Below are positions 1-64,000 of a stretch of 64,000 nucleotides of DNA, in pieces. The stretch is taken from the NCBI GenBank assembly GCA_023105745.1, contig JALGQZ010000001.1, positions 44,540,082-44,604,081 of the forward strand, written 5' to 3'. The position numbers were made by a program, and so were the translations under genes. The notes under the pieces are model-generated. The model searched no databases and had not been told where the DNA came from. It saw nothing but the letters and a program-made list of their open reading frames with translations. Every line of letters begins with the position of its first letter. The stretch's first letter is position 1. This DNA is from Austropuccinia psidii. Taxonomy: Eukaryota; Basidiomycota; Pucciniomycetes; Pucciniales; Sphaerophragmiaceae.

Positions 1-1315
1 AAGGGTGAAAATGACTGACTTAAGATTATCAGTATTTACTTTAATAAATGAAAAGAAAATAAAGATAAATATAAATCCAATATATTAATTAACTGGGGAA
101 AAGCTCCTCAGGTGATGAAAAGTGGCCAGTGTATGTGAAAAACTGAGAGGCTGGTCCGAGAAGGTGAATCATCTGGCTTTATTGTCTGAATTTGGTCAAT
201 ACAGTCCTGGCCATCTTGAGAATTGAACTGTGTGATTGAATTCCCACAGTTGAATATGAATTGGCCTGATTGGGCCAAGGACATACATGTATAATTGATT
301 GCTGCCTGTATGGACCAATTGAGTTTTCCAAGGATTATTAAAGTACTTTCCGCCTCTACAGCTGATTTAATGATGAATAACCTCTGAGAATGGCCCTTGA
401 AATAATCCTGAAATAATTGCCAACCCAACTCCTGCAGGGCCAGGTGGTTGGGGTCCTTGAATAGTCTTCTGATAGCCGCCATGGATTGCCAGACTGATGA
501 GTTGAAGAGTCCTCCTTAAAAATGGGTGTTGGATTTTGGGACCTTGATTTAAAATCATTGATTTTGGTCCTGAAAGCGTCACCATTGAATTTCTGAGCAA
601 AAATGGTGCATGATAGTATATAATACCATATATGCACCACTCCTGCACCTTGAGTATGTGGTGCATCGAGGAATGGGAGGAATCCCCCTTAAGTTGAGGG
701 GAAGGACTGAGCTGAGCTGATCTTGTGGCCTCTGGTGGTTACCAGAGGCCATGGGCTGAAAGGTGGTCCTTGGCCAAAATGGGTCCTGAGGGTCTTTATG
801 GCCATTGTGGGTTTGATGGGATTTGGGGACAGGAATGGCTCAGGTGGGCCCAATTGTGGTTTGGGACCCAGCTGGCCTTGGGGGCTAGGGGGTTGCCCCC
901 TTTGGCCCCTCTTGGTCTCATTGGATTAGGCCAAAAGGGGCCTGATCGGGCCACAAACGGCAGGCCGTAGAGGCCGTAGGGGGCCTAAATGGCCCAAAAA
1001 GGCCATTTAGGCCCTAGACCCCCTAATAAAAGGGGGTGGTTATGGCTAGGGGGCCCAGAACCCCCTAGGAGGCAAAAGGACAACTCCAGGCCCAAAAACA
1101 AAGATAGAGACCTGGGGGTTGGAGATATGGAAATTGGCCAGGGAGGCCAATGATGGCAGGATATGGCCTGAGGCCATAAAAGGCCAGGGGAAGGTGATAT
1201 GTCCAAAAGGCTATAGAAAACCAAAGGGGGCCAATTGGCCATAAAAGATATGGTGTGGCCAATCGGCCCCAACTTGGTCCCAGGCTAAATTGCTGCAACA
1301 CCCATGGATGAGGGT
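1..1315 (-). mobile_element. Type III LTR (copy A), left end outside window
   Basis: This stretch aligns by eye with the two LTRs of Element III (from 19791 and 40176), including the shared purine-rich start near 40-110 and the GGCC-rich block near 720-1300. It is interrupted after 1315 by a solo type IV LTR and resumes at 2745-2769, ending GTTGTGACG where the intact copy ends GTTGTGACA. No internal coding region adjoins it within the window, so whether it is solo or part of an element cannot be told. Open frames in the GGCC-rich block are not convincing genes. Confidence 0.8.
981..1014. repeat. Conserved 14-bp-arm hairpin in type III LTR
   Basis: GGGCCTAAATGGCC (981-994) and its exact reverse complement (1001-1014) flank a CAAAAA loop. 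The same hairpin, with one changed outer pair, is at 41433-41466 in the right LTR of Element III. Copy B keeps only the first arm (about 21014-21027). A structural role in the RNA is possible but inferred. Confidence 0.8.
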
Positions 1316-2744
1316 TGTCAGGATGATACTATGATAAAGGTATAACTAGGCTAATTACAACTTTAACTGTGTATGTGACACGGTAAAAAAATGATTTAAA
1401 AAAGATTTATAAGAGTTTATAATGAGATAAAAGGGTTCTACTATTGAGAAATAGTGGTGGTGAGCGCTATTGAGAACCCTGGGTGCAGGCTTTATCTGTT
1501 GGATTACAATAATAAAGTCTACAATAATTAAAGATTATAATTATACCTGATTATTTAACCAAGAGTAAAACTGTTTTTGACAGTTTACTACGTAGGTTAT
1601 TCAAGAGCAGGATGAGGAGAGGTTTTGGCTGTGAAAAGCCCTCCTTTTATCCTGAAATTGAGGTGGAAAGGCTGCTAGACCTTTCCACGTAAAGGAAGTG
1701 AAGATTTTTCACTCTCTATGACAGGCTTGTGGTTTGCAAACAGCCTGTATACTCTGTATTGGGCTCAGATGTGGTTTTGAAACCACATCTGGGCAGTTTT
1801 CACCAATACAGGGTGAAAACTTTCATCTGGGACCTCACAGCCTGATTCTGACGTGTATGACACGTAGAATGCTGTACAGAAACTGTATGGGACCCCAGTA
1901 TTGACTGAAATATGAGGTATTGAATTAAAAACATGCTTCTTCGTCTATTTGACACCTCATATTCATGGTTATGGGATATTATCCCAAGGTAAGGCTGTAT
2001 ATGACAGCAGGTGGGATTTTGACCTTATAATGGTCATACCTCTGTCAGGTTTTGAGATATCAAGCTCAAAATTGGTTCATTGAGTAGCTCTATATGAGCT
2101 CTACACAATGGTACCCAACTTGACATGGTTATCATTAAATATGGCAAAGTTATCCCATGTACAAGTATTTTTGTACATTGGCGTGGTTTGGGCAAAAGCT
2201 GTATTAAGCTTGTTTGGCCAATAACTTCTGTTGTAGTTGAGCTATGAGGAAATGGATGGCACCATCAGATAGCCCTGATTGTGCTCTTTCCAAAAAGACC
2301 CCACTTCAGGTATCTCACACTAAAACTGTAAAAGGTAGATGAGAGGTGAATGTTTTGTTCACCGTTATTTGGTCTGAATTTGACCATAACTCAAGTAATA
2401 CTGGTGCTAGCTCAGTTTGGCTGGTACCATTGGATAGCCCTGGCTTAGAGCTTCATTTTGAGTACCCATTTGATGGGGTTAAGCCTCTCCTTCTAGATTT
2501 TAGATGAGAGGTGAAAATTAAGGTTTATGCTCAGCAATAACTTTGAGCAGGAATAACTTTGTTATTTCTTGTCCTATGGTGATGGGACTTATATTTTCAG
2601 GAAGAGGTGAGTTTCCTCTTTCTTTTGATACCTTTTGAGCTAGTTTGGCTCAGCTCCATGTTTTGGTGGTACTTTGGCTATACCATTGGTTTATGGTATT
2701 TTGGCTGTCATGCTTGTGCTCTGGTTTTGAGTCACAGGCTGACA
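1316..2744 (-). mobile_element. Solo LTR, type IV (Element IV family), TSD AGGGT
   Basis: A 1429-bp LTR begins TGTCAG and ends CTGACA, and is flanked by a perfect 5-bp duplication AGGGT (1311-1315 and 2745-2749). It aligns along its length with the 3' LTR of Element IV (51978-53413). It interrupts the type III LTR near its end, because the host LTR resumes directly after the duplication. Orientation is taken from Element IV, whose coding strand is minus. Absence of any internal sequence makes it a solo LTR left by LTR-LTR recombination. Confidence 0.88.
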
Positions 2745-2769
2745 AGGGTAATTACTCAAGGTTGTGACG
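2745..2769 (-). mobile_element. Remaining end of type III LTR copy A
   Basis: The sequence after the AGGGT duplication matches the last ~25 bp of the type III LTR at 41755-41779 (ending GTTGTGAC). It continues copy A across the solo LTR insertion. Confidence 0.75.
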
Positions 2770-4302
2770 CTGTGGAACCTTTCAAAAATTCAAAAATATA
2801 ATCAACCTCAAACTTAAGAAAATCTGAATATGACTCAAGATAAATATTTTTTTTTGATTTTTTTTGAGATAATAATATGCTTTATGGGAAAATATCACTC
2901 GCAAATTAAATGAACTTGTATTTATTTATAAATTAAAAAACACTTTCATTTTGGATAGGTATAATTGGAATAATATTAGATTCAACGACTACTCAGATAG
3001 GTATTTCAATTATTTGTTTTAAATATGAATATCACTTCATTTTAACATTTAAAGAGAAAAAAGATACATAAAAATCATTCAAATACTTAAAAAATGCTTT
3101 TTTAAGAAATAATATATGAAAAATGATGGTTCTACCTCAAAAAAAATGAAAGATAAGATCATTTATGAGTAGTTAATTGAGCTTCCTTTCTTATTAAAAG
3201 AAAGTTTTTCTCATATCTTTGAAGAAAATGAATGGCAAAAACTTCTTTTCTGCTGCTCAAACAAAGTTTTCTTATCCTTTTTTTAATCATTTTGAGTTTT
3301 CTTATCCATGTCTTGTGGTGAAATTCTATTTGGGTTTTTTGCTTGATTTTGGAGTATTTATGTGCTTTTTTAATTTGACTTATTTTTTTATTATAATTTG
3401 AAATTGGCTTTAATTTACTTTTATTCTTGGTTTTTGGATCAAAATTTAAGTAAAAGGCCTTTACAAGGACTGCTCCTATGAAATGTTTTCTATATGTCAA
3501 TTTTGTTGCAGTACAGGCATTGCAATGGCTGCTTATGTAATGTTGTTGATGATCGTCAAAAATTTTACAGTAGCTGCCATTACAGAAAGTCTACTCCAGT
3601 TTCCTTTTTATTTTATTTATTTGTTCCAATAGAAGGTGCTCTAAAACATAGAGCCTGCCACTTCTCTCTTGAATTGAGAAATAGAACATTCAACCATGCA
3701 AGAGTAAGGGAATTCATCTTAAAAAAATGCAAATTCTTATTTTGATAATAAAAGTTGATGAATATAATTAATGGAAAAATAAATGAAAAAATAGAAAAGA
3801 TAAAAATGATACTTGATTTATAATAATTTTGATCAATAAATAAAATAATATATACAGCTTGTTTGTATTTTTTGGGAAAACAATTTATTCAAACATATTA
3901 GAAAGCCTTTATCTGTTCCTTCTGAGGTTTCAGAGCTTTGAATATATAAGAAGAAATTTGTTTTATCAAGTCAGCTTCTTCAAAATAGGATTCAGTCTAA
4001 AAAGGCTGGTTTTAATATTGGTGAGCCATTTTTTGAAACAGAAATAAGGATTAATATTTCTACCAAGTAATAAAAAGTGATTAATCAAGACAGATAAAGG
4101 CTTTTTTATATTGAAGAATGGTTTTCAATCCTTTTGAATCTGAAAATTAGGATTTTTTCAATTTAAAAGAATTTTTTGTATTCAATTTTTTATGTTAAAA
4201 AGTATTAAACTCAAAATTAAAAGTATTTCAACACAGTATATCATATAATTACTTAATCCAGTTTAAAAAAGGGAGAAAATATGATATTTTCCTCATTGTT
4301 CC
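2770..4302. other. AT-rich stretch, no recognisable gene
   Basis: This stretch is rich in A/T runs and short open frames on both strands (for example 3159-3500 minus and 3494-3745 plus). None carries a domain I recognise, and none has plausible coding composition over its length. I see no RNA gene or terminal repeat. It may be an old decayed transposon. Confidence 0.6.
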
Positions 4303-6497
4303 TGTGAGCCTGTGAGGTAAGTATAACATACCCATAAGGCCACAAATGATTTCATATACAGGTGATTTAGTCTTCAACAGACTTTTCAATTTAATTTAAA
4401 ATACAAAGTAACAAAGAATAAGTATGAATTTTTTTTGGATAAACAAAGTTATAAATATTATGTCATTTTTGGATTCTACACCAAAAATAACCTAGGATAC
4501 GCCCATAGGGTGTTATACCCAAAAAAGCTTATTTCTTATGTTATTGGAAGATTTAGGAATCTCACAGTACTAATGTAAATTTTTTAACATTTTTTTAAAA
4601 TAGTTAAGTTTAAGCTTAAGTAAGCTTAAATTTAAAGTTGCATAAGGTTTATGCAAACGTACCAAAATTTTAGTTAGAATTGAGGTGTTGTGTATATTTA
4701 CTGAATTGGCTGAGGATCTGCCATACAGAATGTAAATGCTGCGTGAGCTCAATTTACAAGGGTTTAAGGCCATAGTATGGCTTTCAATAGATAAAAGGGC
4801 AAAATCCATGCCAAAAATTGAGACAAAGGAAAAAGACCAAACAGAGCTGGGGTACCCAACTTTTTGGATCTGAAATGATCCAATTAAGGTTGTCCACCTG
4901 TATTGAAGGATTTACAACCTTATTTAAGCTCTAAGATTAGACCTTGATCCAACCTTAAATTTTAAACTGGTTTTATCCCAAATTAGACAGGAATTTCAAC
5001 CTGCCACAGGGTAAATCCCTATATGCAGGCTTGAAATTAAGGTTTTAAGAACTTTACAAACTTAATTAAGCTCAAAAAGCTTAAATAAGCTTAAATATTT
5101 ATGGTTACAAGCATTAAAACCTTATCAAAAAATAGGGTTTAGTGTGTATTGCTATTTTATGTGGAAAAATAGCAATAACTTCAAAAATTCATTAAAACTC
5201 CAATTCTCAATGGATTTGCTTGAAAATTTCATACAGCTTACAATTTAATATTATCTATATATAAATTGAATTTTAAGTATCTTTTATAAACAGATTTCCT
5301 GGGTAATTAGCCTGGAAATTTACTCTTTTAACTATACTTAAAGTAAATTAATATTTCTTTCAAAATTAATTAAAAATTGAGTTTGAGGGATTTCTGCTTG
5401 AAACTCTATTTTTAAGTCTCTCATTTGATGAACTTTAATATAAATAAACTCATTTTATCTTATAAATGAAGATAATTAAATTAAATGAGGATTAAAGTTA
5501 CTTGGAGTTAAGAATAGCACTGGTAACTTTAAATGGGAATTAAAAATAAGTCACCTTAAGTTAAGAACCTTATTTTTAAACATGGGTTTTCAGATTTTAC
5601 CTTAGCACGCCCTCTCTATCCATAATGATTCATGAGAGCTCCTCTGTAGACATCAAAAGAGTCTTTTCATCACTGTTTTTGTCCGTCATCAATTATCAAT
5701 CCAATCATATTAGACATCTAAACATGTAAAGTTTTATTATATATAAAATCTTATTACTAAATATTTCTTAAGTATATTATTCTTCATAAATCTTAAATTA
5801 TAAGAATTCAAATCATAGAAATTAGATTATTGTTGTAATCACTTATGATATATTTTATTTCATAAGATTATTGTCTTTAAAATATCTTTTGAAATCCACA
5901 AATTCCTCTCAAAAACTCTTTAATAATAATTCTTATCATAAAGAGTTGTTTTATCTTTAAAAATATTGATTTTAGGAGTTTTCTTAACTTATAATTATTA
6001 TTCAATATAATAACTGTTGTTGTTTGACTTGTTGTATTAAATTAATATTATAAGTAAGTTTTCTATAAAATTCTATATCTTTTTTATCTATTATTAGTTT
6101 TTTTTTATATATAGAATTTTTCTATCAGAATTCTTTCTGCACAGTGTGTGTATTAATTCTTTTATAAATAATATTTACATATTATTTATAAGTGGTTAAA
6201 AATTCATATCTTCCACATTTAATTGTCTCATTAAGAGCTTTACACTTCTTATTGTTATAATTGTCAGTGACTATAAAAATAATAGAATAATTATAATTTA
6301 TTATAATTATTCTATTTTCTTTTTATTATTATTTTATATAATAATAATTAAATTTATTTTTTTATCTAATTATTTTTAATAATTATATATAAATTTGTGG
6401 TTATAATATTTTATTATATTCGATTTTTCTACTGAGGACAGTCATAGTGCTCTTGATATTGTTACTATTATCAATAGTTTCATAGACAAGCCTTACA
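4303..6497 (+). repeat. 5' LTR of Element I (type I LTR)
   Basis: This 2195-bp LTR begins TGTGAGCC and ends CCTTACA. The same ends are confirmed by the solo copy at 57526-59719, which has a perfect target duplication. It aligns with the 3' LTR from 13073. The interior is very AT-rich, with a run of TTTAAGCTTAA-like motifs near 4600-4640. Confidence 0.9.
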
Positions 6498-6513
6498 TTT
6501 GGGGGCCTGGCCA
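6498..6513 (+). promoter_or_regulatory. Putative primer-binding site of Element I
   Basis: Directly after the LTR end lies TTTGGGGGCCTGGCC. The same position in Element V (62078) has TTTGGGGTCCTGGCC. A TGG shortly after the 5' LTR is usual for a tRNA 3'-end primer site. The tRNA was not identified. Confidence 0.55.
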
Positions 6514-7064
6514 TGATTTTAACAAATATTTGGGACATAAATCACATTTTAGACCTTATTTTATTGTTTTTTGACGTAAAATTGCCATATTTACTTGAAT
6601 ATTGGCATTTTTGGGACTTGTCCCTTATACATAATCTTTATAATATTAATAAAGTTATTTTTTTCTTCAGAATACTGTTTCAAACAGTATACTATTGAGT
6701 GACTTAGAGTAAATTTCTTTTGTCTAACCAGTGGCGTTTTCACATCACAGACTTTAAATTTATTCTTTGAGGTATTCTAGTATAAAGTGAATAATAATAC
6801 AATTTTGATTAATAACTTATTAATTGAATAAATATTGTTTCTTCAAAGAAAATATAAAATCAAATTAAAAATTTAAGAATTGAAAAAATTTACTCAAAAC
6901 ATTTTTTCTTTAATCTTAGAAGTTTTTCTTTATTTTTTTGATGTAATTTGCCATAAATTACATTAAGACAACTTTGTCCAATAAGTTGAGTTTATAAGTT
7001 ATTTTTATTATTTAAAATAACTTATATTTTTTTCTAGTGTAATCCGTCTGAGAAAGTTTTTCAG
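6514..7064 (+). other. Element I leader, AT-rich, no gene seen
   Basis: Untranslated leader between the primer site and the first coding similarity. It contains T-rich runs and a small inverted repeat GTCTGA/TCAGAC near 7047-7067. A pyrimidine-rich stretch ending in AG at 7063-7064 could be a splice acceptor for the exon that follows. Confidence 0.5.
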
Positions 7065-7947
7065 ACTCTGAAGCCTCAGAGTCTTGTATTGAAATGCAAA
7101 CTAGCCCAGCACCAAGGGGTTTGATTACTAAAGAACCCTTTAAAGGTCCAGCAGGTGAATTCAATCCATTTCTTAGTCTTAATTACTTTATATTTACATG
7201 GAATGACTCCTACTAGAGGTGGAAGTAGCTACTCCATCCAATAAAATGGATCTGTACCAGGACATTTCAGTCATAAATCAAAAAGACAAGAATGTCAGCC
7301 CAGAGGAGAGGATAAAATGGAGGATTCCAGAACTTCCACCAGTTCCCAAAGGTTAGCTGGCACCTTTGACACTCTTATTGAGAGTCCAGAAGCTGACATA
7401 ACTGCTATTGCTGTTCTTAGACCTGAATCACTTTCAACAGGCAACAATAGAGATATACCAGTCTCAGTACAAGAACTGATTTATGGCAGCAAAACAGAAA
7501 GAGTGGCAACTTCTCCCAAGTCTTTGGATAGGCACCATGAGCTCATATCTTCAAGTTAAGAATTTCATTGGGCCAGAAAAGACAGAAGAACTTCTGAAGG
7601 GTTTGACACCCATGTCTTGCAAAGGACAAGTCCAACAGATCAACGCTTGGTTGAAAAGCCAAAGCATGTTATCAGAGTACCAGAAGAGGAATTTGGCCCA
7701 AGGGCAGCTCCCCAAGCCTCAACAAGTTACAAACAAGCCCAAGCAAACCCCAAAAACCAAACAGAAGGGCAAGCAAGAGACAAAGGGAAAGGCAAAGCCC
7801 AAGTGGAACAAGCCTTACCCACAGAACTACAGGATTCTCAAGAAAGCGAAGACAGCCATGGACAATGTGTTCAATATGGCATGAACTCTGATGGAATTCA
7901 CAAACAAGGAAGAGGAAAGATTGAACCAATCTTTTCCAAATAATTAG
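7065..7947 (+). pseudogene. Relic of the spliced +1-frame ORF, Element I copy
   Basis: This is the counterpart of the spliced reading frame of Element V (62520-63470). Inferred exons are about 7065-7154, 7217-7351 and 7421-7947. The introns between them are 7155-7216 (62 nt) and 7352-7420 (69 nt); both begin GT, end AG and fall in phase 1. The frame is +1 relative to Gag. Shared motifs include WRIPELPPVP at the end of exon 2, then IEIYQ, PSLW, EKT.ELL, SCK and WLK.QS in exon 3. The copy has TGA stops at 7477 and 7882, so it is broken here. Intron 1 contains the Gag ATG (7203). The product has an aromatic- and helix-rich first half and a lysine-rich tail; function unknown. Confidence 0.6.
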
Positions 7948-9143
7948 ACCTTGTAAAGCTTGTAAACCAAATTGAAACTTGCAACAAAGAAATTATAACA
8001 AAGTTTAAAACATTTGAGTATATCCAAAAACAGTTGGGTAATGAGATACTTCAAGTAAAAGAGTAACCAAAGACCATTATTGGCCTTGAAAATGTTAATA
8101 AAGACAATATTTTGTCTTTGATGCAAATTTGTGCAAGAATTGAGTCTAAGGTTACCTTACTCAATCAACCAGATGACAATTCTATTTCTTTTATAACTAG
8201 ACAGCTAAAAGAATTAAGAATACAAGTTGAAAACTTGGAAAACTCAACTGGGCACAATGCAGCTCTTTTCCAAGAGCAATTGGAAAAAAGTGATAAAGCA
8301 AGACTAGAATTAAAAGAAGATATTCAATCAAGTATTAATAATATATCACTGAAAAGGGATTTGCCAAGACAGTCTACACCAATTCCTGACAGAAAGGTGC
8401 CAAACTTGAGTAATAACTTACATTGTACAATTTCAAGTAATGCAGAAGTGGAAACTGCTTGCAATTTTAAAGACATTCCAAGATTAGAGGAATGGTCAAC
8501 CTTCAGTGGTTAAAGGGAATAAAATGATATGGAATTTATGAAAACAATTGATATGTTTGAAGAAGACTTTAACATACCAGATGAATACATAAGTGCCAGA
8601 TTACACTCATTGTTTACCAAATCAGAAATGAAATGGTATTACAAAATGAGACAAGACCATAGTAAACATTCTTGGCCTTGGTGGAAGGAAGAAATTATTT
8701 CCAAATAGGCAAATGATTCCTGGAGATTCAAAATGGAGAGTTATTTTGAATGAGCAATGTTTAATATTGAGAGGGACAGGCCCATGTCTTGGTTTCTTAA
8801 ACAAAAGGACAGATTAACTGCCCTTCATCCTGATATTTCTGAAACAATTGTACATCAAAGGATATTAAGAAAGTGTGGTGGTGACCTTGAGCATGCTATA
8901 AGAAGCAGATGTATTGAGCCTTGCTCTACAGAAGATTATATCAATTCAATGGAGGACATCACAACCAGAACAAAAATTGGAAGGAATTGGTATAAACACC
9001 CAATGGACAACAATAGCAGTGGGAAACCAATTTCAAAACCCAATAAACCACATTACAAAGCTCCTTTTAAATGTCATAAGTGTGGAAGTTCATCTCATTT
9101 GGCTAATAATTGTCCCAAAAAGACAAGAATCAATGAGATATAA
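7203..9143 (+). pseudogene. gag of Element I (capsid/nucleocapsid), broken
   Basis: Gag forms the particle that packages element RNA. The frame starts at ATG 7203, aligned with the Gag ATG of Element V (62666). It is interrupted by stops at 7242, 7557, 7941, 8064, 8511, 8520, 8706, 8751 and 9141, all in one frame, so similarity continues straight through each. The capsid region is about 8540-8970, with the WYYKMRQDH and WFLKQKDRLTALHP signatures. A CCHC zinc knuckle (C-x2-C-x4-H-x4-C) lies at about 9070-9111. The N-terminal part is hydrophilic and overlaps the spliced +1-frame ORF. No frameshift separates gag from pol, so the ancestor was probably a single Gag-Pol polyprotein. Confidence 0.85.
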
Positions 9144-10853
9144 ATTAAAAAAGATGACACAAAAGAAACTAATGATGTCCCTGTACATGGAAGTGATTTT
9201 GAGCTTTCTGAAGAGGAGTAATTGCCAGATGAACTTAGTATAGAAAATATTAATGTTTCCTTTGAAGTCACAGAAGTGCATACTCACTTACCACAGTACA
9301 GTGATGAATGTATGGATCTCATACATGTGCAAGATGCTGAAATGCAGAAATCCAAACCAGCCAGAAGTAAAGGTCATACAGCTGGATCATCTTGTATCAC
9401 TAATATTGTGATAAACAACAGAGAAACCAAGATACATCTTGACTCAGGTGCTTTTTGTACTTTTTTTGGAAAGAATTGTCTTGACAAGATTCATAACAAT
9501 TGGCAAGACAATTTAATGCCAATTGAAGGTATAAAATTCAGCAGTGCCAGCCAAAATATGAACCCCTTGCGTATATTTGAAGCAGCAATGATATTCCCTC
9601 ATGCTACAGGAAGTATTAGATTAAAAGTTGAATTTGTTGTTATGAATAATTGTAATTCACAACACTTTATACTTGCAAAGGATTATCTCAAAAATTATGG
9701 TATTTATCTTAATAATCATAAAGACAGATATTTCACTATAGGGGAAAATAAAAGGCAAAAATTTGCTTTTCCTTCAAGAAGAAGAGAAATAACTGTCATT
9801 AGACAAGTAAAAAATGTTAATAAAGATAAATTTGTCTCAGATCAATTAATTGAAGCACAAATTAGTCCTGAATTAACACCAGAAATGAAGGAAGAACTTA
9901 TTGAAATCTTATTTCAAGACAGGGAAGCCTTTGCTTCTGATAATGAACCACTTAGGGATATCAAAGGCCATGAAGTGGAAATTATTCTTAATGTGGAAAT
10001 ACCTTACCCTCCACTTTTGAGAAGACCAGCTTACCCAGCTAGCCCTAGGGCCAGAGAAGCATTAGAAAGTCATATTAATGAACTAATGAAACTGGGAGTT
10101 CTTAGAAATGTTAGACACAATGAAGAAGTAGAAGTCACAACTCCTGTAATCATTACTTGGAATAATGATAAATCAAGGATGGTTGGTGATTTTAGAGCAC
10201 TGAATACCTAAACTATTCCATACAGGTATCCAATCCCTAGAATCCATGATAATTTAACCCAATTATCCAAAGCAAGAATTATTACCCCTATGGATGCTCT
10301 TAAAGGCTTCCATCAGAATGTTTTGACACCTCATGCTAGGGAATTATTGAGTATTATTTCTCATTGTGGTATTTATGAATACTTGAGGATGCCTTTTGAC
10401 ATTAAAAATGCACCCTCTCGCTATCAAAGAATGATGAATACCATTCCCCAACATGAATTATCAGAAGGATGGTTAATTATTTATATTTATGACATTATAA
10501 TTTGTTCAGAAACCTGGAAATTACATTTAGAGAGACTTTCAATAGTACTTAAGAAAATTCTTCAAGTGAACATGGAAATATCTCTTAAAAAATGTAATTC
10601 TGGGTTTCATGAGTTAAAAGCTCTAGGAAATGTAGTCTCAGGACTGAGCCTTGGTGTTGATAAAAACAAAGTGACTGCAGTTTTGTTGAAACAAATTCCC
10701 CAGAATAAGAAGAAAATGATGTCTTTCTTAGGGTTTTCCAGTTATTACAGGCAACACCTTAAAGATTTTACAAACCATGCCAGATCTTTGTACAGAATTT
10801 GTGATCAGAAAACTGTCTTTGAAATGACACAGGAGAGGATTAAAGCATATTAA
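9144..10853 (+). pseudogene. pol of Element I: protease and reverse transcriptase, broken
   Basis: It continues in the gag frame. The aspartic protease motif LDSGAFCT is near 9438-9461, so the catalytic Asp is kept. The RT begins near 10000 with RRPAYPASPRAREALE; the first catalytic Asp is kept in [10 protein letters not shown] (about 10290). The YxDD box reads Y-I-Y-D near 10480, so the first of the two catalytic aspartates is now Tyr. The thumb-region motif [10 protein letters not shown] is near 10725. Stops lie at 9219, 10209 and 10851. With the altered box and the stops this copy cannot encode a working RT. Confidence 0.9.
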
Positions 10854-12674
10854 AAGATCAGATATGCCTTGACCAATGCACCATTACTACTGATTCCAGA
10901 TTGGAAACTTCCTTTCAAGCTGTATATTGATGCATGTGGTGAGGGCCTAGGTGCAGCTCTGAATCAAGCTCAAACTGTCAATGACAAACCTTATGAAGTT
11001 CCAATTTGTTTTATTTCAAGACAAATCAAAGCTACTGAGGCCAGATATGGAGCCAGCCAAATGGAGTGCCTTTTCCTTGTTTGGGCTCTGGAGAAACCTC
11101 ATGATTATCTGGGTGGTAGTGTGTTTGAAGTGATTGCTGATTGTAATGCAGTAAGATCACTTCTTAACATGAAAACTCCAAACAGACACATGTTAAGATA
11201 GCAGATTTCTATACAGGAGTATAGAGGCAATATGACCATAGTACATAGATCTGGAAACATTCACAAGAATGCTGATGGCTTAACTAGATGGGAATTACCC
11301 AATACACCTGACAATCCTGCCTATGTTCCCATAGGTGTAAAACCTAAAATTCCAATGGAAGGAATTCACATCACAGATGTTGGAACAGAATTCTTTGAAG
11401 AAGTTAGAGAGAGCTATAAGCTGGATAAGAATTGTCATATTCTTACTTCTCTACTTGAAAAAGATTGCAAAGAGGCAGATTTGTCTAATTCTCTGGATGA
11501 TATTTGTAAAACATTTTATCACAATGGAAGATTCCATTTATTTGATGGTATCTTATATTATAGATCTAAACACACATTTGTCATGGTCCTGTGTAGTAGA
11601 ATGTTAATAACACAATACTGCTAGAATTCCATGATAACATTTATTCTGGACATCTGTCTGAAGACAAAACAATGGAAAGAATTAATACATATTCCTGGTG
11701 GCCATTTTGGAGAAAAGATGTCATCGAGTACTGTCACAGTTGTGATAGATGTCAGAAAGCCAATAAAGCTACTGGTAAAAGATTTGGTTTAATGATTAAT
11801 ATCCAATAATCAAGTACCCCATGGGCAGTGGTTCAGATGGACTGGGTAACTGCCTTACCACCTTGAGGTGATAAACGTTTCAATGCATTTCCTGTCATTG
11901 TAGATAGATATAGCAAAACACCAATCTTTTTACCATTTCATAAAGATGAAACAACTATGGATACAGCTCTTTTGATTTGGAATAGAGTCATATCCCATAC
12001 TGGTCTCTTCAAAAATATCATCATTGATCGAGACCCAAAAATTCACATCAGCCTTATGGACTAATTTACATAGGATTTTGGGTACAAAATCATCATTCTC
12101 AACAGTATACCATCCACAAACAGATGGGTTAGCAGAAAGAATGATACAAACCCTTGAGGACATGATCAGATGATTTTGTGCTTATGGCCTGCATTTTAAG
12201 AATTCTGATGGCTTTACCAATGATTGGTGTACTCTTATACCAGCATTGGAATTAGCCTACAAGACCTCCATCCATGCTTCAACAGGCAAAACTCCTGTAA
12301 TGTTGGAAAAAGGATGGAACCCTAAACTTCCAGTTGATACTTTGAAGAAAGATTTATTTGATATTCATCCAACTTCTCAAAGCTTTAAGTTATTGCTTGA
12401 TAAAGTGAGGAATCATGCAAATAAAAGCATTAAGGATGCCTTTGAATATGCTAAACAGAAATGGTATAAAAGTCATAAAACCCCAGAATTCAAAGTAGGG
12501 GACTTAATACTAGTTTTAACCTTGAAATTTAATAATATCAAAGGTCCAAAGAAATTGAAAGATTCCTTTTCAGGACCATTTATTATTAAAGCCCTTCATG
12601 GGGCAAATTCAGTACCAGGAGAACTTTCAGGGGAATTGGAAAAAAACATCCAACTTTTCCTATTAGTCTGGTAA
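10854..12674 (+). pseudogene. pol of Element I: RNase H and integrase, broken
   Basis: RNase H is recognisable from [14 protein letters not shown], the [11 protein letters not shown] helix and IADCNAV, so the D-E-D residues are present. The domain ends with NADGLTRWE near 11265-11290. An H2C2 zinc finger (H...H, CDRCQKAN) lies near 11630-11765 after a one-base loss around 11600. The integrase core DDE is recognisable ([31 protein letters not shown]) between about 11830 and 12150, but it has stops (for example TGA in the PP.GDK stretch) and frameshifts. The C-terminal part (ELAYKTSIHASTGKTP, later FKVGDLILV) is open from 12246. An RNase H end stop is at 11199. Confidence 0.88.
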
Positions 12675-12937
12675 AGCATTACACTTCAAGTGATAAGGAA
12701 TTATTTCCTTTGAGAAATGAAACACCCTTAGAAGTACCTCCACTTGCTCAGAGTGAAGAGAAAAAATTACTAAAAGTCTTGAAAGAAATAAAACTTAGCA
12801 GAAAAAATGAAAGGGAATACTTGGTCAGGTACAGAAATCCACAAGATGAAGATGAATGGATTGTAGCAGAAAATATATCTGATGCCCAAAAGTTTCTCAT
12901 AAAATTCAGACATGAGAGAAGACCAATTCCTCAATAA
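12630..12937 (+). pseudogene. Integrase tail with chromodomain, Element I
   Basis: After a frameshift near 12635 the tail continues with FPISLVKHYTSSDKELF, then a chromodomain-like segment: KVLKEIKLSRKNEREYLVRYRN followed by DEWIVAENI. Chromodomains on Gypsy integrases define chromoviruses and are thought to steer insertion toward methylated histones. The segment is open to the stop at 12935-12937, followed by a short spacer and the polypurine tract. Confidence 0.78.
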
Positions 12938-13060
12938 AACATCTCAATTGTGTTCTTTACATACTTGAGAGTATAGGTAGAGAGGTTGGACAGTGGATGT
13001 TCCCCCCAATTAAATTGGGGTTATACTACTAAAATAAAATTGTGATACAATTGGTTTTTT

Positions 13061-13072
13061 GGTGGTAGGGAA
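13061..13072 (+). promoter_or_regulatory. Polypurine tract of Element I
   Basis: GGTGGTAGGGAA lies immediately upstream of the 3' LTR start, preceded by a T run, the usual layout for plus-strand priming. A similar T-run plus GGTAGGAAT precedes the solo LTR at 48229. Confidence 0.75.
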
Positions 13073-15240
13073 TGTGAGCCTGTGAGGTATGTATAACATA
13101 CCCATAAGGCCACAAATGATTTTAAATACAGCTGATTTAGTCTTCAACAGACTTTTCAATTGAATTTAAAATAAAAAATAACAAAAAATAAGTATACCTT
13201 TTTTTTGGATAAACAAAGTTATAAATATTATGTCATTTTTGGATTCTACACCAAAAATAACCTAGGGTATACTTATACGGTGTTATACCCCAAAAAGCTT
13301 ATTTCTTATGTTATTGGAAGATTTAAGAATTTCACAGTACTAATGTAAATTTTTTAACATTTTTTTAAAATTGTTAAATTTAAGCTTAAATAAGCTTAAG
13401 TTTGAATTTGCATAAGGGTTATGCAAACCTACCAAAATTTTGGTTAAAATTGAGGTGTTGTGTATATTTACTGAATTGGCTAAGGATTTGCCATACAGAA
13501 TGTAAATCCTGCGTGAGCTCAATTTAAAAGTGTTTAAGGGCCTAGTATGGCTTTAAATACATAAAAGGGCAAAATCCATGCAAAAAGGTCGGACAAAGTA
13601 AAAAGACCAAACAGAGCTAGGATACCCAACTTTTTGGATCTGCAAGGATTCGATTAAGGTTGTCCACCTGTATTGGAGGATTTTCAACCTTATTTCAACT
13701 TCAAGATTAGACTTTGATCCAACCTTAAGGTTTAAACTGGTTTTATCCCAATTTTAACAGGAATTTTGAGCTGCCAAAGGGTAAATCCCAATATTCAGGC
13801 TTGAAATTAAAGTATTGAGACCTGTCAAAGCTTAAATAAGCCCAAATTTTAAGGTTAAAAGCATTCAAACCTTGTCAAAAGTCAAGGTTTAGTGTGTATT
13901 GCTATTTTATGTGGAAAAATAGCAATAACTTCAAAAATTCATTAAAAATCCAATTCTTAATGGATTTGCTTGGAATTTCACACAGCTTAAAATTTAATAT
14001 TATCTATGTATAAATTGAATTTTAAGTATCTTTTATAAAAAGATTTCCTGGGTAATTAGCCTGGAAATTTACTATTTTAATTATACTTAAAACAAATTAG
14101 GATTTCTTCAATAGTTCATTAAAAATTAATTTTAAGAGATTTCTGCTTGAAACTCTATTTTTAAGTTGCTCATGTGACTAACTTCAATATAAATAAACTC
14201 ATTTTAAATTCAAAATTAAAATAATTAACTTAAATGAGGATTATAGTTACTTGGAGTTAAGAATAACACTGGTAAATTTTCATTTGAATTAAGAATAAGT
14301 TACCTTAAGTTAAGAACCTTATTTTTAAGCATGGTTGGTCAGTTCTGACCTAAGCACGGACTCTATATCCATTATTAATCATGAGAGCTTCTCTGTAGAC
14401 ATAAAAAGAGTTATTTCATCACTGTTTTTGTCCATCATCAATTATCAATCCAATCATATTAGACATTTAAACAGGTAAAGCTTTATTATATATAAAATCT
14501 TATTATTAAATATTTCTCAGGTATTTTATTCTTTATAAATCTTAAATTAAAAGAATTGAAATCATAGAAATTAGATTATTTTTGTAATCAATTATAATAT
14601 ATTTTATTTTATAAAACTATTGTCTTTAAAATATCTTTTACAATCCACAAATTCCTCTCAAAAACTCTTTAATCATAATTTTTATGATGAAAAGTTGTTT
14701 TATCTTTAAGAATATTGATTTTTGGCATGTTTTTAACTTATAATTATTATTTAATATAATGACTGTTGTTGTTTCACTTGTTGTATTAAATAAATATTAT
14801 AAGTAAGTTTTCTATAAAATTCTATATCCTTTTTATCTATTATTAGTTTTTTTATATAGAAATTTTCTATAAGAATTATTTCTGAACAGTGTGTGTTTTA
14901 ATTCTTTTATAAATAATACTTTTATTTCAATTATAAGTGGTTAAATATTTATATTTTCCATGTGTAATTGTCTCATCAAGAGCTTTACACTTCTTATTAT
15001 TATAATTGTCAGTGACTATTAAAATAATAGAATAATTATAATTTATTATAATTATTATATTTTTTATTATTATGATGTTATATAATAATATTTAATTTTC
15101 TTTTATATATAATTATTTTTAATAATTATATTTAAATTGGTGGTTATAATATTTCATCAAATTATATTGTTCTACTGAGGACAGTCATAGTACTCTTGAT
15201 ATTGTTACTATTATCAAGAGTTTCATAGACAAAACTTACA
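13073..15240 (+). repeat. 3' LTR of Element I
   Basis: This 2168-bp LTR begins TGTGAGCCTGTGAGG and ends AACTTACA. It aligns along its full length with 4303-6497 but differs at many scattered positions and small indels. Together with the broken coding region this indicates an old insertion. Confidence 0.9.
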
Positions 15241-15760
15241 CTGGCTCTATTTGATGTCTTTTGTCCCCCTTAGCTATTTTCACATCAAAAAAGCAATTCA
15301 GGCTTCAAGACTGATATTTAACATGGGTCTACAAAACCTGTATCTAGAAATACAAGAGTTGTAAGTGCAACAAACAAGCATAACACTATTCTTAGTGTAT
15401 ATGTAACATGTTCTTTATTACATTATCATTATTTTGGCAAGAAATTGAGAAAAAACAAACTTCAAATTTTATGTAGTATTGATGATGTGGTGTTAAAGTA
15501 TTTGGCGAATTAACACCTCATAGAGCTAATTTGATCTTATTTTCACTATGGCCTTACCCAAGGGGAATTTTTGTGTAGAATCCAAATCTGGCCTTAGATA
15601 CATGCATTCACTTACAAACAAAAAATGTATTAATCCTTTCTTAAATAAAAATGATAAATTTTGGATATATGCATGACTTATGCGTTATGCATAGTTCAAA
15701 AGTTATTTGTATATCAACTGTGGCTTATTTGGGTATGTAAAATTCACCTCAAGGCTCACA
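15241..15760 (-). mobile_element. Truncated type V LTR fragment, opposite orientation
   Basis: The reverse complement matches the first ~520 bp of the Element V LTR (60160-60690), including the conserved stretch around 60520-60545 and the start TGTGAGCCTTGAGG (reverse strand, ending at 15760). It is cut exactly at the right edge of Element I, and its other side abuts the hAT relic. Confidence 0.8.
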
Positions 15761-15764
15761 TATT

Positions 15765-16860
15765 CTCAAGTTCATACCATCAAATTTTGCAATGAGTTGA
15801 CAGGCCATGTTTTGTTTTATTTGCTGCTGCCCATCTATTGCAATGCTCTGACTAGAAATCTGAAGGTGTGAAAAAATTAGAAAGCAATCTATTAACTGTA
15901 ATAATGTTGGCCATCATGGGATGAGAAACAAAGTTTTTTGGAAATTAAATTGAATACATGGATGACACAATTGCCTTTCTTGATGTTTGGATGATCATTT
16001 GTTGGAAGTGTCTTAAGAAAAACCAATAATAAAATTAGTACAAAATTCACAACATTAAATGGAGAGACTTACTCAAAATTGCATCATGACAGATGGAGAA
16101 TTGGTCACCACAGAACAGATATTATCAAACAATACTTGATTGTTGGCCAGGCACTCCTTGACTACTTGGTATATAATCTTTGAGGTATATTGTTTGCAAT
16201 TTAGGTCAAGTATATCAGCTAACTTCTTAATATCTTTCCCTCATAATAGTAAAAGCACATGGATATAATGTTCAAAAATCTTGCTCCATCTGTCAAGTGA
16301 TAATGTCATGCCTTGACATTTTGAAAGTTTAGAAGCAACTTGTAACTCATGCTTGGGGTGAATCAGATGTAATTTTGAATTGCCAATAGAGTGGTGGGTT
16401 GGAAGTCTTTATGGTGATGGCACCAATGCTTTCTGATAATCTTGAAAATAGTAGTTGTTAAGGAATTGAAATGGTATGTTTGAAACAATGAGAGCCTCTG
16501 AGAGCATCTCATGCAACTCTTGTGTTTTGTGGTGACTAAATGCTTTGAAGTACAAAAATGAAGAAGCTGAGTCAGAGTGAGGTCTTTTTGATGGGATGTT
16601 GCATTTGATTTCTGGTCAATTTGAAACATATCCCATGCATCTGATCAAGAGTCATCTTCAGAGCCACTTGTCCTGTATTCTTTCAATACACAGGTGAGGT
16701 ATTCCATCTTATTATGTGGACTCATTTTTCTGAAACCATCCTTGATGTGAGTGAAAAGGCAATGAGGCCAAGCCCTTGGTGTGAATCTCAAAAAGGGTGG
16801 AATGGAGGAAATCACAAAAAGGAAAAATAAGTGAGTGACATAAGTTGACAACTGAATGAA
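15765..16860 (-). pseudogene. hAT-superfamily transposase relic
   Basis: The minus strand reads as a decayed hAT-type (DUF659-like) transposase. In order I see a possible zinc-finger region (RAWPHCLFTHIKDGF...KMEYLTCVLKEYRT, 16780-16670), a helical segment with IPFQFLNNYYFQ (near 16450), and LPTHHSIGN. TLSLDRWS (near 16300) carries the position of the first catalytic Asp. Next comes a VVTNSPSVM segment (near 16100) where the family has VVTD.P. Last is HPNIKKGNCVIHVFNLI (near 15970), the family's C/H-VFNLI stretch. At least six stops and several frame changes make it non-coding. Its left end is cut by the LTR fragment. It could be a host-domesticated hAT gone to ruin, but nothing shows that. 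Confidence 0.68.
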
Positions 16861-17361
16861 GACAGCACTAAAAAAGGAGGAAAGGAGGCATAATGGAGAA
16901 AAAGAGACAACAGATCAAGTCCCACAATGGAAAAGGAGACAACAGATCAATGATGGAAAAACAAGAAAGAAAAATTGAAATTTTCAAAACTAAAGGGGAA
17001 GTTGGGATCCCTAAGGCTGTGGATAGGCTGGGCATGCCACCCCCACTTTTTGGAACCTGGCACATGGCTGGCATGCTGCATTGTACCTGCCAGCCACCCT
17101 GTACCCCCTTGGTGGGGTGCTCCAACTCTGTTGATCCACTTCCCCGACCCAGAGTTCAAGTCCCTCTCCAGGCTGCTTCCCCACTTTCTCTTTCTATGCC
17201 ATAAGTCACTCACATAGGCTCTTCTGCTCTTGTTGATAAAACCATGCCAAAATCCACCAACCACATTTTGGCCTCAAAATCCAAGCACTCTGCGCTTTCA
17301 CGCTTGAGCAGTCCTGGCTCCAGCTTCTTTATCGCCAGGCTGATATCGAAAATAACCAAGA
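16861..17361 (+). other. Upstream region of the AlkB-like gene
   Basis: Base composition shifts from AT-rich to clearly GC-richer here, as in the gene that follows. The stretch has several near-palindromes (GGGCATGCC, GGCTGGCATGC) and a pyrimidine-rich part near 17150-17210. No TATA box is obvious. Overlapping open frames on both strands (16868-17264) have no recognisable domain. The promoter and 5' leader of the gene presumably lie here. Confidence 0.5.
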
Positions 17362-18258
17362 ATGTCAATTCAGTCACTCAGCCAAGAGGACGATCATGGT
17401 CGTAAAACTCCCGATTCTCTCTTTAGCATCGAGTCTTGGGAGATAGCCTCAGATAATCTATCACACCTTCTAGAAGATCGTATTGAAACCACTCCCAAGG
17501 AACCGCCAGCGAACCACCTTTTGGATCATCCAGCCGTGAAGCCGGCCTTTTATTTCGGCACCACCCTTTCAATCGTACCCGTTCTGCCCGTTCAAGGGCT
17601 TTATTATCTACCGAATTTGATTGATGATACCACAGAGCAGGAATGGATGACAGATTTGGCGTATTTGAATTGGTCCGACAATCCAGCCAACAATCAAATG
17701 ATGTTCTTTTCACGTCCAACTGTAACCCTAGCAAACGGCTCTCAAGAACCCATAGTGTCACATTCCTTCCTCAATTGGCCAACCTTCCTGATCGGCCTTA
17801 TCAATCGGCTTCCCGCACTTCTTCTTACTGCCAATCCTGAAAACTTGGGCGGCTTGAACGATTTGCTCATTGGACCTTCCAAATCAACTTTACCATGGCA
17901 GGCAATCATTAATCTATATCGCCCAGGAGAAGGAATTGAGCAACACGTCGATATGATCGACCGATTCGATGATGTCATCTTGGGTATTTCCCTAGGCTCT
18001 AATACTGCGATGAAATTCCAGCCCTTGGGCGAGAAAAACTTGAATACAAATCAAGAGCTATATTTAGAGCAACGCTCTGGCTATTTTCTTTCTCATGATG
18101 CTCGTTTCAATTGGACACATGGTATTGAACGAAACAAGGTTTACGATTTAGTGCATGATATTCCTAATAATGAAACAAGAACAATTAAACGAGCAAGGAC
18201 TCGAATAAGCATAACCATCAGAAGACTTAAACCAGAGGCAGATCTTTTGAAAAGTTGA
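17362..18258 (+). CDS. AlkB-like 2-oxoglutarate/Fe(II)-dependent dioxygenase
   Basis: This 298-residue, single-exon ORF looks like an intact host gene. Residues 180-290 carry the AlkB-type Fe(II)/2OG fold signature. N184-x-Y186 precedes G190-G191 and the H195-x-D197 iron pair in GIEQHVDMIDRF. The distal iron ligand is H253 in NWTHGIERN. The 2OG-binding R281-x5-R287 lies in RTRISITIRR. The first ~65 residues are acidic, Ser/Pro-rich and probably disordered. AlkB relatives demethylate nucleic acids or proteins by oxidation; the substrate cannot be told from sequence, and the motif style resembles ALKBH7/8-like fungal proteins more than bacterial AlkB. The start is supported by an in-frame TAA three codons upstream (17353-17355) and A at -3. 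Base composition is clearly more GC-rich than the surrounding transposons. Confidence 0.88.
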   Translation: MSIQSLSQEDDHGRKTPDSLFSIESWEIASDNLSHLLEDRIETTPKEPPANHLLDHPAVKPAFYFGTTLSIVPVLPVQGLYYLPNLIDDTTEQEWMTDLAYLNWSDNPANNQMMFFSRPTVTLANGSQEPIVSHSFLNWPTFLIGLINRLPALLLTANPENLGGLNDLLIGPSKSTLPWQAIINLYRPGEGIEQHVDMIDRFDDVILGISLGSNTAMKFQPLGEKNLNTNQELYLEQRSGYFLSHDARFNWTHGIERNKVYDLVHDIPNNETRTIKRARTRISITIRRLKPEADLLKS

Positions 18259-19018
18259 TGTTTCCCAATCCCAAAAATATACGTTGTAGTTAATTGTAAG
18301 TCTTTGTAACTTAATTGTATAAAAAAATTTCAAACCTCTTAAATAAATAAGGTCTGGCCAATGGTGTTCAAAAACTTGATGGATTTTCAACCTTAAAATA
18401 TCTATTTCAAATGCAATGTGAAATTGTAAGAGTTTTTTTTGTTAATATTTCTAAAACCTAAATATTGCGTTTTGACTTATGAAAAAAAGAAGTATTTAAT
18501 ATATATATAAGTATATATAAAAGAATTCAGCTTTGATATTTTTTTTTTAATATTTATTAAGAAGAAATAGATGATTTAATTAAGGATGAATTAAACTTAT
18601 AGCCTTTTGGCTAATTAAGAATTAAGTGTTTTGATTATTGAAAAATAATAAGAGATAATAAAATGGATTATGGATTGATTTTAAATTAAAAGTACAATTT
18701 AACTAGATGTATATCTGTTTTGTTAAGCTAAAACTTTTGCTTTATTGTATCTTTTTTTTTCAAAAAGAAAATACAAGTTGTAATTTCTTAAAATAGATAT
18801 GATTGAATTTCAAAAATGAAATTAAAACTGCTATTCATTTCACCCCACTTATTTTTTTTTCTAAAATAATAGTAAAAATAGTTATTCATGATTTAGAATT
18901 TAAAAAAGGTACAAAATAAGAATCAAAATTAAGATGTTCATTTTCTATTATGTATTCTTTTTGAAAAAAGATGAATTTATTGAATTCAATTGAATACCTT
19001 ATATTGATAATAAAGATA
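18259..19018. other. AT-rich 3' flank of the gene, no gene seen
   Basis: Low-complexity AT-rich DNA with T and A runs. AATAAATAA-like motifs near 18341 could serve polyadenylation of the upstream gene. No other feature is recognised. Confidence 0.5.
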
Positions 19019-19257
19019 TGTTGGAATCTGTGATAAAAACCACTATGAGCTAGCAGTCTTTCGCTCAGACACTATCAATGAGTGTGCCTAAAATACGTGT
19101 CAGATGACTGGCCACAGATATCTCTATCCAACGGTTTATGTCAATACCTCTATAAATAACTCTTATTCCTGATATCCTCCAAAGGGCATCATCAGAAAAC
19201 CTTTGTATTCTTTCTCTTTACTAAGATTACTCTCACTCTTAAATTATCCCTCCTACA
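19019..19257 (+). mobile_element. Possible solo LTR, Copia-like
   Basis: A 239-bp stretch begins TGTTGGAA and ends TCCTACA. It has a TCTATAAATA box near 19149 and a pyrimidine-rich end, the usual look of a short Copia LTR. No target duplication is seen (AGATA versus ACGTG), and the 3' edge is uncertain because no second copy is in the window. Confidence 0.35.
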
Positions 19258-19638
19258 ACGTGTTGTGTGTTGTGGTGCGGTAAGAACTCTTAAACATGTC
19301 ATGCTATTAACAGCAACATTCTTATTCTTTACCTTGTTTTATTACTAGTGCTATGTCAAGGGATTACCTTGTTATTTCTCAGTCTTGTTATTTTAGTTAT
19401 CACATTTGTACTATCCTTTAGGTACTTCAAGTATTTTCTATGTTCTCACTTATCTAATGTTACTGAAAAATATCTTTAGTTTATATTTTGAACTTAGCAA
19501 GATATAGATAAATAAATGAAATGAATTAATATCAATTGAAATGTAAATTTTAAGAATTGACTTCAAATTAAAATGTGTTTGTTTATAATATATATAAATT
19601 AATAATAAATCAAGATGGAAATAATGTCGGTGAATGTA
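19258..19638. other. No gene seen
   Basis: AT-rich sequence between the Copia-like LTR and a type VI LTR fragment. A GTTGTGTGTTGTGG stretch near 19262 may still belong to the Copia-like element. Confidence 0.45.
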
Positions 19639-19790
19639 TGTGGGCCTTTGAGATATGATCACATATCCAAAAAGGTCATAAAGCAACTTTGAAATACTTA
19701 TTTTAATAATAACACATGAAATTATTATCTTAAAATAAGTAAAAATGCCTTAAAAAAGCAAAAAAAACCTTGATTATCACAGAGACAAAT
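19639..19790 (+). mobile_element. Truncated type VI LTR start
   Basis: It matches the first ~150 bp of the solo LTR at 48229 (TGTGAGCCTTTGACATATG there; TGTGGGCCTTTGAGATATG here). It stops exactly where the Element III LTR begins. The rest of this LTR is not found at the other flank of Element III. Confidence 0.7.
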
Positions 19791-21288
19791 TGTCACAGGG
19801 GCTCTTATGGAAGCAAGAGTGGCCTGGCACTCAGGAAACAAGAACTCACTTGGAGAGCTCCAAAAGAATAAAGGAATAAAAGAATATATTTCTTGAAAGA
19901 AGAATAAAAGGGTAAAGACAAGTATGCCAAAGATAAAAGAAGAGGAAGCCAATGGCCAGGATAATAAGAAGCCAAAAGCCAAAGAGCCAACCAAATGAAT
20001 CCTCAATTCACTGTTTTAACCTGCCAGAAAGAACAATGGAATTAGGAAGGATATGACCACCAATATCCACTGACAGCAAAGGAGAAAAGGTGCAAATGAC
20101 TGCCTTAAGGTTATCAGTATTTACTTTAATAAGGTAAAAGAAAATAGGGATAAAAATAAATCCAATATCTTAATTAACTGGGGAAACAGTCCCCAGGTGA
20201 TGAAAGGTGGCCAGTATTTGTGAAAAGCTGAAAGGTTGATCCTAGAAGGTGAATCATCTGGCTGTATTGTCTGAATTGGGGAAATATAGTTCTGGCCATC
20301 TTGAGAATTGAACTGTGTGACTGAATTCCCATAGTGGAATATGAATTGGCCCAATTGGCCCAAGGCCATACAGGATGCTTGATTACTGCCTGTATGGACC
20401 AATTGAGTTGTCCAAGGAATGCTTAGTACTTGATGCCTTGACACTGATTGAAAAGATTGATAACCTCTGAGAATTTCCCTTAGAATAGTCCTGATGAGAA
20501 AATGAAAACCTAACCTCTGCAAGGCCAGGTGGTTGGGGTGCTTGAATGATCTTCTGGTAGCCACCAGGGAATTGCCAGACTGAATAGCTGAAGAGTCCTC
20601 CTTCAAAATTGGTGATTGACTTGGAACTTGATTTGGGATAACTTAATTTGGTCCTGAAAATGTGACCATTGGATTGCTGAGAAAAAATGGTGCATAAAGG
20701 TATATTATACCATATATGCACCACTTGTGGAACCTTGAGTACAGGGTTCATTGAGGAAAGAGAAACCTTTCCCTCGATGTGAGGGGAAAGCTTTCTGGGA
20801 GCTGAGCTGGTGCCCTCTGGTGGTTTCCAGATGCCATGGACAGAAAATGGTGTCCATAGAGGTTTTGGCCGTTTTTGGTCCTGAGGGTCTTTTATGGCCA
20901 TTTTGGGTTGGATGGAATTTGGGACCAAATATGGCTCAGGTGAGCCCACCTGGCCTTGGGGGCTATTGATCTGCCCCCTTGGCCCCTTTTGGCCTCATTG
21001 GATTCAGGCCAAAAGGGGCCTAAATGGCCCAAACCCCCATAATAAAAGGGGTTGGGCCAAGAGCCCTGGAGGTGGCTAGAGGGGCCATAGGCCCCTAGAA
21101 GATTGCAAGGACACCCCCAGGCCCATAAACAAGGGTAATGGCCTGGGGGTTGGTGTGGTGGAGAGTTGGCCAAAAGGACCAACCAAGGGAGGATATGGCC
21201 TGAGGCCATAAATGGCCAAGAGGCTATAGAGTACCAGATGGGGCCAATTAGCAATAAATGATATGGCATGGCCAATTGGCCCTAACGT
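19791..21288 (-). repeat. 3' LTR of Element III, main part
   Basis: It begins TGTCACAGGGG like the intact LTR at 40176 and aligns with it as far as the Element II insertion point. The last four bases, ACGT (21285-21288), are the left copy of the Element II target duplication. The remaining 60 bp are at 33652-33711. Confidence 0.9.
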
Positions 21289-21840
21289 TGTGGGAACTCC
21301 TTTTGGTGTGGGATGAAATAAGGCAGTACCTTGAGGGGGAAATTATTGGTAAGTCTGTTTTGAATTTCAGAATTGTCCAATAACCATGGGTGCTAAGGTG
21401 TATTAGCTGCCCCTCTAAATAATACTGAATAGTCAGCCTACAGAGAATCACAAAATAAAATAAGATTTGTGGCTTTAACAGATAGAGAAGACTTATCAGC
21501 AGTCTCTAAATCAGACCTATCAATAACACTACAGTAAAAATTCTGATCTAAAATTTCTGATAAAATAAACACTAGATTTTTTTACTTTATTTTAATAAAA
21601 GTGATGATAATATATATATATATATATGTTTTGGGTTTCTGTTATTTTAATGAAACTAATAAGAATATTTTTTTTTGTTTTTTTTTTTTTAAGAATGATA
21701 AGAATATATATATTTTTTATGGTTTTAGGTTGATTATAATGATTTTTTTTTGATATGAGTACTAATAATAAGACTACTGGATTTGATTCTTTTAGGATTT
21801 TTTTTAATACTGGGTTTTATATCACTACTACTTTTTTTTA

Positions 21841-22017
21841 ATAATACTAAGCCACTGAGCAAGGCTACTGAGCTTTTTACTACGTTAATACTACTATTCT
21901 TCACTAATACTAAGCTACTGAGCAAGGCTACTGAGCTTTTACTACGGTTATACTACTATTCTTCACTAATACTAAGCTACTGAGCAAGGCTACTGAGCTT
22001 TTCACTACTAAAACACT
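21841..22017. repeat. Three 62-bp tandem repeats inside the Element II LTR
   Basis: Units start near 21841, 21903 and 21965 and share AAGC(T/C)ACTGAGCAAGG and CTACTGAGCTTTT. The same array is at about 32090-32266 in the other LTR. Confidence 0.85.
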
Positions 22018-22214
22018 ACTACTATTCTAGATATCCTGCTAGTTCAGGGATGGCTATGATCCTGGATAGTGGGAACTTGTTCCATGATGATGGGAAAAAT
22101 GAGGGAGAGAGGACCTCTATTTATAGCTTTTGGGCCTCCATAGAGCTTCTCAAAATAGGGTACTTAGAAAAAATCATAGCTGAGAGGTTTTAGCTAGTGA
22201 GACATGTAGTTTTG

Positions 22215-22960
22215 GTGTAGCAGCGTGTTTGCTGAGAGAATTATGCTGGTGGTGCTTTTTCTTATCAAGATCATGTGATGTATTTGAGATAATTTGGCTG
22301 GTGAGATTTTCTTTTTATCAAAGTCATGTGAGGTCATTGAGATAATATGGCTGGTGATGTTTTCTTGAAGGTGGGGAAAGTATTTTTTTGTTTCTATTTT
22401 TTACGTATTTTATGAGAGAATTATGCTGGTGGTGCTTTTTCTTCTCAAAATCATGTGATGTATTTGAGATAATTTTGCTGGTGAGACTTTCTTTTTGCCA
22501 AGAAAGTGGAGAAAATACAGCTCCTGACAATTGAAATTTCTTCTAGTCATATGATATATATGAGAAAATTATGCTGGTGTTTCTGTTCCTTATCAAAATC
22601 ATGTGATGTCTTCGAGATAATTTTGCTGGTGACACTTTCATTTTTGGTGACTTTGTTATGTATTTTCTGAGAGAATTATGCTGGTGGTGCTTTTTCTTAT
22701 CAAAATCATGTGATGTGTTTGAGATAATTTGGCTGGTGATGTTTTCTTGAAGGTGGGGAAAGTCTTTTTTGTTTCTATTTTTATGTATGTTATGAGAGAA
22801 TTATGCTGGTGGTTCTTTTCCTTATCGAAATCATGTGATGTATTTGAGATAATTTGGCTGGTGAGTTTTTCTTTTTGCCAATAAAGTGGAGAAAATACAG
22901 CTCCTGACAATTGAACTTTCTTCTAGTCATATGATATATATGAGAAAATTATGCTGGTGT
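22215..22960. repeat. Irregular tandem array inside the Element II LTR
   Basis: At least six units contain ATCATGTGATGT followed by GAGATAATTT and GCTGGTGA (for example near 22272, 22451, 22599, 22704, 22831). Longer ~100-bp and ~400-bp periods are superposed. It is duplicated at about 32462-33208. Confidence 0.8.
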
Positions 22961-23399
22961 TTCTGTTTTAGTATTGTATCATTTCATATGGAGATTGCAT
23001 CATTTCTATCAAGTTTGCTGCGTGCCATTATTACTAAGCAAACATTTCTTCTTGGAAAATATATTGTAATTTTATGCATAGCCTTGAGGTATTTCTTCTT
23101 TCAATTGAATCAAGGTGGGGAAAATACAGCTTCTGATGCTTTGGTCTATTTTCATATACCTTTATTTAGATTAACTGCCTTTAATGACATAATTTGTTAT
23201 TGATGATGCAATAAGGTGGATATATCCTTTGATACTATACTGTTTTGATAAGATCTTGAGGCTGTGTATTGTATATTTATTTTTGAAATTTGTAGTTGTA
23301 ATGTGTAAATATGTTTTGCGTAATTGGTTTTATTATCTTTTTTTTTATTTTGTTTTATTGGTAAGCTTGAAACTGGTACTAATGGTATGGAATACCACA

Positions 23400-23413
23400 T
23401 CCCCCTCTCCATT
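23400..23413 (-). promoter_or_regulatory. Polypurine tract of Element II
   Basis: On the minus strand GGAGAGGGGGA directly precedes the 3' LTR start TGTGGTATTCC. Confidence 0.8.
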
Positions 23414-23454
23414 TAATGCTGTCCCCAGCATTCCAGTTGAAAAGCTTGCCAATA

Positions 23455-23958
23455 TCAATCATATCCATTTTGATCAATTTCTTCTCCCTCTGATATTAAA
23501 TCTTCTTCTTCAATTTCTTCACTGCTGTCATTTTCTGACTCTGTACTTGATTCAACTTTCTTTCCTCTGGGATAAAACCTCTTGATGTGACTTTCTGCAA
23601 ATTTTCTTGTAAGTTTAGTGCCATCCAATTCTTCAAGCTCATAAGGTCCATTATTAATTTGCTTTATGACTCTATAAGGTCCATTCCAACGGTTCTTGAA
23701 GAGTAAACCCCACTGTGACTCAAGTGGTTTATTATAAACTAATACCAAGTCCCCTGGTTCAAGTGGATTTCTCAGTCTATGTGCCATCTTTTTGTCCAAA
23801 TATTGAACTGATTTGTGTCTTGAATCTCTTAACTTCTCTGCTGCTGCTAATCTTGTTTCTTGTTTTGCCACAATCTGTATGGTTCTTGCCTCCAATAGTT
23901 CTTCTAGTTGGTGTTTTCTTTTGATTGAATATTCCTCATTAATGTCACCTTGAAGTCT
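23455..23958 (-). pseudogene. Integrase C-terminal remnant of Element II
   Basis: This open stretch of about 167 codons begins right after an in-frame TGA (23959-23961). It contains the Gypsy-integrase tail signature: a charged helix with RDSRHKSVQYLDKK, then PGDLVLVYN (the DNA-binding SH3-like strand), WNGPYRVIKQ, GPYELEELDG and ESHIKRFYP, then an acidic tail. No RT, RNase H, H2C2 finger or DDE core is found upstream, so it is a leftover 3' end kept beside the polypurine tract. It is out of context for expression unless spliced to the Gag-protease ORF, for which I see no evidence. Confidence 0.78.
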
Positions 23959-24033
23959 TCATTATTCACCTTGGTTGTTAATTTTGATATCTTCATTTTC
24001 TTTATTTTGTTGATTCCTTGATTTTACTTTCAT

Positions 24034-24290
24034 ATTCAGCCCTCTGGTGTGCTACCCCTGTAGTTTGAGTCATACAAAGACTATTTTCAGCCTTCAGGTT
24101 GCTACCCTGTAGTTTAAAGTCATACAAGGACTAATTTTAGCCTTCAGGTTGCTACCCTGTAGTTTAAAGTCATAAAAGGACTAATTTTAGCCTTCAGGTT
24201 GCTACCCTGTAGTTTAAAGTCATACAAGGACTAATTTTAGCGTTCAGGTTGCTACCCTGTAGTTTAAAGTCATAAAAGGACTAATTTTAG
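24034..24290. repeat. Tandem array, exact 50-bp period, about five copies
   Basis: Copies contain TTCAGGTTGCTACCCTGTAG and a CATA(C/A)AAGGACTA segment. CTAATTTTAG recurs at 24131, 24181, 24231 and 24281. The first copy (from about 24037) is diverged. Confidence 0.9.
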
Positions 24291-24354
24291 CTTCTTTATT
24301 TGATCTGACCTTTTATCCTTAATTTTAATCACAACAGTTTATTTTATTTATTTT

Positions 24355-24386
24355 TGTTATTATAAATTTTTTTTATGTTGAAAAAA

Positions 24387-24425
<39 letters not shown>

Positions 24426-24470
24426 TTATTTTCTGTTGAAAAAAATATTTTTTTTTTTTATGTTGAAAAA

Positions 24471-24508
<38 letters not shown>

Positions 24509-24530
24509 GAAAAAAATTTTTTTTTAAGAG
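24355..24530. repeat. T-rich low-complexity block
   Basis: Long T runs (A runs on the coding strand) separated by repeats of TTATGTTGAAAAAA. No coding content. Confidence 0.85.
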
Positions 24531-24608
24531 TGATCAAATTGATGAGTTATGTTGAATGACTTTTCAATTTGAGGAGTGAGGTTACATTTTCAAATGGTGT
24601 AGTGGTTA

Positions 24609-25413
24609 CACTACAAACATAATGGTGACGTTTCATGTGAAACGTCACCCTGACCTTTCAGCTGTCACACGACAGACCCAGCCTGTATTTTGCCAGGGTC
24701 TTTGACAACCCCAGCGGCAATTTTGTAAACGTCATTTACCTTAAAAACACCCAAAACATCAAGGATGGGCTGTTTCTATAACAAATCAATTCAGGATCCG
24801 ATTGATCCTGTCAACCACCTCTCCTGTACCTTTAGGCTCCTCAAGTTTCCAAGGCTCTTCTTATCTCTTAATGACCATGTAGCCTCACCACCCTATCCGT
24901 ATGAGGTTTTATTTCTCTTCACACAGGGTCCACTGCTTTTATGAATTTCCATAAGTACTGCACAAGATCAGAGCCGTTGCATTCCCCCACTCATTTTTCT
25001 ACTATTTCTAAAAAAGTAATATACAACAAACCTTACAAATCTTTCACTGTCGTTGAAACTAATAAAAATCAATCAATATCATCATCGCAATGGAATACAT
25101 CCAACCCACTAATACAGAAACTAATCAAAGCCCAGCACCACAAGCTTCCCAAATTGACACTTTCTTGTCAAAAGGAAAGTGAACTGATTGTTCGAAGGAG
25201 AAGATACAGTTCAAGAAAAGGGATCGGATTGGATGGTGGAAAAGGTGGTAGTAGCAGGAACGATGTGGATTGTGGAGTGTCTGGAAGTGACGTTTACAAG
25301 ATTGCCGCTGGGGTTGTCAAAGACCCTGGCAAAATACAGGCTGGGTCTGTCGTGTGACAGCTGAAAGGTCAGGGTGACGTTTCACATGAAACGTCACCAT
25401 TATGTTTGTAGTG
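24609..25413. mobile_element. CACTA-type MITE with 126-bp terminal inverted repeats
   Basis: This 805-bp element begins CACTACAAAC and ends GTTTGTAGTG, flanked by TTA on both sides (24606-24608 and 25414-25416). The ends form inverted repeats of 126 bp (24609-24734 and 25288-25413) with only one or two mismatches. Each contains an inner palindrome GGTGACGTTTCA/TGAAACGTCACC. CACTA ends plus a 3-bp duplication are the marks of the EnSpm/CACTA superfamily. It is too small to encode a transposase, so it is non-autonomous. It lies inside the region that replaced the pol genes of Element II. Confidence 0.85.
24941..25357 (+). CDS. Unrecognised 138-codon ORF inside the CACTA MITE
   Basis: This ORF fills much of the core and right inverted repeat of the MITE. 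It reads basic and Ser/Lys-rich (SELIVRRRRYSSRKG, then GGKGGSSRND). I recognise no domain, and its last ~20 codons are inverted-repeat sequence. It may be a chance frame or a captured fragment; nothing shows that it is expressed. Confidence 0.2.
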   Translation: MNFHKYCTRSEPLHSPTHFSTISKKVIYNKPYKSFTVVETNKNQSISSSQWNTSNPLIQKLIKAQHHKLPKLTLSCQKESELIVRRRRYSSRKGIGLDGGKGGSSRNDVDCGVSGSDVYKIAAGVVKDPGKIQAGSVV

Positions 25414-25822
25414 TTAGTGATTCCGGGTTGCTTTCCACTTTCATCAAATTTGAAACGGGTTCAATTCCCCCCTCTGGCAGTAATTCTGCTGCCGGACCTG
25501 TCAGTTTCTGGAATAGGGTAACCATGCTGGGTAGCATATTCTGAGCCTTGAGCAAGCTTAGTGATGCAATTTGGTATCGTTGTGTTCCTTGAGTCTGTCA
25601 AACAAAATTGATCTTTGGAAACTTGTTGTGATTGAGGGTGCTCAACCTTGATCATGATTTGAGAAGTACTTATTTCAATTTCCTTATTTAAAATGCTGGA
25701 AGGATGCGTGCTTGTCAAAGATTGGCTAAACTCATTAATTTGGGGCTATAAGAACGTCATCCAGTATAAATTGTAGTAGCCTTTTGATGAGCTGAATTAT
25801 TTTCTGTATTGAAGTGTTCATT

Positions 25823-26114
25823 TTATGACCGGCGGTCATAATTTGACATTTTAAATTCTTTGATCTTCCTTTTCTGTATCTGAATAGCCTAGCTTGTTTG
25901 GTTGATTTTCCCCCCATGTCTTGATATAATTTTCTTGATTTTAGGCCAAATTATGACCGGCGGTCATAATTTTGACATTTTGAACTTCTTCTATCTTCTT
26001 TTTCTGTATCTGAATGGCCTAGCTTGTTTGGTTGGTTTTTGTTTCTTCTTGTTTTCCTTTCCATATTTTATCTCTTCCTGTCTCAAAGAACCAAATTATG
26101 ACCGGCGGTCATAA
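25823..26114. repeat. Three copies of a perfect palindrome in a spaced repeat
   Basis: The palindrome TATGACCG-G-CGGTCATA occurs at 25824-25840, 25952-25968 and 26097-26113, each extended by A/T pairs. Between copies a related segment recurs (TTTTCTGTATCTGAAT.GCCTAGCTTGTTTGG). Spacing is about 128 and 145 bp. It is unusually GC-rich for this AT-rich block and could be a protein-binding site; the role is unknown. Confidence 0.8.
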
Positions 26115-26424
26115 TTTTGATATTTTGAGCTATCTATATCTTCTTTTGCTGTTTCTTCACACCATCTTTTCATTGTTGTTTTTTTTTAAAAAAGAGAAAT
26201 AACATTAATAAAGGCATATGGGCCCACACTTCCCTAAACTTGTGCCATTTTTTTTATGAGGTGGCATAAGAACAGATAACCACCCCTGTTTTTTTTTTAA
26301 AAATAAAATCATGATACTTGTACATTGAAAAAAAATGTCTTGGAAAATGTTGAGTTGAAGTCCTTTGTTGAATACTGATTTATAGCCTTGAGTGATAAGA
26401 TACTTGCAAAAAAATTGAAAAAAC

Positions 26425-26724
26425 TGAAATTCCTCTTTGATAAGGCAGGAGGTCACTGCCCTGAATTATGGGAATGTTGAAAAAAGTTTTTTTTATGTTT
26501 TTGAATGATTTGAAATTCCTCTTTGATAAGGCAGGAGGTCACTGCCCTGAATTATAAGAATGTTGAAAAAAGATTTTTTTTATGTTTTTTAATTATTTGA
26601 AATTCCTCTTTGATAAGGCAGGAGGTCACTGCCCTGAATTATAAGAATGTTGAAAAAAGATTTTTTTTTATGTTTTTTAATTATTTGAAATTCCTCTTTG
26701 ATAAGGCAGGAGGTCACTGCCCTG
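26425..26724. repeat. Four tandem copies of an ~87-bp unit
   Basis: Units start at 26425, 26511, 26598 and 26686 with TGAAATTCCTCTTTGATAAG, followed by GGCAGGAGGTCACTGCC, which has GGCAG/CTGCC arms. T-run lengths vary among copies. Confidence 0.88.
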
Positions 26725-26876
26725 ATACTGATACAGATATGAAAAAAATTCTCTTTTTTTTTTTTTTTTTTTTTTTTTAGGTTATTTTTTATTATTATTT
26801 TTGCTATTTTTTATGGTGGTTTTTTTTTTTTTTTTTTTTTTTTGAATTGGAGATTGAAATTGGATTACTTCAGTTG

Positions 26877-29800
26877 TTATTGAGAAATATTCAACCTTCT
26901 GTTGTGAATTACTGAAAGACATATGTCCTTCAATATTTCTCCAAAGATCTTGTTGTGTTGTTTTCTTTGTGTATTTCCTTTCCATTCAGAAACAAAACCT
27001 TTGACTTCATGAATAAACATGTACCCAAAATCACACCAGCAAAGAGTTCCTCCCAAGATTTCCAAACCATCTAGATTCAAATCTTCTTGAGCCCATAACA
27101 TTTTGTGATACAGTCCTTCTATTGTCATTTGATAATATCCATAAGGCTTCTTCCAGTAAGGATTTCTTAAATTTCCTTTGATTCCAATAGTGGTTAGTAA
27201 TTCCAGAAAATCAACATTTGTAAGATTTGATCCAGGTAGTTCTGAAATATATTTGGTTTGAATTATTGATGAATCTAGCTCATAATCATACAGTTCCTTA
27301 AATGTTATTATTGGAAGTATTATGTAATCTTCCAGTCCTTCATATTCTGGTATGTCTTCCTGTATGCCATTTTGATTCTGGGAGTCATTTGGTAATTCAG
27401 ATGTAATTCCTTTATTTTGATTAAATAGATCAGTTGCGCTTGAAAAGCAGAATATTTGATCATAGGCACGATTAAATTCTTCTAGAATGCTAAGTCCAGC
27501 TAGCCTTTGTGTATTTTCTGATAACTCTCCTTCTTCTAGATCTTCAAATATTCTTCCTTGCTTATATTTATCTTCCAAATCTTCATTATTTTGTTGGTAT
27601 AACTTCAAGTCATCTTCTGATTCTGCTGTTTCCATTTTTTTATCAATCCTCTTTTGAATATTTCTATCCCAAACTTGATCCATTTTGTCTTCAGTAATTA
27701 TGGCACTTTCCTTTTCCAATTCTTCAAATTTTCTTTTTGCCAATGGATTGATTATGTCATTTTTTATTTTTTCAGTATCACTAATGTACCAAGCTTTCTC
27801 CTGAAATAAATTTGAATAATCTTCTGCAATTCCTGAGGAATTTGCTTCAGGTGGCTTCAGATCCATTTTAAATTTCTTCTGTGGGCTTTCTACTTTATCT
27901 TCTTCATTCATACCACTTAGCTCAAGTGCTAGCCATTTCTCTGGGTCTTCTATGGCCATGTCCAAATTTCTTCTCATCTTCTTCAGTTCCATTTTTATTT
28001 TTTCTATTGCTTCACTATCTTCTTCCTTCAATTCATCCTCTTCTGGATCCTTCCCTTTAGATTTTGTTTCAGTTTGAGGTGGAATACTTTCTTTAGATGA
28101 AGATAATATGCTTGACTTTTCTTCATCTATTATCTGGTTGAAATTTTCAAATACTAAGAAGTCCAGGTAGGTTTTCTCTTCACTTTCAAAAGTGACTTCA
28201 AGATTTTTAATTTGACCAATTGGCTTCAAAAAGTTATCTGTTGATTTTGATGTGTAAGGGCTGATTTTTAATTCTGCTTTAAGGGCCATTTCCTGAGTTA
28301 TAACATTCAAGTCATTTTTTGCATCAAAAATAGCTGAGAAGGGTATTTTGTTTGCTCCAAGAAATATTGTCTTCACTATTGTTGAAGATTGACTTTCTGT
28401 TTCCTCGGTTTCTTTTCTTTTGGATGATTCTGCTCCATGTATTGACCATTTTCCGATCTCTGAAGATGCACAAAGCTCCATACCTCTTGGTGGAGAAATT
28501 TCCCAACCCATAGCTTGAGGGTTACATATTGGTAAGCATAATTGACGTCCATCTTTCTCTGGATAACTAAATATTTCCCCTTGCTTGTGTGAAAATTCCA
28601 ATTTAACATTATTATCTGCTAAAAATGGTTTTCCAAGTATGGTGTGTACAGCTCCTTTTTCTATGAATAAATGAATTTCTTTTTCTTCTCCTGTTATCAT
28701 AGTAATTGGTGTAAATTCTGAGAGTCCAACCAAGGATGTGGTATGTCCACCAATTCCTCTGAGATTCATATTGAGCTTTCTACTTGTAAGTGAGGCTTGA
28801 ATTGCAATTTCCTCTGGTATTATATTAATTTCTGATCCATTATCCACCAATGCCATTGTAGGATATTCTTCTCTTCCAATAAATACTTCCATAAATCCAA
28901 GTGGGCATGCATAATGTAATCTTGGGGTATCATAGTCCCGTAGCTTTACTGAAAGTAGTCTTTCTTGAATATTTGACGTATTGACTGATTTTATTGCTTC
29001 TTTTTCCTGGGTAGTTAAATTTTGTAGTTTATCAATAAAGGTTGGTGACATTGATAATATTTCTTCAAGAGTAAGATTTATCTTTTGTTCAAGTATTCTC
29101 TTCATCACATGTTCAATTATTATCTTTGGGTTATTGGGTGTAGTTTTTACCTTGTTTTTTAATTCCATCTTTTGTGAATCCTGTCTAAGTACCTCCTTAT
29201 TCTTTTCCTTGGAAATTATTTCAATATCATTATCTACTTCCTTTCCTTCTTGTGTTTTCTTGTATTTTGTTGGAATTAGAACTCTTATTTCTTCTTTGGC
29301 CTCATCTTCCTCATGGTAGGAACCTGGTATCTTCTTTTTAAAGGGTTTGTGTGTTTCATTTTTATCCTCTTGCTGGTTTGGGTTTTGATTTTCCTGTCTT
29401 GCAGCTCTTTGCCTTGTCTGTCTAAGCCCAACATTTATTTGAATATTTTCATTTGCTGGTGATATTTGAGGAGGTTTCCAGTTTCCCCATTCTTCTATTT
29501 GAGCTATAGCTGCTGCCTTCTCACCTTTACTTTCCTCAATTACTGTTGTTTCTTGCTTCTTTTGGGGTGGATTTGATTGTTCCATCATTTTCTTTGTAAA
29601 ATCCTCCTGCTCTTTGGCAAAATGTCTAAGAAATTCTTTTGCAGATTTAGGGCCTTCTGTGGGTACTCTTTGAAAATTGGGAAAAAGATATGTTCCTCCA
29701 CGCTTCAAGACAATTCTTTTCTCCAAGTCTTCTGTGAGGTGATTACATCTTATTGCAGAATGTCCTTCTTCTAAGCAGTAATAGCACTTCAGTAGCTGTC

Positions 29801-31349
29801 TTGGAGCCATTTGTGCTGGAACATATGGTTGATAACCAGAAGATATGGGTAGTAAAGGATATCCTGGCCTGAGTGGCTGTGAGTTTTGTGTAACTTTCTG
29901 ATCTTGATTATTGCCTGCTTGTATTTTATTTGGAGATTCAACTACTTCTGAAAGGTGTTTGAGCTGATTCAATACTTGCTTAACTGATTCCTTCCCAGTA
30001 TCCTTTGATTGATGCCCTTGCGGCTGAGGATTTTGAATTTTTTGGGTAAGATCTTTCCTTTGCTTTAAGACTTCTTCCCAGCTTTCCTCTTCAAACCTAG
30101 CTTTCTTCTCTTGTGACTTTGGTTGTGAAAATTCCTTCTGTTGAATTAAGACTTTGGCTTCTAAATCTTGTTCAATATATAACTTTAAGATTTCCAATCT
30201 TGGAATAATATAACCACCATCCAAAGCTTGCACCATGGCCTTATCTTTAATCATTTCTTTGTAAATAGACTCTTGAACACTTGAGGAAAGACTGGCCAAA
30301 ATTTCTTGATTGTGATTGATATCTCCTTGTATATATTGGTACCTTCTGAGATAATTAATAATGGATTCATATTCACCAATGAACTTTTTATATTGGGTCA
30401 TATTTCTAATTCCTCCTTCTTGTTGAATCTTTGTAAATAATTGAGTAATTGAGGACAGCTTGTATCTTCTTTCAGGTGACACTGTTCCCCATCTCCTCTT
30501 CATATCCAATTTTAATTGCTCCCAATCGCCAGTTTCATATCCAGGCATTCCTTCAATATGGTAGCTAATTTCTTGATCTTTAGTCCAAAAGGATATCTGT
30601 CTTGCTATATCCCTTCCACTTGCTCCTTCAATTTCTGCTATATTTTCTACTCTTTTAATAAATCTTTCCACTTCCTTTCCATCAAACCATAAATTATAAT
30701 CCTTTGGTCTGATCTTGACAATGGGTGTATTGTTTCGTGGGATTTCTTGTTGCAATGGGCTTGAAGCCTGTGCATGAATATTAACCCGCTTTGGTAGAGT
30801 ATTTGGTCTTTGTGAAGTGAATGGAGTTGATGAGGCCATAGGCCTTGAAAATGGTGATGGTGACCCTTCTTGTCTAAAGATTCTTGGCATGCTCGTAGTT
30901 TCTTCCATTGGGCTGTTTTCTGCGGTAAAACTTGACTCTTTCCTTTTCCCTTCTTTTTTAGAGAGTTCAATTAATTCTTGTTGCATTTCCAACATTCTTT
31001 GATGAAGTCTTTCTACATCAGAAATATCTTCTTGTCCTTGCATAGTCTCTTCATTTATTATTTCTTCTTTGGATTCATCTGGATTGTGTGGTATCTTTGA
31101 TGATGATGCTGAATCCATATTGATATATTCTTTGTTGATTTTCTCTTTTTCACTTTTCTTTTTAATTTCAAATATTTCCTTGAGTAATTTCTGAAAATAT
31201 TCTGTAACTATCTTTTGATCTTTCTTCTTAGTTCTTGGTGTACCAACTGGTATACTATAATCTATAGGTGATTCTTCTCCAGGTGGTGTTTCTCCTCTTT
31301 TTGGATAATAATAATGAAATGATTTTGTTGAAGCACTTGATGGTGACAA
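26877..31349 (-). CDS. Intact Gag-protease polyprotein of Element II, 1490 codons
   Basis: The ORF is uninterrupted. The N-terminal ~200 residues are charged and Ser/Pro-rich. A capsid-like helical region (about 210-400) contains YNLWFDGKEVERFI, GYETGDWEQLKLDMKRRWG and a YIIPRLEILKLYIEQ stretch. A CCHC knuckle, CYYCLEEGHSAIRC, is at about residues 522-536. An aspartic protease motif, ALVDNGSEINIIPEE, has its catalytic Asp at about 836; Asn replaces the usual Ser/Thr after Asp, a variant I associate with rust elements. A second retropepsin-like repeat has FDAKNDLNVITQE (Asp at about 1009). Then follow acidic and coiled segments and a ~130-residue aromatic C-terminal region I do not recognise. 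RT is absent. It presumably makes particles for a helper-dependent element. Confidence 0.85.
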   Translation of the reverse strand: MSPSSASTKSFHYYYPKRGETPPGEESPIDYSIPVGTPRTKKKDQKIVTEYFQKLLKEIFEIKKKSEKEKINKEYINMDSASSSKIPHNPDESKEEIINEETMQGQEDISDVERLHQRMLEMQQELIELSKKEGKRKESSFTAENSPMEETTSMPRIFRQEGSPSPFSRPMASSTPFTSQRPNTLPKRVNIHAQASSPLQQEIPRNNTPIVKIRPKDYNLWFDGKEVERFIKRVENIAEIEGASGRDIARQISFWTKDQEISYHIEGMPGYETGDWEQLKLDMKRRWGTVSPERRYKLSSITQLFTKIQQEGGIRNMTQYKKFIGEYESIINYLRRYQYIQGDINHNQEILASLSSSVQESIYKEMIKDKAMVQALDGGYIIPRLEILKLYIEQDLEAKVLIQQKEFSQPKSQEKKARFEEESWEEVLKQRKDLTQKIQNPQPQGHQSKDTGKESVKQVLNQLKHLSEVVESPNKIQAGNNQDQKVTQNSQPLRPGYPLLPISSGYQPYVPAQMAPRQLLKCYYCLEEGHSAIRCNHLTEDLEKRIVLKRGGTYLFPNFQRVPTEGPKSAKEFLRHFAKEQEDFTKKMMEQSNPPQKKQETTVIEESKGEKAAAIAQIEEWGNWKPPQISPANENIQINVGLRQTRQRAARQENQNPNQQEDKNETHKPFKKKIPGSYHEEDEAKEEIRVLIPTKYKKTQEGKEVDNDIEIISKEKNKEVLRQDSQKMELKNKVKTTPNNPKIIIEHVMKRILEQKINLTLEEILSMSPTFIDKLQNLTTQEKEAIKSVNTSNIQERLLSVKLRDYDTPRLHYACPLGFMEVFIGREEYPTMALVDNGSEINIIPEEIAIQASLTSRKLNMNLRGIGGHTTSLVGLSEFTPITMITGEEKEIHLFIEKGAVHTILGKPFLADNNVKLEFSHKQGEIFSYPEKDGRQLCLPICNPQAMGWEISPPRGMELCASSEIGKWSIHGAESSKRKETEETESQSSTIVKTIFLGANKIPFSAIFDAKNDLNVITQEMALKAELKISPYTSKSTDNFLKPIGQIKNLEVTFESEEKTYLDFLVFENFNQIIDEEKSSILSSSKESIPPQTETKSKGKDPEEDELKEEDSEAIEKIKMELKKMRRNLDMAIEDPEKWLALELSGMNEEDKVESPQKKFKMDLKPPEANSSGIAEDYSNLFQEKAWYISDTEKIKNDIINPLAKRKFEELEKESAIITEDKMDQVWDRNIQKRIDKKMETAESEDDLKLYQQNNEDLEDKYKQGRIFEDLEEGELSENTQRLAGLSILEEFNRAYDQIFCFSSATDLFNQNKGITSELPNDSQNQNGIQEDIPEYEGLEDYIILPIITFKELYDYELDSSIIQTKYISELPGSNLTNVDFLELLTTIGIKGNLRNPYWKKPYGYYQMTIEGLYHKMLWAQEDLNLDGLEILGGTLCWCDFGYMFIHEVKGFVSEWKGNTQRKQHNKIFGEILKDICLSVIHNRRLNISQ

Positions 31350-31535
31350 TGATTTAGAACTTTGTGGTTTTTCTGATTCCAGATTGACTTGATAGGTGCT
31401 TGAAATTTTTTATTGATAAAAGGCTTTTTTTTTTATATGGACTAAATTTGAATTTTTTTTTTTTTTTTTTTTTTTTTGATAATTGACGGATTATTGATGG
31501 TTGAAGTTGTTGTTGGCCACTGTTGGGACACCAGA
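31350..31535 (-). promoter_or_regulatory. Leader and primer-binding site of Element II
   Basis: On the minus strand the 5' LTR end is followed after TC by TGGTGTCCCAACAGTGG (31517-31533), a plausible tRNA primer site. An A-rich leader (T run 31453-31477 on the plus strand) leads to the Gag start at 31349. Confidence 0.65.
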
Positions 31536-33647
31536 TGTGGGAACTCCTCTTGGTGTGGGATGAAATAAGGCAGTACCTTGAGGGGGAAATTATTGGTAAG
31601 TCTGTTTTGAATTTCAGAATTGTCCAATAACCATGGGTGCTAAGGTGTATTAGCTGCCCCTCTAAATAATACTGAATAGTCAGCCTACAGAGAATCACAA
31701 AATAAAATAAGATTTGTGGCTTTAACAGATAGAGAAGACTTATCAGCAGTCTCTAAATCAGACCTATCAATAACACTACAGTAAAAATTCTGATCTAAAA
31801 TTTCTGATAAAATAAACACTAGATTTTTTTACTTTATTTTAATAAAAGTGATGATAATATATATATATATATATGTTTTGGGTTTCTGTTATTTTAATGA
31901 CACTAATAAGAATATTTTTTTTTGTTTTTTTTTTTTTAAGAATGATAAGAATATATATATTTTTTATGGTTTTAGGTTGATTATAATGATTTTTTTTTGA
32001 TATGAGTACTAATAATAAGACTACTGGATTTGATTCTTTTAGGATTTTTTTTTAATACTGGGTTTTATATCACTACTACTTTTTTTTTAATAATACTAAG
32101 CCACTGAGCAAGGCTACTGAGCTTTTTACTACGTTAATACTACTATTCTTCACTAATACTAAGCTACTGAGCAAGGCTACTGAGCTTTTACTACGGTTAT
32201 ACTACTATTCTTCACTAATACTAAGCTACTGAGCAAGGCTACTGAGCTTTTCACTACTAAAACACTACTACTATTCTAGATATCCTGCTAGTTCAGGGAT
32301 GGCTATGATCCTGGATAGTGGGAACTTGTTCCATGATGATGGGAAAAATGAGGGAGAGAGGACCTCTATTTATAGCTTTTGGGCCTCCATAGAGCTTCTC
32401 AAAATAGGGTACTTAGAAAAAATCATAGCTGAGAGGTTTTAGCTAGTGAGACATGTAGTTTTGGTGTAGCAGCGTGTTTGCTGAGAGAATTATGCTGGTG
32501 GTGCTTTTTCTTATCAAGATCATGTGATGTATTTGAGATAATTTGGCTGGTGAGATTTTCTTTTTATCAAAGTCATGTGAGGTCATTGAGATAATATGGC
32601 TGGTGATGTTTTCTTGAAGGTGGGGAAAGTATTTTTTTGTTTCTATTTTTTACGTATTTTATGAGAGAATTATGCTGGTGGTGCTTTTTCTTCTCAAAAT
32701 CATGTGATGTATTTGAGATAATTTTGCTGGTGAGACTTTCTTTTTGCCAAGAAAGTGGAGAAAATACAGCTCCTGACAATTGAAATTTCTTCTGGTCATA
32801 TGATATATATGAGAAAATTATGCTGGTGTTTCTGTTCCTTATCAAAATCATGTGATGTCTTCGAGATAATTTTGCTGGTGACACTTTCATTTTTGGTGAC
32901 TTTGTTATGTATTTTCTGAGAGAATTATGCTGGTGGTGCTTTTTCTTATCAAAATCATGTGATGTGTTTGAGATAATTTGGCTGGTGATGTTTTCTTGAA
33001 GGTGGGGAAAGTCTTTTTTGTTTCTATTTTTATGTATGTTATGAGAGAATTATGCTGGTGGTTCTTTTCCTTATCAAAATCATGTGATGTATTTGAGATA
33101 ATTTGGCTGGTGAGTTTTTCTTTTTGCCAATAAAGTGGAGAAAATACAGCTCCTGACAATTGAACTTTCTTCTAGTCATATGATATATATGAGAAAATTA
33201 TGCTGGTGTTTCTGTTTTAGTATTGTATCATTTCATATGGAGATTGCATCACTTCTATCAAGTTTGCTGCGTGCCATTATTACTAAGCAAACATTTCTTC
33301 TTGGAAAATATATTGTAATTTTATGCATAGCCTTGAGGTATTTCTTCTTTCAATTGAATCAAGGTGGGGAAAATACAGCTTCTGATGCTTTGGTCTATTT
33401 TCATATACCTTTATTTAGATTAACTGCCTTTAATGACATAATTTGTTATTGATGATGCAATAAGGTGGATATATCCTTTGATACTATACTGTTTTGATAA
33501 GATCTTGAGGCTGTGTATTGTATATTTATTTTTGAAATTTGTAGTTGTAATGTGTAAATATGTTTTGCGTAATTGGTTTTATTATCTTTTTTTTATTTTG
33601 TTTTATTGGTAAGCTTGAAACTGGTACTAATGGTATGGAATACCACA
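31536..33647 (-). repeat. 5' LTR of Element II
   Basis: This 2112-bp LTR is nearly identical to 21289-23399, with the same ends and the same internal repeat arrays (32090-32266 and 32462-33208). It is followed by ACGT (33648-33651), the right target duplication. Confidence 0.92.
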
Positions 33648-33651
33648 ACGT

Positions 33652-33711
33652 GCGTCAGGTTAGAATTGCCACAACACCCATTGAGGCAGGTGATTATTTG
33701 TGGTTGTGACA
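33652..33711 (-). repeat. 3' LTR of Element III, remainder beyond the Element II insertion
   Basis: These bases match the last ~60 bp of the intact LTR (about 41720-41779), ending GGTTGTGACA. They complete the interrupted LTR. Confidence 0.88.
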
Positions 33712-33725
33712 GTACCCCCCTACCT
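33712..33725 (-). promoter_or_regulatory. Polypurine tract of Element III
   Basis: On the minus strand GGTAGGGGGGTAC precedes the 3' LTR start TGTCACAACC. Confidence 0.75.
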
Positions 33726-34410
33726 TGAATGGGGAGCTCCTGAGAGTCAAGATAAGGTACAAGCCTGTTGAGGCTGTTGATACAGATTGGACATACGTAT
33801 TCCAGAGGTATTGAATCTTGAAAGGAGTTTTTTAAGACTGACAAAGAGGTGGTCATATGAAATGAGGTTGATTTGGTCTTCTTTTGACATTTGGATTTGA
33901 ATTTTTGAAGAATGAGTTGACCTAAAGATTGGCATAAAAGTTATAAAAAAGAAGTTTTGGAAAATATAAAGAGATAAATATAACAAAGAAATTTGAAAAT
34001 AAGAGAAAAGAACAAATCAAAGAAAAAGAATCTTGAGGGGGGATTCCAATCTTCACCACAGATATTGACAGTTGATTTGAGATGGCCAAGGACCTGGAAA
34101 GACAGGATTTGATGCCAGGTGCTCACAGAGTGGCCAAGATGATGTTTTGAAAGATTGTAGACCCCTCAGGGAAGTGCACAGCAGGAGAGGAACTTACTTT
34201 TGATAGTTACCACTACTGCCAGTGCCATGGAGTAAAAAAGATTGATGAAAGAATGTATTTAAAAGTAATGACTTGGAAAAAAGGATTAAGAAGAAGGATG
34301 GTCCATTGCCCCAAGTGGAAATGGCCATAAATTGGAATTTTATGTTGAAGGCAAGGCCAGAAATTTGTGTCCAAAATTGCAAAGTGCTCACAGAGTGGCC
34401 AAGGTTATGC
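33726..34410 (-). other. 3' untranslated region of Element III
   Basis: Between the pol end and the polypurine tract. AT-rich, with a repeated GTGCTCACAGAGTGGCCAAG segment (34118-34137 and 34383-34402), so it holds a partial ~265-bp direct repeat. No gene seen. Confidence 0.55.
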
Positions 34411-35241
34411 TTACAACACAAAAGAGTAGAATACCCCTAAAGGTACATACCAGGAGTGGGACTTACTTTTGGTAACTCCTCTCTTCACCAAGCACCATAA
34501 GAATAAAGCTCTTGAAGAATTGGGGCCTGGATTGGCAGGATAAAAAGAATGGAAATCCTTGACAAGTTCAGGGCAATTCTTGAGTTTTTTGGCCGGTTCC
34601 CAAGTGGATCTTTCTGGGTCTTGACTGAAACCTTTCCATTCCACCAGATACCAAAATTTTCTTCTCTTGAGCTTTGAATTCAGAATTTGAGAGATTTTCC
34701 ATTCCTCTTCTTCTTCAATGATGATTGGAGGAGGAGGCTCTTGATGCCAATTGGGGACTGTTGATGTCTTGACTGGTTCAAGGAGGGAAATATGGCAGAT
34801 AGTATGGATGGATTTCCATTGAGATGAAAGCTTGAGGTGGTAGGCATGAGTATTGAATTTTTTCAAAATTGGAAAAGGACCCAACCATCTTTCAGACAGT
34901 TTTTTGGTGGGTCTGGTTGATTTGGTGTTCTTGGAAGAAAGCCATACCATGTCACCAAGATTGAAAGCAGGTGGACTTGCCCTACTTTTATCTGCATACT
35001 TAGGCCTCTTTATGGAAACTTCAAGTTCTCTCTTGAAATCTTGCTGTACTGATTGTATTTTTGTTGATAACTTTCCAGCAGGAGTATCTTGAGTAATGTG
35101 AACTGAGTCAAATTGTGGATCTTTTCCATAAAAAGTGAAAAACGGTGATTGTTTTGTTGAAGAGTGGTCAGAGCTATTGTAAGCAAATTCAGCCAGAGGG
35201 AGCCAGGTGTTCCAATCATCTTGATTATGGCTGAAATACAT
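34411..35241 (-). pseudogene. Integrase C-terminus with chromodomain, Element III
   Basis: The ORF starts within the integrase core after the frame break near 35250. It reads WLPLAEFAYNSSDHSSTKQSP, then FNLGDMVWLSSKN and PTKKLSERWLGPFPI. A classical chromodomain follows: WKISQILNSKLKRRKFWYLV, EWKGF, STWEPAKKL. The chromodomain is the best preserved of the three chromoviruses here. The first part (NQDDWNTWLPLAEF) is typical of Tf/Ty3-like integrases. The IN Glu region falls at or near the frame break upstream. Confidence 0.86.
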
Positions 35242-35267
35242 CCAAAGGTACTGTTCTACTATCTGAT

Positions 35268-36422
35268 TTACCCTCTCTGTCTGTCAATCAGTTTCTGTAA
35301 GGTAAGCAGTTGACAGATCTCTTGAAATCTTGAGCTGCTGACAAAGATTGGTCCAAAAGGAAGAAAAAAAAGGGAACCTCTATCACTGACAATGCTTGAA
35401 GGAAGGCCATTCTTTGAAAAGATATGCTTGATGAATAAATGGGCCAAATCCAATGAAGTGATTGAAGACATTGTTGGAATAAAAACTACTATTTTTGAGA
35501 ACCTGTCCACTATGACCAAGAGTGAATCAAAAGAATTGGGCAGTGGAAGTTGAGTGATAAAATCCATTGAAAGACAAATCCAAGGACCATTTGGAATTGG
35601 AAGAGGTTTGAGGAATCCAAAGTTCTTGTGATGAATATTCTTGTTTCTTGAACACTGTTGACAGGATGAGACATAATCCTTGATGAATTTAGTCATTCCG
35701 GACCAGTGGAAATCCCACTTGACAAGTTTGAAAGTCTTCTCTTGGCCAGGGTGCCCAGCTAGAGGAGAGTCATGACACTTTTGAAGAATTCTGAGTTGAA
35801 TTGTGGGGTCATTTGGGTTCACCACCCAATCTTTGAAGAGAAGAAGTTGGAAAAAGGAATCAAGAGTGTAATCTTGCACAGATTTACCTTTTCCTAATTC
35901 TTGATGAATACTTCTGTACTGAGGATCTTGCCATAATATCTTCTGAATTGAGTCAATAAAATTTGAGAAAGATTCCACCTTGACTACAAAATACCTTGAG
36001 GGTTGGAGTTCTTCTGGCTTAATGAGTTGTTGAGAGTTCATTAGATTCTTGCTAATGAAATCCTCCACCCTTTCTGGATAAATGTTGTCCCAACGTGATA
36101 AAGAATCTGGAAGAGTAGGGAGGTGGCCAGGGCAGTAAGTGATTGAGAAGTGGAATTCAGAAATAAATTCAGCCCAGTGGGCTTGATGGCAAGTGAGTAC
36201 TTTTGAAGACATGAAGTATTGAAGAGAAGAAGGATTGGTGAGAACTTCAAAAGGTGAAGAAAGGGAAAGAAGAAAAGCCCTCCAGCACTTGAGAGCCCAG
36301 ACTATGCCAAGGAGTTCCTTGTCATGAATCTCATAGTTGAGCTCTTCTGGAATAAGCTTGCGGCTGTTGAATGCAATGGGATGTTTTCCTGAGTCAGAGA
36401 CCTGACTCAGTACAGAACCCAA
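35268..36422 (-). pseudogene. RNase H and integrase of Element III
   Basis: RNase H begins with NYALGSVLSQ and the ELLGIVWALKCWRAFL helix. Its third catalytic position reads VLTNPSSLQYF where the family has VLTD, so this Asp is now Asn. An H2C2 finger follows: KCHDSPLAGHPG and CQQCSRN (about 35790-35640). The integrase core has SMDFITQLPLP and IVSDRGSLF (both Asp kept), then loses its frame near 35330-35250 before the Glu. The overlap with the upstream RT ORF marks another frameshift near 36400. Confidence 0.85.
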
Positions 36423-37337
36423 AGCATAATTGGATGCATTGGTCTCTCCAATGGTGGGTAGAGAAGGATTGGAGCGGTGGTGAAAGCCTATTTGAGTTGA
36501 TGAAACTGACTAAGAGCTTCCTGATTGCGGGTGAAAAAGGAATTGTTCTTGAGGAAACTGGTGAGTGAACTGATCTTTTTGAATCATTCTTGATGAAACA
36601 GCGGTAGAAATTGGCAAAGCCAAGGAAGTATTGAAGAGCCTTGAGGTTTCTTGGAGGTGGCCAATTGAGAATATGATGGACTTTTGCTTGGTCCATTTGA
36701 AGGCCTCCAGAAGAAACAGCATAACCTAAATATATCACACTAGAAACATGGAATAGGCACTTGGAGTCATTAGCAGAAAGGATATTGGCTCTGAGTCTGG
36801 AAAGAACAGTGGACACATGAGTGACATGTTCCTCCTCAGATTTGGAAAAGACCATGATGTCATCCAAATACACCACAACATAAACATCAGAAGAACTTGG
36901 AAAATATCATTGACAAGATTTTGAAAGGAGGCAGGAGGATTGGTGAGCCCAAATGGCATGACCAAGTACTCATAACTGCCATATTTAGTTCTAAAAGCTG
37001 TCAAATGTTCATCACCCTTCTTGATTCTGAGCAGGTTATATGCACCACACAAGTCAACCTTGGAGAAGATAGAAGAACCACTAAAGAAATTGAGAAGCTG
37101 ATTCATAGGAGGAACAGGATACTTGTTATTTCTAGTCACAGCATTGAGTTTGCAGTAATCAACACACAAATGGAGGCCACCATCTTTCTTTTTGACAAAA
37201 AGGACCGGTGCTCCTGTTGAAGAGGAGCTTGGCCGGATGAAACCTTTCTCTACATTCTCTGAAATGTAGGCACTGAGTGTATCTGAATCTTGGTTTGATA
37301 AAGAGTAGAGACTCATCCAGCTCAATATGATGATCAC
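36394..37337 (-). pseudogene. Reverse transcriptase of Element III, frameshifted
   Basis: It is spread over two frames that change near 36880. The first part (37337-36735) has GFIRPSSSSTGAPVLFVKKK, LHLCVDYCKLNAVT and SKVDLCGAYN with the first Asp. The second (36876-36394) has MVYLDDIMVFSKSEEEH with an intact Y-L-D-D box, then LGYAVSSGGLQMD and FLGFANFYR. A further frame change separates the N-terminal RT in the next ORF. The palm residues look intact, unlike those of Elements I and IV. Confidence 0.87.
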
Positions 37338-38103
37338 AGGTGCAGTGAGGAGGAAGTTTTTCTGCTTTCACCTTGGAGAATACATTGAAATATTGGTCAT
37401 AGACAGAAGGAACAACCTTCAACACAGCTTTGACTTTGTCTGGCTCTTCCTCCTCATCCCACAACTCCTCCAGGGAGTCATGATAAGATGAAGGCGGGAG
37501 GTCCATATTCCCAAAGAAGAGATGAAGTGAAGCTACAGAATTATCTTCTCCAACATCTTGAATCTCTTTGAAAACTTCATCTCTATAAGATAGTAATGAC
37601 AGATGGGAATTAAGGGAAGGAATATGGACAGAAGATGGAACTGATGGTGTTCCAGAATCACCAACCAGAGATGCACATGATTTGGCAGAAGAAAAGCCAT
37701 TACTGAAAGAATTTGAAGGATCAGAATAGTCCTTTTTATCAGCATTAAAGGTGATCAGTCCTTGCCCCCAATTAATAGAAGGATTAAACTGATTAAGAAA
37801 GTCAAAGCCCAATATGAGGTGTTCTCCCTTGAGAGTATCAATGACTAAAAAACCCCATTCAAAGCTTGGGAATGAAGGAATCTCAACCATATATTTAGTA
37901 TGGTGAGTCACAAATAAGGAAGGGGACTCAGAGGAGTCCAAAAGTATAAGAGGAATCTTGTATGGGAGTTCTGACATAGTCAAGGAATACTTGTGAACAA
38001 ACTGCTTTGAAATGAATGAGTTGGTAGCACCAGAACCAATGAGAATACTGTAAAAAACATCAGAGAGAAGAAAAAACAAAGAATTTAAGAGAATTCTTGA
38101 CAC
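37159..38103 (-). pseudogene. Protease and RT N-terminus of Element III
   Basis: The retropepsin-like motif reads LIGSGATNSFISK where the catalytic family has LIDSGATNSF, so the active-site Asp is Gly here. A second protease strand has HLILGFDFLNQFNP. An acidic linker (SLEELWDEEEEPDK) leads to the RT start: VYDQYFNVFSKVKAEKLPPH and CDHHIELDE. The frame fails near 37300, where the RT continues in another frame. Confidence 0.85.
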
Positions 38104-38175
38104 CTGTATTCAGAATGCACAATTGTGCTCTGGATGGAAAACAATGAAGACCATTGAACACAACATGATCTTCAC

Positions 38176-39453
38176 TCAGGCTTTTCCCTGGCTGGGAAAA
38201 TTGCCTGATGGTTGGGTAAGCTTGTTTTGAAGCCTTTTGAAACAGGACTAAAGACTATGCTTCCCACCACAATAGGTACATAGACCCTCTTTGATTTTTC
38301 TTTCTTTTTCATAATTCATTAAGTTGAAGTATTTATTCAGCAAAGCAGAATGGGGCTTGTTCCTCTTCTGATGACTTGAGCTTGAAGAATTTTGAGGATG
38401 AGAAGAAATTGACTTTGAGGCTTCAGGCTTCTTCTCTTTTTTCCTCTCATGGTACCTGGTATCAAGCTCCAGGGTAACGTCCATTAAGTATTGAACAGAG
38501 CCAATTCTCGAAGGATGGGAGGCCAACTGATCCAAAATCCTGTATGGCAATCCCTTCCTGAAATGATGAATGAGAGCCCTTTCACCCCAATCTCCAATTC
38601 TTGAGAGCAAACTTCTGAGATTGGCTATGTACAAGGAAACATGGCCACCTTCTTTCATCCTTAGAGAATCCAATTCTGCTTCAGCTTTTCTGACTTCATT
38701 TTGGTCCCCAAATAAAGTAAATAGTTGAGATTCAAACAATTTCCAAGAATTGAGAAGGTAATTTGAGTCTTGATTGGTGAGATTGGACAGATAAGGCTCA
38801 ATCCAATTTGCAACCCTGCCAATGAGAAATGAGGTGGAATAGAGAACCTTCTTTCTGTCTTGAGAGAAGTTTGCCAGATCATTATGAAAGATTAACCGGC
38901 AAGACTGAATGAAACTTCTGACTTTGAAGGGATGAATTCCATCAAAGCATTCTGGTGCCTTTATATATGGAGTCTTGAAGGCTGGTTGTCTTGATGACTC
39001 AGAAGATGAAGCTGCTTGAAGATTGGCCATAATTTGAGTCATCTGCTGCATAATGGCCAATAAGGATGATTCAGACTAATGAGAGACAGGCTGATCAGAC
39101 TGGGATAGAGTTGGTCCTCCAGTACCTTGGGGTACTCGTACAGGAGCAGGAGAACCTTCAGTACCGTCAGACTCTTCCTCTTCCACAGAATTCTCCTCCC
39201 CCTCTTCACCATCTTTGCCTGGATCCTTGAGAATGGTCCTTGAAGTTACTGGGAATCCGCCAACTACTCCTGAGAATGAGCTTTATCTTCTTGGCCCTCT
39301 TCCTTCCATATGAGGTTCTCTATTCAATTGGGCCCTCAGTTGAGGAACTGGTGGGGTGCCATCAAGAGGAGCTCTTGGAGTTGGAGTAAGAACAGCTTGA
39401 GCTCTGGCCTGAGATCTGGTCTGTCTTGCAGGAGGTGAATGCTGAATAGGAAT
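38176..39453 (-). pseudogene. gag of Element III
   Basis: The frame can be followed from about 39453, where ATT stands in place of the expected start ATG, through QHSPPARQTRSQARAQ and a proline/acidic N-terminus with two stops (near 39275 and 39075). It continues to the long open part from 39060 with MAIMQQMTQIMANLQAASSS. The capsid region has FKVRSFIQSCRLIF and LYIANLRSLLSRIGDWGERA. The zinc knuckle CTYCGGKHSL.SC has a TAG inside (near 38250), so the knuckle is cut. The frame ends at TGA 38176-38178. Confidence 0.85.
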
Positions 39454-40175
39454 GATTTCAGGAATGAAATTGAGTTAAATGAATAAAAAAAAATAAAAAT
39501 TTGCTTGAAATCCAAAGTCAACAATCAGATATTGAGGAATATCAATCAATAAAAATGAAATCTTGAAGTAATCAATCACTAAAAGTCAAATGAAATCTTC
39601 AAGTCAATAAATCAATGTAACAAAATCAATCAAAAACCAAAATCTTGCAAAATCAATCAATAAAATGAATTCTTGAGGAAATATCAATTTATGTCAAAAA
39701 ATATTGATGTGATAAGATCAGCAAAGTAAATGAAATCTTCAGGTCAATTAATTTTCTTTAATTCAATATCAATTATATGTCAAATCAATCAATCAAGTTG
39801 ATTCAAGTGAAGTCTTCCTTAAAATCAAAAAATTGTTGAAGAATGTTTCAAAATGAAACTTGATATGAAGAGTTGTGTCTGAACAATCTTGATGAGCAAT
39901 CTGAAAAAATCAATTGAAAGAATAAGATGATTCCTGAGTTACGAATGAAATTAAATTGATGATTTGAAATAAGATTTTGAAGAGAAAATAGAAATAAAAA
40001 TTGGGTCAGCTTTCAATTTTCAAAATGAAGAATGAATTAGAGAAAATTGAGAGGCAACAAAGAATCATAAAGTTCATAAGAGTTAAAAACTCAGAATTTG
40101 GATGAAGTGAGTGAATCAGAATGATAAAAGTATGAATGAACAGAATGAAATGAAATTATGAGCTAATTAATATAA
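39454..40175 (-). other. Leader of Element III, AT-rich
   Basis: Untranslated leader between the 5' LTR and gag, with many AATCAATCAA-like repeats (39540-39800). No TGG primer site is seen next to the LTR (the minus strand reads TTATATTAATTAGCTC), so priming may not use a tRNA 3' end, or the site has decayed. Confidence 0.55.
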
Positions 40176-41779
40176 TGTCACAGGGGCTCTTATGGAAGCA
40201 AGAGTGGCCTGGCACTCAGGAAACAAGAACTCATATGGAGGGCTCCAAAAGAATAAAGGAATAAAAGAATATATTTCTTAAAACAATAATAAAAGGGTGA
40301 AGACAAGTATGCCAAAGATAAAAGAAGAGGAAGCCAATGGCCAGGATAATAAGAAGCCAAAAGCCAAAGAGCCAACCAAATGAATCCTCAATTCACTGTT
40401 TCAACCTGCCAGAAAGAACAATGCAATTAGGAAAAGATATGACCACCAATATCCACTGACAGGCAAAGAAGAAAGGGTTCAAATGACTGAATTAAGTTTA
40501 TCAGTATTTACTTTAATAAATGAAAAGGAAATAAGGATAAAAATAAATCCAATATATTAATTAACTGGGGAAAAAGCCCCCAAGGAAGAAAAGGTGGCCA
40601 GTATATGTGAGAAGTTGAAGACTGATCCTGGAGGGTTGATCACCCACCTGTATTGAATTTTTTGGGTCAATACAGATCTGGCCATGTTTGGAATTGAGCT
40701 GTGTGACTAAATTTCCACAGTGGAATATGAATTGGCCCAAAAGGGCCAAGGCCATACAGCTTGCTTCAATACAGCCTGTATGGACCAATTGAGTTGTCCA
40801 AAGAATACTGAAGTACTTGATGCCTTGACAGCTGATTGAAAGATTGATAACCTCTTGTAATTACCCTTTGAATAAACTCAAAAAGAAAATACAACCTGAC
40901 TCCTGCAGGGCCAGGTGGTTGGGGTCTTTGAATGGTCTTCTGGTAGCTGCCTAGGATTGCAAGACTGAATGACTGAAAAGACTTCCTTAAGAGTGGGTGA
41001 TGGATTTGGGGACTTGAATGGAAAAGGCATAATTTGGTCCTTAAAACATCACCATTATATTTCTGAGCAAAATTGGTGCATAATGGTATATTATACCATA
41101 TATGCACCACACCTGAATCCTTTAGTAAAGAGTACATTGGTTAAGGAGAGTTCTTCCCCTGAATTGAGGAGAAAGCTTTCTGGACTTAAGCTGGTGGCTT
41201 ATAGTGGCTGTCAGAGGTCAGAGGCTGAAAGTGGCCAAAATGTGGTTCTTGGCCAAATTGGGTCCTGGGGACCTTTTGGCCATTTTTGGGAATATTGAGA
41301 TTGGGGGCCAGAATTGGCTCAGGTGGGCCCACCAGGCCTTGGAGGCTGGTTGTTTCCCCCCTTTGGCCTCATTGGATTGAGGCCAAAAGGGGCCTAATGG
41401 TCTCATGGACCACAGGCCATAGAGGCTATAAGAGGCCTAAATGGCCCAAAAAGGCCATTTAGGCCTTAGACCCCATAATCAAAGGGGCTGTGCCAAAGGT
41501 CCTAGTGATAGCTAGAGGGCCAAATGGACCCCAGTCCCAAAACAAAGTTATTGTCCTGGGGGTTGGTGAGGGGGAGAATTGGCCAAAAAGGCCAATGGTT
41601 GCAGGATATGGCCTGAGGCCATAAGTGGCCAGTGAAAAGTGATATGGTCCAAAAGCTATAAAGCACCAAAATGGTCCAACTGGGCATAAAACTGATGACA
41701 TGGCCAATTGGCCATAAAATGAGGTCAGGCTATATTTGCCGCAAACACCTATTGGGGGTGATTACATGTGGTTGTGACA
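40176..41779 (-). repeat. 5' LTR of Element III (type III LTR)
   Basis: This 1604-bp LTR with perfect TGTCACA/TGTGACA ends is the reference for copies at 1-1315, 19791-21288 and (reverse orientation, diverged) 46876-47970. It contains the 14-bp-arm GGCC hairpin at 41433-41466 and a GGCC-rich block. Confidence 0.9.
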
Positions 41780-42605
41780 CGGTATTCCCTTTGGGGAATA
41801 CTGTGAATGAGGATATGCAATGACTGCTTTATGGCATCATTGGTTTTCAAGATTAACACTTGTTCTTGAGCCTTGATGAATCCTCTGGATGACGTGATGC
41901 CTTGTGACTTATGGAATGTTGGAATAACCATCTTATATGGTCACCATTGTATTTCTGGAAAAAAAAGATGCATAAGGGTGTATAACACTATTTATGGCAC
42001 TTTTGGTTATTTATGGATGAAAGTGGCCAAAGGTCTTTGAAAGGGTGCCAGGAGGATCATGCCTGAAAGTTGGGCTTTGGGTGGCTTCAGAGGTTTCAGA
42101 GTGTTCTGGAGTGTTTTGGATATTTCTGGTTTTTTGGCCAAAGGCAGCTTATACAGTCTTGAAACTGTATTTGGGGAAAGTGTGCAAATATGTGAAAGTA
42201 TTTCATTTAACCCCCAAAAGGTCTGATATGGGTATTTGGGGATATTTTTCATAATACAATAGGAAAGTGGAATAATTGGGCTATATGTCCAAAATGCGCA
42301 AAAGTGTGAAAATTTAACAAATCTGTATTCAAATCTTACAAAGCCAAATACAGGCTTTTTGGGCTGTATTTTACCTTTTGACTGGAAAATACCAAAGGTT
42401 CCCAAAAGAAGAATAATGGCAAGGAAGGGCCTGATGATGTCAAAGGGGCCAGGGTGGTCCCAGATGGTGAAATGGCCATAAAGGGCCAACAAATATAAAA
42501 TGGCCAATTTGGCTAAGGATGATGGATATGGCCAAATTTCCATAAAATGTATATATAATTGATATGCCATATGGACATCCAAGAGGGTAATTTCCATGGT
42601 TGTTA
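41780..42605 (-). mobile_element. Divergent type III-related LTR fragment
   Basis: It shares with the type III LTR the segments CACCATTGTATTTCTG, a GATGCATAAGGGTGTATA-like block and an end resembling GGGTGATTACATGTGGTTGTG. It is truncated at its left by Element III. It starts with a small palindrome, GTATTCCC/GGGAATAC. Confidence 0.6.
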
Positions 42606-42780
42606 GAGATTTAAACAAACAGTTTATTGAAATACATGTGGATTGCACAGGTTTATTTCATGACTCCAATGTGTATCAGCATATTTATTTAGAACATCAA
42701 TATTTTATCTCAGATTCAGTTTCTGAAAGCCCTAATAAAATAATTTCAGATTATAAAGTACTTGGGGACACTTACTGAAA
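42596..42780 (+). pseudogene. Harbinger-like (DDE_Tnp_4) nuclease fragment
   Basis: About 60 codons read VVRDLNKQFIEIHVDCTG, then LFHDSNVYQHI and, after a gap, VLGDTY. This resembles the PIF/Harbinger DDE nuclease around its first Asp (vvcD.n..F), the G-x-x-HDS-x-V motif and the LGDxxY motif. The element is cut at its left by the type III-related LTR, and the frame stops at 42778-42780. The rest of the transposase was not found. Confidence 0.55.
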
Positions 42781-45700
42781 GTAATCACACTTTGAGGACC
42801 TTACTGGAAATTTAATTAGTCAAAATTGTGTGTTACATTGGGATATTGAAGTGGTGGTGGTCTTCACTAAGGCAGCTGAGTAAGATATAAAGAGGTTTGT
42901 AAGCTGGGAGTAAGCCCTGTTATCTTAAATAATTTTTTTTTGATGATCAAGATCCCCTGGAGCTGAAGCATATCAATCAAAATAGTCATTTATGTCCTGC
43001 TTTTGTTATCAGGAATAGTATAAAACAGTTATTATTTTTCAGGTTCAAGACATAATGATATAATATATCAAAAATCTTTTAAAAAAGGAAATTTAGAGTT
43101 TTTTGCAGTGATTATTAATTCTGAATTATCTTTTTAAGCCTTGAAAATACAAGAATAGAATTTCCAAGTGGGTTGGTCATTTGAGAACCTGTAACAGTAA
43201 TTTTTTTAATCATATCTCTTCATAAATCTTTATAATTGATTTTTGGCTTGAAGATCTATTTTTTGAATATTATTTTCCAAAAGAAGATAAATCATGAGAA
43301 AACTCAAATAATATTCACAATTGGTTTTGTCTTTTGAATTTCTTTCATACTGCTTATTCAAACTGATTTTAACATTAAATTTTTGAGGCTTTAAATTAAT
43401 AATCTGCTTACAAAGATTGAAGAATCTGTTATAAATATGAGAAAAACAGCTCAAATGATCGATTGATTGCTTACTTTCAACTTCGGCTTATGTTTTTTAG
43501 TCTAATGTGATATTAATTTTGTTTTTTTCAGAATACTTCACAGCTCTGGAGCTTTATTTGAGAATTCTAATTCAGATTTGAAGCCATGAAAATGAATTCT
43601 ATGGCTAGTTTATCAAGATGGATTTGCAGCTTTCTGAAATTCATCTTTTTGACTAAAGAAGAAAATACCATAATTTAATAAATTCATATCATTCTAATCT
43701 ACATGAAACTAATAATAGAGGCCGTTTTGTGGCTAGAATTACATTTGAGAAGGATTTGAATTTATCTTCTGTATGCCATTATTGCTACCTGAAGTTTGAA
43801 ATATTTTATTCATTCATGAGGCTTTAATTTCCATATCTTCCACTTTTTAATAGTAAAATTATCATTTATTTAATTAATTCATCAAAATACTTAAGCCTTT
43901 TCCTTTAGTTATTATCCTTGTTCATTTTTTTCATAGTTAGATTAAGCTTTATTGCATATAGTACAGCCAATATTCCTTTATCATATCCCTGTCCAGAAAT
44001 AATTACCCTCAAAGTAATACCTATAATCCTTTGTATTGTGGCTCTATCTGGTCTATTACTAGCTGATTTGTTTAGAAATTCTGGGTTTTTAAAGATGTGA
44101 GATATTGAATTATGCATCGTTTATTATTGCTTTCAATAAAGAAGTACTGGAAAGAAAGATGGATTTGTCTCATATTGTATTAAATAAAATTTATTGTATG
44201 CATTACTTATTGGAAGACTAGGACATAAAGAATGCAATATATTTTCACTTATTGATACTGAGTTACTACTCTTTAGCTTTTGATTCTTTGAAGTTGATTA
44301 TATTCAATGCATCTCTAATTCTCATGAATCAAAAAATATTTTTTTTTGTGAATAAAGTGTATTATGGTTGATGTTTGATGATTAAATGCAATAATATTGA
44401 TTCATCTGATGGATTCAAGGTTTTTTCTAAACCATTCCATCATGATCTAGGTCTAATTAAGTATCATTTGAATTGTTATTGATAGTTATTTCTTTTATTA
44501 ATATTGAATGAAATGATTTTGAAGTATCTTAGGATGAAATAAATTTACTTATGAAGAACCATGCTATTATGAGATAAACTCAATTTATAAGAATAGGAAT
44601 TGAAATAGAGATTTCTATTGAAGGTTTGATCTCTTTTTGAAATCGAAAGAAGAAAGGTACTAACTTCTTGATGGGGATTTGAATAAGAGCATGGAAACAG
44701 TATTGTTGAAAAATATTAATCTTTACCATATTATTGGTTATTATGTGCTGAAAAGTAATTACTTAATTATCAGAATAATCATACATGATGAATAATTATC
44801 CTTTGATAATTGATTTGAAAATAACAGTTTTTCTTCTGAAAAGATAAATTAATATTAAAAAGATAAAATTATTTTCAAAGCCAAATAAGTCACATGAAAT
44901 CAATAAAAAATCAACTCTAAAGTTATTTGGGATTCATTTAGAAATAATTTTAATACAAAGTGACATGTTAATGGAGGATTGGAAGTCTTTCTTGTTGATG
45001 AAATGGTAGCGATAATATAGAAATTAGTTTTTCAAAAAAACTTACTGCTTTCCTAAAAAACATGACTGTCATAGAAAATACGATAATCCACATATTGAAA
45101 GTGACCATCGTACTATAAAAACCCAACCCCCAATTTAATCAAAAAAAGAAAAATAATTTTTTGTGCTATCAATTTCTGAAAAAATACATTTTTTAAGAAA
45201 ATTTAATACCAAATAAATGTACTTGAAGGGTTTCTTGTTTCAGATTTTTGATGAGAAGAAAATTATGTGGGAAAAGTTTGATTTAAAGAGAATGAATTTG
45301 AATTTTAATTTGATGAAAAGCCCAATTTGATATGAAAAGATCTGATTCTGATTAATTAAACTGAAAATAAATGTAAAAATGGTTGAAAATTAGAATTAAC
45401 ATGATTAAAATGAATTTGAAAGGGAAAGAATTTGTGAAATTATTAACTCGGAAGAAATCAATTTCAAAAAGAGTTGATTTGAAATATTTTGGAAATAGCC
45501 ATTTGAAAAAGAAATATGAAGAAATAATTTATTTTAGCGAATTGAAATTAAGCTCGTTGGAAAATACAAAAAGAAAGGAACTCAAATTGAAATAAAATTT
45601 TACTTTTTTTTATTAAAAATCTTTTCTTCATTTCCTCAATTGAAAATCTCAGATTCCTCATTTTTCTTGTGCTTGCACAAATTCAAATGGAATGAACATT

Positions 45701-46750
45701 TTAAAATCAGTTCTTTTTGAAAAACTATCTTTCCAAATTCCAAGTAAAAGAATTTATGAGGATAAAAATTCATTCATTATTTTTTCTTTCTGATCTTTGA
45801 TCAGTTGGGTTGAAATTTTCTAGCATATTATGTTTTTCAACTGGGTCAATAACAAATATATTTACCTATAAAAAATCTGTGTATAGATTGAAAAATGACT
45901 TCAATTTATGGTTATTTCACAAACCAAATAAAAAAGACGCATTTCAACTGACGCAAACCATATGGAAAGCCTTTACTTGTAATCTATCAAAGAATTTCCC
46001 CAAATACCTTTGTGGCAAGCGTTGGACCAGCTGGGGGAATGTCATTATAGAAAGATTTCTGTGATAAAAAGAGGTCAGATGACTTTTTTCAGTCCTTTGA
46101 AAACCTTTTTATCAGATACAAAATGTCTTTATCACACATAGGTAAGATTTATGCGAACTAATACTTAATAAGATAGAGTCATGTTTAGCTAGAATATGCA
46201 CTCTTGGGTTAATGTTCCGGGTCTAATTAATAGAGCTAAAGATGTTGCTTTAAAGTGAGTAGAGCAGAGTAAGACGAAAAGGCAATAATTCTGAACATAC
46301 TGGCTTATTTATAATATACCTAAACAATAATATAGTTTTCTTTAAACTGTTGCTTACGTTGAGTCTGCTGAGATACTTGAGAAATTAGTTAAAGAAAGAG
46401 ACAAAAGAATTGCATATTTGTTAGATGAAACATACACATGAAGAATAAACAAACTAGTTTTGTTTGATAGACACAATAAATCACAGTTTAATCTCTGCGA
46501 GTGATAATGAAAAGATATTTGATAGGGTTACTATTAGAGTTAGTAGTACAAACGAGGTTTTGAGAAATAAGAATGGATTAGTTGAAGTTGATGAAGAGAC
46601 GGATTCTATGAGAAAAGAGAGTCCTTTGTGAAAAAGGAGATGCTTAAGAAGCCTATAATGTAATGATCTGCTGTGGAAGCATGACAGAATTGGGATTTTA
46701 TACACAGCTTTTTTTATCACATTTTTGATACTTCACCAAATTTCTAAAAT
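42781..46750. other. Long AT-rich stretch, no recognisable gene
   Basis: About 4 kb of AT-rich DNA with only short open frames (43230-43454, 43905-44117, 45383-45595, 45810-46064, 46481-46720), none with a motif I recognise. No RNA gene and no paired terminal repeats are seen. It may hold decayed host or transposon sequence. Confidence 0.55.
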
Positions 46751-46755
46751 TTCAC

Positions 46756-46875
46756 AGCTTCGGGACCCACGTTTTGTTAGGGAATTTTCTGTCCCGACCC
46801 CTCAGGGGGCTCCTACAGCCTTCGTGACCCGCAGAATGAATCCCACTGTCTGTAGGGAGGTTCAAAGTAATTTTT
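46756..46875. repeat. GC-rich block with stacked inverted repeats
   Basis: In an AT-rich setting this ~120-bp block has three nested or adjacent inverted repeats: CGGGAC/GTCCCG (about 46761-46796), CCCCT/GGGG (46799-46809) and CTCCTACAG/CTGTAGGGAG (46812-46861, one unpaired base). It borders a diverged LTR and may be its 5' end. Confidence 0.5.
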
Positions 46876-47970
46876 GACACCCCAGGGCCCAAATGGCCAT
46901 AACCCCGGGGAATCCAAAAATGGGCATAAGTTATATTGCTACCTCTCAGCCAACCATAAACCTCCAAAACTCTAAGTATCCTCCAGGCTTGAATTACACT
47001 AAGGGGAAATATGCCTTACTGATTGACCATCACTCCCAAACTCTCAAGAAAACCTTATCATTAAAATGAATCATTTTTCCATTTTGTTTCAGTCCTGGAC
47101 ACCCAAATCCCTTAAAATAAGCATAATATCATGATTCCACATCTTTCTGGGTTAATCATCCTCTTCCACTCTTATCTTCTCATTCTTCAACTATGGAAAT
47201 TCTTTCAAAAATAACTACTTTGAGAGATCAAGTGAAAGTGTCAATAGTTGAAGTCAATCAATACAGGACTCTCACTTCATTCAGACTTTTTCATTGAGAA
47301 TGCCATATCCCCTCAGCTTAATCCTGTTCATGGATCTTCAATACAATGGAAAAAAATGATACAAGATAGGTTTTCAAGGTAAAAAAGCTCATTAAATAAT
47401 GATCAGCTCAATTCAGCCATACAAACTACATTAAAATAAACCTGTATGGTATTGAACCTTTTGGTCAATTGCAATACATCTAGTTAATTTCCGAATCTTT
47501 GAAAGGTATTTTCCCCAAATAATTCAATAAAGCTGTGTTTTCAACCTGAAAGGATAAGATTTTCACCTTTTCACATAAAGTAACCACTCCTTTATTCCCT
47601 GGGGACATTTACACATTTAATTAATCTACTGGATTTATTTCTATAGTTTATTTTGTTTTATCTTTTGATATTGAATACTGATAATATTAGTCAAGTCATT
47701 TTCACCCTTTTCTTGCCTTGTCATTGGATATTGGTAGTCATATCCCTCCTAATTTATCAATGCCCTCTTAGCAGGTTTGAAAAATGACATAAGGATATGC
47801 TTGGTTGCTCTTTGGCCATTTTCTCCTTTCTTCTTACTATCTATAGACCGCATCCTTGTTAAAGAAATAGAATCCATATTTTTTTCTTCAATTATTTTGA
47901 GTCCATCCAAGTGAGTTTCTATCCACTAAGCTCCAGGCAACTCTTGTTTTCACCAAGAGGCCCTGTGACA
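46876..47970 (+). mobile_element. Diverged type III-related LTR, plus orientation
   Basis: The 3' half (about 47400-47970) is clearly similar to the reverse complement of copy A (1-700), with the same order of segments, and it ends GGCCCTGTGACA as expected. The 5' boundary is uncertain. No internal gene follows within 250 bp. Confidence 0.6.
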
Positions 47971-48228
47971 TTTAATAATGAAATACCAAAATTACAGCTT
48001 ATTCATACATATTTTAATACTTAAGCCATCCCCAAATTGGGTACTGATAAGTTTGATCATCTTAAATAAAAATCCATGTTTTAAATGTTTCACAAGGGAT
48101 TCAATTATAAATATCCTTCAAAAAGTAAGTGGGATGAGATCACTCACCTCCAAATTGGTATATTTTTGCTCCTCATGATTTCAATCTTAATCATTACCCT
48201 GAAGATGAATTTTTTTTGGTAGGAATTA

Positions 48229-50196
48229 TGTGAGCCTTTGACATATGACCATATATCCAAAAAGGCCACAGCAAAATTTCCGTAATAATTATCTCAAAGA
48301 CTAGTAAAAATACCATAAATAAGTACAAGCTCTAAATTAAATCATAATATAATGGGTAAACTTGTGAAATAAATTACACCATTAGGTTCATAATGGTAAG
48401 ATACACATATGTCATTTTTATGGCATATCTGAAAAGTCAATAATTACTGAAGTATAAGTAATAATACCTTAGAAAAGGTATAAAACCTTATTTAACTCAG
48501 AAGCCGGCCAAGCATCATGTGAAATAAGTTGTACCATTGAATTCTTCATAAACCTCCACATATAAAACAATTATAAAGCTATTCTCTAAAGTCAATACTT
48601 AAGCAATTAAGCTGAATATATGCACTTTTTTGGTCAATGAATATATTCAGGGTTTTTAGCTAATATCTCTTGAAATATGCAAGATAGAGAGATAAACGAA
48701 AAATGAAGTCACCATTTAATTACTGTGAAAAAACAGATATAGACTTTATTTCACAGGCTATAAACAAGGTTAAAACTTGTAATGGATTATTGAATAAAAT
48801 CAATGGATCTGTTGACCACTTTGTTGTGAAAGTGGTCCAAGCTTAAAAACAAGTAGAAAGTAAGATTCTACTAGCTCATATGGGAAGAATGATGGAATTT
48901 TTTATAATAATATTCAAGGTATAACCCCTTGAAATTATGGTTTGAAATTCAAAATATTAAGATTTGACAGAAAAGATGAGTTACAAGAAAAATCATCAAA
49001 CATAGAGTTTTTATGATGTAATGTAATTCTCTTGACAGTTTAATAAGGAAATAACAAGCTATCAAAATCCACTCTCAGAAGAGCTTTAGCGTGTATAACT
49101 CAAAAGGCATTAATGATCAAAGTTTAAGCTTAAATTTGATCATTTAAGATCAATCACTGTACTCTTATTTTAAGTTCAACAGTTATATAAGTGATAGAAC
49201 TTGTGAATACTATTACATTAGGATTAATACTAATAAAATTCACAAAGATAAGGCTTCTTCCAAGCCTATGATGTAATCAAACTTAGAGTTACAGTGATGA
49301 CTCTAAATAGTGGCGTAATAGGGAGATAAGATGGTTTGATCATGATTTAATCATCACTAAACCTTAAAATACTGATCATTTCCAGTGGATACCATTAGAA
49401 CATGTCTACTAGAAGCCTACTGGACTTCAGAAGGGAGGTATTACTATAAATAGAGCTCTTTTTAATCTATTTTCCCCTCATATGCATCAAAACATTGAAA
49501 AAATTAAATCAAAAAGGTAAAATCTTTATTCTTTATATATAAATCTTTTATATTATTAAAGACCAAAGGCAATCCTATTATAATCATCATTTTTAACGCA
49601 ATTACTTCAATTGTTCTACTGTTTTGCTATATTTCTCTTAAAAATCTCAAATCTACGTAAAATCAGGGAAATTTGTAATTTCACTTATTTTTAATTGTAA
49701 ATACAATTTAAATAAGTTGTATTTATATTATTTGGAATAAATTTATTGAGAATTATTATACTAAGTGTCAAAAGTAGGTTATTTTCTCTTATTATAATAA
49801 TTTCTCTTTATTATTGCTTTTAATAATTCTTTAATTAATATAAATAGTGTTTATATTAATTCATAACTATAATATTAGTAGTATTATTGTTATTAATTGT
49901 TTTTTATTAATAAAAAGCAATATTTTACGCCTTTATAATTTGTTGGTAACAATAAGAAAATGCTCTAAAGTATATTAATTATTATATATTGATATATTTA
50001 TTTATTATATTATTTTTTTATATAAATCATATTATTATATATATTTAATACTATAATTACTTTTTACACCTTAATTATAATAATTCTTTATTATTAGAAT
50101 TTTTTTATCTTATTTACTTTATTTATAAGGATATTCAGAGTAAAATAAGTAAAACATTTGTAATTTTTACTTATTTTTTCATAGTCAAACCTTACA
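48229..50196 (+). mobile_element. Solo LTR, type VI, TSD AATTA
   Basis: This 1968-bp LTR starts TGTGAGCC and ends CCTTACA, the same ends as type I and V LTRs, with a TTTCATAGTCAAAC segment before the end. It is flanked by AATTA on both sides (48224-48228 and 50197-50201). No internal sequence follows, so it is a solo LTR. Confidence 0.83.
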
Positions 50197-50201
50197 AATT
50201 A

Positions 50202-51977
50202 TATTTGGCTTGGTACCAAGAAGAACATCTAGTTAAACATAGAAAAGACACTCTTTTCAGCTTTTCAGAATTTTTTGATGCCTTTTTTTATCTTTGCATA
50301 TATATTTTCACCAGTATCATTTTTTATTCTTTAGCTAAGTCATATTTTTTTATTATGTTTTCCAATGATCTCTCATACTTGTAGCTGTAAGATGAATCCT
50401 GTTGGATGAATAAACTATGACTTCAAATTCCATCCATTGGAATCCATTTTTGTTTCCTGAGGGAGGCTTCTCAGCTGGAGGTAAATCTATTTCTCCAAAG
50501 AGTAAATTGTAATTTGATTTGATCTGAAGGAAATTGATTATATATAGATTATAAAAATTATCTAAATATCCTGAATTATGTGCAAGGGCTGTAACTTTTT
50601 TATATTGGATGATTTGGTGGTTTTTCTGACAGGAAAACTTCAATGAGATCTAGGAGGCAAAAAGAATGTTTTTTCCAAGGTCATTTTTGAGATTAAAATT
50701 TAACATTCCAACCCAAAATTATTTATAGTGATAAATTAAGAATGAATCTGGAATTAATTTGGTTCTTTTATACTACTTTGATATTTTAATTTGGAAACAG
50801 AATGGAGAACAGGAGGATTATTTAGAGGCCTGTAGAGCCAGACAAAAAAAAGCAGGATATCTTGATTAGGTTTCAAATATGAAATTCTTTATTTTCACTA
50901 GGATAAAGTTTAAAGAGGATCCCTTGTCATCCAGCTGAGAAAGGGGCCTCATTTGAAATAACTGGGTCCTAATTGTTTAAGTTATCCAATATACTGCATT
51001 GGAAAAGGTGGTTTCTGGACGCTTGAGACACCCTAAGATCAATATAGCTTTTATCAGATAAACAAAATACTCCTTGATATTATTATAATAAACTGTTATA
51101 GTTATTATTCTTGTAGATATTCAATTTAAATTATATTCATAGTGAAACTCTGATTCTATCATAATAAATTATTTTTTGTATTCATGATTGATTTGAATCT
51201 TTGTTTTACTGTTCAAGAAGTAGTCTTTTTCTTTTTTATGCCAATATTTATGTGTATTCCTAATTTATGGGAATAATATATATCAAGCTGGTAATTGAAT
51301 ATAGGTATTTAACTTTACTTAATAAGGAATTAATGTAAGAATATTCAAAATAAACTATGATAAATCTCCCTTGTTTCTATATTTCATTAATATATATAAG
51401 GCAGAAGATATATCTTGACCAAATTGTCAATTCAGAAAAGTAATTTCAAGTTTGGTGTTAATCTTATTTTGTTTATTCTAAAATCTCTAACAAGAATAAT
51501 TCTATCTATAAAGGAATGAGTGCATAATATTATTTCTAAAATCAAATTAATAAGTATAATACCCTCACAATGGTTTGCCTCCCGTTTTTCATTCAAAAGA
51601 TACTTAGGTAGTTCATAAAAATATCTATCCTTTAAAAAATTCAAAATTTGAAATTAAAAATAAATTCAGTGATTTTTTTTGAAACTTGTATTCTCTAACT
51701 TTCTATTTCTAACTTGAAATAAAATGTGTCATTTACTAGATTTAATTTCTCTCTAGCATATTTTTCAAAAAGAACTTGTTGAAAATAAAACAAATTTTAA
51801 TTTAAAAATTTAAGAAAAGAAAACCAAAAAAGAAAATTGTTGTTTCATCAAAAATAGGATTAAAAGAGGTTCAGCTCTTGAGACCTTTAAATTATTTCTT
51901 TGTAAAATAGTTTTTTTTAAATAATCTTGAGATTTATTTGAAAAATCTGTGAAATATTGAATAGAGGAGACATACAA
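50202..51977. other. AT-rich stretch, no secure gene
   Basis: One open frame on the minus strand (50353-50643) ends with a stretch that looks less random than its surroundings (GEIDLPPAEKPPSGNKNG, WMEFEVIVYSSN). I do not recognise it and see no start or splice context. The rest is AT-rich without features. Confidence 0.45.
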
Positions 51978-53413
51978 TGTCAAGCTGAGTCTATGATGAA
52001 GCTTTAAGAGGACTAATTAAAGCTTTAAATATGACTGTGACATGGTTATAAATATTAAAAATAAGGGTATTTGAAGTATAATAATAGTTTATCATAAATA
52101 TAAAAGGGTTTTACTATTGAAGAATAGTGGTGGTGAGTGCTGTTGAAAACCCTGGTTGCAGCTTTACCTGTTGGTTACAATAATAAAGACTACAATACTT
52201 AAGATGAGAAGTATACCTGTTTATTTTCCAATAGTAGAACTGTTTTTTACAGTTATACTACATAGGAATTCAAGATCAGGATGAGGAAATCTTTTCTGGC
52301 TCTGAATAGGCCCCTTTTTATCCTGAAATAGGGTGGAAAGGCTGCTAGACCTTTCCATGTTGAGGAAGTGAAGATTTTTCACTCTCTAAGACAGGCTTGT
52401 GGTTTGCAAAAGGCCTGTATAGACATTATTGCACTCAGATGTGGTTTTGAATCCACATCTGGGCAGTTTTGACCAATACAGGCTGAAGATTTTCATCTGG
52501 GGACCACCCAGCTTGATTCTGACGTGTATGACGCATAGGATGCTGTACAGAACCTGTATGGGACCCCAGTATTGAATGAACTATGAGGTATTGAAGTAAG
52601 AACAATCTTCTTTGTCAGTTTGACACCTCATAATCATGGTTATGGGATATTATCCCATGGTAAGGCTGTATTGGCCAAACTGTGGGATATTGACCTTAAA
52701 GCCGCCATAACTTTGTCAGTTCTTGAAATATCAGCCTCAAAACTGGTTTGGTGTGTAGCCCTGTATGTGATCTACACAATGGTATCTTATTTGGTATGGC
52801 TATCATTCAATATGGCAAAGTTATCTCATGTACAAGATTTTTGTAAATATGTGTGTTTTAGGCAAAAAGCTGTATTGGGCTTGTTTGCCTCATACCCTTT
52901 GTTGTAGGTGAGATATAGGAAAATTAATGGCACAATCAGATAGCCCTGATTGTGCTCTTTCCAAAAAGACCCCAATTTAAGTATCTTACACTAAAACTGT
53001 AGACGTTAGATGAGAGGTGAATATTTTATTCACCCTTATTTGGCCTGAATTTGACCATAACTTCTGTAATACTGGTGCTAGCTCCGTTTGGTTGGTACCG
53101 TTGGATATCCCTTGCTTAGAGGTTCCTTTTTCATACCAATTTGATGGGGTTAGGCGTCTTACTCTGTATTTCAGATGAGAGGTGAAAATTAAGGCTTCTG
53201 CTCAGCAACAGCTTGGAGCAGGAATAACTTTGTTATTCTTTTTCCTATGATTATGGGCTTGTATATGTGGAAAGAAGTGAGTTTCCTCTTTCTTTTGATA
53301 CCTTTTGAGCAGATTTGGCTCAGCTCCATGTTTTGGTGGTATCTTGGCTATACCATTGGTTTATGGTATTTGGCGGTCATGCTTGTGCTCTGGTTTTGAG
53401 TCACAGGCTGACA
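51978..53413 (-). repeat. 3' LTR of Element IV (type IV LTR)
   Basis: This 1436-bp LTR begins TGTCAAGC and ends GGCTGACA on the plus strand. The ends were set from the solo copy at 1316-2744, which has a perfect target duplication. Confidence 0.88.
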
Positions 53414-53428
53414 TACCCTCCCTCTAAG
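53414..53428 (-). promoter_or_regulatory. Polypurine tract of Element IV
   Basis: On the minus strand AGAGGGAGGGTA directly precedes the 3' LTR start TGTCAGCC. Confidence 0.78.
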
Positions 53429-53437
53429 AAAGGCTCA

Positions 53438-53917
53438 TCATTTATGAGACTGTTCAGTCCTCCTAGAGGCTCTGAATCTTCTTAAATGAAGGCTACAATC
53501 TGGTATGGCATCCTCTGCCAACCATTTGTCTTTATCAGCTGTTTTGTTCTTGAATCTGACTAAGTATTGTCTCTGATCCCTACCATTAAGCCTGATCTTC
53601 CTGGTCCTGATGATTTTATACGCTGGTCCAGGGGAGTCTTCCACCTCCAGTATTTCTGGTGGTGTGGTGTTCTTCTTCCTGGAGGGCAATTTACCCTCCT
53701 CTGTTTGGAAGTATGGTTTGACCAAACTCACTGGAAACACTGGGTGTTTCCTGGAGAACTCCTCTGTGAGTTTGAACTCCAATGCATTCTTCCCTATCAG
53801 ATTAATACTAGTAAAGGGCCCTACAAATGAGTCTCTCATCTTCTTAGGTCCTTTGAGATTACTATATCTTAGTGTAGACACCAGCACCTGGTCCCCTTCT
53901 TTGAAGTCAGGTTCCAT
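53438..53917 (-). pseudogene. Integrase tail with chromodomain, Element IV
   Basis: It opens with FKEGDQVLVSTLRYSNLKGP and MRDSFVGPF, then KHPVFPVSLVKPY. A chromodomain-like segment follows: IIRTRKIRLNGRDQRQYLVR, FKNKTADKDKWLAEDAI. It is the same layout as Element I and closely related in sequence. It lies in a different frame from the integrase core to its right (break near 53950). Confidence 0.85.
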
Positions 53918-53981
53918 GTGTGACTTGTCCCACCTCTGCTTATTATACTCCTTTGCCTCAGCTATGCATTTGGCAGCTGTG

Positions 53982-55142
53982 TCACAAGCCCTCTTTCACA
54001 TTTCGTGGAAGTCTTTGGCTGTGAAGTGGATTATTAGAAGATTTTTCTTCAAGTGTTCCACAGGTAAAAGGGGGTTTCCACCCTTTCTCTACCAGTGCAG
54101 GTGTTTTTCCTGTGGTAGAGTGCTGACTTTTATTACAAGACAGCTGGACTGCTGGTAGAAGGGTAACCCAGTCATGGGTGTATCCTTCATGGTCCTTGTA
54201 TTCCATGCCATAGGCACAGAACCTTCTGAGGATGTCCTCCATTGTCTGGATCATCCTTTCAGCTAGCCCATCTGTTTGTGGATGGTATGATGTGGAAAGT
54301 GCAAGCTTGGTCCCAAGCAGGTCATACAAGTTGTTCCAAAATTCAGATGTGAATTTTGGGTCCCTATCACTAATGATGATTTTAGGGACTCCACAGGTAG
54401 ATATGATGTTATTCCAGAATGACAGAGAAGTATCCATAGCTGTGTCCTCCTTATGGCATGGTAGACACCTCATACTCTTGCTGAACCTATCAACTATGAT
54501 TAAACAGGCATTGTAGTTTTCTTTGCCTCCTGGGACACGTCCTGTAACCCAGTCCATATTGATGGTTTCCCATGCGTGTTTGGGTTCTTCTATATGTTGA
54601 AGTAATCAATACTTCTTCCCATGTTTCCTATTTGCCTTCTGGCATATTTCACAAGTGTTGATGTATTCACTCAACTCTTGTTCCCACTTGGGCCACCAAG
54701 CTGTGCTTGCTACCCTCTCTTTGGTCCTGTCTTCGCTCATGTGTCCCATGTAGGGGCAGTCATGGCATTTTTGCAGGATCAGAGAGATGTGGTCCCTGTC
54801 TACAACTGTGAGTGCACTTGTGTGTTTTGCTCTGTGGTAGAGCAGGCCATCTATAAGGAATAACTTATTATCCTTAGAGGCCCTCAACCAGGGTTCTTCC
54901 AGCTGGGATTCCAGCTCTGGACTCTTGTACTTTTGTTGAAGGAGCTGCAGTAATATGCTACACTGTTGGTGTTTGGCATGAGACTTTAGTACTGCACTAA
55001 AGAATTTGTTGTGCAGTTCTGAGGAACTTCTTCCCAGTATGGGAGTTTCTGTCCATTCTGAATCAGTGTTTCCATTGTCCAGGGTACCACTTCCTGGTGC
55101 CCATTCAGAGAATCTGAAGCTCTTCTTCCTATCTATCTCCAT
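53982..55142 (-). pseudogene. Integrase core and H2C2 finger of Element IV
   Basis: The zinc finger reads QKCHDCPYMGHMSEDRTKE and CEICQKANRKH (about 54780-54610). The core reads [21 protein letters not shown] and [13 protein letters not shown], so all three acidic residues are present. One stop lies between finger and core (54605-54607). It overlaps the RNase H ORF by about 10 bp in another frame. The conserved antisense open frame 53610-54158 is a shadow of this region. Confidence 0.87.
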
Positions 55143-56605
55143 GAAATGGATAGGGGTCTTGGGTGAAACTTCAGGTTAATAAGCTGGGTTTCTTTTGACA
55201 TTATCCAATGGCCATCTGCTGAGGCCATCTTCATTGGTATGGCTTCTACCTTCTTTGTATATGATGGGATGGTCATGTTCCCTCTATACTCCTGGATGGC
55301 TATTTGCCATATCAGCATGTGTCTATTTGTAGTATCCATGTTTAGTAAAGACTTCAAGGCTGTGCAGTCTGTGTAGAATTCAAAGACTGCACCCTCCAAA
55401 TAATAATGGAGTTTCTCTAGAGCCCAGACTAGGCATAAGCATTCTGTCAGGGTGGCCCCATAGCTGGCTTCTCAATCTTTCAGCTGCCTAGAGATGTAAC
55501 ATATGACTCTCTCTCTTGGTTCACAATCCACAATTTGTCTCTGGTAAAGGGCTGCTCCTAAGCCTTGGCTACATGCTGCATCTATGTATAACTTGAAGGG
55601 TAGTTCAAAGTCAGCCAAGATGAGCACAGGTGCATTCGTGAGTTCATATTTGATCTCCTAATATGCATCCCTTCTTTCCTTGATGATTTCAAAGACTACA
55701 TCTTTTGAACATAACTTGTATAAGCTACAAGTTATGTGGTCAAATTTCTTGATGTGGTTTCTATAGTAGCTAGGAAATCCAAGGAAAGATTGCATCTCTT
55801 TGATGTTTCTTGGTACTGGCTTTTGTAGTACTGCTGCTACTTTATTCTGGTCAATTGTCAGATTAACACCTGAGACTTTATGTCCTAGAGCTAGTAGCTC
55901 TTGTTGGGCAAAATTACACTTTTTAAGTGAAATTTTCAGATTCATGGGTGTACATTTACTCAGGACTTTGTCTATGTATTGTACATGGTCTTCTCATGTC
56001 TCTAAGTATATAATGATATCATGAATATATACTACCATCCAGCCTTCCAGTATTTCTTCTTGAAATATTGTGTCCATCATCCTTTGGAAGTGGGCTGGTG
56101 CATTCTTGATGCCAAATGGCATCCTGGTGTACTCATATATACCCATAGGGAATATGATTCTGAGAAACTTTATGGAGTTTGGTTTGACTCCATTCTGGTG
56201 AAAGCCTTTCATACAATCCATTTTGGTTATTAATTTGGCTTTAGCCAGTTTGTCCAGGGCATGAGGTATCCTGGGTATAGGGTACCTGTCTGCTTGTGTG
56301 TAGTTGTTCAGGGCTCTGAAGTCTCCACACAACCTGGACTTGCCATCATGTCAGGTGATTAGGACAGGAGTGGTGATTTCCACTATTTTATTGTGTCCAA
56401 TATTTCTGATGACATCCATGTCCAGGAGTTCATTGATGTGTTTCTCAATTTTCTTCCTGGTTTCGAGACTTTCTGGGTATGGAGGCCTCCTGAGCATAGG
56501 TGGATATATTCTTTCCACATCCAGATATAGTTCTATATTATGGCCTTTAATTTTGCCTAGTGGTTCTTCACCAATGGCAAATGCTGGTCTATTTTTTCTC
56601 AGCAT
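55133..56605 (-). pseudogene. Reverse transcriptase and RNase H of Element IV
   Basis: One frame with several stops. The RT start reads RRPPYPESLETRKKIEKHIN (near 56500). KMDCMKGFHQNG keeps the first catalytic Asp (near 56225). The YxDD box reads Y-I-H-D near 56030, the same residue position that is lost in Element I, here Asp to His. The thumb motif [12 protein letters not shown] follows. RNase H has LYIDA (near 55585), ECLCLVWALEKLHYYLEG and FYTDCTALKSLLNMD, so the acidic residues are kept; a stop interrupts between them (near 55480). TAA/TGA interruptions also lie near 55660 and 55996. Confidence 0.88.
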
Positions 56606-56730
56606 TTTCAGTAAGCTTAGTTTTTGCTTAATGGTGAGGGTAGTGCTAAACTGGCCCTCTCTGAATTCTTCAGTAGCTATTCCAGTGGGTCATGGGCATA
56701 AAGTTGGTATATATCAAGTGAAAATTTCTT

Positions 56731-57520
56731 TTACTTGTTGGTACCAATTTTAATATGCCTGTTTTTACTGTTGTAAATATCAATGCCATAAATCCTCTGG
56801 TAATCTGTTCCCAATAGGAACCCATGGATGTGGGCATCATCAAGCACTACAAACTCTGGGTTGAGTCTGATGTTACCTTTCCTATGGGGTATAATTATCT
56901 CTTTGATAATTGTCCCAATGGAAGTCATCTTCCCTGATGCACTTTTAAAGTTCTTTGCCTTGGTGGGCAAGAGCTGTTTTTCCCAGTTTGGGAAGTGGTT
57001 GTCCAAATAATTTCTGGCCACTATGGCGCATTGTGCTCCACTATCAATGATCAATGGATACTGAGCATTGTCAATACAGAAAGTCATCTTTGTGGTTGTT
57101 CCATGTATATGCTCCATTCCTTTTGTTGGTGTGACTGGAAGTTTTTGTGCATCTTGTGTGTGTTTGAACAAGTTCTTGTTGGCAGTGTCCTGTGGCATGC
57201 CTGCTTCCAACTGTATGTCCTGGATTTCTAGTCGGGTTTCCTCTTGGTATTCCACTGGGAATTCTTCTCTGGGGTCTTGGTCATCATCAGATTGTTCCCT
57301 GGTGGCATCCTCCATAGAGTCTGATTCATGATCCTCTGTTGGGGATTCCTCCTCTGGGACTTTCTCAATGGCATAGACTTTTTTCTTTGCCTTTGGACAG
57401 TTGTTGGCATAGTGGTCTATTGGACCACAGTTGTGACAAGAATTTTTCTTCTTGTCCATCTGTGCCACTCTTTCTTTGGATTTGTATTTAAACTCTACCC
57501 TGAAAGGTTGTTTCTCTTTG
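56731..57520 (-). pseudogene. Protease and nucleocapsid of Element IV
   Basis: From the solo LTR insertion point the frame reads KEKQPFRVEFKYKSKERVAQ, then a CCHC knuckle SCHNCGPIDHYANNCPK (about 57437-57390) and an acidic linker. The protease has PLIIDSGAQCAIVARNYLD with the catalytic Asp kept (about 57048). The strand HIHGFLLGTDYQRIYGIDI is near 56800. The frame stops at 56731 and the RT continues in another frame. Confidence 0.85.
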
Positions 57521-57525
57521 AAACC

Positions 57526-59719
57526 TGTAAGGTTTGTCTATGAAACTCTTGATAATAGTAACAATATCAAGAGTACTATGACTGTCCTCAGTAGAAAAAT
57601 ATAATATAATGAAATATTATAACCACAAATTTAAATATAATTATTAAAAATAATTATATAAAAAAATAAATTTAATTATTATTATAATAATATAATAATA
57701 AAAAAAAATATAATAATTATAATAAATTATAATTATTCTATTATTGTTATAGTCACTGACAGTTATAACAATAAGAAGTGTAAAGCTCTTAATGAGACTA
57801 TTACACGTGGAAAATATAAATATTTAACCACTTATAAATAATATAAATATTATTTATAAAAAGAATTAAACACACACTGTGCAGAAATAATTCTTTATAG
57901 AATAAAATTCTATATAAAAAAAACTATTACTAGATAAAAAAATATATAGAACTTTTAGAGAAAACTTACTTATAAGATTTATTTAATACAACAAGTTATA
58001 AAACAACAGTTATTATATTAAATAATGATTATAAGTTAAAAACACGCCAAAAATCAATAAAATCAAAGATAAAACAACTTTTTATACTAAAATTTATGAT
58101 TAAAGAGTTTTTGAGAGGAATTTGTGGATTTTAAAAGATATTTAAGATGATAATTTTATATAATAAAATTTATTATAGATGATTACAACAATAATCTGAA
58201 TTCTATGACTTCAATTCTTTAATTTAATAAACAAAGAATAAAAATAACTTAAGAATTACTTTTAATAATAAGATTTTATATTTAATAAAATTTTACCTGT
58301 TTAAATTTCTAATATGATTGGATTGATTATGAATGATGGACAAAAACAGTGATGAAAAGACTCTTTTTATGTCTACAGAGCAGCTCTCATGATTCATAAT
58401 GGATGTAGAGGGCGTGCTCAGGTCAAAACTGAAAAACCATGCTTAAAAATTAAGTTCTTAACTTAAGGCAACTTATTTTTACTTCCAATTTAAAGTTATC
58501 AGTGTTATTCTTAACTCCAAGTAACTTTAATCCTCATTTAGTTTAATTATTTTAAGTTTTAATATAAAATAAGTTTATTTATATTAAAGTTCATCACATG
58601 AACAACATAAAATCAGAGTTTCAAGCAGAAATCTCTTAAACTGAATTTTTAATTAATTTTTAAAGAAATCATAATTTTCTTTAAGCTTAATTAAAAAAGT
58701 AATTTTCCAGGCTAATTACCCAGGAAACCTATTAATAAAAGATACTTAAAATTTAATTTATATATTGATAATATTAAATTCTAAGCTGTGTGAAATTTTC
58801 AAGCAAATCCATTAAGATTTGGATTTTTAATGAATTTTTGAAGTTATTACTATTTTTCCACGTAAAATAGCAATACACACAAAACCTTAAGTTTTGATAA
58901 GGTTTTGATGATTGAAACCTTAAAGTTTTAAGCTTATTTAAGCTTTTTAAGCTTGATTAAGCTTTGAAAGTTCTTAAAACCTTGATTCCAAGCCTGCTTA
59001 TTGGGATTTACCCTCTTGGCAGCTTGAAATTCCTGTCCAATTTAGGATAAAACCAGTTTAAACCTTAAGGTTGGATCAAAGTCTAATCTTAAAGTTTAAA
59101 TAAGGTTGAAAATCCTCCAATACAGGTGGACAACCTTAATTGAATCCTTGCAGATCCAAAAAGTTGGGTACCCCAGCTCTATTTGGTCTTTTTCCTTTGT
59201 CCCACCTTTTTGCGTGGATTTTGCCCTTTTATTTATTTAAAGCCATACTATGGCCTTAAACCCTTTTAAATTGAGCTCACGCAGGATTTACATTCTGTAT
59301 GGCAAATCCTTAGCCAATTCAGTAAATATACACCACACCTCAATTTTAACTAAAATTTTGGTAAAGTTGCATAAACCTTATGTAACTTTAAATTTAAGCT
59401 TAATTAAGCTTAAATTTAACAATTTTAAAAAAATGTTAAAAAGTTACATTAGTACTGTGAGATTCTTAAATCTTCTAATAACACAAGAAATAAGTGTTTT
59501 TGGGTATAACACCCTATGGGTGTACCCTAGGTTATTTTTGGTGTAGAATCCAAAAATGACATCATAATTATAACTTTGTTTATCCAAAAAAAAGTTATAC
59601 TTATTTTTTATTATTTTTTATTTTAAATTCAACTAAAAAGTCTGTTTAAGACAAATTTAATTGTTTATAAAATCATTTGTGGCCTTATGGGTATGTTAAA
59701 CATACCTCACAGGCTCACA
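57526..59719 (-). mobile_element. Solo type I LTR inserted in Element IV gag, TSD AAACC
   Basis: This 2194-bp LTR of the Element I family is in minus orientation, starting TGTAAGG and ending GGCTCACA on the plus strand. It is flanked by perfect AAACC copies (57521-57525 and 59720-59724). It splits the Gag frame of Element IV, which resumes cleanly on the other side (KRSGF before, KEKQPF after). It fixes the true ends of the type I LTR. Confidence 0.93.
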
Positions 59720-59724
59720 AAACC

Positions 59725-60159
59725 ACTGCGTTTATATGGGGTGAATTTCCCTACATTAGTCCTTTTCCTAACCTCTTGTAAGGTATTGCAAATTTCATCT
59801 AAAGTGTAATTGTGGTTAAATCTGCATTTTACTTCATGATCTAGTTCTCCTGGCATTTGTGTCAGAAGTTTTTGATTCCTCATTTGGGTGTTCATCTGAG
59901 GATCAATGGCTTTGAGTCTCATAGATTGTCTGAGACACCAATCATATGGATCTTTGTCCACAGAGTATTTGTCACTTTCAAATGACATGATTTTCTGCCA
60001 TATCCAAGTACCATTGCTGTAATTTTGGATAATTTGACTCTTCCACCATGGCCAGCTTCTTCTGCCATGGATTTCCTTCATTTCTGTGTACTATATACTA
60101 GCATGTCCTTTAAATGCTGTATTGAGTCTAGCAGTAATCCAGTAGTCTGGTATGCTTGG
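59725..60159 (-). pseudogene. gag capsid part of Element IV
   Basis: The minus strand reads PDYWITARLNTAFKG, a TAG at 60091-60093, then SWPWWKSQIIQNYSNGTW, DPYDWCLRQSMRLKAIDP and a VKCRFNHNYTLDEICNTLQE segment ending KFTPYKRSGF at the insertion. These are the capsid helices of this Gypsy lineage (compare WPWWKEEI in Element I). The N-terminal part is cut by Element V. Confidence 0.83.
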
Positions 60160-62077
60160 TGTGAGCCTTGAGGTTTATTTTACGTACCCAAATAGGCCAC
60201 AATTATCTTAAAAAGAAATTTTGAATTATGCACAACTCATAAGTCATGAATATATCCAAAATTCAAAATTTCAATTTCAGAAAAGATGAATAACTTTTTA
60301 TTGAGTAAGTAAATCCATGGATTTAAGACCAGATTTGGATTCTACACGAAAATTCACCTAGGGTAGCCCCATAGAGTGAATAAGCTCAATTTAAGTATTT
60401 GAGGTGGTAAAATGGAAAATAATTCAATACCACATCATTAATACCACATAAAAGATCCGCGAAAATTTTTGTTTTTCTTGATTTTAAGCCAAAATAATGG
60501 GAAAGTCAGAAATCCCATGTTACATATACACTAAGAATAGTGTTATGCATGTTTTGAGCACTTAATATCATGGTATTCTTAGATGGACTTTTGGTACACC
60601 CATAGTGGATATCTCACTTTAAGCTTAATTTTCTATTTTTACATGAAAAATAAGTAAGGGGGACAAAAGACATCAAAGAGAGCCAGGGTACCCAACTTCT
60701 GAGGCCCCAGAGGCGTGGATAGCTCCAGAGCATGGATCCATGGCTCATCTTGGCCCAATTGGTAAACTAAAACTCTTTGGGAACTTGGTTACCAAGTTAC
60801 ACCTACTGTAATCATAAGAAAATAGCAAATAACCTGCTATTTTGACGTGCCAAGGAGGTAATGAGCTACTTAGACTCCTGTAACCACGTCAATTCTTGAT
60901 GACTTTCCATGACTAGAGCCTAAAAGAGTAATTAAAACCCTTTTGGGACATATATTCATTGATTTACCTCATAGCAACCAGCAAAATACTGCTATTTGCA
61001 ATTCTACGTAGAAATGAGGTAAAAACTTCAAAAATTCATTCAAAATACAATTCTTAATGAATCTTTCTGAAGCTTTCAGGACTAATAGAGAACTGTATTA
61101 TCTATGGTACAACCAAAAAGAATTATGGTTTTACTAGTAAAATTAAAAGATTACTTACAGTCCATTTTTGGCCATTCTACGTGAAACACTGAATCTTCAA
61201 AAATTCACAGTAATTACAACCTGTGATGAAATTGGCAATAACATTGATAACTTTGAGAAATAAATGATTATTTTAGAATAAAAGAAGATTTACAGATGTT
61301 ACTCCTTTTATTCTTAACCATATTGGGGTTGGTAGTCACGTAAAAGCATCAATTAAGTAATTATGATAATCTTACGTGACAACTGATGATGCAATCAATA
61401 ATCCAAAAGGGTTTATTGTTTTCTCACTCACTGGTTTTTCAGTTTGCTCCATGGCACGCCTCTGTGAGCTGTTATTGACTTAAAAGAGGCCTCCTCTTGC
61501 TGTTTTTTCCAGGAATCATCTTATCAATTTATTAAATCATTATTACCAACAAGTAAGTATTAGTTACAGCTATTCTTAAGTGTTTTAAATCTTTCAGAAT
61601 CAATCAGAAAGACGTGAAATCATAGAATCCAACTATATATTGTTGTAATCCTGCTATAAATCATTTTGATCTCTTAAATCCACAATTCTACGTCAAATTT
61701 CTCTACTTTTATCTATCAATAAGTTCTTTGGAGTATTAGTGAGTCATTTATCTTTAATTCTTAAAGTTTTTCTCTAGTAATAGTTTTCTTCAAGAATTAT
61801 CTTTATAACTATTCTTGTAAAAGATAATTATATATTAAAATAATTTTATTATTTTAATAAAAGAAGTTTTTATTATTAAATTCTTCTTGTAATTGATTCT
61901 TGTAGACAATTACTTCTCACAGTTATAATCACTAGTAGTGTATAACACGTGAAAGAAATAATTTTATAATTATTTAATTGTGGTTATAATAATTTTTATT
62001 ATTATATTTCATAAGAACAGACATAGTACTGTTGATTAATAGTAATATTATCATCAGTTTCATAGTCACATCTTACA
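60160..62077 (+). repeat. 5' LTR of Element V (type V LTR)
   Basis: This 1918-bp LTR begins TGTGAGCCTTGAGG and ends ATCTTACA. It is related to type I and VI LTRs by its ends and by the TTTCATAG segment before the end, but much diverged in the middle. The inverted fragment at 15241-15760 is the same family. Confidence 0.88.
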
Positions 62078-62095
62078 TTTGGGGTCCTGGCCGTG
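62078..62095 (+). promoter_or_regulatory. Putative primer-binding site of Element V
   Basis: TTTGGGGTCCTGGCCGTG directly after the LTR; compare TTTGGGGGCCTGGCCATG in Element I. Confidence 0.55.
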
Positions 62096-62519
62096 TTTTT
62101 TTGAACCTTGTACCCTTAATTAATATATTTTTAAGTTCTAAAATATATTAATTTAATTTTTTTTTTCAATTTAAAGAAATTTTTTTTTTTTGAAATTGTC
62201 TTTAAATCTTATTTCATTGAGGAATTTGGTTTAATTTTGCACTGTTTTTACGCGTGGCTTTTTCACATCCAAAAACTTATAAAATTATTCTTTGAGTTAC
62301 TCTGACTTAATTTTTTATTCAAATTCTTAAATTTTAATACCTTTTTCTTTGAAAAGAATATTTTTTTAATATCAAAAAATAATAAAACTTATAAAAAATC
62401 TTTTAAAAATATCTTAAATCATAAAAAATAATTTCTTTTATCATATTTTTTCTTTAAGTGTCTTTAATTAAATACTGTGCACCTGGAAACAGACTCATAA
62501 AAGATACATCACTAGTCCT
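62096..62519 (+). other. Leader of Element V
   Basis: AT-rich leader with T runs and no recognisable gene. An AG at 62514-62515 after ACATCACT could be an acceptor for the exon that follows, in which case the true first exon is further upstream. Confidence 0.45.
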
Positions 62520-63470
62520 GAATCTTCAGAAGCAGAATCTGAAGAAAGTATTGAGGTGAAAATTGCTAAAAGAGGCACCTTATTTAACTCAGAAAAGAAT
62601 AAATTACCACCAAAAGGTGTGTTTTTATCTTTATTTTTACTCTTTATCCTTAAATTGACGTAAAAATGGTGCATACCAGAAATGGAAGCAACTATTCAGT
62701 CCAACCAGATGGATGTGGACAAGGAAGAGGCAAGACCAAATCCAGAAGTGCCAAATCTTCCACAAGAAAGACACATCTGGAGGATGCCAGAGTTGCCCCC
62801 CATTCCCCAAGGTCTGTACCAACAGATTTTGACGTGAATTCTGAGCCTGAACTAATTCATGATATTATTTCCAGGGCTGAACCATTTCCAAGTGGCAGCA
62901 ATAGAAATATATCAATGCCAGTACAAAAATTGGTTCAGAGCAGCCAAGGAAGAAGAGTGGGAAATATGCCCAAGCCTTTGGCAGGGGGCCATGAACTCCT
63001 ACTTACACATCAAGAGCTTTCTGGGTCAGGAGAAGACCATAGAACTCTTAGGAGGTTGGAGCCCCCTGTCTTGCAAAGACAAGGTCAAAAGGATAAAGAA
63101 TTGGTTGAAGAACCAAAGTCTTTTATCCATAGACCAGAAGAAAGAGTTGGAAATGACTCCAGCTTTGGAGACAGAGGCACCAGTGGCGTCTACCAGCTCC
63201 AAACCAGCTCCAGAAGTGTCCAAGGACAAGCCCAAGGGACCTCAGAAGAGGCAGAAAGGTCCCAAGAACCATCAAGGAAAGGGCAAAGGCAAAGCCAATT
63301 GGCACAGACCTTACCCACAAGGGTACAGGATCCCCAAATTGGAGCCTTCAGCCATGGACAGTGTCTTCAATATGGCCAGGACTCTGATGGAATTTACAGC
63401 CAAACAGCAGGAAAGGATGAACAGAAACTTTCCACGGAAACAATTGGTGTACAGACTAGTATTAATGTAG
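62520..63470 (+). CDS. Spliced +1-frame ORF of Element V, overlapping gag
   Basis: I infer exons about 62520-62616, 62680-62811 and 62875-63470. The introns are 62617-62679 (GTGTGT...CCAG, 63 nt) and 62812-62874 (GTCTGT...TTCCAG, 63 nt), both phase 1. From the ATG at 62682 in exon 2 the joined frame is 242 codons including the stop. Exon 1 has no ATG, so a start upstream or at 62682 is open. The product has HIWRMPELPPIPQG at the exon 2 end, then IEIYQCQYKNWF, EEWEICPSLWQG, EKTIELLGG and WLKNQSLLS, a likely folded helical domain. A Lys/Pro-rich basic tail and VFNMARTLMEFTAKQQERMN follow. No domain is recognised. The same exons, intron positions and phases occur in Element I. Intron 1 holds the Gag ATG. 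Confidence 0.62.
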
Positions 63471-64000
63471 AAATTGGTAAACTTGATGGAAGATTAACCA
63501 AAATTGCATCAGATATAGTTGAATTAAAGAAAAATGACAAGAAATACATTGAATTGCACCAAGTGACAAATGCCAAACTTGACTCAATTACCAATTCTTG
63601 CAAAAGAATTGAAAACATGTACCAAGATCAGCATGATGAGATGGAAGATCTTTCCATTTTTAGGGTGAATGATCAACTTACAACTCTACAAGACCAAGTC
63701 TTGAAGATAGTTGAGAATACCAATCAATTTGCTATACCCTTAGCAAAAAGTGACAGTGAAAGACAGAAGTTGAAGAATGAAATAATTGCAAGTGTGGAAC
63801 AAATTCATAAGAATCATGAACCACATATGCCAAGACATTTTACACCTTTAACTGAAGAAAAACTCTCTGTTAAAGAAAGTCTCACCCCATTCTTAGCAGA
63901 AAATGCCTACTCTGCAAGAGATATTCCCAAAATAGAAGAATGGCCAACATTCTCTGGTGAAGGAGAATACAACCATATTGAATTCATCAGGACTATTGAT
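62666..64000 (+). CDS. gag of Element V, 3' end beyond window
   Basis: Open for 445 codons from ATG 62666 to the last base. It begins MVHTRNGSNYSVQ; the first ~250 residues are hydrophilic, Gln/Ser/Arg-rich and overlap the +1-frame ORF. From about residue 265 it is helical and probably coiled coil (INVEIGKLDGRL, then SDIVELKKNDKKY and DLSIFRVNDQLTTLQDQVLK). It then reaches the conserved start of the capsid part (DIPKIEEWPTFSGEGEYNHI, just before the window end), which matches Element I near 8480. Capsid, zinc knuckle and pol lie beyond the window. The ATG is inside intron 1 of the spliced ORF, so only unspliced RNA would make Gag. Confidence 0.82.
   Translation, partial: MVHTRNGSNYSVQPDGCGQGRGKTKSRSAKSSTRKTHLEDARVAPHSPRSVPTDFDVNSEPELIHDIISRAEPFPSGSNRNISMPVQKLVQSSQGRRVGNMPKPLAGGHELLLTHQELSGSGEDHRTLRRLEPPVLQRQGQKDKELVEEPKSFIHRPEERVGNDSSFGDRGTSGVYQLQTSSRSVQGQAQGTSEEAERSQEPSRKGQRQSQLAQTLPTRVQDPQIGAFSHGQCLQYGQDSDGIYSQTAGKDEQKLSTETIGVQTSINVEIGKLDGRLTKIASDIVELKKNDKKYIELHQVTNAKLDSITNSCKRIENMYQDQHDEMEDLSIFRVNDQLTTLQDQVLKIVENTNQFAIPLAKSDSERQKLKNEIIASVEQIHKNHEPHMPRHFTPLTEEKLSVKESLTPFLAENAYSARDIPKIEEWPTFSGEGEYNHIEFIRTID

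Follow-up and report, generated by a model that had tools for sequence, protein, structure and literature searches.

Does the LTR retrotransposon at this locus of the rust fungus Austropuccinia psidii use splicing to make a second protein from within its own Gag gene? A sequence-only reading of the window (the whole 64,000-nt stretch of DNA analysed here) had proposed that the +1 frame relative to Gag is open in three blocks separated by two short introns, and that splicing would switch the transcript from Gag-Pol to a second protein, here called X. Our best overall explanation, start and role of X included, is that splicing at two introns removes the Gag start and joins the exons of a conserved protein X; we regard this as quite probable.

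The element and its genomic copies

We found that the element is an LTR retrotransposon of A. psidii with pol in Gypsy order and thousands of genomic copies. Its main landmarks in the window are as follows.

60160 to 62077, + strand: 5′ LTR, about 1.9 kb, limits set by homology to the LTR pairs of two other copies
62078 to 62092, + strand: primer-binding-site-like stretch, recognized by sequence and by its position directly 3′ of the LTR
62666 to 64000, + strand: Gag ORF, running beyond the window end

LTR pairs were present in two of three copies tested, with identities of 95% and 98/96.5%. A domain search downstream of the window gave matches above the cut-off for RT_RNaseH, Integrase_H2C2 and rve and a weak RT match (18.2 bits vs a cut-off of 29.6); the RT match of a copy from a second family, family II, was above the cut-off. 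The order RT, RNase H, integrase is that of Ty3/Gypsy LTR retrotransposons. The window's own copy is decayed, since its Gag-Pol frame has stops at 65015 and 65804 and no 3′ LTR was found in the 6.6 kb fetched.

Other features lie elsewhere in the window. Remnants of another Gypsy-like element occupy 53438-60081 on the minus strand, with the last listed ORF stopping just before the LTR at 60160. Read by eye, a 1490-codon ORF at 26877-31349 (minus strand) is probably the gag-protease of another retrotransposon, and a 298-aa ORF at 17362-18258 (plus strand) has the look of an AlkB-type dioxygenase.

Two probable introns and a second reading frame in the 5′ region of Gag

Both 63-nt GT-AG intervals were confirmed, as was the position of the Gag ATG (62666) inside the first of them. 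The spliced second frame likewise stood; its limits had to be moved, because the upstream coding block starts at 62459 and not at 62520, and X normally stops at 63441-63443 and not at 63470. The window copy reads CAA at this stop, which is in place in 19 of 20 copies.

62459 to 62616, + strand: exon 1 of X, X frame uninterrupted in 37 of 37 copies, with a weak codon-position bias; one base short in the window copy
62617 to 62679, + strand: intron 1, 63 nt, GT...AG, containing the Gag ATG; precisely lost in 8 genomic copies, and in L039 with one more base
62680 to 62811, + strand: exon 2 of X, with an in-frame ATG at 62682
62812 to 62874, + strand: intron 2, 63 nt, GT...AG; precisely lost in 11 genomic copies
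62875 to 63470, + strand: exon 3 of X; the window copy has lost the stop normally found at 63441-63443

The splice sites are mostly kept in other copies, in line with the sequence-only reading. Among the 20 nearest copies, both GT and AG were kept in 19 of 20 for each intron, and in a further 20 copies from chromosome C1 they were kept in 19 of 20 for intron 1 and in 18 of the 19 readable for intron 2. The +1 frame itself is open in most copies but not in all: exons 2 and 3 of X are stop-free in 12/20 of the first copies and 18/20 of the further copies, compared with 12/20 and 11/20 for the overlapping part of Gag, and in 3 of those further copies a gap shifts the reading frame within X. Stops in X and Gag are as expected for decaying insertions.

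Exon 1 also looks coding in the X frame. The base at 62497 that is absent from the window copy is present in 20 of 20 copies, and the exon 1 peptide is alike in all 37 copies read, the start of L048 excepted. Across 70 copies, exon 1 variants show a weak bias: those common to at least 3 copies fall 3, 6 and 14 times on codon positions 1, 2 and 3 (p 0.006), and all variants together 25, 30 and 34 times (p 0.19). Indels in these 70 copies consist of a common 15-nt deletion in seven and single gaps of 1-2 nt in four. Gene models of A. psidii MF-1 join exon 2 to exon 3 in both families, and two family II models also join exon 1 to exon 2.

Genomic copies that have precisely lost the introns

Reverse-transcribed spliced RNA should leave copies without exactly these intervals, so we searched the 1.015-Gb assembly genome-wide for the joined exon ends, allowing up to 2 mismatches. 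Junction 1 was found at 8 places and junction 2 at 12, giving 14 distinct places, while genome-wide searches with reversed junction patterns and with a decoy that joined the flanks of a different 63-nt GT-AG interval each gave 0 places. Intact boundaries were found at 6,474 and 5,578 places under the same mismatch limit. Base-by-base alignment showed precise intron loss in 13 of the 14 places: both introns are missing from 7, only intron 1 from 2 (L043 and L048), and only intron 2 from 4. One of the 7 copies without both introns, L039, lacks one further base at junction 1. Where intron 1 is missing, the Gag start is gone with it.

The remaining place, L030 (G000:C2:70084878), was dropped as a junction 2 locus. 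It keeps intron 2 in a rearranged form, the 3′ end of which reads like the end of exon 2 and mimics a spliced junction; L030 is perhaps a recombinant of spliced and unspliced copies.

Upstream LTR sequence and downstream Gag up to 64000 are retained at 11 of the 12 junction 2 loci, and L038 aligns only partially. On a tree of 53 rows, which is unrooted, made by a quick method and sampled with a bias to near relatives of the window copy, the state of intron 1 changes at least 6 times and that of intron 2 at least 5 times. We regard these precise losses as strong indirect evidence for splicing in vivo; two small introns in the 5′ region of Gag are probably removed from the element RNA. Within intron 2 (62814-62872) we also observed 1 variant common to at least 3 copies vs about 10 expected; this low count may be due to sampling, as 7 of 59 columns have such a variant in a sample of 20 other copies.

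Selection acts on the frame of X

The sequence-only reading had pointed to a comparison of the two frames across copies as informative, and within the overlap this comparison assigns selection to the +1 frame rather than to Gag. Among 51 copies and the window, exon 3 sites at which a second base is found in at least 3 sequences number 10, 9 and 48 at X codon positions 1, 2 and 3 (binomial p 2e-10). Selection on Gag would not give this pattern, since X position 3 coincides with Gag position 1. We then compared observed and expected changes, with the window as reference and variants in at least 3 of 50 copies. The selection counts exclude L038 and L048, whose divergence is too high, and the 50-copy count also excludes L030. 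Because the copies are related and a single mutation spectrum gives the expectation, these counts are not independent and do not amount to exact tests. In the X frame we observed 20 replacements vs 70.7 expected (0.28), 47 synonymous changes vs 27.8 expected (1.69; N/S about 0.17) and 0 stops vs 6.5 expected. In the Gag frame the same exon has 57 replacements vs 71.8 expected (0.79), 10 synonymous changes vs 27.2 expected (0.37) and 0 stops vs 6.0 expected. In 20 other copies X has 12 replacements vs 59.1 expected and 35 synonymous changes vs 23.5, and the Gag frame has 39 vs 59.0 and 8 vs 23.8. Downstream of X the Gag frame shows constraint of its own (64 synonymous changes vs 22.3 expected, 106 replacements vs 66.6). 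Variants found in single copies are biased less than shared ones, which we read as decay after insertion. Overall, the sequence constraint lies on X, and the overlapping part of Gag seems to need only to stay open; the N-terminal part of the Gag ORF is shaped by the selection on another gene.

In exon 3 the Gag frame shows no constraint on its amino acids, which would also fit an N-terminal Gag frame that is untranslated, held open only through the constraint on X, with Gag starting further downstream. We consider this doubtful, as shared Gag-frame stops number 0 vs 6.0 and 0 vs 4.9 expected, stops among changes that are synonymous in X number 0 vs 3.7 and 0 vs 3.5, and the Gag ATG is kept in 20/20 and 20/20 copies of the two family I samples and in 9/9 family II copies, behind a leader free of ATGs. 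Far less probable is that the intron-less copies arose as DNA deletions or recombinants and that X is not made from spliced RNA. L030 is indeed a rearranged copy, and the copies in which only intron 2 is gone preserve the Gag frame and may descend from a single amplified lineage; however, the ends are precise at two GT-AG intervals in three combinations, the intron states change several times on the tree, the decoy gave 0 places, and it is the X frame that is under selection. Splicing at introns 1 and 2, with X as a translated and selected product, remains the reading that we prefer.

The same arrangement in a second family

Family II, for which 4,118 candidates came up at first inspection, includes an older element of the window, at about 6435-12700. 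All 9 copies read have introns 1 (62 nt) and 2 (69 nt) at the same places and in phase 1, and the Gag ATG lies inside intron 1; for each intron, 8 of the 9 copies retain the GT. The part of X exon 3 that was checked is stop-free in 4 of 9 and the Gag part in 2 of 9. The codon matching the ATG at 62682 is Val in all 9 copies, although a single gene model of the family, P0244, reads Met at this place.

Among the 9 family II copies themselves no codon-position bias was seen (43, 46 and 49), which we read as decay. Between the families, comparing 4 by 4 copies, identity is 0.39-0.65 in X and 0.22-0.41 in the Gag frame, the low values belonging to L115 and L119 and probably reflecting frameshifts. 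Most differences fall on X position 3, and identity is higher in X than in the Gag frame, in 16 of 16 pairs.

Where X may start

The sequence-only reading had envisaged an upstream exon carrying an ATG, and a candidate can be proposed: the LTR ATG at 61451, which would be joined in frame to exon 1 across a putative 995-nt intron.

61451 to 61463, + strand: putative exon 0 of X, the LTR ATG plus 10 nt, followed by the donor GTGAGC; ATG in 32 of 34 copies, GT in 33 of 34
61451 to 61483, + strand: 10-codon uORF of the unspliced RNA, presumably translated; stop in place in 31 of 34 copies
61464 to 62458, + strand: putative intron 0, 995 nt, donor kept, acceptor AG|TG in 70 of 70 copies, phase fitting; holds the LTR end and the primer-binding site
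61454 to 62665, + strand: ATG-free leader of the unspliced RNA, 0 ATGs vs 14.3 (sd 3.7) expected, a stretch picked after inspection

The ATG at 61451 is the last one ahead of the ATG-free leader, and a donor follows after 13 nt in the right phase. At the other end, exon 1 opens directly after an AG that is kept in 70 of 70 copies. A start of X at 61451 via exon 0 is likely on these grounds, and less certain than introns 1 and 2. The genome-wide search for junction 0 (61463/62459) gave 0 matches. This is expected if RNA spliced there is without a primer site, but it also fits a missing intron 0 and proves nothing. The intron-less copies suggest that reverse transcription sometimes acts on RNAs that have been spliced at introns 1 and 2 but retain intron 0.

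The absence of junction 0 fits two other starts as well, both of them without intron 0. X could begin at the exon 2 ATG (62682), with exon 1 serving as leader only. Once intron 1 is spliced out, the Gag ATG is gone and 62682 becomes the first ATG of a message that has no ATG between 61454 and 62665; the ATG is present in 19/20 and 20/20 family I copies, and many MF-1 gene models begin there. Exon 1 looks coding in the X frame, however, and family II has Val at this codon in the 9 copies read (P0244 with its Met notwithstanding), and because of this Val we demote the 62682 start to an unlikely one. Somewhat less likely still is a start at a non-AUG codon of exon 1, in an RNA from which the leader is not removed. 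Such a start would fit an exon 1 that is open but lacks an in-frame ATG in 36 of the 37 copies read (L079 has one). Against it, the AG at which the open frame begins is conserved in 70 of 70 copies, and the ATG and donor in the LTR are likewise conserved and in the right phase. We retain the LTR ATG as the preferred start.

The leaders of other copies are less strict. Among 39 other intron-bearing copies, the part of the leader that was read has no ATG in 9 and 1-6 ATGs in the rest; the leader of a family II copy has 3 vs 18.2 expected. In many fetched copies that are otherwise poor in ATGs, a leader ATG recurs about 447-450 nt before the point matching window position 62700, perhaps through a recurrent C-to-T change in an ACG.

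With this anatomy, splicing would switch the transcript from Gag to X. On the unspliced RNA, the ATG at 61451 would open the 10-codon uORF, after which ribosomes would scan through the ATG-free leader or reinitiate at the Gag ATG (62666) and go on to Pol; the same RNA would also serve as genome. The spliced RNA would be the messenger of X, with the uORF stop, the primer site and the Gag start removed.

Relatives, composition and possible role of X

Of 946 candidate relatives of X, 888 reached E 1e-3 or better; the 120 best, which are those listed, are without exception annotated as "hypothetical proteins" of A. psidii MF-1. A profile search gave 1,457 of 3,554 candidates, with the 120 listed all from A. 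psidii, and for the family II protein 119 of the best 120 listed are from A. psidii. Members of the X family in other rusts are possible, as these lists hold only the best matches.

X had been said to match no known domain, and searches of Pfam and PDB agree, with chance-level matches only. An AlphaFold2 model from 61 sequences was poor (mean pLDDT 54.8). X has about 290 codons; in this low-confidence model and from the composition of one sequence, exon 2 encodes an acidic stretch (pI 4.4), and the rest consists of a helix-rich middle part, a linker that is basic (computed pI 9.9) and a helix at the C terminus. By analogy with CERV and Rev and from this composition, our best guess is that X most likely regulates the unspliced RNA, as an RNA-binding or a nuclear protein.

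Relation to known systems

Retroviruses make accessory proteins from spliced RNAs, and spliced accessory genes are also known from Cer1 and a few plant and insect elements. The proposed retrovirus-like division between genomic and spliced RNA would follow from the anatomy of the element; nearer precedents than retroviruses are CERV of Cer1 and ORF IV of RTBV. As described in the parts of PMC10309623 on this system, CERV of Cer1, a Gypsy/Ty3 element of C. elegans, is made from spliced RNA and needed for export of the unspliced RNA, which makes Gag-Pol, as is proposed for the element of X. CERV is a regulatory protein, as X would be, and resembles X in using several exons of a spliced Gypsy RNA and a frame other than Gag, but its exons 1-3 are in frame with Gag and its unique part lies near the 3′ end (same parts of PMC10309623). 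X, in contrast, lies wholly in the 5′ region of Gag in the +1 frame, and the likeness seen here is one of layout. In the plant pararetrovirus RTBV, according to the relevant sections of PMC5902531, splicing fuses a leader uORF to the distant ORF IV, as proposed here for X; ORF IV is far downstream, whereas the exons of X overlap Gag. The pages of PMC3735527 on BARE1 of barley describe a small intron in the gag region (104 nt) and a spliced RNA with a different protein output, as is likely for the element of X, but BARE1 belongs to the Copia superfamily and its spliced RNA makes Gag only. DNA copies of spliced BARE1 RNA reportedly cannot be amplified, whereas such copies exist here. The same pages list Ogre, CRR, Bagy2 and copia as elements with spliced RNAs, in other genes and places, and describe no gene overlapping gag.

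Among the papers listed in our searches of the open-access literature, none was on a spliced accessory gene in a fungal Gypsy element, and two rust-genome papers contain no mention of gag, introns or a polyprotein (PMC8063080) or of gag, splicing or introns (PMC12210899). Each ingredient has a precedent, and the combination in a fungal Gypsy element, overlapping Gag, was not found in that literature.

A bolder picture, to which we give a little less than an even chance, is that one LTR ATG has two fates, opening a uORF that prepares initiation at Gag behind the 1.2-kb ATG-free leader, or serving as the triply spliced start of an overprinted regulator, so that each RNA would be committed to replication and Gag or else to the regulator; X would then be the fungal counterpart of Rev and CERV and would have aided the spread to thousands of copies. 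For the annotation of rust transposons, where the best 120 listed relatives of X stand as "hypothetical proteins" of A. psidii MF-1, a Gag N terminus shaped by selection on another gene is a caution. With a gene overprinted on Gag, thousands of copies and DNA copies lacking the introns, both splicing and selection can be read in this element from the genome alone.
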